56,086 nt of DNA from Coriobacteriia bacterium (GCA_030536315.1 JAUNQF010000007.1:1-56086); one strand, 5' to 3'; counted from the stretch's first letter, positions 1 to 56,086 are shown. Translations and numbers: made by a program. Notes: generated from the sequence alone by a model not told the origin.

Positions 1-21
1 ATGAAGCCCTCTAAGAAATAG
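1..21 (+). CDS. 3' end of an unidentified upstream gene (partial)
   Basis: The first six codons of the window are open in frame 1 and close with TAG at 19-21, just ahead of the CitF-like gene at 36. This is probably the tail of an upstream gene in the same operon. In citrate or citramalate lyase operons the gene before citF is often citE, but six codons cannot identify it. It could also be chance. Confidence 0.25.
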   Translation: MKPSKK

Positions 22-35
22 ATAGGTGATGTGTT

Positions 36-1463
36 ATGGAGAATAAAATTATAAAAACTATTCCTGAAGCGATTAAGGCCAGCGGTCTTAAGAGCGGAAT
101 GACAATTTCGTTTCATCACCATCTTCGTAATGGTGACTATTTGCTAAACATGGTTTTGGATGCATGCGCAAAAATGAAGATTAAAAATCTGACGGTTTGC
201 GCATCTTCTATATTTGATTGCCATGAACCTTTGATTGGACACATAAAGAAAGGTGTTGTAACCGGGCTTGAGTGTTCATATATGTCCAAGGTTGTTGGTC
301 AAGAAATTGCACGAGGCATTCTTAAGAAGCCCGTAATTTTTAGAACTCATGGCAGCCGTCCGGGGGACATCGCTCGAGGCAAGATGAAGATCGACGTTGC
401 TTTTATTGGTGCTCCTACTGCTGATACAATGGGTAATTGCACTGGCAAGCACGGCAAGAGCCGTTTTGGATCTATTGGTTATGCTTATGCTGATGCCGAA
501 TATGCTAAGAAATCAATTGTTGTAACTGACAACTTGGTTGAGTATCCACTTTCGGATGCTTCAATCACCGAAGACAAGATCGACTTCGTCGTGCCAGTTA
601 AGGCTATTGGCGATCCAGAAAAAATTGTTTCTGGAACTACAGCAATCACTCGTGATCCTGTTCGTCTTCGTATGGCTCAAATGGCTGTTAAGTGCATTGA
701 AGCTGCAGGTCTTATGAAAGATGGCTTAAGTTTTCAAACTGGCGCTGGCGGCGCAACATTGGCAGTTGCCGTTTATTTGAAAGAGAAGATGCTTAAAGAA
801 GGCATCGTTGGATCTTACATTCTTGGCGGTATCACTTCGTATTCTCTTGATCTTCAACGTGAAGGTTGCTTTAAGAGTTTGATTGATGTTCAAAGCTTCG
901 ACACAGCTTCGGCAGCTGACATTGCGACCAACCCTAACCACATTGAGGTTTCTGGTTTGCAATATGGTTCTGCTGTTGCGAAGTCTTCGTGCATGGCTAC
1001 CCTTGACACTGCCATGCTTGGAGCTACCGAAGTTGACGTAAACTTTAATGTTAACGTTCATACAGATAGTAATGGAAATATCATGGGCGGAAGCGGTGGC
1101 CACACTGACATCGCAGAGCAATGCAAGATGGATATTATCATCACACCGTTGTTTAGAAATCGCCTTCCAATGATTAAAGATCGCGTTACTACAATTTCGA
1201 CAAAGGGTAAATACATTGACGTAATTATTACCGAGCGTGGCGTTGCAGTTAATGAAAACGTTGCGAAACCAAACGCGATTAAGAACTTGAAACAGAAGTT
1301 TATCCGCGCAGGAATTCCTGTTGTTGATATTAGAGATTTGAAGAAGATGGCCGAAGACATTTGCGGCAAACCAAAGCCAGCTCCAAGAGGTAAGAAAATT
1401 GTTGCAAACGTACTGGGTCACAGCGGGGAACACGTAGATTATATCTACAACATCCCAAAATAG
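36..1463 (+). CDS. citF: Citrate/citramalate lyase alpha subunit (CitF family, CoA-transferase)
   Basis: A 475-residue CitF-family protein, slightly shorter than the roughly 510 residues usual for citrate lyase alpha. The alpha subunit transfers the acyl-carrier-protein thioester onto the substrate (acetyl-ACP plus citrate or citramalate gives citryl/citramalyl-ACP plus acetate). The glycine-rich motif FQTGAGGATLAVAV near residues 233-246 is typical of CitF. All Trp codons are TGG or absent, and it ends with TAG. It lies directly upstream of glutamate mutase and methylaspartate ammonia-lyase. That context favours citramalate lyase of the methylaspartate pathway over citrate lyase, although the subunit families are the same. 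The beta (CitE) and gamma (CitD) subunits would have to lie upstream, outside the window. The family call is secure; the substrate is inferred. Confidence 0.85.
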   Translation: MENKIIKTIPEAIKASGLKSGMTISFHHHLRNGDYLLNMVLDACAKMKIKNLTVCASSIFDCHEPLIGHIKKGVVTGLECSYMSKVVGQEIARGILKKPVIFRTHGSRPGDIARGKMKIDVAFIGAPTADTMGNCTGKHGKSRFGSIGYAYADAEYAKKSIVVTDNLVEYPLSDASITEDKIDFVVPVKAIGDPEKIVSGTTAITRDPVRLRMAQMAVKCIEAAGLMKDGLSFQTGAGGATLAVAVYLKEKMLKEGIVGSYILGGITSYSLDLQREGCFKSLIDVQSFDTASAADIATNPNHIEVSGLQYGSAVAKSSCMATLDTAMLGATEVDVNFNVNVHTDSNGNIMGGSGGHTDIAEQCKMDIIITPLFRNRLPMIKDRVTTISTKGKYIDVIITERGVAVNENVAKPNAIKNLKQKFIRAGIPVVDIRDLKKMAEDICGKPKPAPRGKKIVANVLGHSGEHVDYIYNIPK

Positions 1464-1472
1464 TTAGTAAGG

Positions 1473-1519
1473 TCTCGCGCGCCCAGCGAGATATTTTCGA
1501 AATTTTTCGAAGAAAAATT
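1473..1519 (+). promoter_or_regulatory. Tandem hairpins between citF and mutS
   Basis: Two inverted repeats lie in the 123-base gap after citF. The first pairs TCTCGC (1473-1478) with GCGAGA (1486-1491) over a 7-base loop and is followed by TATTTT. The second pairs AATTTTTC (1501-1508) with GAAAAATT (1512-1519) over a 3-base loop. Another GCGAGACT near 1546 could pair with the first arm instead, so alternative folds are possible. This may be a weak terminator, an mRNA-processing site or an attenuator that sets citF and glutamate mutase to different levels. The role is inferred. Confidence 0.4.
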
Positions 1520-1586
1520 CGTCGAAAGTATCGAGCGGAAGGCAGCGAGACTGGAAATAGTAAAACGAGATAAAAAGGAGATGAGA

Positions 1587-1991
1587 ATGAGTAAAAAAAT
1601 TGTTATTGGTGTTATTGGTGCAGATGTTCATGCTGTTGGCAACAAGATTATGGACCGCGCACTAAGCGATGCTGGTTACGAAGTTATTAACTTGGGTGTA
1701 ACAGTTTCGCAAGAAGAATTCATCAACGCTGCTATCGAGTCAGACGCTGATGCAATTTTGGTTTCTTCGCTTTATGGCCAAGGCGAACTTGACTGCCGTG
1801 GCATGCGTCAAAAATGCGAAGAGGCTGGCATTGCTAAGATTCTTCTTTATGTTGGCGGTAACGTTGTTATCGGCAAGCAGAAGTTTGACGATGTCGAAAA
1901 GCGCTTTAAGGAGATGGGCTTTGACAGGGTTTTCCCTCCAGGAACTGATCCTGACGAAGACATTAAGTGTCTTAAGGAAGACTTAAAATAA
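1587..1991 (+). CDS. mutS: Glutamate mutase sigma subunit (B12-binding)
   Basis: A 134-residue protein matching the small cobalamin-binding subunit of glutamate mutase (MutS/GlmS, about 137 residues). The DxHxxG signature, which provides the lower axial His ligand to cobalt, is seen as D13-V-H15-A-V-G18. The family segments SSLYGQGE and GGNVVIGKQ are present. Together with MutE it interconverts L-glutamate and (2S,3S)-3-methylaspartate. The start at 1587 is preferred over the ATG at 1581 because AAGGAG at 1575-1580 then has a normal 6-base spacing. The next gene, glmL, begins 9 bases after the stop. Confidence 0.95.
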
Positions 1992-2000
1992 AGGATTTTT

Positions 2001-3491
2001 GTGAAGCCTGTATTGCTCATAGATTTTGGTAGTACTTACACAAAGGTAACAGCCGTTGATGTTGACGGCGAAAAACTTTTGGGTACAGGTCAATCATGAA
2101 CCACAATCGAGACAGATATTAACGAAGGTCTTGAGAAGGCTGTTGCCAACATGGAAAAAGAGACGGGCAAGCTTGATTTTGAAGAGCGTTATGCCTGTTC
2201 TTCGGCAGCTGGAGGCCTAAAGATTGTATCTGTTGGCTTGGTTCCAGAGCTCACTGCTGAAGCCGCGAAGATGGCATCTTTGGGTGCTGGCGGTAAAGTT
2301 TTGGGTTCATTTGCCTTTGAGCTTACAGATTCCGACGCCAAACAAATTGCTGAACTTAAGCCTGAAATTATTTTGCTTGTTGGCGGAACTGATGGTGGCA
2401 ATAGTGAATGTATCTTGCATAATTCTAAGGTTATTGCAGATATCGAAGGGGACTTCGCTGTTATTATTGCCGGCAACAGAAACACTACTGATGAATGTGT
2501 TAAAAATATTTCTGGCAAACACAAAACTTACACTTGTGAAAATGTTATGCCAAAATTTAATCAGTTAAATATTTTGCCAACGCAAAAATTAATTCGTGAT
2601 ATTTTCCTTGAGAGAATCATCACTGCGAAGGGCTTGACTAAAGCAACAAGTTTGGTTAGCGGAATTGTTAATCCGACTCCGGCTGCTGTTATGCGTGGAA
2701 TTCAGCTTTTGGCTGAAGGCACAAAAGACGAAGCCGGAATAGGTGAGCTTATCGCTGTAGATGTTGGTGGTGCCACAACAGATATTTATACAATTTGTCA
2801 TGGGACTCCAACTCGTGGAAATACTGTTTTTAAAGGCCTTCCTGAACCTTATGCGAAGCGTACTGTTGAAGGCGATATTGGAATGCGCTATAGCATTCAT
2901 GGTATTGTTGAGGCTGCTGGAATCGATAGAATTTGCGAAATTTCTGGCCTGTCAGGGGACGAAGTTCGCGAAATGGTTGACCGTTTAAGTAAGCACACCG
3001 ATGAAGTTCCAAACGATGAGAAGACCGAAGCGCTTGACTTCGCGCTGGCTTCGATGGCAATCGACACTGCAGTTGACAGGCATTCGGGTAAGGTTGAAGA
3101 AGTCTTTACAGTTATGGGTTCAACATTTATGCAAACAGGCAAGGATCTTTCAAACGTCAACAAAATTGTTGTTACTGGCGGAAGCTTGATCCACACAAAA
3201 AGAACTGACGAAATTGCGGCTAACGCATTATTTACTTTGAATTCTCCTCAATCACTTCGACCAATTAAGGCCGATGTTTTGGTTGATAGGGAATACATTA
3301 TCGCATCCATGGGGCTTTTGTCCGAGCATTACCCAGAGGTCGCTCTTCATATTATGAAGGATAAACTTGAGGATATGGGCGAGGTTGAAAGTGCCGATGC
3401 AAAGGCTATGCAAGGTGGCGGCATAGCAGACAACGAAGCGCCGAGCAGCGGTTTTAAGCCAATGACTGACGCTAATTGCCACGGATTTTAA
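2001..3491 (+). CDS. glmL: Glutamate mutase-associated ATPase GlmL/MutL (one in-frame TGA)
   Basis: A 496-residue protein of the GlmL/MutL family, encoded between the mutase subunits. It has an actin/Hsp70-like ATPase fold and is thought to act as a repair or assembly factor for the B12 enzyme. The phosphate-1 loop DFGSTYTK is at residues 8-15 and the second glycine-rich loop DVGGATTDIYT is near residue 254. The start is GTG at 2001 with AAGGA just upstream. Reading the standard code would truncate the first 50 residues, because TGA at 2097-2099 is in frame. Read as Trp it restores the N-terminal ATPase motif. It ends with TAA. Confidence 0.93.
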
Positions 3492-3545
3492 TTTGGTAAT
3501 TATTTAATTACGATAAATGTTGTTATTTTTTGGAAAGGAGAAAAA

Positions 3546-5045
3546 ATGGAAGTAAAGAATAAGAGAATTTCTGATGCAGCTTTCGAAGCAGAGCGACAGG
3601 AGGTCCTCAAGACTTGGCCTACAGGTTCCGAAGTTGACTTTGATGAAGCAGTCAAATATCAAAGTAAACTTAAGGGAGACCTTCGCTTCGCTGATAAACT
3701 TCGTGAGGCTCAAAAAGTAAAGAAAACCCTTGTCCAGCCTCGTGCTGGTGTTCCTGTCCTTGAAGAGCATGTAAAGTTGATGCGCTTCTTGGAGAAGTTC
3801 GGTAATGTTGATTTGTTACCTTCTACAATCGATTCTTACACCCGTCTTAACAGGTATAAGGAAGCTGAGGAAGGTCTTCGTCAATCTATTATCGAAGGTC
3901 GTGCTTTGATGAACGGTGTTCCTATCGTAAATCATGGCGTAAATCAAAGTAGAATTATTGTCGAAGCAGTTCATACACCGCTTCAAATTCGTCACGGTAC
4001 GCCAGATGCAAGGTTGCTATGCGAAATTTCTTACGCTGCTGGATTTACCAGTTTTGAGGGTGGTGGTGTTTCTTACAACCTTCCTTATTGTAAGAAAATT
4101 CCTATGGAAGATACAATCAAGACATGGCAATATGTTGACCGCTTAACTGGTGCTTATGCAGAGAAGGGTATCGTTATCAATCGTGAGCCTTATGGTCCAC
4201 TTACTGGTACTTTGGTTCCACCATGTATTTCTCATGCAGTTGCTGTTATCGAAGCAATTTTGGCAGCTGAGCAAGGTGTTAAAAACGTTACAGTTGGTTA
4301 TGGTCAATGTGGAAACATCACTCAAGATGTTGCTGCAATTCATACTCTTGAAACTCTAACAAACGAATATCTCGAAAAATATGGCTACAAAGATGTTGAG
4401 GTCACAACCGTTCTTCATGAATGGATGGGTGGTTTCCCAGCTGATGAGAGCCAAGCCTTCGGTGTTATTGCTCTTGGTGCTACTTGCGCTGCCTTATCTA
4501 AGGCAACAAAAGTTATTGTTAAGAGTCCTCACGAAGCTGTTGGTATTCCAACAATGTATGCTAATTCTCAAGGTTGCAGGTGCACCAAGCAGGTTATTAA
4601 CATGCTTTATGAACAAAGCTACAGTGCCCATAATCTTAACGAAGAAGAGGAAATGATTCTTAAAGAAACTCGTGCTATCCTTGACAAGACAATCGAGCTT
4701 GGTGATGGTGACTGGGCTGTTGGATGCTGTCGTGCAGTTGATGCTGGCGTTATTGACGTTCCATTTGCTCCATGTGCAGCAAATGCTGGTCTCATGCTTC
4801 CTGCTCGTGACAATGATGGTGCTGTTAGAATCATGGATATGGGTAACTTGCCATTCGACAAAGAAATTAAAGATTGGCATAAGGCCAAATTTGAAAAACG
4901 TGCTAAGTTTGAAAAGCGCGATGTTCACTTCAATATGGTTGTTGATGATATTTATGCTATCGAGCGTGGACACGTTGTTGGCCGTCCAGAATATAAGAAC
5001 GAAGCTCAGGGCGTAACAACCTTGACTGAAGAATCGACACTTTAA
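3546..5045 (+). CDS. mutE: Glutamate mutase epsilon subunit
   Basis: A 499-residue protein matching the catalytic TIM-barrel subunit of glutamate mutase (MutE/GlmE, about 483 residues). It holds glutamate and the adenosyl group over the cobalamin supplied by MutS. Recognisable segments are PRAGVPVLEEHV, IRHGTPDARLL, FEGGGVSYNLPYCK and INREPYGPLTGTLVPPCI. AAGGAG at 3535-3540 gives a clear ribosome site. All tryptophans use TGG, unlike the membrane and housekeeping genes later in the window, which fits a highly expressed catabolic enzyme. A small duplication near the C-terminus (AKFEKRAKFEKR) may account for some of the extra length. Confidence 0.95.
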   Translation: MEVKNKRISDAAFEAERQEVLKTWPTGSEVDFDEAVKYQSKLKGDLRFADKLREAQKVKKTLVQPRAGVPVLEEHVKLMRFLEKFGNVDLLPSTIDSYTRLNRYKEAEEGLRQSIIEGRALMNGVPIVNHGVNQSRIIVEAVHTPLQIRHGTPDARLLCEISYAAGFTSFEGGGVSYNLPYCKKIPMEDTIKTWQYVDRLTGAYAEKGIVINREPYGPLTGTLVPPCISHAVAVIEAILAAEQGVKNVTVGYGQCGNITQDVAAIHTLETLTNEYLEKYGYKDVEVTTVLHEWMGGFPADESQAFGVIALGATCAALSKATKVIVKSPHEAVGIPTMYANSQGCRCTKQVINMLYEQSYSAHNLNEEEEMILKETRAILDKTIELGDGDWAVGCCRAVDAGVIDVPFAPCAANAGLMLPARDNDGAVRIMDMGNLPFDKEIKDWHKAKFEKRAKFEKRDVHFNMVVDDIYAIERGHVVGRPEYKNEAQGVTTLTEESTL

Positions 5046-5064
5046 TTTATAAGGAGGAGAAAAA

Positions 5065-6315
5065 ATGAAAATTGTTGATGTAGTTTGTAGTCCAGGTCGT
5101 ACAGGTTTTTACTTTGACGATCAACGTGCTATTAAACAAGGTGCTGGTCATGATGGTATTTTCTATACCGGCACACCTGTAACAGAAGGCTTTACTTCAA
5201 TTCGTATGGCTGGCGAGTCTATTTCTGTACAAATTGTATTAGAAGACGGACAGGTTGCTTATGGCGATTGCGCTGCAGTTCAGTATTCAGGTGCTGGCGG
5301 ACGTGACCCATTGTTCTTGGCTAAGGATTTTATCCCAATCATCGAAGAGCACATTAAGCCTACTTTGATTGGTAAGGAAGCTGATAACTTCCGTCAACTT
5401 GCCGAAGACATGGAGAAAATCCAGGTTAACGGCAAGCGTCTTCATACAGCAATTCGTTATGGTGTAAGCCAGGCTCTAATCGATGCTGTTGCTCGTGCTA
5501 ACCACAAGCAAATTTGTGAAGTTGTAGCTGATGAATACGAAGGCTGCGAACTTAAACCAGAACTTGTTGACATCTTTACACAATCTGGTGACGACCGTTA
5601 TGACGGTGCTGACAAGATGATTATCAAGGGAGCTCAAGTTCTCCCACACGCTCTTATCAACCATGTTGCTGATAAGCTCGGAAATAACGGTGAGAAGTTG
5701 TTAGAGTATGTTGGCTGGTTGCGCGACAGAATTCTTAACAACCGTACAGACGAAAACTATAATCCAATTTTCCATATTGACTGCTATGGAACTATTGGTG
5801 CTGTTTTTGGCAATAATAACTATAAAGAAATGGCTGATTACATCGAGAAGTTGGGTGAGCAAGCAAAGCCATTCCATCTTCGTATTGAAGGACCTATGGA
5901 CTGTGATACTAATCGTGAAGAACAGATTGAAGCTTTGGCTGGTCTTACTAAAGAGATTGATGACCGTGGCATTGATGTTGAGCTTGTTGCTGATGAATGG
6001 TGCAACACTCTTGACGATGTTAAGGCATTTACTGATGCTCATGCTGGTCATATGGCTCAAATCAAGACACCTGATCTTGGCGGTATCAACAACACTATTG
6101 AAGCTGTTTTGTATTGCAAGGCAAACGGAATGGGTGCTTATCAAGGTGGCACATGTAACGAAACTGATCGTTCTGCTCGAATTCTTACACAGTGCGCTTT
6201 GGCTACTCGTCCAAAGCAAATCCTTGCAAAACCAGGTATGGGTGTAGACGAAGGCTACATGTTAGTTTATAACGAAATGCAACGTGCAGTTGCACTTCTC
6301 AAATCCAAAAAATAA
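5065..6315 (+). CDS. mal: Methylaspartate ammonia-lyase
   Basis: A 416-residue enolase-superfamily enzyme, close to the 413 residues of the clostridial protein. It removes ammonia from (2S,3S)-3-methylaspartate to give mesaconate, the step after glutamate mutase. The catalytic lysine of the family is seen in AQIKTPDLGG (K about 334). The metal-binding acidic residues lie in HIDCYGTIG, LRIEGPMDCD and VADEWCN. The strong ribosome site AAGGAGGAG precedes the ATG. Only TGG encodes Trp. It is the last gene of the cluster; a terminator-like hairpin follows. Mesaconase is not in the window. Confidence 0.95.
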   Translation: MKIVDVVCSPGRTGFYFDDQRAIKQGAGHDGIFYTGTPVTEGFTSIRMAGESISVQIVLEDGQVAYGDCAAVQYSGAGGRDPLFLAKDFIPIIEEHIKPTLIGKEADNFRQLAEDMEKIQVNGKRLHTAIRYGVSQALIDAVARANHKQICEVVADEYEGCELKPELVDIFTQSGDDRYDGADKMIIKGAQVLPHALINHVADKLGNNGEKLLEYVGWLRDRILNNRTDENYNPIFHIDCYGTIGAVFGNNNYKEMADYIEKLGEQAKPFHLRIEGPMDCDTNREEQIEALAGLTKEIDDRGIDVELVADEWCNTLDDVKAFTDAHAGHMAQIKTPDLGGINNTIEAVLYCKANGMGAYQGGTCNETDRSARILTQCALATRPKQILAKPGMGVDEGYMLVYNEMQRAVALLKSKK

Positions 6316-6326
6316 TTAATATATTT

Positions 6327-6358
6327 GCCCCGGGGTCAATTTCTCATTTCCCCGGGGC
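6327..6358 (+). terminator. GC-rich hairpin after methylaspartate ammonia-lyase
   Basis: A perfect 9-bp stem, GCCCCGGGG (6327-6335) with CCCCGGGGC (6350-6358), encloses a 14-base loop. It sits 11 bases after the lyase stop. The downstream U-tract is poor (CCACGTCTTATTT), so it is either a weak intrinsic terminator or an mRNA 3'-end stabiliser. The loop side (CGGGGTCAATTTCTCATTT) is echoed imperfectly about 43 bases downstream (CGGGTCAAATTTCTTATTTT), a small direct repeat. Confidence 0.6.
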
Positions 6359-6419
6359 CCACGTCTTATTTACTCGGGTCAAATTTCTTATTTTTTGGAT
6401 GTTAATGTAGGTAAGTGTT

Positions 6420-6692
6420 ATGGAAAACAGCGAGAGATTTTTTCAAAATAAAGATTGTAAGTTTTTTCCGTGTCATAAAACTGACGACCCGGAAAACTTT
6501 AACTGTCTTTTTTGCTACTGTCCGCTTTATGCCTTGGGAGACAAGTGTGGCGGCAATTTCAAATACATTGGTGGAGTTTGCAAAGATTGTAGCGATTGCA
6601 CTCGACCTCATGACCCAGCGAATTATGATTACATTTGTTCGCGCTATGACGAAATTATGGATTTAGCTGCTAAAAACCACAAAGAAAGTTAG
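6420..6692 (+). CDS. Small cysteine-rich protein (cysteine-rich small domain family)
   Basis: A 90-residue soluble protein with ten cysteines arranged as in the 'cysteine-rich small domain' family (PF04071 by recall): C13, C18, then NFNCLFCYCPLY (C29, C32, C34), DKCGGNF (C43), and KDCSDCTRPH (C54-C60) followed by NYDYI. The pattern suggests metal or Fe-S binding. I recall the family appearing near cobalamin-related genes, which would suit its place after glutamate mutase, but no function is established. The 3' end overlaps the end of the convergent deaminase gene by 23 bases. The ribosome site is weak. Confidence 0.75.
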   Translation: MENSERFFQNKDCKFFPCHKTDDPENFNCLFCYCPLYALGDKCGGNFKYIGGVCKDCSDCTRPHDPANYDYICSRYDEIMDLAAKNHKES

Positions 6693-7950
6693 ATCAACTA
6701 TTTTTTCACAATTCAAATTGTTTATTTTTGTTTTTCCTGTTTAAAAATGAATACTTTAACGAATTAGACGAAAGCTGCACAACTTCGTCAAGCTTTAAAT
6801 CTCAGGCAAGAATCGCCATAAAGTAATCGTCAGTCAGACTGTTGTTTTCTTGATATGTAGGGTCATCAGAACAAAGCGCAATAGGGATGCCCTCACGAAG
6901 ATAGTCTTTTGCCGGATGCTGCCGAAGGTCATCACAAAATCCCAAACTTTGATTACTTATAGGACAAACCTCAAGGCAAACACCTTTGTTTTTAATTATG
7001 TTTTTTAGCTCGGGATGAGCTCACAAATTCAGACCGTGGCCAATTCTTTTCGTATCAAGATGAAGAGCCTTTTTGATCTCGTTATTGTTTTGAGAAGTGG
7101 TCTCGCCAGCATGCAAATCAACGTTAAGCCCAGGAGCTTTTTTGAGAGTTTTATGAATTAGGTTCTCAAATTCAGATATTGAACGGCTGGAATCTTCTTC
7201 GTTAACCAGGTCAATTCCAACAAAAAAATCATCACCATTATCTTTAATTTGATGATGCATTTTCACGGTATTATGATAAATTTCCTCAGTTACATCTCAA
7301 TCAAAGACATTACTTTTAAGCCCAACAGGAATAGCACGAACCGTTAAATTTGGATATTTTTTCTTCGTTTCAATATAGGCATCGAAGACACAGTGAGCCT
7401 TTTTCGAAGCATCGCTTTCACTGCCTTTTAAAAACAAACGAATTTCAATATGGGAAATATTTTGCGAGCAATAATATTCAAATGCATTTTGAAAGTAATC
7501 TTTGCAAGTTGGACCAATTTCGTTTAAATCATTATGCTTAACGAAGAGGTCTTGAAACCAGTCCCACACATCCATGTTGCTAGGGCACCCAACAAGTGTT
7601 CAGATATTAAAAAGCTCTTCTCTGGTAAACATACCTTCGTCTAATGCCTGACGAAGTGGCATATAAGACGCGCCTGGGTTTTTATTAGCAAGCTGAAGGT
7701 ATCCCTTATGTTTTGGATCAGTATCAATTAAGAGCTCTTCATTATTTACAACGAAGTCAATTAAGTGGCGAATAGGGGTCATAGCACCACCATGAGCATG
7801 CAAATCTGCACCTTTTGGCATGGCTTCGCAAAACTTATAAAGTTCGGTATCATAAAGTTTGGGGCTTTTTAAAATCGAAGTAATGTAGAGGTCGTTATCC
7901 GAAAAATTTTGCCAAACATCCTGTTTTAATTGTTCAAACTTTTTCTTCAT
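6670..7950 (-). CDS. Adenosine deaminase family protein (six in-frame TGA)
   Basis: Joined across six TGA codons (plus-strand positions 7600, 7297, 7021, 6802, 6706, 6694) this is a 426-residue metal-dependent deaminase of the adenosine deaminase/ADGF type. Visible motifs in order are the metal-binding HAHGG (H51, H53), VDLHAGET, KRIGHGLNLW and CSDDP. The C-terminal tail with YSFLNRK and ELWKNSW fits the family only when TGA is Trp. It hydrolyses adenosine to inosine or a related purine substrate; the exact substrate is inferred. It is longer than classical adenosine deaminases (about 340), mostly at the N-terminus. A -10 like TATAAT ends 7 bases before the ATG, so the mRNA may be leaderless. 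It is divergent from dus and convergent with the Cys-rich gene. Confidence 0.88.
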
Positions 7951-7956
7951 ATTTCG

Positions 7957-7965
7957 TATTATAAT
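7957..7965. promoter_or_regulatory. Shared -10 region between the deaminase gene and dus
   Basis: The sequence TATTATAAT (7957-7965) reads as a TATAAT-type -10 box on both strands in the 29-base divergent gap. On the minus strand the box ends 7 bases before the deaminase ATG, placing transcription start at or next to the start codon. On the plus strand it ends 14 bases before the dus ATG, giving a leader of only a few bases. No Shine-Dalgarno sequence is visible for either gene. No clear -35 box is seen. Confidence 0.45.
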
Positions 7966-7979
7966 AAAACGCCAATATT

Positions 7980-8924
7980 ATGTGCAAAGATTTAACAAAA
8001 TTTTTTAGCAATCGCTGGCTTATGCTTGCGCCAATGGCAGGGATTAACGACCCTGTTTTTCGATCAATTTGTATTGAGCATGGAGCCATGTTGACATATA
8101 CCGAAATGGTAAGCTCTAAGGCCTTGTCATATAAAAATGAAAAGACTAAAAATTTACTTCAACTTGCTAACAACGAAGATAAGGTCGTTGTCCAACTTTT
8201 TGGTCATGAACCTCAAACAATTGCAAAAGAAGCCCATAACATAGAACTTGAACTGGGTAGCCAGCTTGCATATATTGACATTAATATGGGTTGTCCTGCA
8301 AGAAAAATTACGAAGAAGGGCGACGGCTCTGCTTTACTCAAAAATCAAAAATTGGCATCGGAAATTGTATCGGCTTGTGTAGAAGCTTGCGATATTCCAA
8401 TTACGGTTAAAATTAGAAAAGGTTTTGAAGAAGACGAAGACATTAGCTTGGAGTTTGCAAAAGCAATAGAGCGCGCCGGAGCTTCGGCGGTTTGTATCCA
8501 CGGTAGAACAGCAAAACAATTTTATAAGGGGAAAGCAGACCTTACTTGCGGAGAAAATTTAGTTAAGGAATTAGAAATTCCTGTTATTTGAAGCGGGGAT
8601 GTGGATTCTTATCAAAAAGCGCATGAACTTAAATCCAAAGGTTTTGTAGCAATTATGATTGGACGCGCCGCAAGAGGAAACCCTTGGTGCTTTTCGCAAA
8701 ATGCTACTTATAGTATGCAAGATAAAATTAGCATTGCGAAGAAGCATGTCGTAAACTACGAAAAACTTTTTCCTAGAAATTTAGCGCACATGAGAAAGCA
8801 TTGCAATTGATATGTCCACGGAATGCCTGGAGCAACATTTGCGAGAGACAAATTCTCTCATTGTGATACAGTAGATGATTACATGAATGTTTTTGATGAA
8901 TTAACAGAGAGGTTGGAAAACTAA
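7980..8924 (+). CDS. dus: tRNA-dihydrouridine synthase (two in-frame TGA)
   Basis: A 314-residue FMN-dependent tRNA-dihydrouridine synthase (DusB/NifR3 type). N-terminal APMAG starts the TIM barrel. The active-site Cys is C105 in INMGCPARK, followed by KKGDGSALL. HGRTAKQFYKGKAD and MIGRAARGNPW are the phosphate-binding and C-terminal barrel signatures. TGA at 8589-8591 (IPVIWSGDV) and 8808-8810 read as Trp; without readthrough the enzyme would be cut in three. The stop overlaps the hemW start by one base (TAATG), so the two are translationally coupled. The ATG at 7980 lacks a clear ribosome site, consistent with a short leader. Confidence 0.92.
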
Positions 8925-10033
8925 TGCCATTTGATCCTTATAAAGCCCTATATTTACACATTCCTTTTTGCGTTCAAAAATGCAATTATTGCGATTTTTG
9001 TAGTCGTGTTGCAGATATTGATGGTGCTGAAATTCACGAATACGTTGAGCGCCTGGTCCAAGATATTCGCAAGGCTTCCAAGGAAGACAAGCTTGGAAGT
9101 GTTGAGACAATTTATATTGGAGGTGGAACTCCAAGCTATATAGGAACTAAAAATCTCAGCAGTATTTTATATGCTCTTTCTATGTCTATGAGACTTGAAA
9201 AGGTTAACGAATTTAGCATGGAAGCAAATCCGGAAAGCATTAACGAGGCTTTGATAAAAGATATTTGAGCAATGGGAGTAAATCGTTTATCGCTTGGCGT
9301 CCAGTCCTTCGACGATGACATGTTGCAAATGCTTGGCCGAGCTCATGATTCCAAGACGGCTATCGACACAATTGAAACTGTCCGCTCAAGGTTTGAAAAT
9401 TTCAGCATCGATTTAATGTGTGGAATTCCGGGTCTTAGTGAAGAAGTGTTTAAAGAAAGCGTACAAAAAGCTATCGATTTGAAAGTTCCTCACGTAAGCA
9501 TTTATCCGCTAACAATTGAATACAACACTATGTTTTATAAGTGGAAGGCGCAGGGCAAAATTGATGATATTGACGAAGACGTTCAAGCTGATCATATGCT
9601 CTTGGCTGCAGAGATGCTTGAAGGCGCAGGATATAAACATTACGAAGTTGCAAGTTACGCGCTTGACGGCTTTGAATGTAAGCATAATTTAGCGTATTGG
9701 CAAGGTAAACCATATTTAGGTCTGGGGCAAAGTGCCACAACAATGACTCAAAATTCGCAGCGCCGAATGAGAGTGACCGATGATCATGTAGAAGATGATT
9801 TAGATACAAAGCAAATGCTTGCTGAAGATTGCATGCTTGCAATGAGGACACGTTTCGGTATAACAGAAGATCTCGCGAAGAAAGCAAGGGCTCAGCTTAA
9901 AAACTTTGACGATGCAATTAATGAGCTGATTAAAGCTGGTCTTATTAAGGAAAGTAGCGGCAGTTATGTGCCTACAGAAAAAGGTTGGCTTTGTGGCAAT
10001 GAACTATATATCAAATTAATGGATTTGTGTTAG
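8924..10033 (+). CDS. hemW: Radical SAM heme chaperone HemW-like (one in-frame TGA)
   Basis: A 369-residue radical SAM protein. The cluster motif is at C16-VQK-C20-NY-C23 in HIPFCVQKCNYCDFC. GGGTPS, NPESI and GVNRLSLGVQSF follow in order. The segment YEVASYALDGFECKHNLAYW and the C-terminal helical domain identify the HemW (former 'oxygen-independent coproporphyrinogen oxidase-like') subgroup rather than true HemN. In that subgroup the protein binds heme and has chaperone-like roles. TGA at 9266-9268 is Trp. The gene is fused translationally to dus upstream and ends with TAG just before dnaJ. No heme-synthesis genes are in the window. Confidence 0.87.
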
Positions 10034-10048
10034 AATACCCACTTGCTT

Positions 10049-11188
10049 ATGGCAAAAGATTTATATGAAATATTAGGTGTTGATAAAAACGCCAACGAAC
10101 AAGAGATTAAGAAGGCTTACAGGCGTCGTGCTCGCGAGCTTCATCCTGATGTTAGCGAAGACCCTAACGCTGAAGAAAAGTTTAAGGAATTAAACGAAGC
10201 CTACGACGTTTTATCTGATTCGAAGAAAAAAGCACAATACGACAGATTCGGAACTATTCCAGGTGCTGCAAGTGGTCCTGGAGGAAGTCCATTTGGCGGC
10301 GGGTATGTTGACTTCGAAGACTTGTTTGGCGGCGGCTTTGGCATCAATGACATTTTCAGCAGCTTCTTCGGAGGCATGGGTGGCATGCAAAACAACATCG
10401 AAGGTAGAGACATGTCTGTGGGGCTTCGTCTAACTTTAGAAGAAGTTGCCACTGGAACTTCGAAAGAAATTGTTTATGACAGGCTTGCCCCTTGTGAGGA
10501 CTGTGATTCAACCGGAATGGGTGAGCATGGTAAAAAGGTAACTTGTCCAACTTGTCACGGCGAAGGTAAAGTTGTTTCTGTCCAGCAAACATTTTTAGGT
10601 ACAATGCAAACTCAAACTGTATGCCCTGAATGTAAAGGTGCTGGGGAATCTATCGAAGGTGCTTGTCCAGAATGCGAAGGTCAGGGCCGTGTTCCAGACA
10701 GACAAAGAGTTTCTGTTGATGTTCCTGCGGGCATTCGTGATGGCCAACAACTTCGTGTTAATGGTTTTGGCGAAGCTGGAGTCCGCGGCAGACGAAGCGG
10801 CGACTTGATTGTCACTTGCAGAATAATGCCTCACGAATTTTTCGAACGTGACGGAAACAATCTTCTTGCTCGCGTTAACGTGTCTTTTATTCAAGCTATT
10901 CTTGGTGCCGACATAAGTGTTGACGGCATATTTAAAGACGAAAAGGTTCCACTCAAGGTTCCAAAAGGCACGCAAAATGGTGATGTCTTGGTTGCGAAGG
11001 GCTTCGGAATGCCTCGTTTGAATAGCGATTCGCGCGGAAACTTTTATGCTCAAGTAAATGTTGACATTCCAAAGAAACTAACGAAGAAGGAAAAAGACTT
11101 GCTTGTTAAAGTTGCTGAAGAAATGGATAAAAAGGTAGTTGAAAAGAAAAGCCCGCTTCAAAAAATTCGCGACGTCATTAATGGATAA
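10049..11188 (+). CDS. dnaJ: Chaperone DnaJ
   Basis: A 379-residue type I DnaJ with the J domain (residues 1-70, HPD at 32-34), a Gly/Phe-rich linker, four Cys zinc repeats (CEDCDSTG, CPTCHGEG, CPECKGAG, CPECEGQG) and the C-terminal client-binding domains. It delivers unfolded clients to DnaK and stimulates its ATPase. The start is ATG 10049; the upstream in-frame TTG at 10043 is less likely. No Shine-Dalgarno is visible. TGTGTTAGAAT at the very end of hemW resembles an extended -10 box, which would give a near-leaderless mRNA. The 3' end overlaps the convergent DUF1634 gene by 11 bases. Confidence 0.95.
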   Translation: MAKDLYEILGVDKNANEQEIKKAYRRRARELHPDVSEDPNAEEKFKELNEAYDVLSDSKKKAQYDRFGTIPGAASGPGGSPFGGGYVDFEDLFGGGFGINDIFSSFFGGMGGMQNNIEGRDMSVGLRLTLEEVATGTSKEIVYDRLAPCEDCDSTGMGEHGKKVTCPTCHGEGKVVSVQQTFLGTMQTQTVCPECKGAGESIEGACPECEGQGRVPDRQRVSVDVPAGIRDGQQLRVNGFGEAGVRGRRSGDLIVTCRIMPHEFFERDGNNLLARVNVSFIQAILGADISVDGIFKDEKVPLKVPKGTQNGDVLVAKGFGMPRLNSDSRGNFYAQVNVDIPKKLTKKEKDLLVKVAEEMDKKVVEKKSPLQKIRDVING

Positions 11189-11531
11189 AATACCCAACCG
11201 CAAAACTAATAGCCAAAATCAATAAAACAAGAATTGTTATAATAGTGTAGAGTTTGTCTTTTTGCTTCGCAAACAAAATTATGCACGTGACTATTCTAAG
11301 CACGGGGGTTAGTATCAGCAGAAAAATTCCTAACAGCATAATTGAATATGGATTAAAGCTTGCCAAACCGCTAAATATTTCTACAAATCCTGGATTTGTG
11401 TAACCAGCAAAGTTATCTTGATAATTAACAAGCAAGAGAACAAATCCCAGCAACATCACAGCTGCAGAAACTACAACTCCAATTCGCATAGCTACGCTTA
11501 TGTGCTTTTCTATTTTGCTTGTGTCTTGCAT
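11178..11531 (-). CDS. DUF1634 membrane protein
   Basis: A 117-residue protein with about three hydrophobic helices (residues roughly 15-37, 55-80 and 92-115). It matches the DUF1634 pattern of small membrane proteins usually found immediately beside a TauE/SafE permease, as here. Its ATG overlaps the stop of the TauE gene by one base, so the two are coupled and probably form one transporter. No catalytic motif is visible. It ends with TAA, overlapping dnaJ. Confidence 0.8.
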   Translation of the reverse strand: MQDTSKIEKHISVAMRIGVVVSAAVMLLGFVLLLVNYQDNFAGYTNPGFVEIFSGLASFNPYSIMLLGIFLLILTPVLRIVTCIILFAKQKDKLYTIITILVLLILAISFAVGYFIH

Positions 11532-12388
11532 TAGAATAAAGTCACCGCCTTAATAGCCATTTGAAAACAGAAAAACAACATTACTATAATAAATAGAACT
11601 CTTAATACTTTTTGATTGAGCTTAGGCATTACTCGCGTACCAAGAACGGCCCCTAATATAACTCCAAGGCAAACAGGAACTGCAATATCAGGAAGAATCA
11701 TTCCATTTAAAAAGTAGATGATTGCGCTTGCGGCAGCAGTAACGCCCATCATAAAATTACTTGTTGCGCTTGATGGTTTAAGAGGCATTTTCATTACTGT
11801 ATCCATTGCAATAACTTTAAATATTCCAGAACCAATTCCTAAAAGCCCAGACATAACTCCAGCACCCAACATTATTGCAGAGCCGCCCGTAACGTTTTTG
11901 ACTTTATATTTAATAGTTTTTTTGAGGTTTTCATCAAAATACGAATTGTTAAACTTTAGCTTGTCCGCAAATTTAGATGACGAAGCGGCACTCACGACGG
12001 CTGCACCTTCGTTTTTGAGTTTTATATACATATTAATAACCGCATATGTCATCAATAGAGCAAACAGCGCATAGAGAATTCAAGGAGCTATTACTCCAGT
12101 GATTAGAGCGCCTATAAGACCACCTATAGTGGTAAAGATTTCTAAGAACATTGCAACGCGCAGATTGATTACATTATCTTTAAGATAGGCGATAGCCGAC
12201 CCTGAACTCGTAGCGATTACAACAATTATGCTTGCAGCAATTGCATATTTAATGTCCAGACCAAGCGCGATTGTTAAGATGGGCGTGACAATTAAGCCTC
12301 CGCCAATTCCAAGGATAGATCCAATAAATCCACCAAGCAGGCCGATGCCAAAGGTTATTATCATAATTGTTACAACTTCAGTAATCAC
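11531..12388 (-). CDS. TauE/SafE family anion permease (one in-frame TGA)
   Basis: A 285-residue membrane protein with the TauE/SafE (DUF81) repeat. Each half carries the glycine-rich motif, GGFIGSILGIGGGLIVTP near residue 18 and GVMSGLLGIGSGIFKV in the second half. The halves are separated by a hydrophilic loop of about 45 residues. Members export sulfite, sulfoacetate, taurine-derived or related organic anions; the substrate here cannot be read from sequence. TGA at plus-strand 12080-12082 (ITGVIAPWILYAL) is Trp. It is paired with the DUF1634 gene downstream and divergent from the HAD phosphatase gene. Confidence 0.88.
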
Positions 12389-12428
12389 AACTCATATATT
12401 TTACTAAAAATTATTATCGATTAGTTGA

Positions 12429-12441
12429 TATAATAAAAACA
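12429..12441 (+). promoter_or_regulatory. -10 box for a leaderless HAD phosphatase mRNA
   Basis: TATAAT at 12429-12434 is followed by only seven bases before the GTG start at 12442, so transcription would begin at or within a base of the start codon. No ribosome site lies between. The -35 region is not clear. Confidence 0.45.
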
Positions 12442-13308
12442 GTGAATGACAAAAAGTACATATTCTTCGATATTGATGGAACTATCTTGAACGACAAAAG
12501 CGAAGTTCTCCCGTCTACAAAAAAAGCATTGAAACTGGCTCAAAAAAATGGGCATGAGATTTTTATTAATACCGGCAGAGGAAGAACAATCGTGCCTGAC
12601 ATAATTGAGGAACTTAACTTCGATGGAATAATTTCTGGCACTGGGTCCGAAGCTGAATATAAGGGCAATTGTCTTTTTAAGCATTCATTTTCTAAGGAGC
12701 AAATTAGTAGAGTTGTTGATATAACAGTCAATAACAATATGCCAATAATTATGTCTGCCGAAGATGTATGCGTTGGGTCCTCCGATGACCTACCTAAATA
12801 TGTTGAACTTTTTACAAAGGGAGAAATTAAAGCCGAGGACATCAAAGATTTTGACAACTTAGAGAATCTTCCTTTTTTGAAATCAATTTGACCAATTGTC
12901 GTAGATGATAACAAAAGCGAATATTGCAACAAATACAGTGGTGTTAGTGATTTTATTTTTATCGACAGCCCATTTACGGTTAAAGAGTTTGATGAACTAA
13001 TAGGCAAAGATATTAATATCAGCAAAGCCAGTTTTAAAGATCCTGACGATTATTCTGGAGAAATTACACTTTCAAAGTGCAGTAAAATTTCTGGAATAGA
13101 GAACCTGTTAGAGATAATTGGTGCCGATATGAAAGACTCAATTGCAATAGGCGATGGATTCAACGATGCTAAAATGCTTGAGGGTGCAGCACTTAGCATA
13201 GCTATGGGAAATGCTCCAAAAGAGATAAAAGATATTTCTGATCATGTAACAGATGATATCTACGAAGACGGCGTCTTTAACGCTCTTAAGCACTTTAATT
13301 TAATATAA
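12442..13308 (+). CDS. Cof-type HAD phosphatase (one in-frame TGA)
   Basis: A 288-residue haloacid-dehalogenase superfamily phosphatase of the Cof/YidA type. The nucleophile motif DIDGT begins at D10. TGRG is motif II, the K of FKDPDDYSGEITLSK lies in the cap-to-core return, and GDGFNDAKML is motif IV. TGA at 12889-12891 (FLKSIWPIVV) is Trp. These enzymes dephosphorylate sugar phosphates or flavin/pyridoxal phosphates; the substrate is not identifiable. The start is GTG without a ribosome site. It ends with TAA and is followed by 94 bases before iolE. Confidence 0.85.
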
Positions 13309-13348
13309 TAAATTGCTAAATTTCAAAAAAGGCAATTTAACGTTGTGC

Positions 13349-13354
13349 TATAAT
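13349..13354 (+). promoter_or_regulatory. Probable promoter of the inositol operon
   Basis: TGTGCTATAAT gives an extended -10 box (TATAAT at 13349-13354) 49 bases before iolE. No good -35 hexamer is seen at the usual distance. AGGAGG precedes the iolE ATG. A regulator (IolR type) is not encoded nearby, and I could not pick out an operator. Confidence 0.5.
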
Positions 13355-13402
13355 CTCGCCTCGTGGAAAAATCCATGCTAAATTCTTAAAATAGGAGGTC
13401 TT

Positions 13403-14302
13403 ATGTTAGACAAAAACAAGGTAAAGTTGGGTATTGCTCCAATTGCCTGGACTAACGATGACCTGCCAGATCTTGGTGCAGAAAACACATTTGAACAATG
13501 CGTATCTGAAATGGCTTTGGCGGGCTTTACCGGAAGTGAGGTAGGAAACAAGTATCCAAAAGATCCAGAAGTTTTAAAGAAAGCTTTGGATCTAAGAGGG
13601 ATTGAAATTTGCAACCAATGGTTTTCAAGTTTCATTATCACAAAGCCATTTGAAGAAGTCGAAAAAGAATTTAGAGCCCAATGTGAGTTTTTGAAAGCAA
13701 TGGGCTCTAAAATTATTGGCGCTTCTGAGCAAAGTCACAGCGTTCAAGGAATGCAAGACACACCAATTTTTGGTCATAAGTATGAAATGAACGACGACGA
13801 GTGGAAGACATTTTGCGATGGCTGCAACAAGTTAGGAAAAATTGCCCTTGAAGATTACGGCATTACAATGACCTATCATCATCACATGGGCACAGTTGTT
13901 CAATCAGCTGCTGAAACCGACAGAATGTTGGACGGTACAGATTCTAAGTATTTCAACTTGCTATTTGACACTGGACACTTTAAGTATTGCGACGAAGACC
14001 CAACTGCTTTGGTTAAAAAGTATATTGGTCGTATCAAGCATGTTCACTTAAAGGACATTCGCCCTGAAGTTGTTCAAAAAGTTAAAGATGAAGACATGAG
14101 CTTTTTAGACGGCGTTCGCGCTGGTGCATTTACTGTTCCAGGAGACGGTTGCATTGACTTCGTTCCTGTCTTTGAAACTTTGGAAGAAGCAGGCTATGAG
14201 GGCTATATGCTTGTCGAAGCCGAGCAGGATCCAGCTGTTGCTAATCCGCTTGAATACGCTATTAAGGCTCGTAAGTTTATTGCCGATAAGGCTGGTATAT
14301 AG
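13403..14302 (+). CDS. iolE: Inosose dehydratase
   Basis: A 299-residue TIM-barrel enzyme of the xylose-isomerase-like/AP-endonuclease-2 superfamily. It dehydrates 2-keto-myo-inositol (scyllo-inosose) to the diketone that IolD hydrolyses. Visible signatures are GIAPIAWTNDD at the N-terminus, TYHHHMGT, LLFDTGHFKY, HVHLKD and GYMLVEAEQDP, which supply metal ligands. Trp is encoded only by TGG. It is the first gene of the iolE-iolG-transporter-iolD-iolB operon. Confidence 0.93.
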   Translation: MLDKNKVKLGIAPIAWTNDDLPDLGAENTFEQCVSEMALAGFTGSEVGNKYPKDPEVLKKALDLRGIEICNQWFSSFIITKPFEEVEKEFRAQCEFLKAMGSKIIGASEQSHSVQGMQDTPIFGHKYEMNDDEWKTFCDGCNKLGKIALEDYGITMTYHHHMGTVVQSAAETDRMLDGTDSKYFNLLFDTGHFKYCDEDPTALVKKYIGRIKHVHLKDIRPEVVQKVKDEDMSFLDGVRAGAFTVPGDGCIDFVPVFETLEEAGYEGYMLVEAEQDPAVANPLEYAIKARKFIADKAGI

Positions 14303-14329
14303 AAATTCAATCTAGAATAAGGAGGAGAA

Positions 14330-15337
14330 ATGATTGAAGTAGGAATTATTGGAGGAGGCCGTATCGGCCAGGTTCATGCAACAAGTATTTTTACACGTGT
14401 TCCAAATGCTCACGTTAAAACTCTTGCTGATGAATACCTAAACGAAAACATTGAAAAGTTTGCTGCTGCAAACGGAGTTGGACAATGTGTTAAGGATTAT
14501 CATGAAATTTTAAATGATCCTGAGATTGATGCAGTTTTAATTTGCACACCAACACCAACTCACACACCAATTTCAATTGAAGCTATCGAGGCTGGCAAAA
14601 ACGTATTTTGCGAAAAGCCAATCGATCACGAAATTGAAAACATCAACAAAGTTATTGAGGCTCTTAAAGGCTCAAAAGTTAAATATCAAGTTGGCTTTAA
14701 CCGTCGCTTCGATCATAACTTTAAGGCTGTAAAGCAAGCTTCGAAGGATGGCAAAGTAGGCAAGACTGAGATGATCACAATTCAAAGTCGTGATCCAGAG
14801 CCACCTCCAATTGATTATGTAAAAATTTCTGGTGGTATTTTCCTTGATATGATGATTCATGATTTTGACATGGCTCGTTTCTTGGCAGACTGTGAACCAG
14901 TTGAGGTTTATGCCGAAGGTGCTGTTCTTGTTGATAAAGCAATCGGCGAAGCTGGAGACGTTGATACTGCACTTGTTACAATGAGAATGGAAGATGGTTC
15001 TTTGGTTTCAATTAGCAATTCTCGTCGTGCTGCTTATGGTTATGATCAGCAAGCTGAAATCTTTGGAAGCAAAGGCGCTGTTAAATGCGGTAACGATGCT
15101 TCGTCACAAGCTGTTCTTAGCGATGAAAATGGCGTTACGGCTGAAAAACCATTGTTCTTCTTCTTGGAGAGATATATGGATGCTTATGCTGATGAAATTA
15201 AGCAATTTATTGATGCTGTTGAAAATGATACAGACACACCAGTAAATGTTATGGATGGTCTTGAGGCTGTTCGTATCGGTATTGCTGCTACGAAGTCTTG
15301 CAAAGAGCATCGTCCTGTTAAGATGTCCGAAATATAG
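14330..15337 (+). CDS. iolG: Inositol 2-dehydrogenase
   Basis: A 335-residue Gfo/Idh/MocA family dehydrogenase. The Rossmann motif GIIGGGRIGQVHA is at the N-terminus, CEKPID carries the catalytic Lys of the EKP motif, and GFNRRFD plus DMMIHDFDM are the inositol-dehydrogenase signatures. It oxidises myo-inositol to 2-keto-myo-inositol with NAD+, the step before IolE. AAGGAGGAG gives a strong ribosome site. It ends with TAG, nine bases before the transporter start. Confidence 0.93.
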   Translation: MIEVGIIGGGRIGQVHATSIFTRVPNAHVKTLADEYLNENIEKFAAANGVGQCVKDYHEILNDPEIDAVLICTPTPTHTPISIEAIEAGKNVFCEKPIDHEIENINKVIEALKGSKVKYQVGFNRRFDHNFKAVKQASKDGKVGKTEMITIQSRDPEPPPIDYVKISGGIFLDMMIHDFDMARFLADCEPVEVYAEGAVLVDKAIGEAGDVDTALVTMRMEDGSLVSISNSRRAAYGYDQQAEIFGSKGAVKCGNDASSQAVLSDENGVTAEKPLFFFLERYMDAYADEIKQFIDAVENDTDTPVNVMDGLEAVRIGIAATKSCKEHRPVKMSEI

Positions 15338-15345
15338 GAGGAATT

Positions 15346-16863
15346 ATGCCCCAAAATAAATCTGAGCAAAAACAACACCAGAGAGTAGCCGAAGGAAAAT
15401 CACAGGCACAAACTGGTGGTCACATCAAAAACCTGGTGGGCGATATCCGTCTTAATTGAGGAACCAGGTTTGCTTATGCAAGCGGTGATATTGCTTGCAA
15501 CATCGTATTCGGCACAATTGGTGCTGTGTTAACTCTTTTCTATACTGACTATGTTGGTATTAATGGTGCTGTAGTTGCAACCATTATGCTTATTTGTAGG
15601 TGCTTCGATGGCTTTTCCGATCTAATCATGGGCTTCATAGTAGAGCGAACGAAGTCCAAATGAGGCCAGTCGAGACCTTGGATTTTGTGGATGTCGTTCC
15701 CATTTTCTATAGGTTGCGTCTTGCTGTTTACGGTCCCGCACTTCGATAACGATTTCTTGGTTTATATGTATATTTTCTTGACCTATTTCTTCGTATCGGT
15801 TGTGTGCTACACGGCTGTAAATCTTCCATACGGTTCTTTGTCTTCGATGATGACAAGAAATGCGAAGGAAAGGCAATCGCTTTCTGTAGTTCGTATGGGC
15901 ATGAGCCCAATTGGGAAGATCATTGCTGTTACACTTACAACACCTATTGTTAAAAATTTCTTAGGCGACGACCAGGCAGCATGAGTTACTATCATGATTG
16001 TTTGGGCTATTGTTGCTGAAATTTTATTGTTGATTTGTTTCTTTAATTGTAAAGAACAAGTTGTAATTCCTGGCCGCGAAGATCCTTCGAAGGCAAAAGC
16101 AACTCCAATTCTTAAAGGACTTAAGGCATTGTTTAGCAACCAGTATTTCTGGGCTGTTTTAGTTCTTTGGATGATTCAAAGTGTTGCATTTAGTGTTTCA
16201 GGAACTGCAGGTCAGTATTACACTAAATACGTTTTGTCGGGTAACACTGCAGGATGGACAGCCAGCTTATTTGGCTTTAATCTTGATGCTGAAACCTTGC
16301 AATCTGTATTTGTAGATGTTGAAATTATCTCAATGGTAATATTCATTTTCTTATGCGCTCCAGTTGTTCGTAAGTTTGGTAAAAGAAATACAGCATTCTT
16401 AGGCGCAATTATTGCTTTGGGTGCTCAATTTGTATTCTTGATTAACCCAATGGATGTTAACATTATCCTTCTTACTTGCGCATTAAGAGGTATTGGTTTG
16501 GCGCCGCTAAACGCTGTTGTATTTGCGATGGTTGGTGACGCGATTGAGTTCGGTCAATGAAAGACGCATGTTCGCCAAGAAGGTCTTGTGTTTGCTGGAG
16601 GTTCTGTAGGTACTAAAATTGGTGCCGGTATTGCTTCGGCTGCAATTCCTGCTTTACTTGACTGGTCAGGACAAATCACATCAACTTCTGGCTTTGCAGC
16701 TCAACCAGAAAGCGTAATTCAAATGATTTCAAACATCTACTTTGCTGGTCCATTGATTATTGCAATCATGGCCCTTGTAACATTATTCTTATACAGACTC
16801 GATAAGAAATACGATGATATCGTTGCCGAATTAGCAGAACGCGAAGCGAAAGGACAATTATAA
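15346..16863 (+). CDS. GPH-family cation:sugar symporter (four in-frame TGA)
   Basis: A 505-residue, 12-helix MFS-type transporter of the glycoside-pentoside-hexuronide family. The family motif around GQSRPWILW and the late motif [16 protein letters not shown] are both complete only if TGA is Trp. In-frame TGA are at 15457, 15661, 15982 and 16558. It lies inside the inositol operon between iolG and iolD, so the substrate is probably myo-inositol or an inositol derivative. That is unlike the IolT/IolF sugar porters of Bacillus. The stop overlaps the iolD start by one base (TAATG). Confidence 0.87.
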
Positions 16864-18794
16864 TGGCATCAACAACAAGAATGACAACTGCACAAGCTAT
16901 TGTTAAGTTTTTAGACAACCAATACGTTAGCTTCGACGGTCAAGAAAATAAGTTTGTCCATGGCTTCTTTACAATTTTTGGTCATGGCATTGCTGTTGGA
17001 CTCGGCGAAGCTCTTGACTCCGATGCTGGACGTCTTCATGTTATGCAAGGAAGAAACGAGCAAGGAATGTGTCATGCTGCTATCGCATTTGCGAAGCAAT
17101 CTAACAGACGTCAAATTATTGCTTGTTCTTCAAGTATTGGACCAGGCGCTGCAAATATGGTTACAGCTGCTGCAACTGCAACAGTAAATAACATTCCACT
17201 TTTGCTATTTCCGTCTGATACTTTTGCATCACGTCAGCCTGACCCTGTATTGCAACAGTTAGAACAAAGCTCATCTCTAACAACAACTACAAACGATGCT
17301 TTCAAACCAGTTTGTAAATATTGGGATAGAATTGTTCGTCCTGAACAAGTTATGACGGCGCTTATCAACGCGATGAGAACTTTAACAGACCCTGCAGAAA
17401 CTGGTGCTGTTTGCATCGCGCTTCCACAGGATGTTGAAGGTGAGTCTTTTGATTATCCAAATTATTTCTTCAAGAAACGTGTTCATAAGATTTCGCGTCC
17501 AATTGCTGACAAGTACGAAATTGACGACGTTGTTAAAACAATCAAGGGTTCAAAGAAGCCTCTTGTAATCGTTGGCGGTGGAGTTAAATACTCCGAAGCC
17601 GGGGCCGAAGTTGAAAAGTTTTGCGAGACCTTCAAGATTCCTTTCTCTGAAACTCAAAGCGGAAAGAGTGCTTGCAAAAGCAGCAATAAATATTGCTTGG
17701 GAGGAATTGGCGTTACGGGAACTTCGGCGTCTAACAAGATTGCGAAGCAAGCTGATTGCATAATTTCAATCGGTAGCAGAATGTCTGATTTTACAACTGC
17801 TTCAAAACACCTGTTCCGCAAAGCTGGCGTTAAGTTTGTTAGCCTTAACAACAACAGATATCATGCTTACAAGCTCGATGCTGTTTTTGCTGTGGGTGAT
17901 GCGAAGGCTAACTTGAAAAAGGTTAGTGCTGAACTCAAGCGCTTAAAATATAAGAGTTCTTATAAGAGCGAAATAAAAGACGCTCGTGCTGGTTGAGAAA
18001 AGGAGATGAAGCGTTTGGCTAATCTTCACTACACTGGTAAAAACTTCCAACCAAATATTAAGGCTCGCGACCCTCGAACCGTTAACGAATTCGTTAAGAA
18101 GACAAGTGGTGTTGTAACGCAGACTGGTGCGCTTGCGGCGCTTCGTAACTTTATGGGCAAGGACGACATTATTATTACGGCTGGTGGCAGTTTGCCAAGT
18201 TGTTTGCAACGTATGTGAACGACTGACAAGCGTTATGCCTACCACGCCGAATATGGCTATTCTTGCATGGGTTACGAAGTCCAGGCAACACTTGGTGTTA
18301 AGCTTGCTGCTCCTAAGCAGGATGTTTATGCCGTTGTTGGTGACGGTAGCTTCGTTATGATGAATTCCGAAATGCAAACCATTCTTCAAGAAAAGCAAAA
18401 AGTCACAATTGTTGTTTTTGACAACTGCGGCTTTGGTTGCATTAACAATCTTGAGATGGGCCATGGCATTGGAAGCATCGCAACTGAATTCCGCTACACC
18501 GATGGCAAGAAAAACACTGGCGGCTTGATCTTGACTGATTATGCAAAGGTTGCTGAAGGCTACGGATTTAAGTCTTACACAGCTAAGACTATCGAAGAAT
18601 TCGAAGCTGCTTTAGCTGACACAAAGAAGCAAAAGCTTCCTTGCTTAATTGATTTGAAGGTAATTCCTAAGACCATGACTGATGGTTATGATGCATGGTG
18701 AAATGTTGGAATTGCTACAACTTCAAAGAAAGCAAGTGTTCGTAAGGCTGCAAAAGACGTGTTAGAGCATAGAAAACAAGCGAGGGTTTATTAA
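16863..18794 (+). CDS. iolD: Trihydroxycyclohexane-1,2-dione hydrolase IolD (three in-frame TGA)
   Basis: A 643-residue thiamine-diphosphate enzyme. It opens the ring of 3D-trihydroxycyclohexane-1,2-dione to 5-deoxyglucuronate. The N-terminal ThDP glutamate lies in RNEQGMCHA. The central domain begins near [13 protein letters not shown]. The C-terminal cofactor domain carries [13 protein letters not shown] and [12 protein letters not shown], the GDG...N metal-binding motif. TGA at 17994, 18216 (QRMWTTD) and 18699 are Trp. Length matches the family (about 640). It is coupled to the transporter upstream and separated by one base from iolB downstream. Confidence 0.94.
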
Positions 18795-18795
18795 T

Positions 18796-19602
18796 ATGTC
18801 AAAAGTTTTTGGATATCCAGAATATGATGATAATAACGTAATGCAAATTACAGAATACGAAGGCGACTATGCAGACATGATGATGGACATCTTCGTTAAG
18901 AAGTTAAACGCTGGGGAAGAATTTGAGATTTGTCGTGAAGGCGAAGAAGTGGCCGCACTTTTACTTGGTGGAGATATTGACTTCTTCTACACAAGCAATC
19001 CTGGAGCAGACTTCGAAGGCCCATTTAGTGCAAAGCGTAAAGATGTTTTCGAAAAAGCTTCTTGGGCTGTTCATGTTTGCAGTGGTCGCGCAATTAAAAT
19101 TGTAGCGAAGGCAGAATCTGAGGTTCTAATCCAAGCAACTCATAATGACAAGGAATTTGAAAGCAAGTTCTATGTCCCAGAAGATTCGCCTTGGTCTAAC
19201 GGATATCCAGGAAAGTTTGGCGATGTAGCTAACAGGTGAGTAAACACCATTTTTGACTACGAACATAAACCTGAAAGTAATATGGTGCTGGGGGAGATAT
19301 TAAACAAGCCAGGTAACTGGTCAGGGTATCTTCCTCATGCCCATCCTCAACCCGAAGTTTATTTTTTCCGTTTCGATAGGCCCGAAGGTTTCGGCGCCAG
19401 CTTCGTAGGTGATGATGTTTATAAAAGCGTGAATAATAGCTTTTCTGCTATTCCAGGCGGCAAGCTTCATCCACAAAGTGCTGCACCGGGCTACCAAATG
19501 TGGACTTGCTGGATGATTCGTCACTTCGATGACAAGCCATGGCTTCAAACAGACAGATGCGAAGATGAGCGCTATACTTGGCTTCATAATGCTAAAATAT
19601 AG
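18796..19602 (+). CDS. iolB: 5-deoxy-glucuronate isomerase (one in-frame TGA)
   Basis: A 268-residue bicupin protein matching IolB. It isomerises 5-deoxy-D-glucuronate to 2-deoxy-5-keto-gluconate. Visible in the second cupin are GNWSGYLPHAHPQPEVYFF, carrying the metal-binding HxH and Glu, and a conserved H-P-Q-S-A-A-P-G-Y-Q region. TGA at 19237-19239 (DVANRWVNTIFD) is Trp. The remaining pathway enzymes IolC (kinase), IolJ (aldolase) and IolA are not in the window. It ends with TAG, five bases before the next gene. Confidence 0.92.
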
Positions 19603-19607
19603 CAACT

Positions 19608-21041
19608 ATGACAAAAAAAGAAAATAGCAACAAGAATGTTACGTGAATAACCGTCGCATTGATTTGTTTTTGTACGGTTTGAAACTTTAACGTAATTCAA
19701 AATGCTTATTACTACCTTGGGCAATCACATTCAATTTCGGTCATGCTTGTTGTGTTTGTCTTGTATTTTTTGCCGTATGCATTAATCGTTGGCGAGCTTG
19801 GATCTGTTTTTAAAAAAGCCGAAGGCGGCTTATCCGGGTGAGTTAAAAAGACAATTGGACCTAATAGCTCGTATTTTGTAGGCTGGATCAGCTGGGTTGT
19901 TCTACTTCCATATTTATCTCAGCGCCCAATTAATATGATTGTGTCTGTTAACTGGATTTTGTATCAAGGACCAGATGTTAGTTCAGTAGATCCAGTTTTG
20001 TTTCAAGTCGTTGCTACTTTAATTTTCCTAACAATTTGAGCTTTTGCGTTTAGAGGTTTTAAAGTAGTTCATATTTTGTCTAACATTGGTGGCATGTCAA
20101 TGATTGTTTTTGCGATGATTTTTATTGCGCTGACTTTTGTTGCTCCGGCTTTCAATGTGGATCCTACAAATGTTAAAAGCTATGCCATTGATATGACGCC
20201 ATCGAGCTTTTTGCCAGCAGACATGGGCGTCATTGCCTCGCTTTCGATTTTGATTTTTGCATGCGCCGGTGTTGAGCAAGTAGGTCCTTACATCACAAGA
20301 ATGAAAAATGCTGCGAAAGATTTCCCTAAAGGAATTATCTCCATCGTTGTATTTATTATCGTTATTAACATCCTTGGTGTTTTGGCAATGTGTGTTATGT
20401 TTGGTCCAAACGGCGAAGAGATGGGCACGGACTTTATCACTAACGGACAGTTTATTGCCTTCCAAAAGCTTGGAATGTTTTTTGGATTAGGCAATACGCT
20501 CATGTATATTTTCGCTGCTCTTCGTTTTGTAAGCGAAGTTGCACTTACGATGATTATTATCGATGCTCCTATCAGGATGCTTGTTGAGTCTTCTGACGAG
20601 CGCTACTTTCCAAGAAAAAGCTTGAAGCAAAACAAATATGGCACTTATCCTGTTTGGCTTCTTGTCGAAGGAATTCTCGTTACCATAATTTGTCTATTGC
20701 CAATCCTTGGAATCAATAACGTAGACGAACTTATTCGTTGGATGCTTGAGGTTAACTCCATCTGCAGTCCAATTATCAACCTTTGCGCGTTTCTTGCGTT
20801 CATGTTCTTGAAAGCAGGCTTTAAGAAGATTAAGCCTTCGGGGGATAGTTTTATCTTTGTAAAGAATAAGAAGCTTGGATTTTTCGTTGGGCTTTGGTGC
20901 TTTATGATAACTTCATCGTCTATCATAATGCAGATCATTGACCCAAACATTTTCATCTGCCTAACGAAGGCACTTATCCCAATTTGTTTGCTAGCACTTG
21001 GACTTATCGTCCCATTCCTAGCAAAAGTTTTTAATAAATAG
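19608..21041 (+). CDS. APC-family amino acid permease (four in-frame TGA)
   Basis: A 477-residue, about 12-helix amino acid/polyamine permease. The motif LPYALIVGELGSVFKKAEGG in helices 2-3 is typical of glutamate:GABA antiporter-like APC members, as is a conserved GVEQVGPYI-type segment in the middle. TGA at 19644, 19680, 19839 and 20037 all fall in the first third; without them only the C-terminal 321 residues would be called. It follows iolB by five bases and may be cotranscribed. Its relation to inositol use is unclear, and glutamate or another amino acid is the likelier substrate. It ends with TAG. Confidence 0.85.
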
Positions 21042-21044
21042 AGG

Positions 21045-21261
21045 GAAGAATTTTGGATAACCTATTTTTTCCAAGAGCTAATTCCTAATTAATTTTGCTC
21101 CGTTTAGCTATGGAATGCAAAGTCGTCCAAACCATTTTGGCTGCACTCACCATCTTCCCCTATCTATTTACCAAACCATTACAGTGGCTTTCGCACACTA
21201 CGCAAAATTATAGCCAGTCAGGAATCAGCTAATTACAAAAATAGGTCATCCAAAATTCTTC
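21045..21261. repeat. 217-bp inverted-repeat element (MITE-like)
   Basis: Arms at 21045-21069 and 21237-21261 are inverted copies matching at 24 of 25 bases. Similarity continues inward for about 20 more bases (AGCTAATTCCTAA against AGCTGATTCCTGA) and then as ATTTTGC. The unique centre holds CCAAACCATT twice in direct orientation (21127-21136 and 21171-21180). No coding capacity is seen. It sits between the APC permease and the restriction-modification genes, immediately after the permease stop. A miniature inverted-repeat transposable element or a large hairpin are the main options. No convincing target-site duplication was found. Confidence 0.6.
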
Positions 21262-21324
21262 ACTTTTATTACAAACTTAAGTAGCTATAATGGTGCATTA
21301 ACGAAATAACTGGTAAAAACGTGT

Positions 21325-21343
21325 AATTTTTAAGTTAAAAATT
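21325..21343. promoter_or_regulatory. Perfect 19-base palindrome upstream of the methylase
   Basis: AATTTTTAA (21325-21333), a central G, then TTAAAAATT (21335-21343). It lies between the candidate -10 at 21286 and the methylase start, about 67 bases upstream of the ATG. It could be an operator at which the methylase or another protein controls expression of the restriction-modification operon, or an AT-rich terminator stem. No controller-protein gene is present nearby. Confidence 0.4.
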
Positions 21344-21410
21344 GTCATTTATTGTGTATTATACAAATGTCAATAAAATATGTTTGTTCTTTATGAGAGA
21401 AAGAAGAAAT

Positions 21411-22406
21411 ATGAAACTTTTATCATTATTTTCAGGATGTGGTGGTTTAGATCTAGGCTTTGAACAGGCAGGATTTAAAATTGCTGTCGCTAATGAATTT
21501 GATAAAAGCATTTGAAAAACTTTTGAGATTAACCATCCAGAAACGGTACTAATTAAAGGTGATATTAGAAATATTTTAGAAACTTCATTTCCAAAAGATG
21601 TCGACGGAATAATAGGTGGTCCTCCTTGTCAAAGTTGATCTGAAGCCGGCTCGCATAGGGGAATATCTGACGAAAGAGGTAAGCTTTTTCACGACTATAT
21701 TAGAGTTCTTAACGCCATAAAACCAAAGTTTTTTCTAGCTGAAAATGTTCGCGGAATGCTGTCGTGCAAGCATTCAGAAGCTGTTAACAATATTATAGAG
21801 CTTTTTAAAGAAAGTGGTTATGACCTTCATATTAATGTAGTAAACGCTAAAGATTATGGTGTTGCCCAAGAAAGAAAACGTGTTTTTTATATTGGGTTCA
21901 GGAAAGATATTAATGTTGATTTTCAGTTTCCAACTGGTTCAACTTCATCTGACGAGGACAAAATTACAATTAGAGATGTAATACAGGACCTTCAAGAAAC
22001 AGTAATGGCAGCTTCAGAAAATAACAAACATAATCCCAAGGCGATAAACAATAACGAGTATTTTGTCGGGAGTTATTCTCCAATGTTTATGAGCCGAAAT
22101 AGAGTTAAGGACTGAGACGAGCAAGCATATACTATTCAAGCCTCCGGAAGGCAGTGTCAACTTCATCCACAGGCACCAAAAATGCAGAAGAAAAAGCCTG
22201 ACGAATATATTTTTGTACCTGGCAAAGAAAAACTATATAGAAGACTAAGCGTTCGAGAAATAGCAAGAATTCAAGGATTCCCTGATACCTTTAAATTTGT
22301 CTATAATGACATCAATGATGCGTATAAAATGATCGGCAATGCCGTGCCGGTCAATCTCGCTTATGAGGTTGCATTATCTATAAAAAAAGCATTAGAGGTA
22401 GCTTAA
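21411..22406 (+). CDS. DNA (cytosine-5) methyltransferase (three in-frame TGA)
   Basis: A 331-residue C5 cytosine methylase. Motif I is [16 protein letters not shown], motif IV is GGPPCQSWSEAG with the catalytic C73, motif VI is ENVRGM, and motif VIII is the [12 protein letters not shown] segment. Target-domain sequence includes [16 protein letters not shown], and motif X is [17 protein letters not shown] at 21513, 21636 and 22113 are Trp; no TGG occurs. The neighbour is a HaeIII-family endonuclease, so the expected target is GGCC. ATG 21411 was chosen; an in-frame ATG at 21393 would add six residues. It ends with TAA one base before the endonuclease. Confidence 0.92.
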
Positions 22407-22407
22407 G

Positions 22408-23361
22408 ATGGCCAAGAATAATGTAGATAACGGAAGAGCTTTTGAGTATGCGTTTATTGAAAACCTCAATTTAGAGATTTCCAAATCAAGGACATCTTCA
22501 ATAATCAATAATTCGTCTTACTATACGTCAAAATGCTCTTTTGAGTCTTTAGACAATAATATTAGCGACAATCTTGTAAAGGCATCCAAAGCTGCCATTC
22601 CAACAATATTGGAACTTGAGCCTATGATTTTAAAAGACGATAAAGAAGATTTGCATTTAAGGATTCAATCAGATGAGCAGGGTGAGATCGGCGACGTTAG
22701 AGATATTGTTGTGGACAAAAGCAGCATAGGTTGAGAAGTCGGATTAAGCATGAAACATAATCATTTTGCAGTTAAACATAGTAGATTAAGTTCAAAAATT
22801 GATTTTGCAGAAAAATGATTTGGTAAAAAATGCTCTGATATTTACTGAAAAGAAGTTAGACCAATATTCTCAAATCTCGAGAAACTAAAAGAAAAAAACA
22901 TGAAATGGTCTGATTTGGAAAACAAAGAAGATGACGTATATGTACCTTTACTTAAGTCATTTTTAAAAGAGCTATCATTTCAGTATGAAGCAGACAGTTC
23001 TATCCCAGGAAAGCTTGTTGAGTATTTACTGGGTAAGTACGATTTTTATAAGGTTGTTGGCGTTGATTCTAACGAAAGAACCGAGATACAAGTTTTTAAT
23101 ATTCATGGTACATTAAATAAACAAGCAAGCAAATCATCAAAATCTATAAGGATTGGTGTTGCAAAATTGCCGACTCGCATCATTAATATTGGATTTAAGC
23201 CAAGCTCAAAGAATACTGTTGAACTATATTTGGATAATGGTTGGCAGTTTACATTTAGGATACACAACGCAGCTACCAAGGTGGAGTCTAGTTTAAAATT
23301 TGACATACAAATCGTTGGTGCACCAACAACAATTGAAACTATTAATTGTCGTTGAAGATAA
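22408..23361 (+). CDS. HaeIII-family type II restriction endonuclease (four in-frame TGA)
   Basis: A 317-residue protein resembling the HaeIII restriction endonuclease family. The recognisable order is NGRAFEYAF at the N-terminus, GEIGDVRDIVV, SMKHNHFAVKHSRLSSKIDFA, KLVEYLLGKYDFYKVVG, LPTRIINIG and NGWQFTFRIHNAATKVESSLKFDI. Prediction: cleavage of GGCC, protected by the methylase upstream. TGA at 22732, 22816, 22846 and 23353 are in frame. The last lies two codons before TAA (CRWR), so the protein ends either there or at the old stop. Two Trp use TGG. Codon and word usage differ from the rest of the window, suggesting recent acquisition. Confidence 0.88.
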
Positions 23362-23377
23362 TTTTCGAAGCACAATA

Positions 23378-24637
23378 TTAGCTGTCGGAGTCAATAATCA
23401 CAGGGAGGGTGGCGCCGCCGAATGGCATTGCAATAACGTTTGCGTTATCGCCATACTTCTTTAGCGCATCATTAAATGCTTCTTGTGCAGAAGCTTTTGG
23501 ATTTAAGAATAGGCTTCTAACAAAATCGTCGTCCATTTCAGATACAAGGTCTATATTAGCGAAGTCGAGGACCATCGCGATGGCCGCAGCCTTGTGGCCA
23601 CCCAACTCGAAGTCGGATTTGACTCGTTGAATAAGATCTTTCGGTTCATTGGCGTCCATAAATCATTGCTCAAACTTAGCGCTTCCGAGACCTTCGTTGC
23701 AAGCGCCAATTACGATAATTGTTCCACCATCTTTAACAGCATATTTTGCGTTTTCTAAGGCTTTCTGTGTTTGATAAAGGTTCGCGTCCTTAGGAGCACC
23801 GCCTTGTGAGACAAGAACAATATCAGCTTTTTCTGGAATAGGGCATCTGTACATTTTGTCCAAATATTCGACAGCGCATTTATGCGCTTCGAATACGTCT
23901 CCTGCAGAACCAAATACAATATTTTTATGCTCATCAAGTACAACGTTCACGATAAAGTCTAAGCCGAGCTTAGAGCCAGCTTCGTTAATGTCGTCTCGAA
24001 CAGGGTTGCCATCCATATTCCCGGCAACTGCTTTTGGATGTGTCATCATTGAGTGGTTTGCTTGAATTGCTAATGGGGTAGAAACACCTGGCATTAAGGC
24101 TTTGTACCCGCCAGAATATCCAGCGAAATAGTGGAATTCTACATTGCCAAGGGCTATTCTAAAGTCTGCATCTACAACACGTTTGTCAAAATCAATCGGA
24201 GTTCCTTGCTTGGTTTTGCCAAGAGAAACGCAATTATTTACATCACTGTCTACAACAGTAACTTCATTGAAGCAACGATCACCAACAAGATGCTTTTTTT
24301 CTTCTTCTGTATGCTCTCTGTGCGAGCCTAAAGCGAGCACAATAACAATGTTTTGCGCCTCTGCGCCAGCTCTATATAATTCATCAAGCAAACTTGGCAT
24401 TATATCCCAAGAAGGTAACGGACGTGAAATGTCACTCGTGATAATAGCGATTTTCTTGCCAGAAAGATCATATTCAGAAAGTCGCTTCGCGCCAATAGGA
24501 TTTTGCAAGGCAAAATCTACAGCATCTACACCGGTTTGTTCATGACTGATTGGATTGCTATGCAATTCAGCAATGAGGTTCCCATCGGGAACCTCAACTG
24601 TTTGAATAGTATTTCCGTAACCAAAGTCTAGTTTCAT
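23378..24637 (-). CDS. larA: LarA family nickel-dependent racemase (one in-frame TGA)
   Basis: A 419-residue LarA-family protein. SDISRPLP and LALGSHR supply N-terminal active-site residues, including the His after GS. EFHYFAGYSGGYKALMPG contains the Lys that binds the nickel-pincer nucleotide in lactate racemase. QGGAPKDANLYQTQKALENA is the C-terminal signature. TGA at plus-strand 23660-23662 (FEQWFMDA) is Trp. The family racemises lactate or other 2-hydroxy acids and needs LarB/LarC/LarE to make its cofactor; those are not in the window. The start overlaps the pgk stop by one base, so it is coupled to archaeal-type pgk. The substrate is uncertain. Confidence 0.85.
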
Positions 24638-25896
24638 TATTTGTCATTACCGAAAGTTTTAGTTGCATAGCGCAAAGCACTAACAACAGGGAGCTCATCT
24701 CCAGTAAGGAAACGGATGAGAGCTCCGCCGCCTGTGCATACATAACCAAGTTTGTCAGTAATATTGTACTTCTTGGCAGCTGTTACGCTGTCGCCTCCGC
24801 CAACTACAGTATGAGCCGAAGTCTCGGCCATGGCTTCGTAGATTGCTTTTGAGCCAGTTTCAGAGACTGCTTCTTCGAAGACACCCATAGGCCCGTTAGC
24901 AAACACAGTTTGCGAATTCATAATAACATCAACGAAGTTCTCTATGGTCTTGTCACCAATATCAACAACATCTTTATCATCAGGAATATTGTCTAAGTCA
25001 ACAACAATTCGTTTGTCGCCTTCAACATAAGCAACATCCACTGGAGCAATAATCTTATCACCATATTTCTCAAGATGCTTTTTAGCAACATCAATATACT
25101 CAGTAAAGCCTTTCTTATCAATGAAGTCAAGATTAGACTTGCCGATATTGATCCCTTTAGCAGCTAAAACAACTTGTCCAGCAAGTCCGCCTGTGACAAC
25201 TTTATCAGCTGTACCATTGCCAAGAACAGTGTCCATCATAATGAAGGCGTCAGCAATTTTAGCTCCTCCAAGTACAAAAGTGCAAGGACGAGCAGGATTG
25301 CTCATAAGCTCAGAGATTACAACATATTCTTTTTCAAAAAGACGACCCATTGCGCTTGGAAGTTTATGTTCAAAACCGCATAGGGAGGGTTGATTACGAT
25401 GTGCAGCCGCAAAAGCGTCACATACATAAAGGTCAGCGAGCGGAGCAAGCTTTCTTACCAAATAGGTTTCCGCTTGCTCTTCTTGAGAAAGACCAAGTTT
25501 ATTTTCGAAAAGTGTCATTTCTTCAGACATATAACGAACATTGTCCATAAGAATAATTTCGCCGTTCTTCAAGTTCTTGATTTGTTCTTGTGCATAAGGC
25601 CCGCAAACATCGTCAATCCAGCGAACTTCTTTACCCAAAAGTTCGGTTAGAACTTTAGCATGTGGGCGAGTGCAGTAGAAGTTTTTGTATTCGATGTCGC
25701 TTCCTTGATGACATAAAACAACAAGCTTAGCACCTTTGTCAGAAATTTCTTTTAGTGTTGGAGCGCAAGCTTCGATTCTATGAGTGCTGTTAAGCGAATC
25801 AGTTTCGCGGTTGACGGGCTGATTCATGTCAACACGACAAAGAACAGTTTTGCCTTCTAAATTAAAATCGTCCAAATCATTGATTTCGAATTTCAT
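24637..25896 (-). CDS. pgk: Phosphoglycerate kinase, archaeal type
   Basis: A 419-residue phosphoglycerate kinase. CRVDMNQPVN, STHRIEA, VVLCHQGSDIEYKNF and MDNVRYMSEE follow the archaeal PGK pattern; bacterial enzymes have RVDFNVP, DTRI and SHLGRP. NGPMGVFE and GGGDSVTAA near the C-terminus bind the nucleotide. It makes ATP and 3-phosphoglycerate from 1,3-bisphosphoglycerate. The gene follows an archaeal-type GAPDH gene by eight bases, and together they cover the two linked steps of lower glycolysis. The only visible Trp (RWIDDVC) is TGG. It is coupled to larA by a one-base overlap. Confidence 0.93.
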   Translation of the reverse strand: MKFEINDLDDFNLEGKTVLCRVDMNQPVNRETDSLNSTHRIEACAPTLKEISDKGAKLVVLCHQGSDIEYKNFYCTRPHAKVLTELLGKEVRWIDDVCGPYAQEQIKNLKNGEIILMDNVRYMSEEMTLFENKLGLSQEEQAETYLVRKLAPLADLYVCDAFAAAHRNQPSLCGFEHKLPSAMGRLFEKEYVVISELMSNPARPCTFVLGGAKIADAFIMMDTVLGNGTADKVVTGGLAGQVVLAAKGINIGKSNLDFIDKKGFTEYIDVAKKHLEKYGDKIIAPVDVAYVEGDKRIVVDLDNIPDDKDVVDIGDKTIENFVDVIMNSQTVFANGPMGVFEEAVSETGSKAIYEAMAETSAHTVVGGGDSVTAAKKYNITDKLGYVCTGGGALIRFLTGDELPVVSALRYATKTFGNDK

Positions 25897-25904
25897 AATT
25901 CTCC

Positions 25905-26954
25905 TTATTTAAATGCGCCAATGTTGAGGCATTTGTTGGTAGCAGCTGTGCCTTCTTCGCGAGTAGTTTGCATTCCTGTGCAAGCACGAACAGCATCCAT
26001 GGTCTCAGGAATTGTTACAGATTCTTGAGGAATGTTGATTGCGAACATTAGGTCATCGCCACTTTCAACAATGCTGTCTTCCCAAAGACCAATCTCATAC
26101 ATGTCACCACGGCGATTGCCAAGATCACGTGCATATTTAAATAGGGAAGCATTTCCTTTGAAGCCTTCGTCGATATTAACCACTCGAATACGTGGGTGAG
26201 CCTGGAAAGCAGCAAGTGCTTTATCAGCAGGAATCTTTTTACCGTCTTTACCACGAACAACGCAAGTGATGATGTGTCCGTGAGTAACAGGTGTGTGGAT
26301 TAATATACCAGTTGCATCAACATGAGGCATAATTGTCATAAGATCAATCGCCTGGTGATTTGGAGCCTTGTCCATCTCAAGCGCATTGGTAAGTCCACGA
26401 TGATAATCACCTGGGTCAGCAACACGACGAACAATTGTGATAGCAGCTTTCTCAACTCCGAATTCACGGTCTAAGCAATCAACAGCACGAATTAGACCTG
26501 TTGTATTGCAAGATGTAAGTTTCAAGTAATTTTGACCAACACCTTTTTCAAAGTTTGCGTAACCATGGAAGAATACATCAGCAACTTCGTTCTTTTCTCC
26601 ACCTTGGAAAATTGCTTTTACTCCCAATGGTTCATAATATTTTTCTTTATTAGAAGCACCAACGCCGCCTGGAGAAGAATCCAACATAACGTCAACTTCT
26701 TTGCAAAGCTCTTCGAAAGTTCCAGCAACTGGAATTCCTTTTGCGTCGAAAGCTTTTTTATCTGCGCCTTCGACAAGGTATAGTTTGTATTCAACACCGT
26801 TAGCACCAATCATGTCTTTTTCGCGAAGTGCCTGAAGTGCCAAAGTAGGGGCTAAGTCAGCAATTCCAACTAGCTCCATGTCGTCTTGTTGAGCAACGCC
26901 ATCAGCAAGACGCATTCCGATAGTGCCGTATCCGGCAACACCTACTTTAATCAT
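25905..26954 (-). CDS. gap2: Glyceraldehyde-3-phosphate dehydrogenase, archaeal (type II) family
   Basis: A 349-residue dehydrogenase. VGVAGYGTIGMRLADGV at the N-terminus, LDSSPGGVGASN, FQGGEKNEVADVFFHGYANF and the catalytic LTSCNTTGLIR (C149) match the type II (archaeal) GAPDH family. The bacterial/eukaryotic SCTTN type is not matched. It oxidises glyceraldehyde 3-phosphate to 1,3-bisphosphoglycerate with NAD(P)+. A strong AGGAGG precedes the ATG. It starts 26 bases after the metallo-hydrolase stop, so they may share an mRNA. Trp is TGG (GLWEDS). A phylogeny would show whether it came from archaea or from bacteria that already carried this type. Confidence 0.93.
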   Translation of the reverse strand: MIKVGVAGYGTIGMRLADGVAQQDDMELVGIADLAPTLALQALREKDMIGANGVEYKLYLVEGADKKAFDAKGIPVAGTFEELCKEVDVMLDSSPGGVGASNKEKYYEPLGVKAIFQGGEKNEVADVFFHGYANFEKGVGQNYLKLTSCNTTGLIRAVDCLDREFGVEKAAITIVRRVADPGDYHRGLTNALEMDKAPNHQAIDLMTIMPHVDATGILIHTPVTHGHIITCVVRGKDGKKIPADKALAAFQAHPRIRVVNIDEGFKGNASLFKYARDLGNRRGDMYEIGLWEDSIVESGDDLMFAINIPQESVTIPETMDAVRACTGMQTTREEGTAATNKCLNIGAFK

Positions 26955-26980
26955 TTTTCCTCCTTAGATTTATAGCTTGT

Positions 26981-27610
26981 TTATTGTAGCATAAAATTTC
27001 TTTCATGCTCTATCGTTGTTAATTGGTCATGTCCTGGTAGAACTAATGTGTTATCTGGAAGTTCGGCAAGCTTCGCAAGTGAATTGCGCATGTCAACTTC
27101 GTTTCCGTCTTGGAAATCTGTTCTGCCGCATGAACATCTAAATAAGACATCGCCGCAAATTAGAACTGGGTTTTCTCCACAGTCTTCGCTGAAAAAACAA
27201 ATACTTCCTGGTGTATGACCTGGAGTTTCGATAACTTTTCAAGAGGTAGACCCGATTGGGACAGTGTCTCCATCTTTTAATTTTGTATCAATTTTGCACG
27301 AGTCAGTTTTTCTATAAAGTGGAGCTTTTTCCGTGTCTTCGATGAATGGAGCATCTTTCTCCGAAGCAAAGGTTTTAGCGGAAGTTGCAGCTTGAACTTC
27401 GGCAAGTGCTCGGACGTGATCTCAATGATAGTGGGTTAGAAGTATCTTGTCCAATTTGTTGCTTATCATCTCAAGGATTTGGCCTGCATTGCAAGCAGGA
27501 TCCACCAGAGCTTTTTCGCCTTCGCTTTCAAGGACAAAGACATTGTTTCCAAGCATGCCAAGTTGAGCAACGCTAATTTTTATTTTTTCTGATTCATAAA
27601 TTATTTCCAT
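26981..27610 (-). CDS. Metallo-beta-lactamase fold hydrolase, GloB-like (two in-frame TGA)
   Basis: A 209-residue MBL-fold hydrolase of the glyoxalase II-like group. The zinc motif LLTHYHWDHV (H60, H62, D64, H65) contains a TGA-encoded Trp (plus-strand 27422-27424). ETPGHTPGSICFF, CGDVLFRCSCGRTDF and LPGHDQLTTI provide the later metal ligands. A second TGA is at 27239-27241 (STSWKVIET). Members hydrolyse thioesters such as hydroxyacyl-thiols; the substrate is unknown. It lies 26 bases upstream of the archaeal-type GAPDH gene on the same strand and is divergent from feoAB. Confidence 0.86.
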
Positions 27611-27644
27611 GTTTGTTCTTTCTTAATAAAAAATATAAATTTAT

Positions 27645-27672
27645 TTGACAAAGTGTTATTATACTCGATAAA
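27645..27672 (+). promoter_or_regulatory. Candidate promoter of feoAB
   Basis: A consensus -35 TTGACA (27645-27650) is followed after 16 bases by GATAAA (27667-27672), a weak -10 box. It lies in the 86-base AT-rich gap divergent from the metallo-hydrolase gene. TATACT at 27660-27665 is closer to consensus but is too near the -35. No Fur-like operator was recognised. Confidence 0.4.
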
Positions 27673-27696
27673 TAGAACAAAGAGTAGTTATTTAAG

Positions 27697-30111
27697 ATGA
27701 ATTTAAACCAATTAAAAACAGGCGAGAGAGCTAAAGTAGTCGAGGTATCGGGGCGAGATAAAGAACGTCAACATTTGTTAGACATGGGCGTTATTCCTGG
27801 TACGACTGTTGAAGCTATCAAGCGCGCTCCAATGGGAGACCCGCTTGAGGTGATGTTGCACGGATACGAGCTGGCGCTTCGTAATTCTCATGCGGAAAAA
27901 GTTAAGGTTGAAAAGCTAAAGAAAAACGAAGGCAAGCAAACTGAAATTTTTGATTTTTGCACAAAGTGTGACAAGTGTAATCGCGATTGTATATATTTCA
28001 AACAAGACGAATTAATTAACGAAACTGAGCATCCTGGTTTTGGTGAGCCTGGTCGTTTTCATAACAAAAATCATGAAAATCCACTTCCGGCTGACAAGAC
28101 AATTACATTTGCATTAGCCGGCAATCAAAATAGCGGCAAGACCACGTTGTTCAATGCTTTGACTGGATCTTCGCAGCATGTTGGGAATTTTCCTGGTGTT
28201 ACAATTGATCGAAAAGATGGCGTTATTAAGGGATACAAAAATACACGAATCACAGATCTTCCAGGCGTTTATTCACTAAGTCCTTATTCAAAGGAAGAGA
28301 GAATTAGCCGTGAGTTTATTTTGTTTGATGACGTAGATTGTATTATAAATATAATTGATGCGACAAGCATTGAGCGAAGCCTTTACCTAACGATGCAACT
28401 TTTGCAGCTTGAACACCCGATGGTTGTTGCGCTAAATATGATGGACGAGCTGGCCGAAAATGAAGGCTCTATCCTTGTCAACAAGCTAGAGAATGCCTTA
28501 GGTGTTCCAATTGTTCCTATCAGTGCTGCTAAAAATCAAGGTATTGATGAACTTATCGATCACGCTATGCACATTGCGAAGTTCCAGGAGCTTCCGCTAA
28601 CTCAAGACTTTTGCGCCGCTGATGATAGAGGTGGTTCAGTCCATCGCGCGCTTCACTCAATCATGCATATCATCGAAGATCATTGCAGGTGTAAGGAAGG
28701 CGAGCATCACGAACACATAATTCCAGTTCGTTTTGCCGCTGAAAAAATTGCTGAAGGGGACAAGCTTGTCTTTGATACTTTGAAGTTGAACAAAGAAGAC
28801 AAAGAAGCAATCGAGCATATTTTACGACACATGGAAGAAGAGTGCGACCTTGACAGAAGCGCTTTGATTGCCGATATGCGGTATCGCTACATCATGAAGG
28901 TTTCTAAGGCCTGCGTAATTAAGGGTAAGCCAAGTGTTCAGCGCAGGCGAAGCGAAATTGCCGACAAAATTTTAACAGGTAAGTGAACTGGAATACCATC
29001 GTTTATCCTGATTATGGGTCTGATTTTCTGGCTCACGTTTAATGTTATTGGTGCGGCTATGCAAAATATTGTTGCACTTGGAATTGATTCACTTGCCGAT
29101 ATTTGCAGTACTCATATGCAAAGTGTAGGAGTTAGCGAAGTGGTTCAATCCTTTGTTATGAATGGTCTTTTTGCAGGTGTTGGCACGATCATTAGCTTCC
29201 TGCCAATTATTATTGTGATGTTTTTCTTCCTTTCAATTTTGGAAGATTCAGGATATATGGCGCGCGTTGCCTTCGTCATGGATAAGGCCCTTCGCAAGAT
29301 TGGACTTTCGGGACGAAGCATCGTCCCGCTGCTAATCGGTTTTGGATGTAGTGTTCCGGCAATTATGGCAACTCGAACCTTGCCTTCGGAGAGAGATAGG
29401 AAAATTACTATTTTGCTTGTTCCTTATATGAGTTGCTCGGCCAAGCTTCCAGTCTATGCTTTTATTACAAACATTTTCTTCCCGGGAAAAGGTGCGCTTG
29501 TTATGCTTGCTTTATATTTGGGTGGAATTTTGATTGGAATTATTGTTGCGCTGTTTATGAAAGGTAAGTCCAAGCCTGTTCCGTTTATCATGGAGCTTCC
29601 AAATTACAGGTTGCCAAGCGTTAAAAATGTTGGGCATTTGCTTTGGGATAAATGTAAGGATTTCTTGCAACGCGCTTTTACAGTCATTTTGATTGCTACA
29701 GTTGTAATTTGATTCTTGCAAAGTTTCGACTTTGGCCTAAATTACATTACCGAAACTAACGAAAGTATATTGGCTGGTGTTGCAGGCTTTATTTCGCCGA
29801 TTTTTGCCCCTATTGGTCTTGGCGATTGAAGATTAGTAACGTCGCTTATAAGTGGGCTTTTAATGAAAGAGAGCGTTGTTGCAACAATGGGAGTTTTGTT
29901 TGCTGGCGCACAAGAAATCTTCATCACATTCTCTCCACTTATTGCAATTTCTTTCTTAACATTTTGCTTGCTTTACACTCCTTGCATTGCTGCGATTGCT
30001 GCCGCAAGACGTGAGCTTGGATGGAAGTGGGCGTTGTTTATAATTTTCTTCCAATGTGCTATTGCGTGGATGGCCGCGTTTATCGTATTTCAAATAGGGA
30101 GCTTAATTTAG
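27697..30111 (+). CDS. feoB: Ferrous iron transporter, FeoA-FeoB fusion (three in-frame TGA)
   Basis: An 804-residue protein. The N-terminal FeoA (SH3-like) domain, about residues 1-75, is fused through a linker with the motif CTKCDKCNRDC to FeoB. The G domain has GNQNSGKTT (near residue 142), TDLPGVYSL and NMMD. The membrane part has the two Gate repeats with IPLLIGFGCSVPAIMATR and YTPCIAAIAAARRE. TGA at 28984 (LTGKWTGIP), 29710 and 29827 (LGDWRLVTS) all align with conserved Trp. It imports Fe2+ under anaerobic conditions. It ends with TAG directly abutting the ATG of the next gene. Confidence 0.93.
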
Positions 30112-31077
30112 ATGAAGTTGCTAATCTTTGGCACAGGCATGATTGTTAAGGATTACTTAGATGGCATAAGCGAGATGCCTTTTGAAGAAACTTATTTATG
30201 TGGCAGAACTAAAGAAAAGGTCGATGACCTCGTCCAAAAATTTAATCTTTCCAAAGCTTTCTACGATGTTGACGAAGCGCTGCAGTCAGACGCCGAAGTA
30301 GTATATGTTGGTCTTCCAAATAATTTACATTTTGAATATGCTAAAAAATCTCTTGAAGCAGGGAAGCATGTTATTGTTGAAAAGCCTTTCATGCCATGTC
30401 TTAAAGACGCTCAAGATATTTGAGAGATTGCTAAAAAAAACAACAGGATGATATTTGAGGCTTCGCTCGTATTTTATTTTCCTGCCTATAAAAGTTTGGT
30501 CGAAGACCTTCCAAGTTTAGGAGAGCTTCATGTTGCAGATTGCAACTTCTCGCAATACTCATCAAGATATGACAGGTTTTTAAAAGGCGATATAGCACCA
30601 GCCCTAAACATCGCAAATTGCGGTGGGGCTTTGATGGACTTAAATGTTTACAATATTAATTTAATGGTTGGACTTTTTGGAGAGCCTAATGGCGTAACAT
30701 ATAAGCCAACAATTATTAATGATATAGACGTAAGCGGCGTTGCAGTTCTTGATTATGGAAAACTAAAAGCAAGCTGCGTGGCTTCGAAGTCAACTTCGGC
30801 ACCTCGCCATATTACACTTCAGGGAATAAAAGGCAACATATATCTACCAAGCTCCATGAGTCGTGCATATGAATATAGAATTGATTATCATAACGGCGAA
30901 ACTATGATTCGCGATTTTAAGGACGACCATCATAGAATGTTCCACGAAATTTGCGAGTTTGAACGTTGCATTAAAGAAGACGATTTTGACGCTTGTGAAA
31001 GATATATGAACAGGTGTTTTATCACTTCTAAAATTTTAGATGCTTGCAGAAAAGATGCAGGCATTACCTGACGCTAA
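30112..31077 (+). CDS. Gfo/Idh/MocA family oxidoreductase (two in-frame TGA)
   Basis: A 321-residue NAD(P)-dependent oxidoreductase. A Rossmann start KLLIFGTGMIVKDYL, VGLPNNLHFEYA and VEKPFM with the catalytic-site Lys are visible. NCGGALMDLNVYNINLM is the family's active-site region. TGA at 30421-30423 is Trp. A second TGA at 31069-31071 is followed by one Arg codon and TAA at 31075-31077; it may be the ancestral stop now read through. The substrate is unknown. The start codon directly follows the feoAB stop, but no functional link to iron is evident. Confidence 0.82.
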
Positions 31078-31094
31078 AATCATTTAAATAATGT

Positions 31095-31100
31095 TATAAT
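31095..31100 (+). promoter_or_regulatory. -10 box upstream of the glucose-type PTS gene
   Basis: TGTTATAAT gives an extended -10 (TATAAT 31095-31100), 28 bases before the PTS start. AGGAGG stands just ahead of the ATG. No RAT/terminator antitermination element typical of bgl operons was found in the 51-base gap. Confidence 0.45.
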
Positions 31101-31128
31101 AGGGTCGCTATTTTCAAAAGGAGGCCCC

Positions 31129-33264
31129 ATGGCAAAATCTAATACTGCCGAGATGATTCTTGAAGAAGTTGGCGGCAAAGAAAACGTTGTAATGCTTACG
31201 CATTGTGCAACGCGTCTTCGTTTTTCTCTTAAAGATGCAACAATCATTGATGACAAAAAAGTTGATAATATACCAGGTGTTTTAGGTGTTGTTCCTCAAG
31301 GAAAGGAATCTTATCAAATAGTAATCGGAGGCGGTGTTGCTGAAGTTTATGAAGACATAAACGCTCTTTTAGAAAAAAAGGGTGGCGCTAACAAATCTAG
31401 TGCAAAGCCTAAAGAAGGTTTGTCAGACGCCGAAGTCAAGGCAGCCGAACGTGAAAAGATCAAGGGCAAAAGTAAAATCGCGGATAAATTCTTTGAGTTT
31501 TTGTCAGATTCATTTAGGCCAATTATTGGTGTTTTGTTAGGCGCTTCGCTAATTATTGCATTCTTAAATTTGTTGATTAGCTTTGGTTTTATTAAAGATG
31601 CTTCGGACACAACTTCGACATTATTTTTAAATGCCATTGCTCAGAGTGTATTTTATTTCTTACCAATTTTAATTGCTTATAATGCTTGTAAGAAATTAAA
31701 GGTTGATCCTTGGGTTGGGGCAGTTTGCATGCTTGCGCTGTTTACTCCACAATTCTTGGCTTTGCTTACGCCAGATGTTTATGCAAGTGTATTTTCAGCA
31801 GATGGACCAGGTCTTGAAATAGCCAAAAAGTCCTTGTATACAATTGAAAACCCTCTTCTTGGAAAAGATGGAACAACGTTTATGACAACAGTATTTGGAC
31901 TGCCTCTTGTTCTAAATAACTATAAGGCTAACGTTTTTGTCCCTCTGCTAATGAGTGGATGTTTGGCTTTGTTGTATAAAGGATTACGTAAGATTATTCC
32001 TCAGTCTGTCCAACTTGTCTTTATACCGTTTATTTCAATGATTATTATTGTCCCTGTTACCGCTTTTGTTCTTGGACCTGTTGGCTTGGCTGGTGGTAGC
32101 TTACTTGGAATGGGACTTTCTTGATTAAATTCAAATGCTCCTTTTATTTTTGCTATTGCAATTCCTCTATTGTATCCATTCTTGGTGCCTCTCGGATTGC
32201 ACTGGCCGCTAAATGCTTTGATGTTGTTAAATATTGACCAGTTAGGATATGACTTTATTCAAGGCCCAATGGGCGTTTGGAATTTTGCATGTTTTGGTTG
32301 TACTTTTGGTGTTCTCGTTCATGCTATTCGTGAGCGCGATACGCAGATGAGCGGTGTTGCAGGTGGTGCTTTGGCAGCAGGCTTCTTAGGCGGTGTTTCC
32401 GAGCCTTCGTTATACGGTATCCATTTACGCTATAAAAAAGTTTATCAAAGGTTACTCGCAGGATGCGGCGCTGGTGGTATAACGATTGCTGTTTTGGGCT
32501 TTTTGTTCCCAGCCTCAGCAGCTCCAGGAGTAACCACAACAACTTTTGCGTTTACTTCGTTGCTTACAATTCCGGTATTTGATCAAATGTGAGTTTATGC
32601 TATTTCTATTGCAGTTGCTTTTGCTGTTTCTGCAACGCTTGTAATAATGTTTGACTACAGAACTCCTCAGCAAAAAGCTCAACTTCGTGCTTTGAATGCA
32701 GCGGAGAGACTTGGCATTGTTAACATTGATACAATTTTTGCAATTTCTGAAGAAGACCAGCAAAAGATGGTTGCAAAAGCAAGCGGGGATGAGCCTTCGT
32801 TTGATGACGAAGTTTTCGCTCCTGTTGCAGGCATAACGGTCAATCTTAAGAATTGTGGCGACCGTGCCTTCGCTATGAAAGCTCTTGGTGAGGGTCTTGC
32901 AATTCAGCCGAAAGCTGGAAAAACTAAGGTTGTGGCTCCAGTTGCTGGCGAAATTACAAGTGTATCTGGTGCTAAACACGCATATACAATTATGAACAAA
33001 AACAATGTTGGCGTGCTTGTTCATGTTGGTATTGACACTGTTAAGCTTAACGGAAAAGGCTTTAATGCCAAAGTTAAAGATGGTGATGTTGTTAAGAAAG
33101 GTGATGTTTTAGCTGAAGTTGACCTTGCAAAAGTCGAGGCCGAAGGCTATCAAACACCAGTTATCATCACTGTTGTTAACACAACTGACATGAAAGAAAT
33201 TAACGTGGAGCCTAAAGACAAAAACGTCAAGGCCGGCGATAGCATTATCAAGATTAAAGGCTAG
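31129..33264 (+). CDS. PTS EIIBCA permease, beta-glucoside/glucose superfamily (two in-frame TGA)
   Basis: A 711-residue three-domain PTS permease. EIIB carries the phosphorylated Cys26 in LTHCATRLRF. EIIC spans about residues 125-505 with some ten hydrophobic segments and the GGVSEPSLYG substrate loop. EIIA follows with PVAGEI and the active His near residue 632 in VGVLVHVGIDTV. The B-C-A order matches the beta-glucoside/sucrose/trehalose family. TGA at 32122 and 32590 are Trp. It phosphorylates a sugar during uptake using HPr-P. The sugar cannot be read from sequence, and no glycosidase lies next to it. It ends with TAG. Confidence 0.9.
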
Positions 33265-33272
33265 GAGTACTA

Positions 33273-34736
33273 ATGAAGATTGTTGGGGTTACAAGTTGTC
33301 CAGTTGGTGTCGCTCATACATATATGGCGGCTGAAACGCTTGAGAAGAAATGCAAAGAGCTTGATTACGAAGTAAAAATTGAGACTCAAGGCGCAAATGG
33401 CGCTCAAAATGTTTTAAGCGAAAAAGACATTGCAGAGGCCGATTATGTAATTTTGGCTCTTGGCAAAGGTTTACCAGGTGATCAGCTTGCAAGATTTGAA
33501 GGCAAAAAACTCCTAGAGATTCAAATCGCTGAGGTTCTAAAAGACGTTGATAAAATTTTTGATTCTCTCGAAAAGAAAGCTAAAGTTTATACGTCTGGGA
33601 AAAAGGTTGAGCAAAAGAAGCCTAGTGGTTCAGTTGGCGTACTTAATCCAGGCGCAAAAGCAACAGGAATTCTAAATCATTTGATGGCTGGCGTTTCTGC
33701 AGCACTGCCGTTTATTATTGGCGGTGGTTTAATGATAGCAATTGCAGCAATTATGGACAAGCTTGGCTTAGAAAAGGTTCCAATAGATCTTGAAGCCGGT
33801 GTTGTTCCTTCGATTTCCTGAATTTTTGATCAGATTGGCAATTTAGGGTTTATGCTGATGGTTCCTGTAATGGGGGCTTTTATAGCTTCGTCAATCGGAA
33901 GCAGGCCTGCTTTTGCTCCTGCTTTTGTTTGCTCTTATCTTGCAAACAATGCTGAGCTTCTTGGGACAGAAACTGGTGCAGGATTTTTAGGTGCTGTAGT
34001 TATTGGGCTCGCTGTTGGCTATGCCGTTAAATGACTGTTAAAAATTAATCTCGGCAAATATTTCCAACCACTACAAGGCTTTTTCTTCATACCGCTAATA
34101 ACATTTTTAGTATTTGGTACTTTAACTTATTTTATTATTGGTCCTTTTGCATCATTGCTTATGAATTTAATGCTGGGATTCTTAGAGTCAATTCCTACAG
34201 AATACTTAATGGTTGGAGGTTTCTTCGTTGGCGCTTTGCACGTTTCTGATATGGGCGGACCTTTCAATAAGGCTGCATGATTCTTTGAGATGGGAATGTT
34301 GTCGGCTGGAGTTTATTCTTGATATGCTGTTGGAGGAGTTGTTCAGATGATGCCTCCTATGGCTGCTGCCATTGCATGTTGAGTTGCGCCAAAATTGTTT
34401 GAAGAAGGCGAGCGCAACAATGCTGTTTCAACATTTATTATTGGCGCTACTTGTGCTACCGAAGCAGCAATTCCGTATGCTTTGGCTGCTCCTTTACCTA
34501 TGTTTTCTGCAAATATATTATCTGGCGGAATAACAGGCGCTATTGTCATTTTGCTAGGAATTGAGAGAACAGCACCGTCTATTACTATTTTAGACCCTGT
34601 TTTTGGTCTTGCTTCACCTGCTTGAGCTTGATATTTAGCCTTAGCTATTGGCCTGGCGTTAAATGTTTTATTTATTGTTGTATTTAAGGGAGCATGGCTA
34701 AAAAGAAAAGGCAAGGTCTCTTCTACAAAAAAATAA
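33273..34736 (+). CDS. PTS EIIBC permease, fructose family (seven in-frame TGA)
   Basis: A 487-residue PTS permease of the fructose/mannitol superfamily. EIIB has the phospho-Cys9 in GVTSCPVGVAHTYMAAE. A linker of about 40 residues follows, then EIIC with HLMAGVSAALPFIIGGG, MGAFIASSIGSRPAFAPAF and DMGGPFNKAA. Seven TGA codons (33819, 34032, 34278, 34320, 34380, 34623, 34629) make it the most TGA-rich gene here, and it is unreadable in the standard code. No EIIA domain is fused or adjacent, so EIIA must come from elsewhere. It starts eight bases after the other PTS gene. Confidence 0.88.
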
Positions 34737-34767
34737 TATTTTTCATACAAATTTAATATTTTTATAG

Positions 34768-34773
34768 TATAAT
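34768..34773 (+). promoter_or_regulatory. -10 box upstream of rpsP
   Basis: TATAAT at 34768-34773 lies 48 bases before rpsP in an AT-rich gap after the PTS gene. The -35 hexamer is unclear. TTGGAGGAAAA gives a strong ribosome site for rpsP. Confidence 0.45.
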
Positions 34774-34821
34774 ACGCAAACTTTAAGATTGTAAGGATTA
34801 CGAGAGTATTTTGGAGGAAAA

Positions 34822-35055
34822 ATGGTAAAGATTCGTCTTGCGAGACACGGTTCAAAAAAGCGACCTTATTATAGAATTGTTGTTGCTGATTCTAGACGTA
34901 GTCGTGATGGAAAGTTTATCGAAGAAGTCGGTAGATATAATCCTTGTGTAGAACCTCCATTTGTTAAGCTTGAAATGGAAAAAATCAATACTTGAATTAA
35001 GAATGGTGCTCAGCCTAGCGATGTTGTGGCTAAGCTCATTGAAAAGAATAAATAA
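34822..35055 (+). CDS. rpsP: 30S ribosomal protein bS16 (one in-frame TGA)
   Basis: A 77-residue bS16 protein, slightly shorter than the usual 80-90. [32 protein letters not shown] and VGRYNP are diagnostic. TGA at 34993-34995 ([14 protein letters not shown]) is Trp and would otherwise split this essential gene. It heads the conserved rpsP-khpA-rimM-trmD translation cluster. Confidence 0.95.
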
Positions 35056-35133
35056 TGTTGGCCGAGGACTAAATGTAAATGATATTTGTGCGAAGCGTTT
35101 AGTTCAGTAAAGAACGAAAGGAAGGGAAGCACT

Positions 35134-35412
35134 ATGGAATTGACAGATAGCGTCAAAGGTTTGTTGACTTCTTGCATTACTGAACTTATTGATCATCAAG
35201 ACGATTTAGTTGTTGATGTACGCAAAGAAGATGACGAAACTGCAACAGAAGGTTATGCTATCTTTGCTGACATCAAAGTTAATCCTGAAGATGTGGGTAA
35301 GGTTATTGGGCGTCAAGGCCGCACAATCAAGTCTCTCCGTACACTTGCTCGTGCATTAGGGGCAAAGCACAGTGTTCGTGTTGAGGTTGAAATTATTGAA
35401 GAAGAAAAATAA
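35134..35412 (+). CDS. khpA: KH-domain RNA-binding protein KhpA
   Basis: A 92-residue single-KH-domain protein with the nucleic-acid loop GKVIGRQGRTIKSLRTL. This is the KhpA/YlqC family found between rpsP and rimM in many Bacillota, where it binds RNA and partners with KhpB. Start ATG 35134 follows GGAAGGGAAG; a longer reading from 35086 has no ribosome site and lacks family resemblance. It ends with TAA, nine bases before rimM. Confidence 0.92.
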   Translation: MELTDSVKGLLTSCITELIDHQDDLVVDVRKEDDETATEGYAIFADIKVNPEDVGKVIGRQGRTIKSLRTLARALGAKHSVRVEVEIIEEEK

Positions 35413-35420
35413 ATGCTCCC

Positions 35421-35951
35421 ATGCATAATTGGACTAATTTTTGTAACATAATTAAGTTCAATTTGAAGAGTAAAAGTCTTGTGGCACAAGTTGCTACAGG
35501 ACTTTTTTTGGATAACGAGGTCTGTTCAAAGCTTAAAGGCGAAGAGGCATTTGTTGTTCCACCAGAAATTGACGTTCCAAGAAAATTGAAATTTGCAATC
35601 GTTTCTAAGATAGATGATTATAAATTTGAATTTTCTGTCCAAGAGAACATGTCATATGAAGTCTTGGTTGGAAAAAATTTGTTGATCTCAGATAAGGTGG
35701 CAAAGGATATTTTTACAAAGTTGCCACTTAAAACTGGTGATGTAATTGGTAAGATCATTATAGATAGTAACTTAGGAAAGATAGGTAAGGTTAAAGATGT
35801 GGCAGGTACTTCGGCACAAAAGCATTTGGTAGTTGAATATAAAGGTGACGAAGTTCTTGTTCCTTACGTTAAAGAATTTATTAAAGAAGAAAATGGTAAT
35901 GAAATTATAATGGATTTACCTGCAGGAATGATTGAGGTTAATAAAGATTAA
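35421..35951 (+). CDS. rimM: Ribosome maturation factor RimM (divergent N-terminus)
   Basis: Up to 176 residues. The C-terminal PRC-barrel is clear: GDVIGKIIIDSNLGKIGKVKD, VLVPYVKEFIKE and MDLPAGMIEV. The N-terminal RimM beta-barrel is poorly conserved and lacks the usual K-x-H-G-L-x-G-E motif. The position between khpA and trmD supports RimM, a 30S assembly factor that binds near S19. The ATG at 35421 has no visible ribosome site; TTG at 35463 is an alternative that would remove 14 residues. No TGA occurs in frame. Confidence 0.75.
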   Translation: MHNWTNFCNIIKFNLKSKSLVAQVATGLFLDNEVCSKLKGEEAFVVPPEIDVPRKLKFAIVSKIDDYKFEFSVQENMSYEVLVGKNLLISDKVAKDIFTKLPLKTGDVIGKIIIDSNLGKIGKVKDVAGTSAQKHLVVEYKGDEVLVPYVKEFIKEENGNEIIMDLPAGMIEVNKD

Positions 35952-35952
35952 T

Positions 35953-36630
35953 ATGATTGTTGAAACGGTGTCAACATTTCCAGAAATTTTTGACTCTTAT
36001 ATGAGCTCATCGATCATGAAAAGAGCTCAAGAGAAGGGTTTCCTTGATTTTCATGCCTACAACCTCAGAGATTGATCTGAGGGTGTTCATAAAAAAACTG
36101 ACGATAAGCCTTATGGCGGTGGTTGCGGTCAGTTAATGATGTGCGAACCTATTTTTAAAGCCTTTGATGAGATAAAAGATAAGTTCGAAGAAAAGCCTTT
36201 TGTAGTTTTCTTAGCTCCAACAGGTAAAGTTTTTAATGACGAAGAGGCTCTTAAACTCTCCAAAAAATCAAGACTTACTTTTGTTTGTGGACATTACGAA
36301 GGCATTGACGAACGTGCTTATAGCCTTGCTGATGAAATCTATAATATTGGAGATTATGTCCTTAGCAGCGGAGAGCTTGCAAGTATGGTTGTTATCGACT
36401 CGGCTGTTCGTAAAATTCCTGGTGTTTTAGGTGCCGAAGACGGAGCTATTGATGAGAGCTTTTCAAACGGTTTGCTTGAGGCGCCTCAATATACAAGACC
36501 TGCAGAATTTAGAGGAATGAAAGTTCCAGATGTTCTAATGTCTGGTGATCATGCAAAAATTGCAGAGTGAAAAGATAAAATGAGCAAGGAAAGAACTAAA
36601 AAATGTCGTCCAGACTTGCTGGAGAAGTAG
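35953..36630 (+). CDS. trmD: tRNA (guanine-N1)-methyltransferase TrmD (two in-frame TGA)
   Basis: A 225-residue SPOUT-family methyltransferase that makes m1G37 in tRNA. TVSTFPEIFDSYMSSSI, DDKPYGGGCGQLMM, FVCGHYEGIDERA and IGDYVLSSGELA form the knotted AdoMet site. TGA at 36073 (NLRDWSEG) and 36568 (AEWKDKMSKERT) are Trp; the latter is a highly conserved family Trp. The usual GGGAGM loop reads GGGCGQ here. It ends with TAG, 13 bases before lepB. Confidence 0.94.
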
Positions 36631-36643
36631 TATTATACCGCCT

Positions 36644-37546
36644 ATGGCAAGAAGTGAAAAATATTTTGAAATACCAAGGGGCAAAGAACCAGAGACCGAT
36701 GAAATTCGTAAGGCTCTGATTGATAAAATTAAACAACAAGAGCAAATTAATCAAGCTCAACCAGTTCAAAGACCTCAGCAACAAAGCACAATTTACAATC
36801 AAGCTCCTGCTCCTAACGTTGCTGTTCAGCAAAATGTTGCACAACAACCTGTTCAACAGCAAATGCCTCAAGCGCAAAACAGGGCTTCGAATCCTTATGC
36901 AAACTATGGTGCTTATTCTTCGCCGTTTGCTGAAGACAATAAAACCAATACTGTAAACAATAATTTAGTCGATGCAACTCATTCTAAAGAACCAATAAAA
37001 TATAAACCAAAAAAACGCAAGTCAGCAGCAAAAACGTTTTTAGTTCTTGCTTTGATGGTCGCGATAATTTTTGGATTGTCTTGAGCTTTGAGAGAATTTG
37101 TATTTCAAGCTTATGAGATACCTTCTGGGTCTATGGAAAAAACTATCATGACAGGAGACATGGTCTTCGCCGAAAAGATAACCCCAAGGTTTTCTACACC
37201 TAAAGCAGGCGATATCATAACTTTCCAAGATCCTCAAAACAATGGAAGAATTTTGATTAAGAGAGTTATTGCGACTGCAGGTCAAACTGTTGATATAAAG
37301 GACAACAAGTTGTATGTTGACAATGTAGAACAGCATGAATCCTATACCAATGGGCTCCAAACTTCAAAGCTTCGTTCTTCAATTTCTTATCCATATAAAG
37401 TGCCAAATGACTCTGTTTGAGTAATGGGAGACAACAGAACAAACAGCCAGGATTCAAGATCTTTCGGCGCAATTCCTACAAGCAGCATTATAGGGCATGC
37501 TTTATTTGTCTACTGGCCTTACGAAGATTGAAAGGCTCTAAACTAA
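36644..37546 (+). CDS. lepB: Signal peptidase I with long Gln-rich N-terminus (three in-frame TGA)
   Basis: A 300-residue type I signal peptidase. The catalytic Ser (about 163) is in [10 protein letters not shown] and the general-base Lys (about 206) in ILIKRVIAT. Box E is [16 protein letters not shown]. One transmembrane helix (about 128-148) anchors it. Ahead of the helix is an unusual cytoplasmic region of about 125 residues rich in Gln, Pro and Asn. TGA at 37082, 37418 (DSVWVMGDNR) and 37529 are Trp. It cleaves signal peptides on the outer face of the membrane. It ends one base before glyQ. Confidence 0.92.
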
Positions 37547-37547
37547 A

Positions 37548-38444
37548 ATGTCTGAAAACAAGAGCGCTCCAACATTTCAAGATATTATTATAAAACTGCA
37601 GCAATATTGGGGAGATTATGGCTGCGTAATTTTACAGCCTTATGATAACGAAGTGGGAGCTGGAACCTTTCACACTGCGACAACCCTTCGTTCTTTAGGC
37701 CCTGATACATGAAAATGCGCATATGTTCAACCGTCTCGTCGTCCTACTGATGGACGCTATGGCGAAAACCCTAACAGGCTTCAACATTATTATCAATATC
37801 AGGTTTTATTAAAGCCGTCTCCGGACGATGTTCAAGACCTGTATTTAAATAGCCTTCGTGCTATTGGCATTGTTCCAGAAGATCATGATATTCGTTTTGT
37901 TGAGGACAATTGGGAAAGTCCAACTCTTGGTGCGTGAGGCCTTGGTTGGGAAGTTTGACTTGACGGTATGGAAATTACACAATTTACCTACTTCCAACAA
38001 GTTGGCGGTTTTGAATGCAAGCCTGTTCCGGCCGAGCTGACATATGGTCTTGAGCGCATTGCAATGTATATTCAAGGAGTAAATTCTGTTTATGACATTA
38101 CTTGGTCAGAAGATAAAGAGGGTAATAAATTTAGTTACGGCGATGTATTTTTGGAAAACGAAAAAGAGTTTTCTGAATATAACTTTGAAGTTGCTGATAC
38201 AGACTTTTTGTTTAAAGAATTTGATAAATACGAAGCTGAATGCAAGGCTACTTTGGAAAAAGACCTTCCGCTTCCTGCATACGATTATGTTTTGAAGTGC
38301 TCGCACGCATTTAATTTATTAGATGCCAGGGGAGTAATTTCTGCAACAGAGCGTATGGGATACATTTTACGTGTTCGCACGATTGCAAAGGCATGTTGTG
38401 AAAGCTATATGAAAAACGTAATAGGAATTAGAGATGAAAAGTAA
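37548..38444 (+). CDS. glyQ: Glycyl-tRNA synthetase alpha subunit (three in-frame TGA)
   Basis: A 298-residue catalytic alpha subunit of the two-subunit bacterial glycyl-tRNA synthetase. [39 protein letters not shown] and [19 protein letters not shown] are the class II signature region. TGA at 37710, 37935 and 37956 fall exactly on family Trp residues. In GAWGLGWEVWLDGME the first and last Trp are TGA and the middle one TGG, which is among the best internal proof of the codon reassignment. The 3' end overlaps glyS by 11 bases. Confidence 0.97.
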
Positions 38445-40497
38445 TATAGTTTTTGAAATAGGCACCGAAGAACTTCCCGCGCTTGAACTTCACAACGCTG
38501 TTAAGCAAGTTGAAGATATTGTCTGCAACCAGCCTGGAAAACTCTTTGATTATGACGAGGTAAAAATATATTCAACTCCTCGAAGAATCATTTTGTGCAT
38601 AACTGGTGTTCCTGAAAAAATTGAAGCTAAAACGCAAGAATTTAAAGGTCCAAAATTAGAGATTGCATTCAAAGACGGAAAGCCAACGCCGGCTGCAATT
38701 GGTTTTGCCAAGGGTAAGGGCTTAGAAGTTGAAGGCCTTAAACAAAAGGATGGCTGTGTCTTCGCAACAAAAACTACTCCAGAACAAAACGTTTTAGATA
38801 TGTTGCCGGGTTTGTTGCTTGGTCTTATTAAAGATATTAACTGGAAAAAAGTTATGAGATGGGGAAGCAATAACGAAGAATTTGCAAGACCTATCCGTTG
38901 ACTGTTTGCGATGTTTGGCTCTAAGGTTATTGATCTTGAGTTCGCTGGAGTTAAATCTTCAAACGCAAGTTACGGACACAGATTTTTAGCTCCTGGCAAA
39001 ATTGAGCTTAACAATGCCGATGAACTTTTACCAGCTTTAGCTAAAGCGAATGTCGTTCCTTCCGAAGATGAAAGAGAAAATCTGATAAGGAATCAAGTTA
39101 AAGAAATCGAAGCAAAAACTAAACTTCAAGCTGCTCTTCCTGAAGCAGTCATGAAAGAGGTTGTTAACCTGTGCGAATTCCCAACTTGTATGGTAGGTCA
39201 GTTTGATGAAATGTTTTTGTCGGTCCCTAAAGAGATTATTGTTGATGCCATGCTTATGCACCAACGTTATTTTCCTCTCTTTGACGCAAAGGGAAGCCTT
39301 ACAAATAAGTTCATAATTATTTCTAACGGAAATCCAAAATGCGAAAGCACTATAGTTGACGGAAATGAAAGAGTTGTTGCCGCAAGACTTTACGATGCTA
39401 AGTTTTTCTTCGAAGAGGACAAGAAGAAACCTCTTGAGTCATATGTCGATAAACTCAACGAAGTTGTGTTCCAAGAGCAACTTGGTAACATGAAAGATAA
39501 GGCTAACAGGGTTGCTTCGTTGTCTGAAAAAATTGCTAAGGATTGTAAGCTAGATGCTAATGAAGTTAAACAATCGAAGCGCGCGGGCTACTTAGCAAAA
39601 GCCGATCTTGTAACAAGTGCCGTTGTTGAATTTACTCAAGTCCAAGGCATTATGGGTTCATATTACGCAACTGCTTCTGGCGAAGATAAGGTAGTGGCCG
39701 ATGCAATTCGCGAACATTACATGCCAAGATTCGCCGGCGACAAAGCTCCTAAAACTAAAGTGGCAAAATGCGTTGCGGTAGCGGACAAAATTGACACGCT
39801 TTGCGGAATGTTTGCTGTTGGCCAAGCGCCTACTGGCTCTTCGGATCCTTTTGCTCTAAGACGCGGAGCAATTGGAATTATCTCTATTATGAAAGAGGGT
39901 CTTAACTTTTCATTTGTTGATGCTGTTAATTACAGTCTTGACTTATATAAAAAGCAAGGAATCAAGTTCGATAGAAATAAGGTTAGCGAAGAGATAATCG
40001 ACTTCGTTATTACAAGAACGAAAGTGTCACTAAAAGACCTTGGCGTTGATCATGATTCTATTGAAGCTGTTGCTGCGGTTAAGGTTGAAGAACCCCTTGT
40101 TTTTATTGCAAGAGCTCAAGCGCTCGACGAAGCTCGCAAAAACAACCCCGAAGTATTTGAGAATCTTGCCACTGCTTTTGCGCGCGCAAATAACCTTCGT
40201 AACAATAAGCTTGGCTCTAAATTCAGCGAAAGCATTCTTGGCCAAACAGAAAAACTTTTGTCTAAGTCAATAAAAGAAGCGCATAAAAACATCGAAGGCG
40301 CACTCAAAAAAGACTCTTACAAAGATGCTCTTGATGAACTCGCAAAGCTTCGTGAGCCAATTGATAAGTTCTTCGATGATGTTATGATTATGGACAAAGA
40401 TAAAAAACTTCAAGAAAACAGGCTCAAGATTTTAAATGCGTTTGTGGATGTGTTTTCTAATATTGCCGATTTTAGTAAAATGGCAAAGACTAAATAA
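38434..40497 (+). CDS. glyS: Glycyl-tRNA synthetase beta subunit (one in-frame TGA)
   Basis: A 687-residue beta subunit, the usual length. [14 protein letters not shown] opens the protein, [20 protein letters not shown] carries the TGA-encoded Trp (38899-38901), and the HD-like core and C-terminal anticodon-binding helices follow. It provides tRNA recognition for the heterotetramer. The ATG at 38434 lies inside glyQ. The stop codon TAA abuts the convergent manA stop with no bases between. Confidence 0.96.
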
Positions 40498-41382
40498 TTA
40501 AACGTGCGAACAAATTAGCTTTAAGTTTCCATTAATCTCAAAATTATTATATTTGTAGGGGAGAATAAAATTATCTCCTAGTTTAATTTCTATTCCGTCA
40601 ATTTTTCCAGAACCTTCAATTACACTACAATTCAAAAATGGAACATCGAAGTTATAGCTTTGGCTTCCCGAGATATTTAGTAAATAAACGCTATATTTAT
40701 CGCACTTATAAAGTTGCGTTTTAGGATCAGTAGTGTTGAAGTAATTTTTATACTCAGGAGCGCCACCTTCATAATCAATAACATCTAAAGCTTTATCTAT
40801 ATGAAGCTCTCGAGGCTTTCCATTTTCAAGGCGCCCATAATCATAAAGACGATATGTCAAATCACTTGTTTGTTGCGTTTCTAAAATTTTTGTGCCGCCC
40901 TTAATGGCATGAATTGTGCCAGGATTAATTTGGAAAAAATCTCCAGGATGAATTTCGAACTCATTTAAAACATCATCTCATCTATTTTCATCAATGCATT
41001 CTTTCATGCTTTTACGGTCTTTAGATTTATGACCAATAATTATTGTTGTCCCAGGCTCGCAATCAAGAACGTATCAACATTCTTTTTTACCATACGGTTC
41101 GCCTTCAATTTTTTGTGCATAAGCATCGTCAGGATGAACTTGAACGCTCAAATCTTTATTCGCTTCTATAAACTTAACAAGGTGAGGGAACTCAGCCATG
41201 TCTAATTCTCCAAAGAGCTCACGATTCGTCTCTCAAAGCTCGCGTAAATTTTTGCCTTTAAAATGGCCATTTTTAACAGTGCTCGACGCATCTTTATAAG
41301 CAGAAATGCCTCAAGACTCGCTTCCTCAAATTAAAGGAACGAAGTGTGGGTCCATAAATAGTATTTCGTTATTGGCATTCAT
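40498..41382 (-). CDS. manA: Mannose-6-phosphate isomerase, class I (five in-frame TGA)
   Basis: A 294-residue type I phosphomannose isomerase of the short Bacillota form. FKGKNLRELWETN, FPHLVKFIEANKDLSVQVHPDD with the zinc-binding Q-x-H, KKECWYVLD and GDFFQINPGTIHAIKGG are in order. TGA at plus-strand 41326, 41311, 41233, 41074 and 40978 are Trp. It interconverts mannose 6-phosphate and fructose 6-phosphate. The start overlaps the mrp stop by one base. The 3' end abuts glyS. Confidence 0.93.
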
Positions 41383-42233
41383 TAAAGAGAAGTAATAACC
41401 TTCGCCGTGTTCTCAAGTAACTTATCCGTGTTGTATTCCGAGATTTTTCCTTCGTCACATAGCGAAGCAAATTTTGGATCTATCGGTAGCTTGTCAATAT
41501 CTTTAATTCCGTATTTTTTGCCAATTTCTTCGGCTCTGCTCTTACCAAAAATCTCATGTTCTTTTGAGCAGTCCGGACATTTGTAATATGACATGTTTTC
41601 TACTAAAGACAACACTTTGACATTCATCATTGCTGCCAAGTTTATTGCCTTGCCAACTATCATTTCTACCAAGTCTTGAGGCGTAGAAACGCAAATTATG
41701 CCATCAACAGGAAGTAGCTGCATAACGGTTAAAAACACGTCCGAAGTTCCAGGAGGCATGTCAACCAATAAAATGTCTATATCTCCTCAATTTGTCATAT
41801 TGAAAAATTGAGAAATTGCACCAGAAACTACAGGGCCTCTTCACGCAACTGGACTATCAGGATCTTCAAGCAGCAAGTTTGCAGAGATCATCTTGATTCC
41901 GTCTTTGCTTTCAGCTGGGTTCATAGCTTCTTCGGTTGCACTTAAATCTCCAGAGACGCCGAAGACCTTCGGCACGCTTGGGCCTGTGACATCTGCATCT
42001 AAGATTCCAATCTTTAAGCCACTTTTATTTAGCTTGGTTGCTAAAAGGGAGCACACCAGCGATTTTCCTACGCCACCTTTTCCAGAAACAACACCAACAA
42101 CATGCTTAATGTTCGAATTTTTATTAGGGCTAAGTTTTTCTGGCATTTGATGTTCGCAATTTCCAGCTTTGCCACATGTCGAGCAATCATGCTCGCAAGA
42201 TTCACAATTTTCATGATCACATTTTTCGCTCAT
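41382..42233 (-). CDS. mrp: Mrp/NBP35 Fe-S cluster carrier ATPase (two in-frame TGA)
   Basis: A 283-residue P-loop ATPase that carries or assembles Fe-S clusters. The N-terminal Cys-rich stretch has six Cys between residues 5 and 26, like the NBP35-type extension. Then come the deviant Walker A SGKGGVGKS, the LDADVTGPSVP switch, VDMPPGTSD and the C-terminal CxxC in YYKCPDCS. TGA at plus-strand 41841 (DSPVAWRGPVVSG, an invariant family Trp) and 41787 are in frame. Start ATG 42233 follows AAAGGAG. An upstream extension in frame lacks support. Confidence 0.93.
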
Positions 42234-42258
42234 CACATCTCCTTTTTTAAGTAGGCAG

Positions 42259-42285
42259 TATAATAGCACAATTAAGTGATATAAT
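42259..42285. promoter_or_regulatory. Divergent promoter region mrp / nagB
   Basis: Two TATAAT boxes read on the plus strand (42259-42264 and 42280-42285) in the 98-base gap between divergent mrp and nagB. The first overlaps TATTATAC on the minus strand, which could serve mrp. -35 boxes are poor. Confidence 0.4.
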
Positions 42286-42331
42286 TGCGATAGCAAATGT
42301 AGATTAAACGAAGTTATTATTGGAGGTAATA

Positions 42332-43051
42332 ATGAAAGTAATTGTCGATTCAAGACAAAACATTGCCGAAGCCGCAGCACAAGGCTATGTTAGTTTCATC
42401 CAAAACAAACCAAATGCCGTTTTGGGGTTAGCAACAGGCTCAACTCCTGAAGATTTATACGCTGAGCTTATAAAGTTATGTAATCAAGGCGAGGTAACTT
42501 TTAAAGATGTAACAACATTTAACCTTGATGAATATTGCGGACTGGCTCCTGATCATCCTCAGTCTTATAGATATTTTATGCAGGATAAATTATTTGATCA
42601 TATTGATATTAATCCTCGAAACACTTTTGTTCCTGATGGTTTTAGAACAGCTGAAGAAGACCTTGTTGCTTACGATAGGGCAATTGCCGAACATGGCGGA
42701 ATCGATCTTCAGCTTTTAGGTATTGGCGGAAATGGTCACATTGCCTTTAATGAGCCTGGCACTTCGTTTCAAAGCATTACTCATATGGTTGAGCTAACGC
42801 CAGAAACCCGTCAAGCAAATTCAAGATTTTTCAACAGCATTGACGAAGTTCCAACGCACGCAATTTGTATGGGTATGCGTACAATTATGAACACACAAAA
42901 CATTATTCTTATGGCTATTGGCAAGAATAAAGCCGAAGCTATTCGAAATACCGTTTACGGAGACATTGATCCAAAGTGTCCAGCTTCTGTGCTTCAATTA
43001 CATCCTAATGTAACAATTTTTGTTGACCACGAGGCTGGAAGTTTACTTTAA
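42332..43051 (+). CDS. nagB: Glucosamine-6-phosphate deaminase
   Basis: A 239-residue NagB. GLATGSTPEDLYAEL binds phosphate, FNLDEYCGL holds the catalytic Asp and LLGIGGNGHIAFNEPG the catalytic His region. It converts glucosamine 6-phosphate to fructose 6-phosphate and ammonia, reversibly. TTGGAGG gives the ribosome site for ATG 42332. It is followed by glmM, so the pair sits at the branch between amino-sugar use and UDP-GlcNAc synthesis. No Trp occurs in frame. Confidence 0.95.
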   Translation: MKVIVDSRQNIAEAAAQGYVSFIQNKPNAVLGLATGSTPEDLYAELIKLCNQGEVTFKDVTTFNLDEYCGLAPDHPQSYRYFMQDKLFDHIDINPRNTFVPDGFRTAEEDLVAYDRAIAEHGGIDLQLLGIGGNGHIAFNEPGTSFQSITHMVELTPETRQANSRFFNSIDEVPTHAICMGMRTIMNTQNIILMAIGKNKAEAIRNTVYGDIDPKCPASVLQLHPNVTIFVDHEAGSLL

Positions 43052-43066
43052 TCTAAGGTTATTATT

Positions 43067-44419
43067 ATGGGTAAGTATTTTGGTACCGATGGGTTTAGGG
43101 GTAAAGCTAACATTGACCTAAACTCCAATCACGCATTTTTAATTGGTTCTTTCTTTGGTCAGCTTGCTGCAAAGGAAGGCAAAAAAGAAAAGAAAATTGT
43201 AATTGGTCAAGACACTCGTCAAAGCGGCGATATGTTCGTAAATGCTTTGGCTGCCGGTATTACGTCTTCAGGGGCAGACGCTTACATTTTAGGCACAGTT
43301 CCAACACCGGGCGTGGCCTTCGTTACAAAATCTTATGGTTTTAATTACGGAATTATGGTTTCTGCAAGTCATAATCCTTATGAAGACAACGGCATTAAGG
43401 TTTTGAATTGCAATGGTGAAAAACTTGACGAAGACACAGTTCTTGAGTGCGAAGATTATATCGACGCTGGTGTTGATAAAGTTGTTTTAGCGCAAAGTGC
43501 AGACATTGGAGAGTCAAGCGGATTTCATAGTGCGCATATTCGATACATTGACCATCTAAAATCTTGTGTATCTCATTCCTTTGATGGTCTTAAGATTGCG
43601 CTTGACTGCGCCAACGGCTCTGCAAGTAATTTTGCTGGAGAAATTTTTAGAGATCTTGGAGCTGACGTTCATGTTCTTTCTAACGATCCTAATGGCGTAA
43701 ATATTAATGTTGATTGCGGCTCAACCCATATTGATGCTCTTTGTAAATTTGTCAAAGACAACGGTTACGACATGGGCTTTGCCTACGATGGTGATGCTGA
43801 CAGGTGTCTTGCTGCAGACAAAAATGGCAAAGAAGTTTCAGGCGATGAACTCATGTTGTTGTTGGCTCGTCGTCTTAAAAAAGAAAATAAACTAAATAAG
43901 AATGTTTTAGTTACAACTATCATGAGCAACTTCGGCCTTTATAAAGCTCTTGATGACCTTGGCATTGCTTATGAAAAGACTGCCGTAGGAGATAAATACG
44001 TTTATGAAAATATGCTGGAGAACAAACATTCTCTTGGCGGTGAGCAATCTGGTCATATTATTTTTAGCAGTTTGGCAACAACTGGCGACGGGATGCTTAC
44101 AAGTTTAATGGTTGTTGACTCACTTATTGAACTTGGCGAAACCCTTGACGAAGCAGCTTCTAAAATGACTGTTTATCCTCAAGTTTTAAAGAATGTTACT
44201 GTCGATGATAAAGAAAAAACTTTACTTGACGAAGTTGTTATTGCTTCTATCGATAAAGCAGAAGAGCGTCTTAAAGGTGATGGCAGAGTTCTTGTTCGTC
44301 CAAGTGGAACAGAACCTTATGTTCGAGTTATGGCCGAAGCAAGCACGAATGAACTTTGTGAAAAAGCCGTCGATGATATTATTTCTGCAATTTCAAAAAG
44401 CGGACATTTAAAAAAATAG
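43067..44419 (+). CDS. glmM: Phosphoglucosamine mutase
   Basis: A 450-residue phosphohexomutase of the GlmM family. MGKYFGTDGFRG opens it. The phosphorylated Ser is S101 in VSASHNPYEDNG, the metal loop is DGDADRC, and GGEQSGHI and VRPSGTEPYVRVM complete the sugar- and phosphate-binding sites. It converts glucosamine 6-phosphate to glucosamine 1-phosphate for peptidoglycan. The AGG codon in DGDADR must be Arg, so AGG is not reassigned. It ends with TAG. Confidence 0.96.
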   Translation: MGKYFGTDGFRGKANIDLNSNHAFLIGSFFGQLAAKEGKKEKKIVIGQDTRQSGDMFVNALAAGITSSGADAYILGTVPTPGVAFVTKSYGFNYGIMVSASHNPYEDNGIKVLNCNGEKLDEDTVLECEDYIDAGVDKVVLAQSADIGESSGFHSAHIRYIDHLKSCVSHSFDGLKIALDCANGSASNFAGEIFRDLGADVHVLSNDPNGVNINVDCGSTHIDALCKFVKDNGYDMGFAYDGDADRCLAADKNGKEVSGDELMLLLARRLKKENKLNKNVLVTTIMSNFGLYKALDDLGIAYEKTAVGDKYVYENMLENKHSLGGEQSGHIIFSSLATTGDGMLTSLMVVDSLIELGETLDEAASKMTVYPQVLKNVTVDDKEKTLLDEVVIASIDKAEERLKGDGRVLVRPSGTEPYVRVMAEASTNELCEKAVDDIISAISKSGHLKK

Positions 44420-44428
44420 GAGAGAGTT

Positions 44429-45094
44429 GTGGATGCTAAGATAGAACAACTTTTAGATTTGCAGCAAACTATCGCTGCTCCCTTATTTGAAGGAAAGACA
44501 TATCCATGGGAAGTGCTCCCAGAAATAAATGATTTCATTTTGAAGTTAGGTCCTACATTAGATGCTTCTAAATTTGATCACCCATCAGATGATGTTTGAA
44601 TTGCAAAGTCAGCTAAAGTTGCTGAAAATGCTTCGATAGCTGGCCCTTTAATTATTGACGAAGAAGCTGAGATTCGTCCTGGTGCATATATTCGAGGTAA
44701 TGCAATTATTGGTCGCGGTGCAACTTTTGGAAATTCTTGCGAGATCAAAAACTCTATAATGTTTAACGAATCTCAAACTCCACACTTTAATTATGTTGGC
44801 GATTCAGTGATTGGTTATAAGTCGCACATTGGTGCCGGCGGTATCACTTCGAACCTCAAAAGCGATAAATCTAATGTTATTGTAAAGTCGGCCGACGGCG
44901 AAAACATTGAAACTGGCCTTCGTAAGTTCGGCGCGATATTAGGGGACAATGTTGAGGTTGGCTGCAACAGTGTTCTTAATCCAGGAACGGTACTTGGAAG
45001 GAATTCAATGATTTATCCAACAAGTGGTGTCCGTGGATTTATTCCTGAAAATTCTATTTTTAAAGCCCCCGACAATATCGCGACAAAGAAATAA
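44429..45094 (+). CDS. Left-handed beta-helix nucleotidyl/acyl-transferase-like protein (one in-frame TGA)
   Basis: A 221-residue hexapeptide-repeat protein resembling the C-terminal half of GlmU, without the pyrophosphorylase domain. The Clostridia-type stand-alone form begins with an alpha-helical segment. Repeats with FGNSCEIKNSIMF, YVGDSVIGYKSHIGAGGIT and LGDNVEVGCNSVLNPGTV are visible. TGA at 44597-44599 (DDVWIAKSA) is Trp. The start is GTG 44429 after AGGAGAGAG. Next to glmM it may acetylate glucosamine 1-phosphate, but the activity is inferred. The stop overlaps acpS by one base. Confidence 0.8.
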
Positions 45095-45645
45095 TGCCCA
45101 CAAACGAAGATAAAAATATCGACGATTCAAAAACCGTAGGTTTAGGCGTGGATATTGTCGACGTTTCGCGAATGCGTGACATCTTAGACAAAACACCAAA
45201 TTTTATCGAGCACACATACACTTCCATAGAGGCTGAATATTGCCAAAAATCATCTAGGTTTGTAGAACATTATGCAACACATTTCGCTGCTAAAGAGGCA
45301 GTTCTTAAGGCTTTAGGCTGCGGTTTTAGCGAAGGCGTTAGCCCAAAGGACGTTGAAGTTTTGCATGATGACAAAGGCAAGCCTTATGTCGAGCTACATG
45401 GTAGAGTCAAAGGCATTGCAGAAGAACTTAAGATTAAGGATCTTCCAATTTCATTATCATTTACAAATACTGAAGCAGTTGGCTTCGCGATTGCCTTAAC
45501 TGAAGAATCTGCTTTTGAAAACGAAGTCTTAAAGAAGTCAAAAGACCCAATGGCTGAGTTAACTAAGAAGTTTAAAGAAGCTAAAAAGATTCTGGAAGAA
45601 AACCCGAAGGAGCTCAATAATGAGCAAAAAGACAAAGAAGATTAG
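45094..45645 (+). CDS. acpS: Holo-[acyl-carrier-protein] synthase with C-terminal extension
   Basis: A 183-residue protein. VGLGVDIVDVSRM and HFAAKEAVLKALG are the two AcpS motifs with the Mg-binding Asp and Glu. It transfers 4'-phosphopantetheine from CoA to acyl carrier protein. Typical AcpS has about 120-130 residues; this one has a charged Lys/Glu tail of about 40 residues after the family core and a short N-terminal extension. It overlaps the upstream gene by one base and nnrD by 26 bases. Confidence 0.92.
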   Translation: MPTNEDKNIDDSKTVGLGVDIVDVSRMRDILDKTPNFIEHTYTSIEAEYCQKSSRFVEHYATHFAAKEAVLKALGCGFSEGVSPKDVEVLHDDKGKPYVELHGRVKGIAEELKIKDLPISLSFTNTEAVGFAIALTEESAFENEVLKKSKDPMAELTKKFKEAKKILEENPKELNNEQKDKED

Positions 45646-46489
45646 CTATTCAAAAAAGGCTCTTAAGAATCTTTTATTTTTTCCAAGCAATGATGCAAAT
45701 AAATATTCACGAGGCACTTGCAACATAGTCGCAGGAAGCGAATCATATCCTGGCGCCGCAGTTCTGGCTGCATTAGCAGCCAGCAAGTCGGGGTCTGGTT
45801 ACACCCGTCTGTTTACAGACAATTCTGTTAAGCCAATAGCGATATCACTTATGCCTAGTTTGGTCGTTTCTTCTTTTGAAGACCTTTCCGTAGAAAAATT
45901 TGACGCAGAAAAGCCCTCGGCTTATCTTGTTGGCCCCGGCTTCGCCGACTTGCCAGGCGAGCAAAAGATTATTCTAAAAGTTCTTGAAGGAACAGACGCG
46001 CCAGTTATTTTAGACGGAGGCGCACTTAGATCCTTTTCAATTGAGGATGTACGTGATGCTGTCGAGGAACGCTACAACAATGGTTACGATACAGTTTTAA
46101 CTCCACATATGGGGGAAGCGAAAAACTTGCTATTTAATTATGCTGTTAAGAAAATTACTTCACAAGAATCACATGCCAAAGACTTGGCTTACTTTACAAA
46201 AGCTACCATCGTTCTTAAAGGCCCAAACACATTTGTGTGTGACGACAAGCAAATATACGAGATGAAGTCTGGAACCGCTTCGTTAGCGAAGGCAGGCAGC
46301 GGCGATGTTTTAGCTGGAATCCTCGCAGGAATAATGTGTCAAAACCGTCTAAGCGCATTCAATGCCTGTGTTCTCGCCACAAACCTACACGCTCAAGCAG
46401 GGAATTTAGCAGCTAAAGATCTAACCGAAATCAGCGTAACGCCAGAAGATCTAATAAACTACATCCCAAAATCTATTAAATATTTTTAA
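45620..46489 (+). CDS. nnrD: ADP-dependent NAD(P)H-hydrate dehydratase
   Basis: A 289-residue ribokinase-like NnrD. NIVAGSESYPGAAVLAALA, VGPGFAD, LTPHMGEAKNLL, VLKGPNTFV and AKAGSGDVLAGILAG, with the catalytic Asp in GSGD, are visible. It repairs hydrated NADH and NADPH. The partner epimerase domain NnrE is not fused at the N-terminus. Start ATG 45620 lies inside acpS with AAGGAG upstream, so translation is coupled. No Trp codons occur. Confidence 0.93.
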   Translation: MSKKTKKISYSKKALKNLLFFPSNDANKYSRGTCNIVAGSESYPGAAVLAALAASKSGSGYTRLFTDNSVKPIAISLMPSLVVSSFEDLSVEKFDAEKPSAYLVGPGFADLPGEQKIILKVLEGTDAPVILDGGALRSFSIEDVRDAVEERYNNGYDTVLTPHMGEAKNLLFNYAVKKITSQESHAKDLAYFTKATIVLKGPNTFVCDDKQIYEMKSGTASLAKAGSGDVLAGILAGIMCQNRLSAFNACVLATNLHAQAGNLAAKDLTEISVTPEDLINYIPKSIKYF

Positions 46490-46564
46490 TAAATTTAGTG
46501 CAATTTTACCTGGAATTTGCTACAATATCGCTTGCGTTATTTTAGATTTTATGAGGTGAGAATC

Positions 46565-46744
46565 ATGGCAGTACCTAAGCAAAGAAAAGGTCGCAGCGCT
46601 ACAAGAACTCGTAGAAGCGCTAACGATAAAGTAAAAGTAGCAGGTAAATCAACATGTTCACAATGTGGAGAGCCAAAACTCCCACATCACGTATGCCCAA
46701 ATTGCGGTTATTATAACAAGCGTGAAATTCTGGATGTTGAATAG
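46565..46744 (+). CDS. rpmF: 50S ribosomal protein bL32
   Basis: A 59-residue bL32. MAVPKQRKGRSATRTRRS opens it. The zinc-binding pairs CSQC and CPNC are both intact (C+ form). The start is ATG 46565 after TGAGGTGAG; the longer upstream reading is not supported. A TACAAT box about 45 bases upstream may drive it. As in many bacteria, plsX follows. It ends with TAG. Confidence 0.96.
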   Translation: MAVPKQRKGRSATRTRRSANDKVKVAGKSTCSQCGEPKLPHHVCPNCGYYNKREILDVE

Positions 46745-46764
46745 AGAAATTTAGGTCTTTTCGC

Positions 46765-47775
46765 ATGTCAAGCGGGAAAGTTTTAATTGCAGTAGACGCG
46801 CTTGGGGCGGATAATGCTCCAAGCGTTGTTCTTGATGGCGTCCAACAGGCACTTGAGCTGGATAAATCATTAAATATTTTACTTTGCGGCCCAAAGGACG
46901 TTGTAGAAAACTTCGCTGGTAAGCAGGAGCGGTGCGAAGCTGTTGTTTGCAGCGAGGAGATTGCGATGGATGAGCATCCAGCTAATGCCGTCCGTAAAAA
47001 GAAGGATTCAACCATTGTTGTAGGATGCAAGTGCGTCAAAGATGGTAAGGCTGATGGCTTTTATTCAGCTGGTAATACAGGAGCTTGTTTAGCTGCTTCT
47101 ACGCTTGTAACTGGCAGGATAAAGGGCGTTCTTCGTCCTATGCTTGCAACAAACATCCCAGCTCAAGAGCCTGGAAAATCCACATTATTCTGCGATTTAG
47201 GTGCTAATGCAGACTGTAAGCCTGAAAATTTATTGCAGTTCGGCATTATGGCTTCAAGCTATATAAAGGCTGTTAAAGGCATAAAAAATCCGAAAGTTGG
47301 ACTGCTGAACATTGGAGAAGAAGACAGTAAGGGAAGTCAACTTGCTCAGGAAGCTAACGCTCTTATGAAAGAAAAGCTTAAAGGATTTAGTGGAAACGCT
47401 GAAGGAAGAGATATTACAAACGGCATGTTTGATGCTGTAGTTACCGATGGATTTACTGGAAATGTTGTTTTAAAAAGTATGGAAGGCACACTAAAAATGA
47501 CTTTCGGACTTCTTAAAGCTACATTTATGTCCAGCTTAAAGTCAAAAATCGGAGCTCTTTTAGTTAAGGGAAGCATTAAGAAGATGGTTAAAGACTTAGA
47601 TCCAGAGTCAATCGGAGCTGCGCTTCTCTTCGGCGTTAAGGGAGCTTGCTGCGTTGGACATGGTAATTCATCCGCAAAGGCAATTTGCAATGGAATTTTA
47701 AATACAGCAGATTTTGCAAGAAATAAAGTTGCTGATAAAATAGAGGCCGAAATCAAAAAAGCAGGAATTAAGTAG
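46765..47775 (+). CDS. plsX: Phosphate acyltransferase PlsX
   Basis: A 336-residue PlsX, which makes acyl-phosphate from acyl-ACP for phospholipid synthesis. AVDALGADNAP at the N-terminus, GFYSAGNTGACLAAS, FCDLGANADCKPE, NIGEEDSKGS and VTDGFTGNVVLKS are diagnostic. It starts 20 bases after rpmF. The usual fabH/fabK genes do not follow; instead the stop TAG overlaps the GTG of rnc by one base. Confidence 0.95.
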   Translation: MSSGKVLIAVDALGADNAPSVVLDGVQQALELDKSLNILLCGPKDVVENFAGKQERCEAVVCSEEIAMDEHPANAVRKKKDSTIVVGCKCVKDGKADGFYSAGNTGACLAASTLVTGRIKGVLRPMLATNIPAQEPGKSTLFCDLGANADCKPENLLQFGIMASSYIKAVKGIKNPKVGLLNIGEEDSKGSQLAQEANALMKEKLKGFSGNAEGRDITNGMFDAVVTDGFTGNVVLKSMEGTLKMTFGLLKATFMSSLKSKIGALLVKGSIKKMVKDLDPESIGAALLFGVKGACCVGHGNSSAKAICNGILNTADFARNKVADKIEAEIKKAGIK

Positions 47776-48500
47776 TGGAAAATCTTATTGACATAAAAGA
47801 TCATAAAGAAAGACTTGCAAAAGCTGAAAAGATTCTTGGCTATGAATTTAAAGACAAGAGTATTTTGCTAAAGGCATTAACTCATCCGTCAGCCGTTCAA
47901 GGTAGTTCGACAGAACATTCTTATGAGCGTTATGAGTTTTTGGGTGATGCTCTTCTTGAGGCGATTGCCTCTTTTTCCGTATTTAGAAAATACGAAAACA
48001 TGGACGAAGGCAAGCTAACTCATATGAGAGTTGCGCTTGTGTCTGGCGAAAACTTATCTAAAGTTGCACAGGAGCTTGGACTTGCTGACCTTATAATATT
48101 TGGCAAGTCAGAGCAAAGCACAGGCAAGCGTGGAATGAAGAGCGCTTTAGAGAATGTTTATGAAGCTTTAGTTGCTGCAATATTTTTAGATGGCGGACAG
48201 GTTAGATGCTGACACTTTGTATTAGATACCGTTGTTAACAAGATGATTGATGATACAGAGCTGTCCATAGTCGATAATCCAAAATCAACTTTGCAAGAAT
48301 TAGTACAAGTTGAACATGCCACACCAGTCTATAATATCATTAACGAAACTGGCCCTGCTCATGAAAAAGAATTTGAAGCAGAAGTTGTGGTCGACGGCGA
48401 GGTCCTTGCCACAGGAAAGGGCAGTTCAAAAAAAGAAGCTGAGGTTAAAGCGGCCTTAAATGCGCTTCAAGCTTGAGGAAAGCGAGCACAATGTATTTAA
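47775..48500 (+). CDS. rnc: Ribonuclease III (two in-frame TGA)
   Basis: A 241-residue RNase III. YERYEFLGDALLEAI is the signature with catalytic acidic residues, NVYEALVAAIFLDGG is the second acidic region, and a dsRNA-binding domain begins at NPKSTLQELVQ. TGA at 48210 (RCWHFVLD) and 48474 are in frame. After the second TGA the reading continues eight codons to TAA at 48498-48500 and overlaps the smc start by ten bases. The dsRBD already ends before that TGA, so it may be a captured ancestral stop. The start is GTG, coupled to plsX. Confidence 0.92.
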
Positions 48501-51500
48501 AGCGTCTTGAAATGAAAGGTTTTAAATCGTTTGCTGATAAGGTAAGCGTAACACTTGAGCCTGGAATTTCGGCGATTGTTGGTCCTAACGGTTCTGGAAA
48601 AAGTAATATTTGCGATGCTATCCTTTGGGTTTTGGGTGAGCGAAACGCAAAGTCGCTTCGTGGTGCCGTTATGGAAGATGTTATTTTTGCTGGATCAAGT
48701 AAACGAAGCTCTGTCTCCATGGCTGAAGTTACTTTGGTTCTTGACAACACAGACGGTCTTTTGCCGATTGAATATAACGAAGTTTCTGTTTCTCGTCGTC
48801 TCTACAGAAGTGGCGAAAGCGAGTATTTAATCAATGGCGTTACTTCCCGTCGTTTAGATGTATTGGATATTTTGCATGACAGCGGTATTGGCACAGATAC
48901 AAACTCTATTATTTCACAAGGACATTTAGATTCGATTTTACAATCAAAACCAATGGATCGAAGAACTCTTATCGAAGAAGCTGCTGGAGTTCTAAAGCAT
49001 AAGCAACGTAAAATTCGAAGCGAGCGCAAGATTGAACGTATGGAACAAAATCTTGAACGAATTGGCGATGTTATGGCTGAAATTGAACGCCAGTTAAAGC
49101 CGCTTCGTATTAAAGCAAAACGTGCTGAAGCTTATGATGGCTTGGTTGCTGAGCTTTCGGAGCTTACTTTAGAAATTGCCGTAGATGATTTAAAAAAGAT
49201 TAAAGCTAAGTGAGATAAAGTCGAAGCAGAACAAAAACAAATTAAAGAATCGGTTGACAATAAGCGCAAAGAATACGAGCAAAAAGATCAAGACTTAAGT
49301 GAACTTCGTAAGAAAATTTCTTCGCAAAATGCGGATATTGTTGAATACACTAACAAACAACGAGCACTAAATTCGGCAATTGATAAGCTTGCAACTTCCG
49401 CAATGTTGCTTAAACAAAAGGCTCAAAACGCTCAAGAAAAATACAATACGCTTGCTGCAACAAGTAGTGATACTGACGTCATCAGTCCTGAAAAACAGTC
49501 AATTTTAAATGAAATTTCAGAGATAGAATCTAAGCACAACGTTATGAAAAACGAAGCGAGCGAGCTTAAGGGTCAGTGCGAAAGCGCCAAAAAAGTTTCC
49601 GAACAAGCTGATCTTAAGTTAGAAAACTTGCAAAAAGAATACGATCAAAGAACAAACGATTTGCAAAAGTTTCAACATGACATTGAGGATTATAAAACAA
49701 TGATCAAGATTGCTGATTCTCTAAAGACTTGCGAAGAGAAGAAAACAAAACTTGACAAATCTGAAAAGAAACTTAAAACAAATCAAGAAGAAATTGAAAA
49801 GTTGAGTGAAAAGTCAACGAAGGAATTAGAAAGCCTTGATGATCTAAACAATCAACAAAACGACATCAATGCAAATATATTAGCTATTGAAAAAATCCTT
49901 GAGACAAGTTATGAGGAGTCTTCGGATGCGTCTAAGTGGCTTGATAAAAACAGATCGAAGTTTGGACAAATTAAAAATTTGAGCGATGAGATTAAAGTTT
50001 CTGATAAGTACTTAAATCTTGTTGAAGCTTTGCTGGGGAATTTTTCTTCGTCATTTTTATCGGGCACGAAAGACATTGCCAAGATTAAAAAAGAAATTTC
50101 AAATACAAAAGAGGCACAGGGAAGCGTTCGTCTTGTTTCGAATTCTGCAAGTAAGTTTGTTGAAGATTCAGCTAAAGCCGCAAAAGAAGCTGCGAAGAAA
50201 TTTGGAGGCATTGCGCTTTGTGACGAGGTTAAGGTTTCTGACACTGATCTTTTTGGAACACTTGCAAATGTTGTTGTATTCGAAAATTCTGATGACGCTT
50301 TTGATGCTTCGGATAAGGCCGCAGGCGTTTGTTGCGCTGCTCTTGATGGGACTATAATTTATCCTGATGGAAGGTTTGTTATTGGCGGTCCTTTTTATGT
50401 GGACAGCGCCTTTGATTCTGACAGCTCAAGAACAATTTTGTCTTATAAGAAAAATCTTGAAAAGCTTAAAAAAGACAATGATAAGTTAAGCAAGCAAATT
50501 AACGAAGCTCAGTCTGCAGCCGATGAAATTGATAAATTACTAACAAAGCTTCGCGAAGATGAAATGAGCATAAACAATGAAATTGCTACAAATAAAGCCG
50601 AGTTTGATTTTGCAAATAATTACCTAGAAGAACTTAAAGATACATTAAGCGATGTTAAACTTGCTGACGAAATCAAGTCTTCGAACATCAACAAATATCA
50701 AAAAGAACTTGAAGGTATCAGCAACGAGATTGAAAATTCACAAGAGTGGTTAAGTGGTTCTGCCGAAGAATTAAATGCCGCTCGAGAAGAAAGCGCTTCG
50801 CAAAAAAGTTCTTATAACGAACTTGTTGTTAAGCAAGCAGCAATGGATGAGAGACTTAAGTCTCAAGAAGACATTTTAAGTGCTGCCAAAAATCGCTTAA
50901 GTGCTTTGGAAGAAAAAGAAGTGTCGAATTTAGAAGAAGTTAAGACAAGCAAATATATTGCAAGTGTTTCGCTTCGTCTCTCTGGTGCGTTTACGCAAAT
51001 CGGCAACCTGGCTAAGCAAGATCTTGCAAAGCTTGACGAACAATTTAGTAGCGTTAACGAAGCGGTTGGCGATATCCAAAAACAATCTGACGAAGCCATC
51101 GAGGCTTCAAACGCCGCTAGAAAAGCATTCGATGCCGAGAACCAAAAGCTATCAGAAATCCAGGTTGAACTTGGAAGACTTGAGGTTCAGGTTCAAAATG
51201 CCGTTGATGTTATTGACAACATTGAAGGCATTTCAGTTGACAAGGCGCTTGAAATGCCAGATATTGAAAATAGACCAGAGAAGGAAGAGCGTCAGTTTAA
51301 ACTTCGTCGCCGTATTGCAAATATGGGTGTTATTAACCCTGATGCCAAACAAGAATACGGCGTCTTGAAAGAGCGCTTTGATTTCTTAAATGGTCAAGTT
51401 CAAGATTTGTATGCTGCCAAAGTTAGTCTTGCTAAGATTGATAAAATTATTGACGAGCGCATGAGGGATGACTTCATCAACACTTTTGATGAGGTTAACA

Positions 51501-51946
51501 CAAACTTCCAAGAAATATTTGCGGTTTTGTTCCCAGGAGGCCGAGCACGCCTTGAGCTTGAACTTCCAAATGACATTGAAAATAGCGGTGTCGAAGTTAA
51601 GGCTCAACCTCATGGCAAGTCAATTAGTAAGATGTCGCTTCTTTCTGGAGGTGAAAAATCTTTAGTTGCTCTTTGCCTGCTCTTTGCAGTTTATAAAAAA
51701 CGCTCAACTCCATTTTATATTTTGGATGAGGTTGAGGCTGCACTTGACGACACAAATCTTCGTCGCTTAATTAAATATTTGGAAGATTTGCGCGAAGCTA
51801 CGCAGCTTATCATGATTACTCATCAGCGCAGAACAATGGAAATGGCTGATGTTCTCTATGGCGTTTCAATGAAGGATGACGGCGTCACTCGTGTTGTTAG
51901 TCAGCGTCTTGACAAAGATAATCGTCTTCACGATATAGATAAATAG
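48491..51946 (+). CDS. smc: Chromosome segregation protein SMC (one in-frame TGA)
   Basis: A 1151-residue SMC ATPase. The N-terminal head has Walker A GPNGSGKSN at about 31-39. Two long coiled-coil arms flank a hinge around residues 500-630 (LGNFSSSFLSGTKDIAKI to IYPDGRFVIGG). The C-terminal head has the ABC signature LLSGGEKSLVAL near 1050 and Walker B FYILDEVEAALDD. TGA at 49211-49213 (KAKWDKVEA) is Trp. It compacts and segregates chromosomes with ScpA/ScpB. The rnc-smc-ftsY-ffh order is common in bacteria. It ends with TAG. Confidence 0.96.
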
Positions 51947-51953
51947 GTGAACC

Positions 51954-53279
51954 ATGGCTCGCATTTTTGAAAAAATTAGCAAGGGCTTAGGTTCTACAAG
52001 AGAAAAGTTCCAAGAACAAGTAAACGTGCTTTTGGACAAAGGTCCTAATTTAGATGACGAATTTTGGGATGGCCTTGAAGAAGCGTTGATCTCTGCTGAT
52101 GTTGGCGCTCCTGCCACAATGGAAATTATTGATTCGCTCCAAGACGAAGCAAAGCGCAAGGCTCTTCCAGATGCTCAAGCTGTTTTGGATTTGTTGGCCG
52201 AGCGTATTTCTGAACAATTTGCCGAAGACAAGAAGAGAATTCTACAAGGTGATAAAGCAGTAATTTTGTTTGTCGGTATAAACGGAACGGGCAAAACTAC
52301 AACCGTTGGCAAGATTGCTAAAGAAGCAACAGACCTTGGTATAAAAGTTATCCTTGGAAGTGCTGACACGTTCCGCGCTGCTGCGATTGAGCAACTTGAA
52401 GTTTGAGCGCAACGCGCTAACGTTGAGATGGTCACACGTGAGCGTGGCAGCGACCCAGCAAGCGTTTGCTATGCAACAATTGAACGCGCCGAAGAAATCG
52501 ACGCTGATTTAGTTTTGATCGACACAGCCGGTAGGCTTCACACTTCAAAAGACTTAATGGCAGAGCTTGAAAAAGTTTGTAATGTTACAAGAAAAAGATC
52601 AAACATCCCTGTTTATGTTATTTTAGTAATCGATGCTACAACTGGCCAAAATGGCTTAACTCAAGCTAAAGAATTCAATGAATTTTTAGACCTAGACGGC
52701 TTAATTGTTACGAAGCTTGACGGAACGGCGAAGGGCGGAATTGCTCTTGCAATTTCCAAAGAGCTTGATTTGCCAATTCTTAAAATTGGAGTGGGCGAGA
52801 AGATTGAAGATCTTCGTAACTTTAATGCTGAAGATTTTGCAAAGGCATTTATTGGAGAAAATGACGAAGAACAGGTTGTGCCTGAACCAGAACCTGAACC
52901 AGAAATTATTGAAGAACCGGAAGTCGAAGAAGTTCCTGAACCAGAACCAGAACAAGAGCCAGAACCGGAACCTGAGCCTGAAATCGTAGAAGAAGTTATT
53001 GAAGAACCAGAGCCCGAACCAGAGCCAATAGTTGAAGAGGTTGTTGACGAAATTGAAGAGGAGCCGGAAGTTGAAGAAATTCCCGAATCTGAACCGGAAC
53101 CTGAGATAGAAGAAGAACCAGAAATCGAAGAAGAGACAGAGGAAGAACCAGTGCCGGAGCCGGAACCAGAACCAGAGCCAGAGATAGAAGAAGAGGTTGA
53201 GGAAGAAGCTGTTGAAGAAGCCCCTAAGAAAAAAGAAGGGAAGATTAGAGGCTTGTTTAGAAAGTTGTTTATGGACTAA
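51954..53279 (+). CDS. ftsY: SRP receptor FtsY with long C-terminal Glu/Pro tail (one in-frame TGA)
   Basis: A 441-residue FtsY. The N-terminus starts directly with the short amphipathic segment and N domain ([18 protein letters not shown]). The G domain has GINGTGKTT (about 108), [17 protein letters not shown] with a TGA-encoded conserved Trp (52404-52406), [17 protein letters not shown] and GVGEKIEDL. Unusually, an acidic region of about 120 residues built of repeated Glu-Pro units follows the G domain (about 302-425). The protein ends with a basic helix-like [12 protein letters not shown]. In E. coli the acidic domain is N-terminal. It receives SRP-ribosome complexes at the membrane. The stop overlaps ffh by one base. 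Confidence 0.95.
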
Positions 53280-54748
53280 TGTTTGAAAGTTTAACTGACA
53301 GATTAGGTGGAATTTTTAGTGGTCTTAAAGGCAAAGGTAAACTTACCGAAGACGACATCAATTCTGCAATGCGAGAAATTCGTCTTGCTCTTCTTGAAGC
53401 TGATGTTAACTTTAAAGTTGTAAAAGAATTTATAAACAGAACAAAGGAGCGCTGCTTAACTGCGGAGATCCTTGAGTCTTTGACTCCTGCGCAAAATGTT
53501 ACTAAAGTTGTTCTTGACGAGCTTACAACCCTTCTGGGCCAAGATGACGCAAAGCTTGATATTGGCGCTAAAAGCCCACACGTTATTATGCTTGTTGGTC
53601 TTCAAGGTTCTGGTAAAACAACCGCTTGTGCAAAGCTTGCTTACTTATTAAAGAAACAAAACCACAGTCCACTTCTTGTTGCTTGTGATATTTATAGACC
53701 TGCTGCGGCCGATCAGCTTCAGTCGCTTGCTGATGATATAGATGTTATGGTTTATCGCGATAAGCCATCGGAAAATGCATCAGGAAGTGGTAAAACAGCC
53801 GTACAAATTGCTGAAGAAGGCGTTAACGCTGCGGTTGATAATCTTCGTGATGTAGTAATTATTGATACTGCTGGACGCTTACATGTTGACGAAGAAATGA
53901 TGACAGAGGCTAAAAACATCAAAGAAGCAACTAATGCGGATTCGACTTTGATGGTAGTCGACGCCATGACAGGTCAAGATGCTGTCAACGTTGCGAACTC
54001 CTTCGCGGAACAAGTTGATTTTGATGGCGTGATAATGTCGAAGATGGATGGCGATGCTAGAGGCGGTGGTGCACTAAGCATCAAAGAGGTTACAGGCAAG
54101 CCGATCATTTATATTTCATCTGGTGAAAAGCCAGATTCTTTGGAAGAGTTCCATCCAGACAGAATGGCGAAGCGTATTCTTGGTATGGGGGATATGGTTT
54201 CGCTTATCGAGACTGCTGTTGCTCAAGAACAAGAAGAGTTTGAAGAAGAACAAGCTGAGCGTATGCTTCAAGCGAAGTTGACGCTGGATGACTTCGTTAC
54301 TATGAATAAGCAAATTGGGAAGATGGGTGGCATTGGTAAGATTATGGAAAGTATGCCAGGCAACATGAAGCAAGGTGAGGTTGATGAGCATGTTATGGAG
54401 GACATGGTTGTAATAATTAATTCAATGACCAAGGAAGAAAAGATTAAACCTGAAATTTTAAACGGCAGCAGGCGAGCAAGAATCGCTGCTGGTGCTGGTG
54501 TCAAAGTCCAAGATGTTAATCTTTTAATTCAGCGTTTTAACCAAACTAAAAAGATGCTAAAGAGGCTTATTCCTAACTTCGAACAAGTTCCAGCAAACAC
54601 TGGCAAACGTCGAAAGAAAGGTAAAAAGGGGAATAAGAAAAATAAACGCAAGCGCGGAATGATGGGAATTCCGGGACTTCAAAACATGAGCCCTTCTCAA
54701 ATGATGGAACTTAAAAAGAATTTAGAAGAAATGCAAAAGAATTCATAA
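53279..54748 (+). CDS. ffh: Signal recognition particle protein Ffh
   Basis: A 489-residue SRP54/Ffh. The NG domain has GLQGSGKTT (about 107), CDIYRPAAADQL, DTAGRLHVDE, SKMDGDARGGGA and ISSGEKPDSLEEF. The Met-rich M domain has INSMTKEE, NGSRRARIAAGAGV and a basic tail KRRKKGKKGNKKNKRKRG. The last part, with PGLQNMSPSQMMELKK, is typical. It binds signal sequences and 4.5S RNA and docks with FtsY, encoded immediately upstream. No Trp occurs in the protein. Confidence 0.97.
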   Translation: MFESLTDRLGGIFSGLKGKGKLTEDDINSAMREIRLALLEADVNFKVVKEFINRTKERCLTAEILESLTPAQNVTKVVLDELTTLLGQDDAKLDIGAKSPHVIMLVGLQGSGKTTACAKLAYLLKKQNHSPLLVACDIYRPAAADQLQSLADDIDVMVYRDKPSENASGSGKTAVQIAEEGVNAAVDNLRDVVIIDTAGRLHVDEEMMTEAKNIKEATNADSTLMVVDAMTGQDAVNVANSFAEQVDFDGVIMSKMDGDARGGGALSIKEVTGKPIIYISSGEKPDSLEEFHPDRMAKRILGMGDMVSLIETAVAQEQEEFEEEQAERMLQAKLTLDDFVTMNKQIGKMGGIGKIMESMPGNMKQGEVDEHVMEDMVVIINSMTKEEKIKPEILNGSRRARIAAGAGVKVQDVNLLIQRFNQTKKMLKRLIPNFEQVPANTGKRRKKGKKGNKKNKRKRGMMGIPGLQNMSPSQMMELKKNLEEMQKNS

Positions 54749-54787
54749 TTTGTGATTTAATATAGTTGTCAATTCAAAGGAGAGAAG

Positions 54788-55348
54788 ATGTCAATTTCTA
54801 CAGCAGATTTTAAAAACGGAATGTGTATTGATTACAACGGCAAGCCTAACATTATTGTCGAATTTCAACACGTAAAACCTGGCAAAGGCGCTGCTTTTGT
54901 TCGCACTAAGCTTCGCGATGTTAATAGTGGACGCGTTGTTGAATACACTTTTAACGCGGGACAAAAATTTGAAAGTATTCACGTTGAGAAGAAAACCGCT
55001 CAATATTTATACAACGACGGAAGTGGTTATGTTGTTATGGACACAAGCACTTATGAACAAGAAACTATTCCTGCCGAAGTTTTGGGCGACGCCGCAAAAT
55101 GGCTAAAGGAAAATGACGAATGTCAACTTCTTTATGCGGGTGGTAAACTTGTTTCTTGTGAACCTCAAATGTTTGTAGAACTTGAAGTTAGCGAAACAGA
55201 GCCCGGATTTAAGGGCGATACTGTTCAAGGTGGAACAAAGCCAGCAACGCTAGAGACTGGCGCAGTTGTTCAACTTCCAATGTATATCAATCAAGGCGAT
55301 AAAGTTCAAATTGATACGCGTGATGGTCGCTTCGTTAAGAGGCTTTAA
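54788..55348 (+). CDS. efp: Elongation factor P
   Basis: A 186-residue EF-P. The modifiable-loop Lys is in HVKPGKGAAFVRTKLRD, AQYLYNDG and the C-terminal DTRDGRFVKR are family signatures. It relieves ribosome stalling at polyproline; this genome's FtsY and LepB are proline-rich, though mainly as Glu-Pro and Gln-Pro. AAAGGAGAG provides the ribosome site. Trp is TGG (KWLKE). It ends with TAA, three bases before the next start. Confidence 0.96.
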   Translation: MSISTADFKNGMCIDYNGKPNIIVEFQHVKPGKGAAFVRTKLRDVNSGRVVEYTFNAGQKFESIHVEKKTAQYLYNDGSGYVVMDTSTYEQETIPAEVLGDAAKWLKENDECQLLYAGGKLVSCEPQMFVELEVSETEPGFKGDTVQGGTKPATLETGAVVQLPMYINQGDKVQIDTRDGRFVKRL

Positions 55349-55351
55349 ATC

Positions 55352-56086
55352 ATGGAGGCCCTCACTAACGTTGTACAAATTGTTGATGATGCGATGTACG
55401 CCTACATTATTGTAGGTCTTTTGTTGCTTTGCGGAATTTATTTTAGTTTTAGAACAAAATTCATCCAAATTCGATGAATCCCTGACATGTTTAAATATGT
55501 TAAAGACAAGAAGGCAACCCCTGGCAAAAAGACAATGTCTTCATTTCAGGCATTGATGGTCTCCACCGGGTCTCGTGTAGGTACTGGAAATATTGCTGGT
55601 ATTGCTACGGCCATCATAATGGGAGGTCCAGGTGCTGTATTTTGGATGTGGATTCTTGCGATTGTAGGTGCGTCTTCGGCATTTGCAGAATCAACCTTAG
55701 CACAGCTTTTCAAACGAAGGAACGGCACTGGAGGCTTTCGCGGAGGTCCAGCATACTATATCGAACAAGGATTAAAGAAGCGATGGCTCGGCGTCACCTT
55801 TGCTGTGGCTCTAATGTTTGCATTCGCACTTGGGTTTAACGCGCTTCAAACTTTCAACGCTGTTTCAGCTTTGGATTATTATTTCACAGACCCAGCCTAC
55901 GATATTAATATGATCCATCTTGTTGCCGGTTTTGTCATTATGATTTTGACGGCCCTCACTATTTTTGGAGGAATGAAATCCATTGGCAATGTGTCTTCGG
56001 TAATTGTTCCTTTCATGGCATTGCTCTATATTGCTCTTGCCTTGCTAACAATTTTTACTAACCTTGGATCTATGGGCGAAGTCTTC
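55352..56086 (+). CDS. Sodium:alanine/glycine symporter, AGCS family (3' truncated by window)
   Basis: At least 245 residues, running off the end of the window. The N-terminal helix is followed by KTMSSFQALMVSTGSRVGTG, NIAGIATAIIMGGPGAVFWMW and GGFRGGPAYYIEQG, all typical of AGCS sodium:amino acid symporters (AlsT/AgcS). TGA at 55475-55477 (FIQIRWIPDMF) falls on a position that is usually Trp or aromatic. It imports alanine or glycine with Na+. It starts three bases after efp. Confidence 0.88.

Follow-up and report, generated by a model that had tools for sequence, protein, structure and literature searches.

A type II GAPDH and phosphoglycerate kinase pair in a Coriobacteriia bacterium and a proposed phosphorylation-free branch of myo-inositol degradation

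Genes of the locus

The window, by which we mean the whole 56,086-nucleotide stretch of Coriobacteriia DNA that was analysed, carries on its minus strand a GAPDH-family gene of a bacterial type II clade (25905-26954, 349 aa), a PGK-family gene (24637-25896, 419 aa; Pfam PGK, PF00162, 381.9 bits) and a gene for a LarAH6-type nickel-dependent malate racemase (23378-24637, a 419-aa frame). The coordinates confirm what a sequence-only reading of this DNA had noticed, namely that the GAPDH and PGK genes are eight bases apart and coupled to LarA: the spacer within the pair is 8 bp, and the PGK stop and the LarA start overlap at base 24637. The GloB-like hydrolase gene that the same reading placed upstream of the pair is likewise present (26981-27610, minus strand), with two in-frame TGA codons and a GSH_gloB score of 109 bits, below the cut-off of 200.8. 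No counterpart of it was found in the tblastn neighbourhoods of the pair in relatives, and it probably does not belong to the conserved module.

On the plus strand of the window lie genes of myo-inositol degradation, comprising iolE (myo-inosose-2 dehydratase, 13403-14302; TIGR04379, 408.5 bits against a cut-off of 290), iolG (inositol 2-dehydrogenase, 14330-15337; TIGR04380, 460.2 against 355), a GPH-type sugar:cation symporter (15346-16863; TIGR00792, 310 against 231 under code 4) and iolD (trihydroxycyclohexane-1,2-dione acylhydrolase, 16863-18794; TIGR04377, 902.7 against 715). They are followed by a gene for a divergent iolB-like 5-deoxy-glucuronate isomerase (18796-19602), which is above the KduI Pfam cut-off, reaches only 73 bits with TIGR04378 (cut-off 205) and encodes a protein 60% identical to an IolB that adjoins the GAPDH gene in a related locus (L036). 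Judging by its position in the operon, the symporter is a probable inositol importer.

The LarA frame contains a single in-frame TGA, at codon 325, and is open over its full 419 aa only when TGA is translated as Trp, in which case (code 4) the protein exceeds the LarAH6 malate racemase cut-off (NF052593, 527 bits against 500). At the column of this TGA 37 of 41 relatives have Trp; 28-31 of 35 relatives likewise have Trp where iolD carries its three in-frame TGA codons, and in-frame TGA also occurs within genes of contigs C1 and C2. Together this indicates that the source genome reads TGA as Trp. LarE, on which the LarA cofactor depends, had no match over its cut-off in the source genome, which is 75% complete; it is above cut-off in 8 of 10 carrier genomes.

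The window GAPDH passes both type II model cut-offs (NCBIfam NF003251, 386.6 bits against 185; TIGR01546, 275.4 against 232.9), scores only 22 bits with the type I model and has the catalytic Cys motif SCNTTG at residues 148-153, so that its assignment to the archaeal family on the strength of this motif holds. The NADP+ preference considered for it is, by inference from residue 33, not supported: the Lys found at residue 33 in all 23 archaeal rows is replaced by Asp in the window protein and in 64 of 67 relatives. As a rule, an Asp here points to NAD and not NADP as the preferred cofactor, and the residue thus fits an NAD-type enzyme. Columns around the active site are also changed family-wide relative to archaea, as in the replacement of SHHGPD by a SHQAVD-type sequence.

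The PGK shows the motifs RVDMNQPVN and CHQG that had been taken as marks of the archaeal family, and archaeal 2CUN is its nearest solved structure (303.5 bits), outscoring the top bacterial structure (235 bits). Its nucleotide-site motifs GGAK, NGPMGVFE and GGGDS are intact. From PGK structures in general, Arg65 is a ligand of the 3-phosphate; all 62 PGKs encoded in such clusters have Ser, Asp or Gly at this position (Ser in the window). Arg or Lys stands there in 9/9 archaeal and 26/29 ordinary PGKs, and almost every ordinary PGK compared comes from a genome that also carries a cluster PGK. Since the other three ordinary PGKs share Asp there, we would not regard this change as decisive.

Glycolytic enzymes of the source genome and origin of the pair

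A complete ordinary type I GAPDH is present in the source genome on contig C2, and an ordinary PGK (488-584 bits) accompanies the pair in 28 of the 29 other carriers, nearly always alongside the cluster PGK (340-395 bits). Both observations speak against a role of the pair in glycolytic flux, and an archaeal glycolysis module is probably the wrong reading of it. The search for bacterial-type enzymes elsewhere in the genome was thus answered in part, with the GAPDH found and the cluster PGK the only PGK detected in this 75% complete assembly. Because no ordinary PGK was found there, the window PGK could double as a glycolytic enzyme in the source genome, and an ordinary function on G3P may hold above all in a reduced genome such as this one.

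When 84,980 species genomes were scanned with the GAPDH, 60 bacterial relatives with 59-84% identity emerged, mostly from Clostridia and spirochaetes; beyond these, matches were archaeal only and at most 43% identical. In the GAPDH tree the bacterial sequences form a clade of 68 rows (support 100) separate from 23 archaeal rows, and in the PGK tree the 62 cluster PGKs form one clade (support 99) with 29 ordinary bacterial PGKs and the archaeal sequences outside; both are quick trees in which some archaeal branches are long. The phylogenies thus set each protein in a bacterial clade of its own, beside the archaeal sequences and not among them, and for PGK also apart from the ordinary enzymes.

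Within the window's class, type II GAPDH is over cut-off in 2 of 248 genomes, including the window's own. The other (L005) is a different protein; it comes from a high-GC sequence, stands apart from the cluster clade and has neither PGK nor LarA within its 4 kb. As the window GAPDH and PGK nest among Clostridia sequences and the class is otherwise non-carrying, the pair was most likely acquired together from Clostridia. The suggestion that a two-enzyme module had moved jointly therefore stands as far as the archaeal families, the travel of the two genes as a pair and the likely transfer are concerned, but a direct archaeal origin is not supported by the identities or by tree position.

Neighbourhoods and inositol routes of carrier genomes

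The neighbourhoods of the 60 bacterial relatives were typed by tblastn; many contigs are short, and the counts are minima. A PGK is present in the fetched flanks of 54 relatives, 52 of which encode it on the GAPDH strand no more than 600 bp away, so the adjacency of GAPDH and PGK exceeds chance. At least one iol gene (iolB, D, E or G) was found near 33 of the 60, a LarAH6-like LarA near 31, a transketolase N subunit near 30 and malic enzyme near 23, and neither IolC nor transaldolase was found in the fetched flanks of any. Nor did IolA turn up next to the pair. Inositol and malate partners are missing from four fully flanked loci (L069-L071 and L093). Adjacent genes for type II GAPDH and PGK also occur in some archaea.

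In the source genome itself a split transketolase lies on contig C16 (2138-3911) and malic enzyme on contig C1. The N subunit of the former nests within the transketolases of iol clusters (support 98), apart from which stands the genome's other one (C22), and its malic enzyme shares 72% identity with one encoded in a cluster.

The genes that accompany the pair vary. Dorea D27, L040 and L092 combine the GAPDH-PGK-transketolase set with IolN-type inositol genes, the assignment in L040 being based on how closely its ORFs resemble the Dorea ones; the D27 cluster has IolN/UxaE-type genes and no iolD. In Sinanaerobacter and L087, where no iol genes lie close by, a gene for a GABA-type aminotransferase comes ahead of GAPDH-PGK-malic enzyme-LarA; at one C. 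magnum locus and in Acetobacterium this position is taken by components of a complex resembling pyruvate/acetoin dehydrogenase. The malate-forming core is constant across loci and the source of the aldehyde varies, with the aminotransferase a plausible second source of malic semialdehyde in Sinanaerobacter and L087.

IolC is over its cut-off in only 1 of 30 carrier genomes, that of Sinanaerobacter, which has both IolC and a pair-type GAPDH. In the 75% complete source genome the best IolC match reaches 44.8 bits against a cut-off of 300, and IolD, IolE and IolG are over their cut-offs with the IolB-like protein below. As a control we drew 321 genomes evenly from the class of Dorea D27, of which 22 have IolD over cut-off. 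Among these 22, IolC is over cut-off in 10 and broken beside iolD in 1; the cluster GAPDH is present in 7 and lies beside iol genes in 6 of them; and IolC and the cluster GAPDH never occur in the same genome (0/22; Fisher p 0.004, which is indicative as the genomes are related). In the remaining 4, as in the seventh of the GAPDH genomes, the iol cluster contains a transaldolase, and most clusters of this kind carry an IolA-type or acylating aldehyde dehydrogenase. The IolD-positive genomes thus divide into kinase, transaldolase and transketolase types, a split that mirrors the parallel routes by which sulfoquinovose is degraded, namely sulfo-EMP, sulfo-TAL and sulfo-TK (PMC9594981).

A proposed route from inositol to malate

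Taken together, the gene content, linkage and residue changes suggest that the pair is probably part of a branch of myo-inositol degradation free of phosphorylation, in which malic semialdehyde would be converted to D-malate with formation of ATP. In this branch IolG, IolE, IolD and IolB would lead to 5-dehydro-2-deoxy-D-gluconate (DKG), and the split transketolase would replace both phosphorylation by IolC and cleavage by IolJ, taking the C5-C6 ketol unit of DKG and handing this C2 unit to a sugar phosphate acceptor, with (R)-malic semialdehyde (CHO-CHOH-CH2-COO-) left over. The GAPDH homologue, which we propose to be a phosphorylating, NAD-type (R)-malic semialdehyde dehydrogenase, would form malyl phosphate from this aldehyde, NAD+ and phosphate. 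The PGK homologue, as a proposed kinase, would then use malyl phosphate and ADP to make ATP and D-malate. Finally LarA would convert D-malate to L-malate and malic enzyme L-malate to pyruvate and CO2. Gene content, linkage, the mutual exclusion with IolC, clade structure and residue changes are computed results, whereas the transketolase, GAPDH and PGK reactions and the C2 acceptor are what we infer here. Several observations count against the proposal: in the source genome transketolase and malic enzyme lie on contigs other than the window and LarE was not found, four fully flanked loci are without inositol or malate partners, and Sinanaerobacter combines IolC with this GAPDH.

The chemistry of DKG is consistent with such a route. 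Read from its CH2OH end, DKG is CH2OH-CO-CHOH-CHOH-CH2-COO-, with D-threo centres as in xylulose-5-phosphate. On these established structures DKG would be the carboxylate analogue of xylulose-5-phosphate, and (R)-malic semialdehyde that of D-glyceraldehyde-3-phosphate, which it matches in shape and configuration, -COO- standing where the phosphate ester has -OPO3. Carbon 3 of DKG yields (R)-malate (the configuration was checked by a small script), and because the product is D-malate a malate racemase would be placed ahead of malic enzyme. Inositol and phytate are plentiful in plant diets and soils. On balance we lean towards the wider view that this is an undescribed inositol pathway, widespread in anaerobes, whose lower half is pentose-phosphate and glycolytic chemistry with carboxylate standing for phosphate.

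Three other readings of the pair were weighed against this proposal. The pair may be an additional set of archaeal-like enzymes for glycolysis or gluconeogenesis that uses G3P and 3-phosphoglycerate and is kept under inositol control to handle triose phosphate derived from inositol. In its favour GAPDH and PGK are over their family cut-offs, the catalytic Cys and nucleotide motifs are unbroken and the incomplete source genome has no detected ordinary PGK. We nevertheless consider it unlikely: ordinary PGK accompanies the pair in all but one of the other carriers, IolC, required to take DKG to triose phosphate, is missing from nearly all carriers, the PGK 3-phosphate site is altered in each cluster member, and transketolase, malic enzyme and malate racemase would be left unaccounted for. 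A 2019 paper states that bacterial type II GAPDH is without functional evidence, and a type II enzyme of Pseudoclostridium thermosuccinogenes, which may lie outside the window's clade, was inactive in a G3P assay (PMC6543838).

More improbable still is a pair that acts broadly on C4 aldehyde acids, that is, on malic and dihydroxy semialdehydes formed from several keto-hexonates by transketolase. It would account for Dorea D27, where the GAPDH-PGK-transketolase set stands with IolN/UxaE-type genes in the absence of iolD, and for L092, where it stands with IolN, but most loci point to malate, as they have malate racemase, malic enzyme or the iolD route. As the ketose of an IolN route would give a dihydroxy C4 aldehyde and not malic semialdehyde, the substrate range may still be broader than malic semialdehyde, given Dorea D27, L040 and L092. 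Least credible, indeed very improbable, is a pair that takes the place of IolA and turns inositol-derived malonate semialdehyde into malonyl phosphate and on to malonate and ATP. Inositol degradation does usually yield malonate semialdehyde as its C3 product, and no IolA was found next to the pair, but this route requires an aldolase or transaldolase whereas the pair's clusters have transketolase, and it is the transaldolase clusters that have an IolA-type or acylating aldehyde dehydrogenase instead of the pair. Moreover the 2-hydroxyl is missing from malonate semialdehyde, and the malate enzymes would have no purpose.

The proposed route via malic semialdehyde shares IolG, IolE, IolD and the IolB-like isomerase with the canonical pathway of Bacillus subtilis and Anaerostipes as far as DKG, beyond which the latter uses IolC kinase, IolJ aldolase and IolA (PMC8355322); the window route is without IolC, would cut unphosphorylated DKG and would have malate replace malonate semialdehyde. 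In sulfo-TK, too, a transketolase (SqwGH) acts on a sugar-phosphate analogue that is an acid, with parallel transaldolase and kinase/aldolase routes (PMC9594981). It differs in that the acid is a sulfonate and not a carboxylate, and in that the C4 product proposed here would be oxidised with gain of ATP and used, not excreted or isomerised. The source genome has a split transketolase, and the identified genes beside the pair are inositol genes. With archaeal type II GAPDH and PGK the window pair has in common the fold families, SCNTTG and HQG, and it differs by its separate bacterial clade, Asp33, altered substrate-pocket columns and a non-basic PGK position 65.

Malic semialdehyde and D-malate are also experimentally known intermediates in Acinetobacter, where L-carnitine degradation proceeds from the one to the other and on to pyruvate; that route uses a non-phosphorylating aldehyde dehydrogenase and D-malate dehydrogenase, in place of which the window proposal has ATP formation and a racemase (PMC11353897). 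A synthetic malyl-phosphate pathway to 2,4-dihydroxybutyrate, whose activities its authors call previously unreported, has malate kinase and malate semialdehyde dehydrogenase chemistry in common with our proposal but was engineered from aspartate enzymes and activates the other carboxyl group (malyl-4-phosphate) (PMC5481828). In the open-access papers searched we found no description of an inositol route via transketolase, transaldolase, malate racemase or malyl phosphate. A large survey of inositol genes counts iolC among four core genes and attributes a missing core gene mainly to incomplete genomes, assembly errors and frameshifts (PMC9430895), so that bacteria that cut unphosphorylated DKG could be overlooked or misread there.

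The proposal gives bacterial type II GAPDH a testable role. If true, it would provide a natural phosphorylating malic-semialdehyde dehydrogenase and a natural malyl-phosphate kinase, the kind of chemistry that synthetic biologists have engineered (PMC5481828), and glycolytic enzymes have probably been re-used here on carboxylate mimics of their own substrates, as in sulfoglycolysis.

Genes beside related GAPDH-PGK pairs

The archaeal-family GAPDH-PGK pair also adjoins inositol genes of another kind, as IolN-type (3-dehydro-scyllo-inosose hydrolase) genes lie next to the same GAPDH-PGK-transketolase set in L180 (3866-4996), L040 (2987-4111) and L092 (10118-11083), all stretches from other genomes. 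In Dorea D27, the source of L180, a UxaE-type epimerase joins the IolN-type genes and iolD is absent. In Acetobacterium and Clostridium magnum (L065:272-5972, L067 and L073) a gene resembling 3-hydroxyacyl-CoA dehydrogenase adjoins GAPDH, PGK, malic enzyme and LarA, and so does a complex of the pyruvate/acetoin-dehydrogenase kind, of which L073 shows only part; these neighbours are possibly a further source of the C4 aldehyde. Neither inositol nor malate genes were found near four pairs of the same clade in Christensenella-like genomes (L069, L070, L071 and L093). At the Arg65 position of the PGK 3-phosphate site, Asp replaces Arg in 3 of the 29 ordinary PGKs used for comparison (L118-L145 and 3UWD), these three being otherwise ordinary.

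Inositol clusters with a transaldolase

Another group of iol clusters holds a transaldolase (L158:5910-6986, minus strand; homologues in L159, L160, L161 and L165) and is without iolC, the kinase of the canonical route. Most of these clusters also carry an IolA-type or acylating aldehyde dehydrogenase, and by analogy with sulfo-TAL they probably represent a third route of inositol degradation.

Other genes of the window and the genetic code

A HaeIII-type pair of cytosine methylase and restriction enzyme (21342-23361) separates the GAPDH, PGK and LarA genes from the iol operon, and the window opens with methylaspartate (glutamate mutase) fermentation genes (36-6315), namely a citrate lyase alpha-like gene, mutase S, a GlmL-like gene, mutase E and methylaspartate ammonia-lyase.

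The G+C content of the genome is ∼40%, compared with near 60% in most relatives of its class. TGA reads as tryptophan throughout the window (1-56086) and contigs C1, C2 and C16 of the same genome, with iolD, LarA, FeoB, PTS and ThyX among the genes concerned. At this G+C content such a reading may reflect either a code change inside a class that is mostly ∼60% G+C or a misplaced genome.
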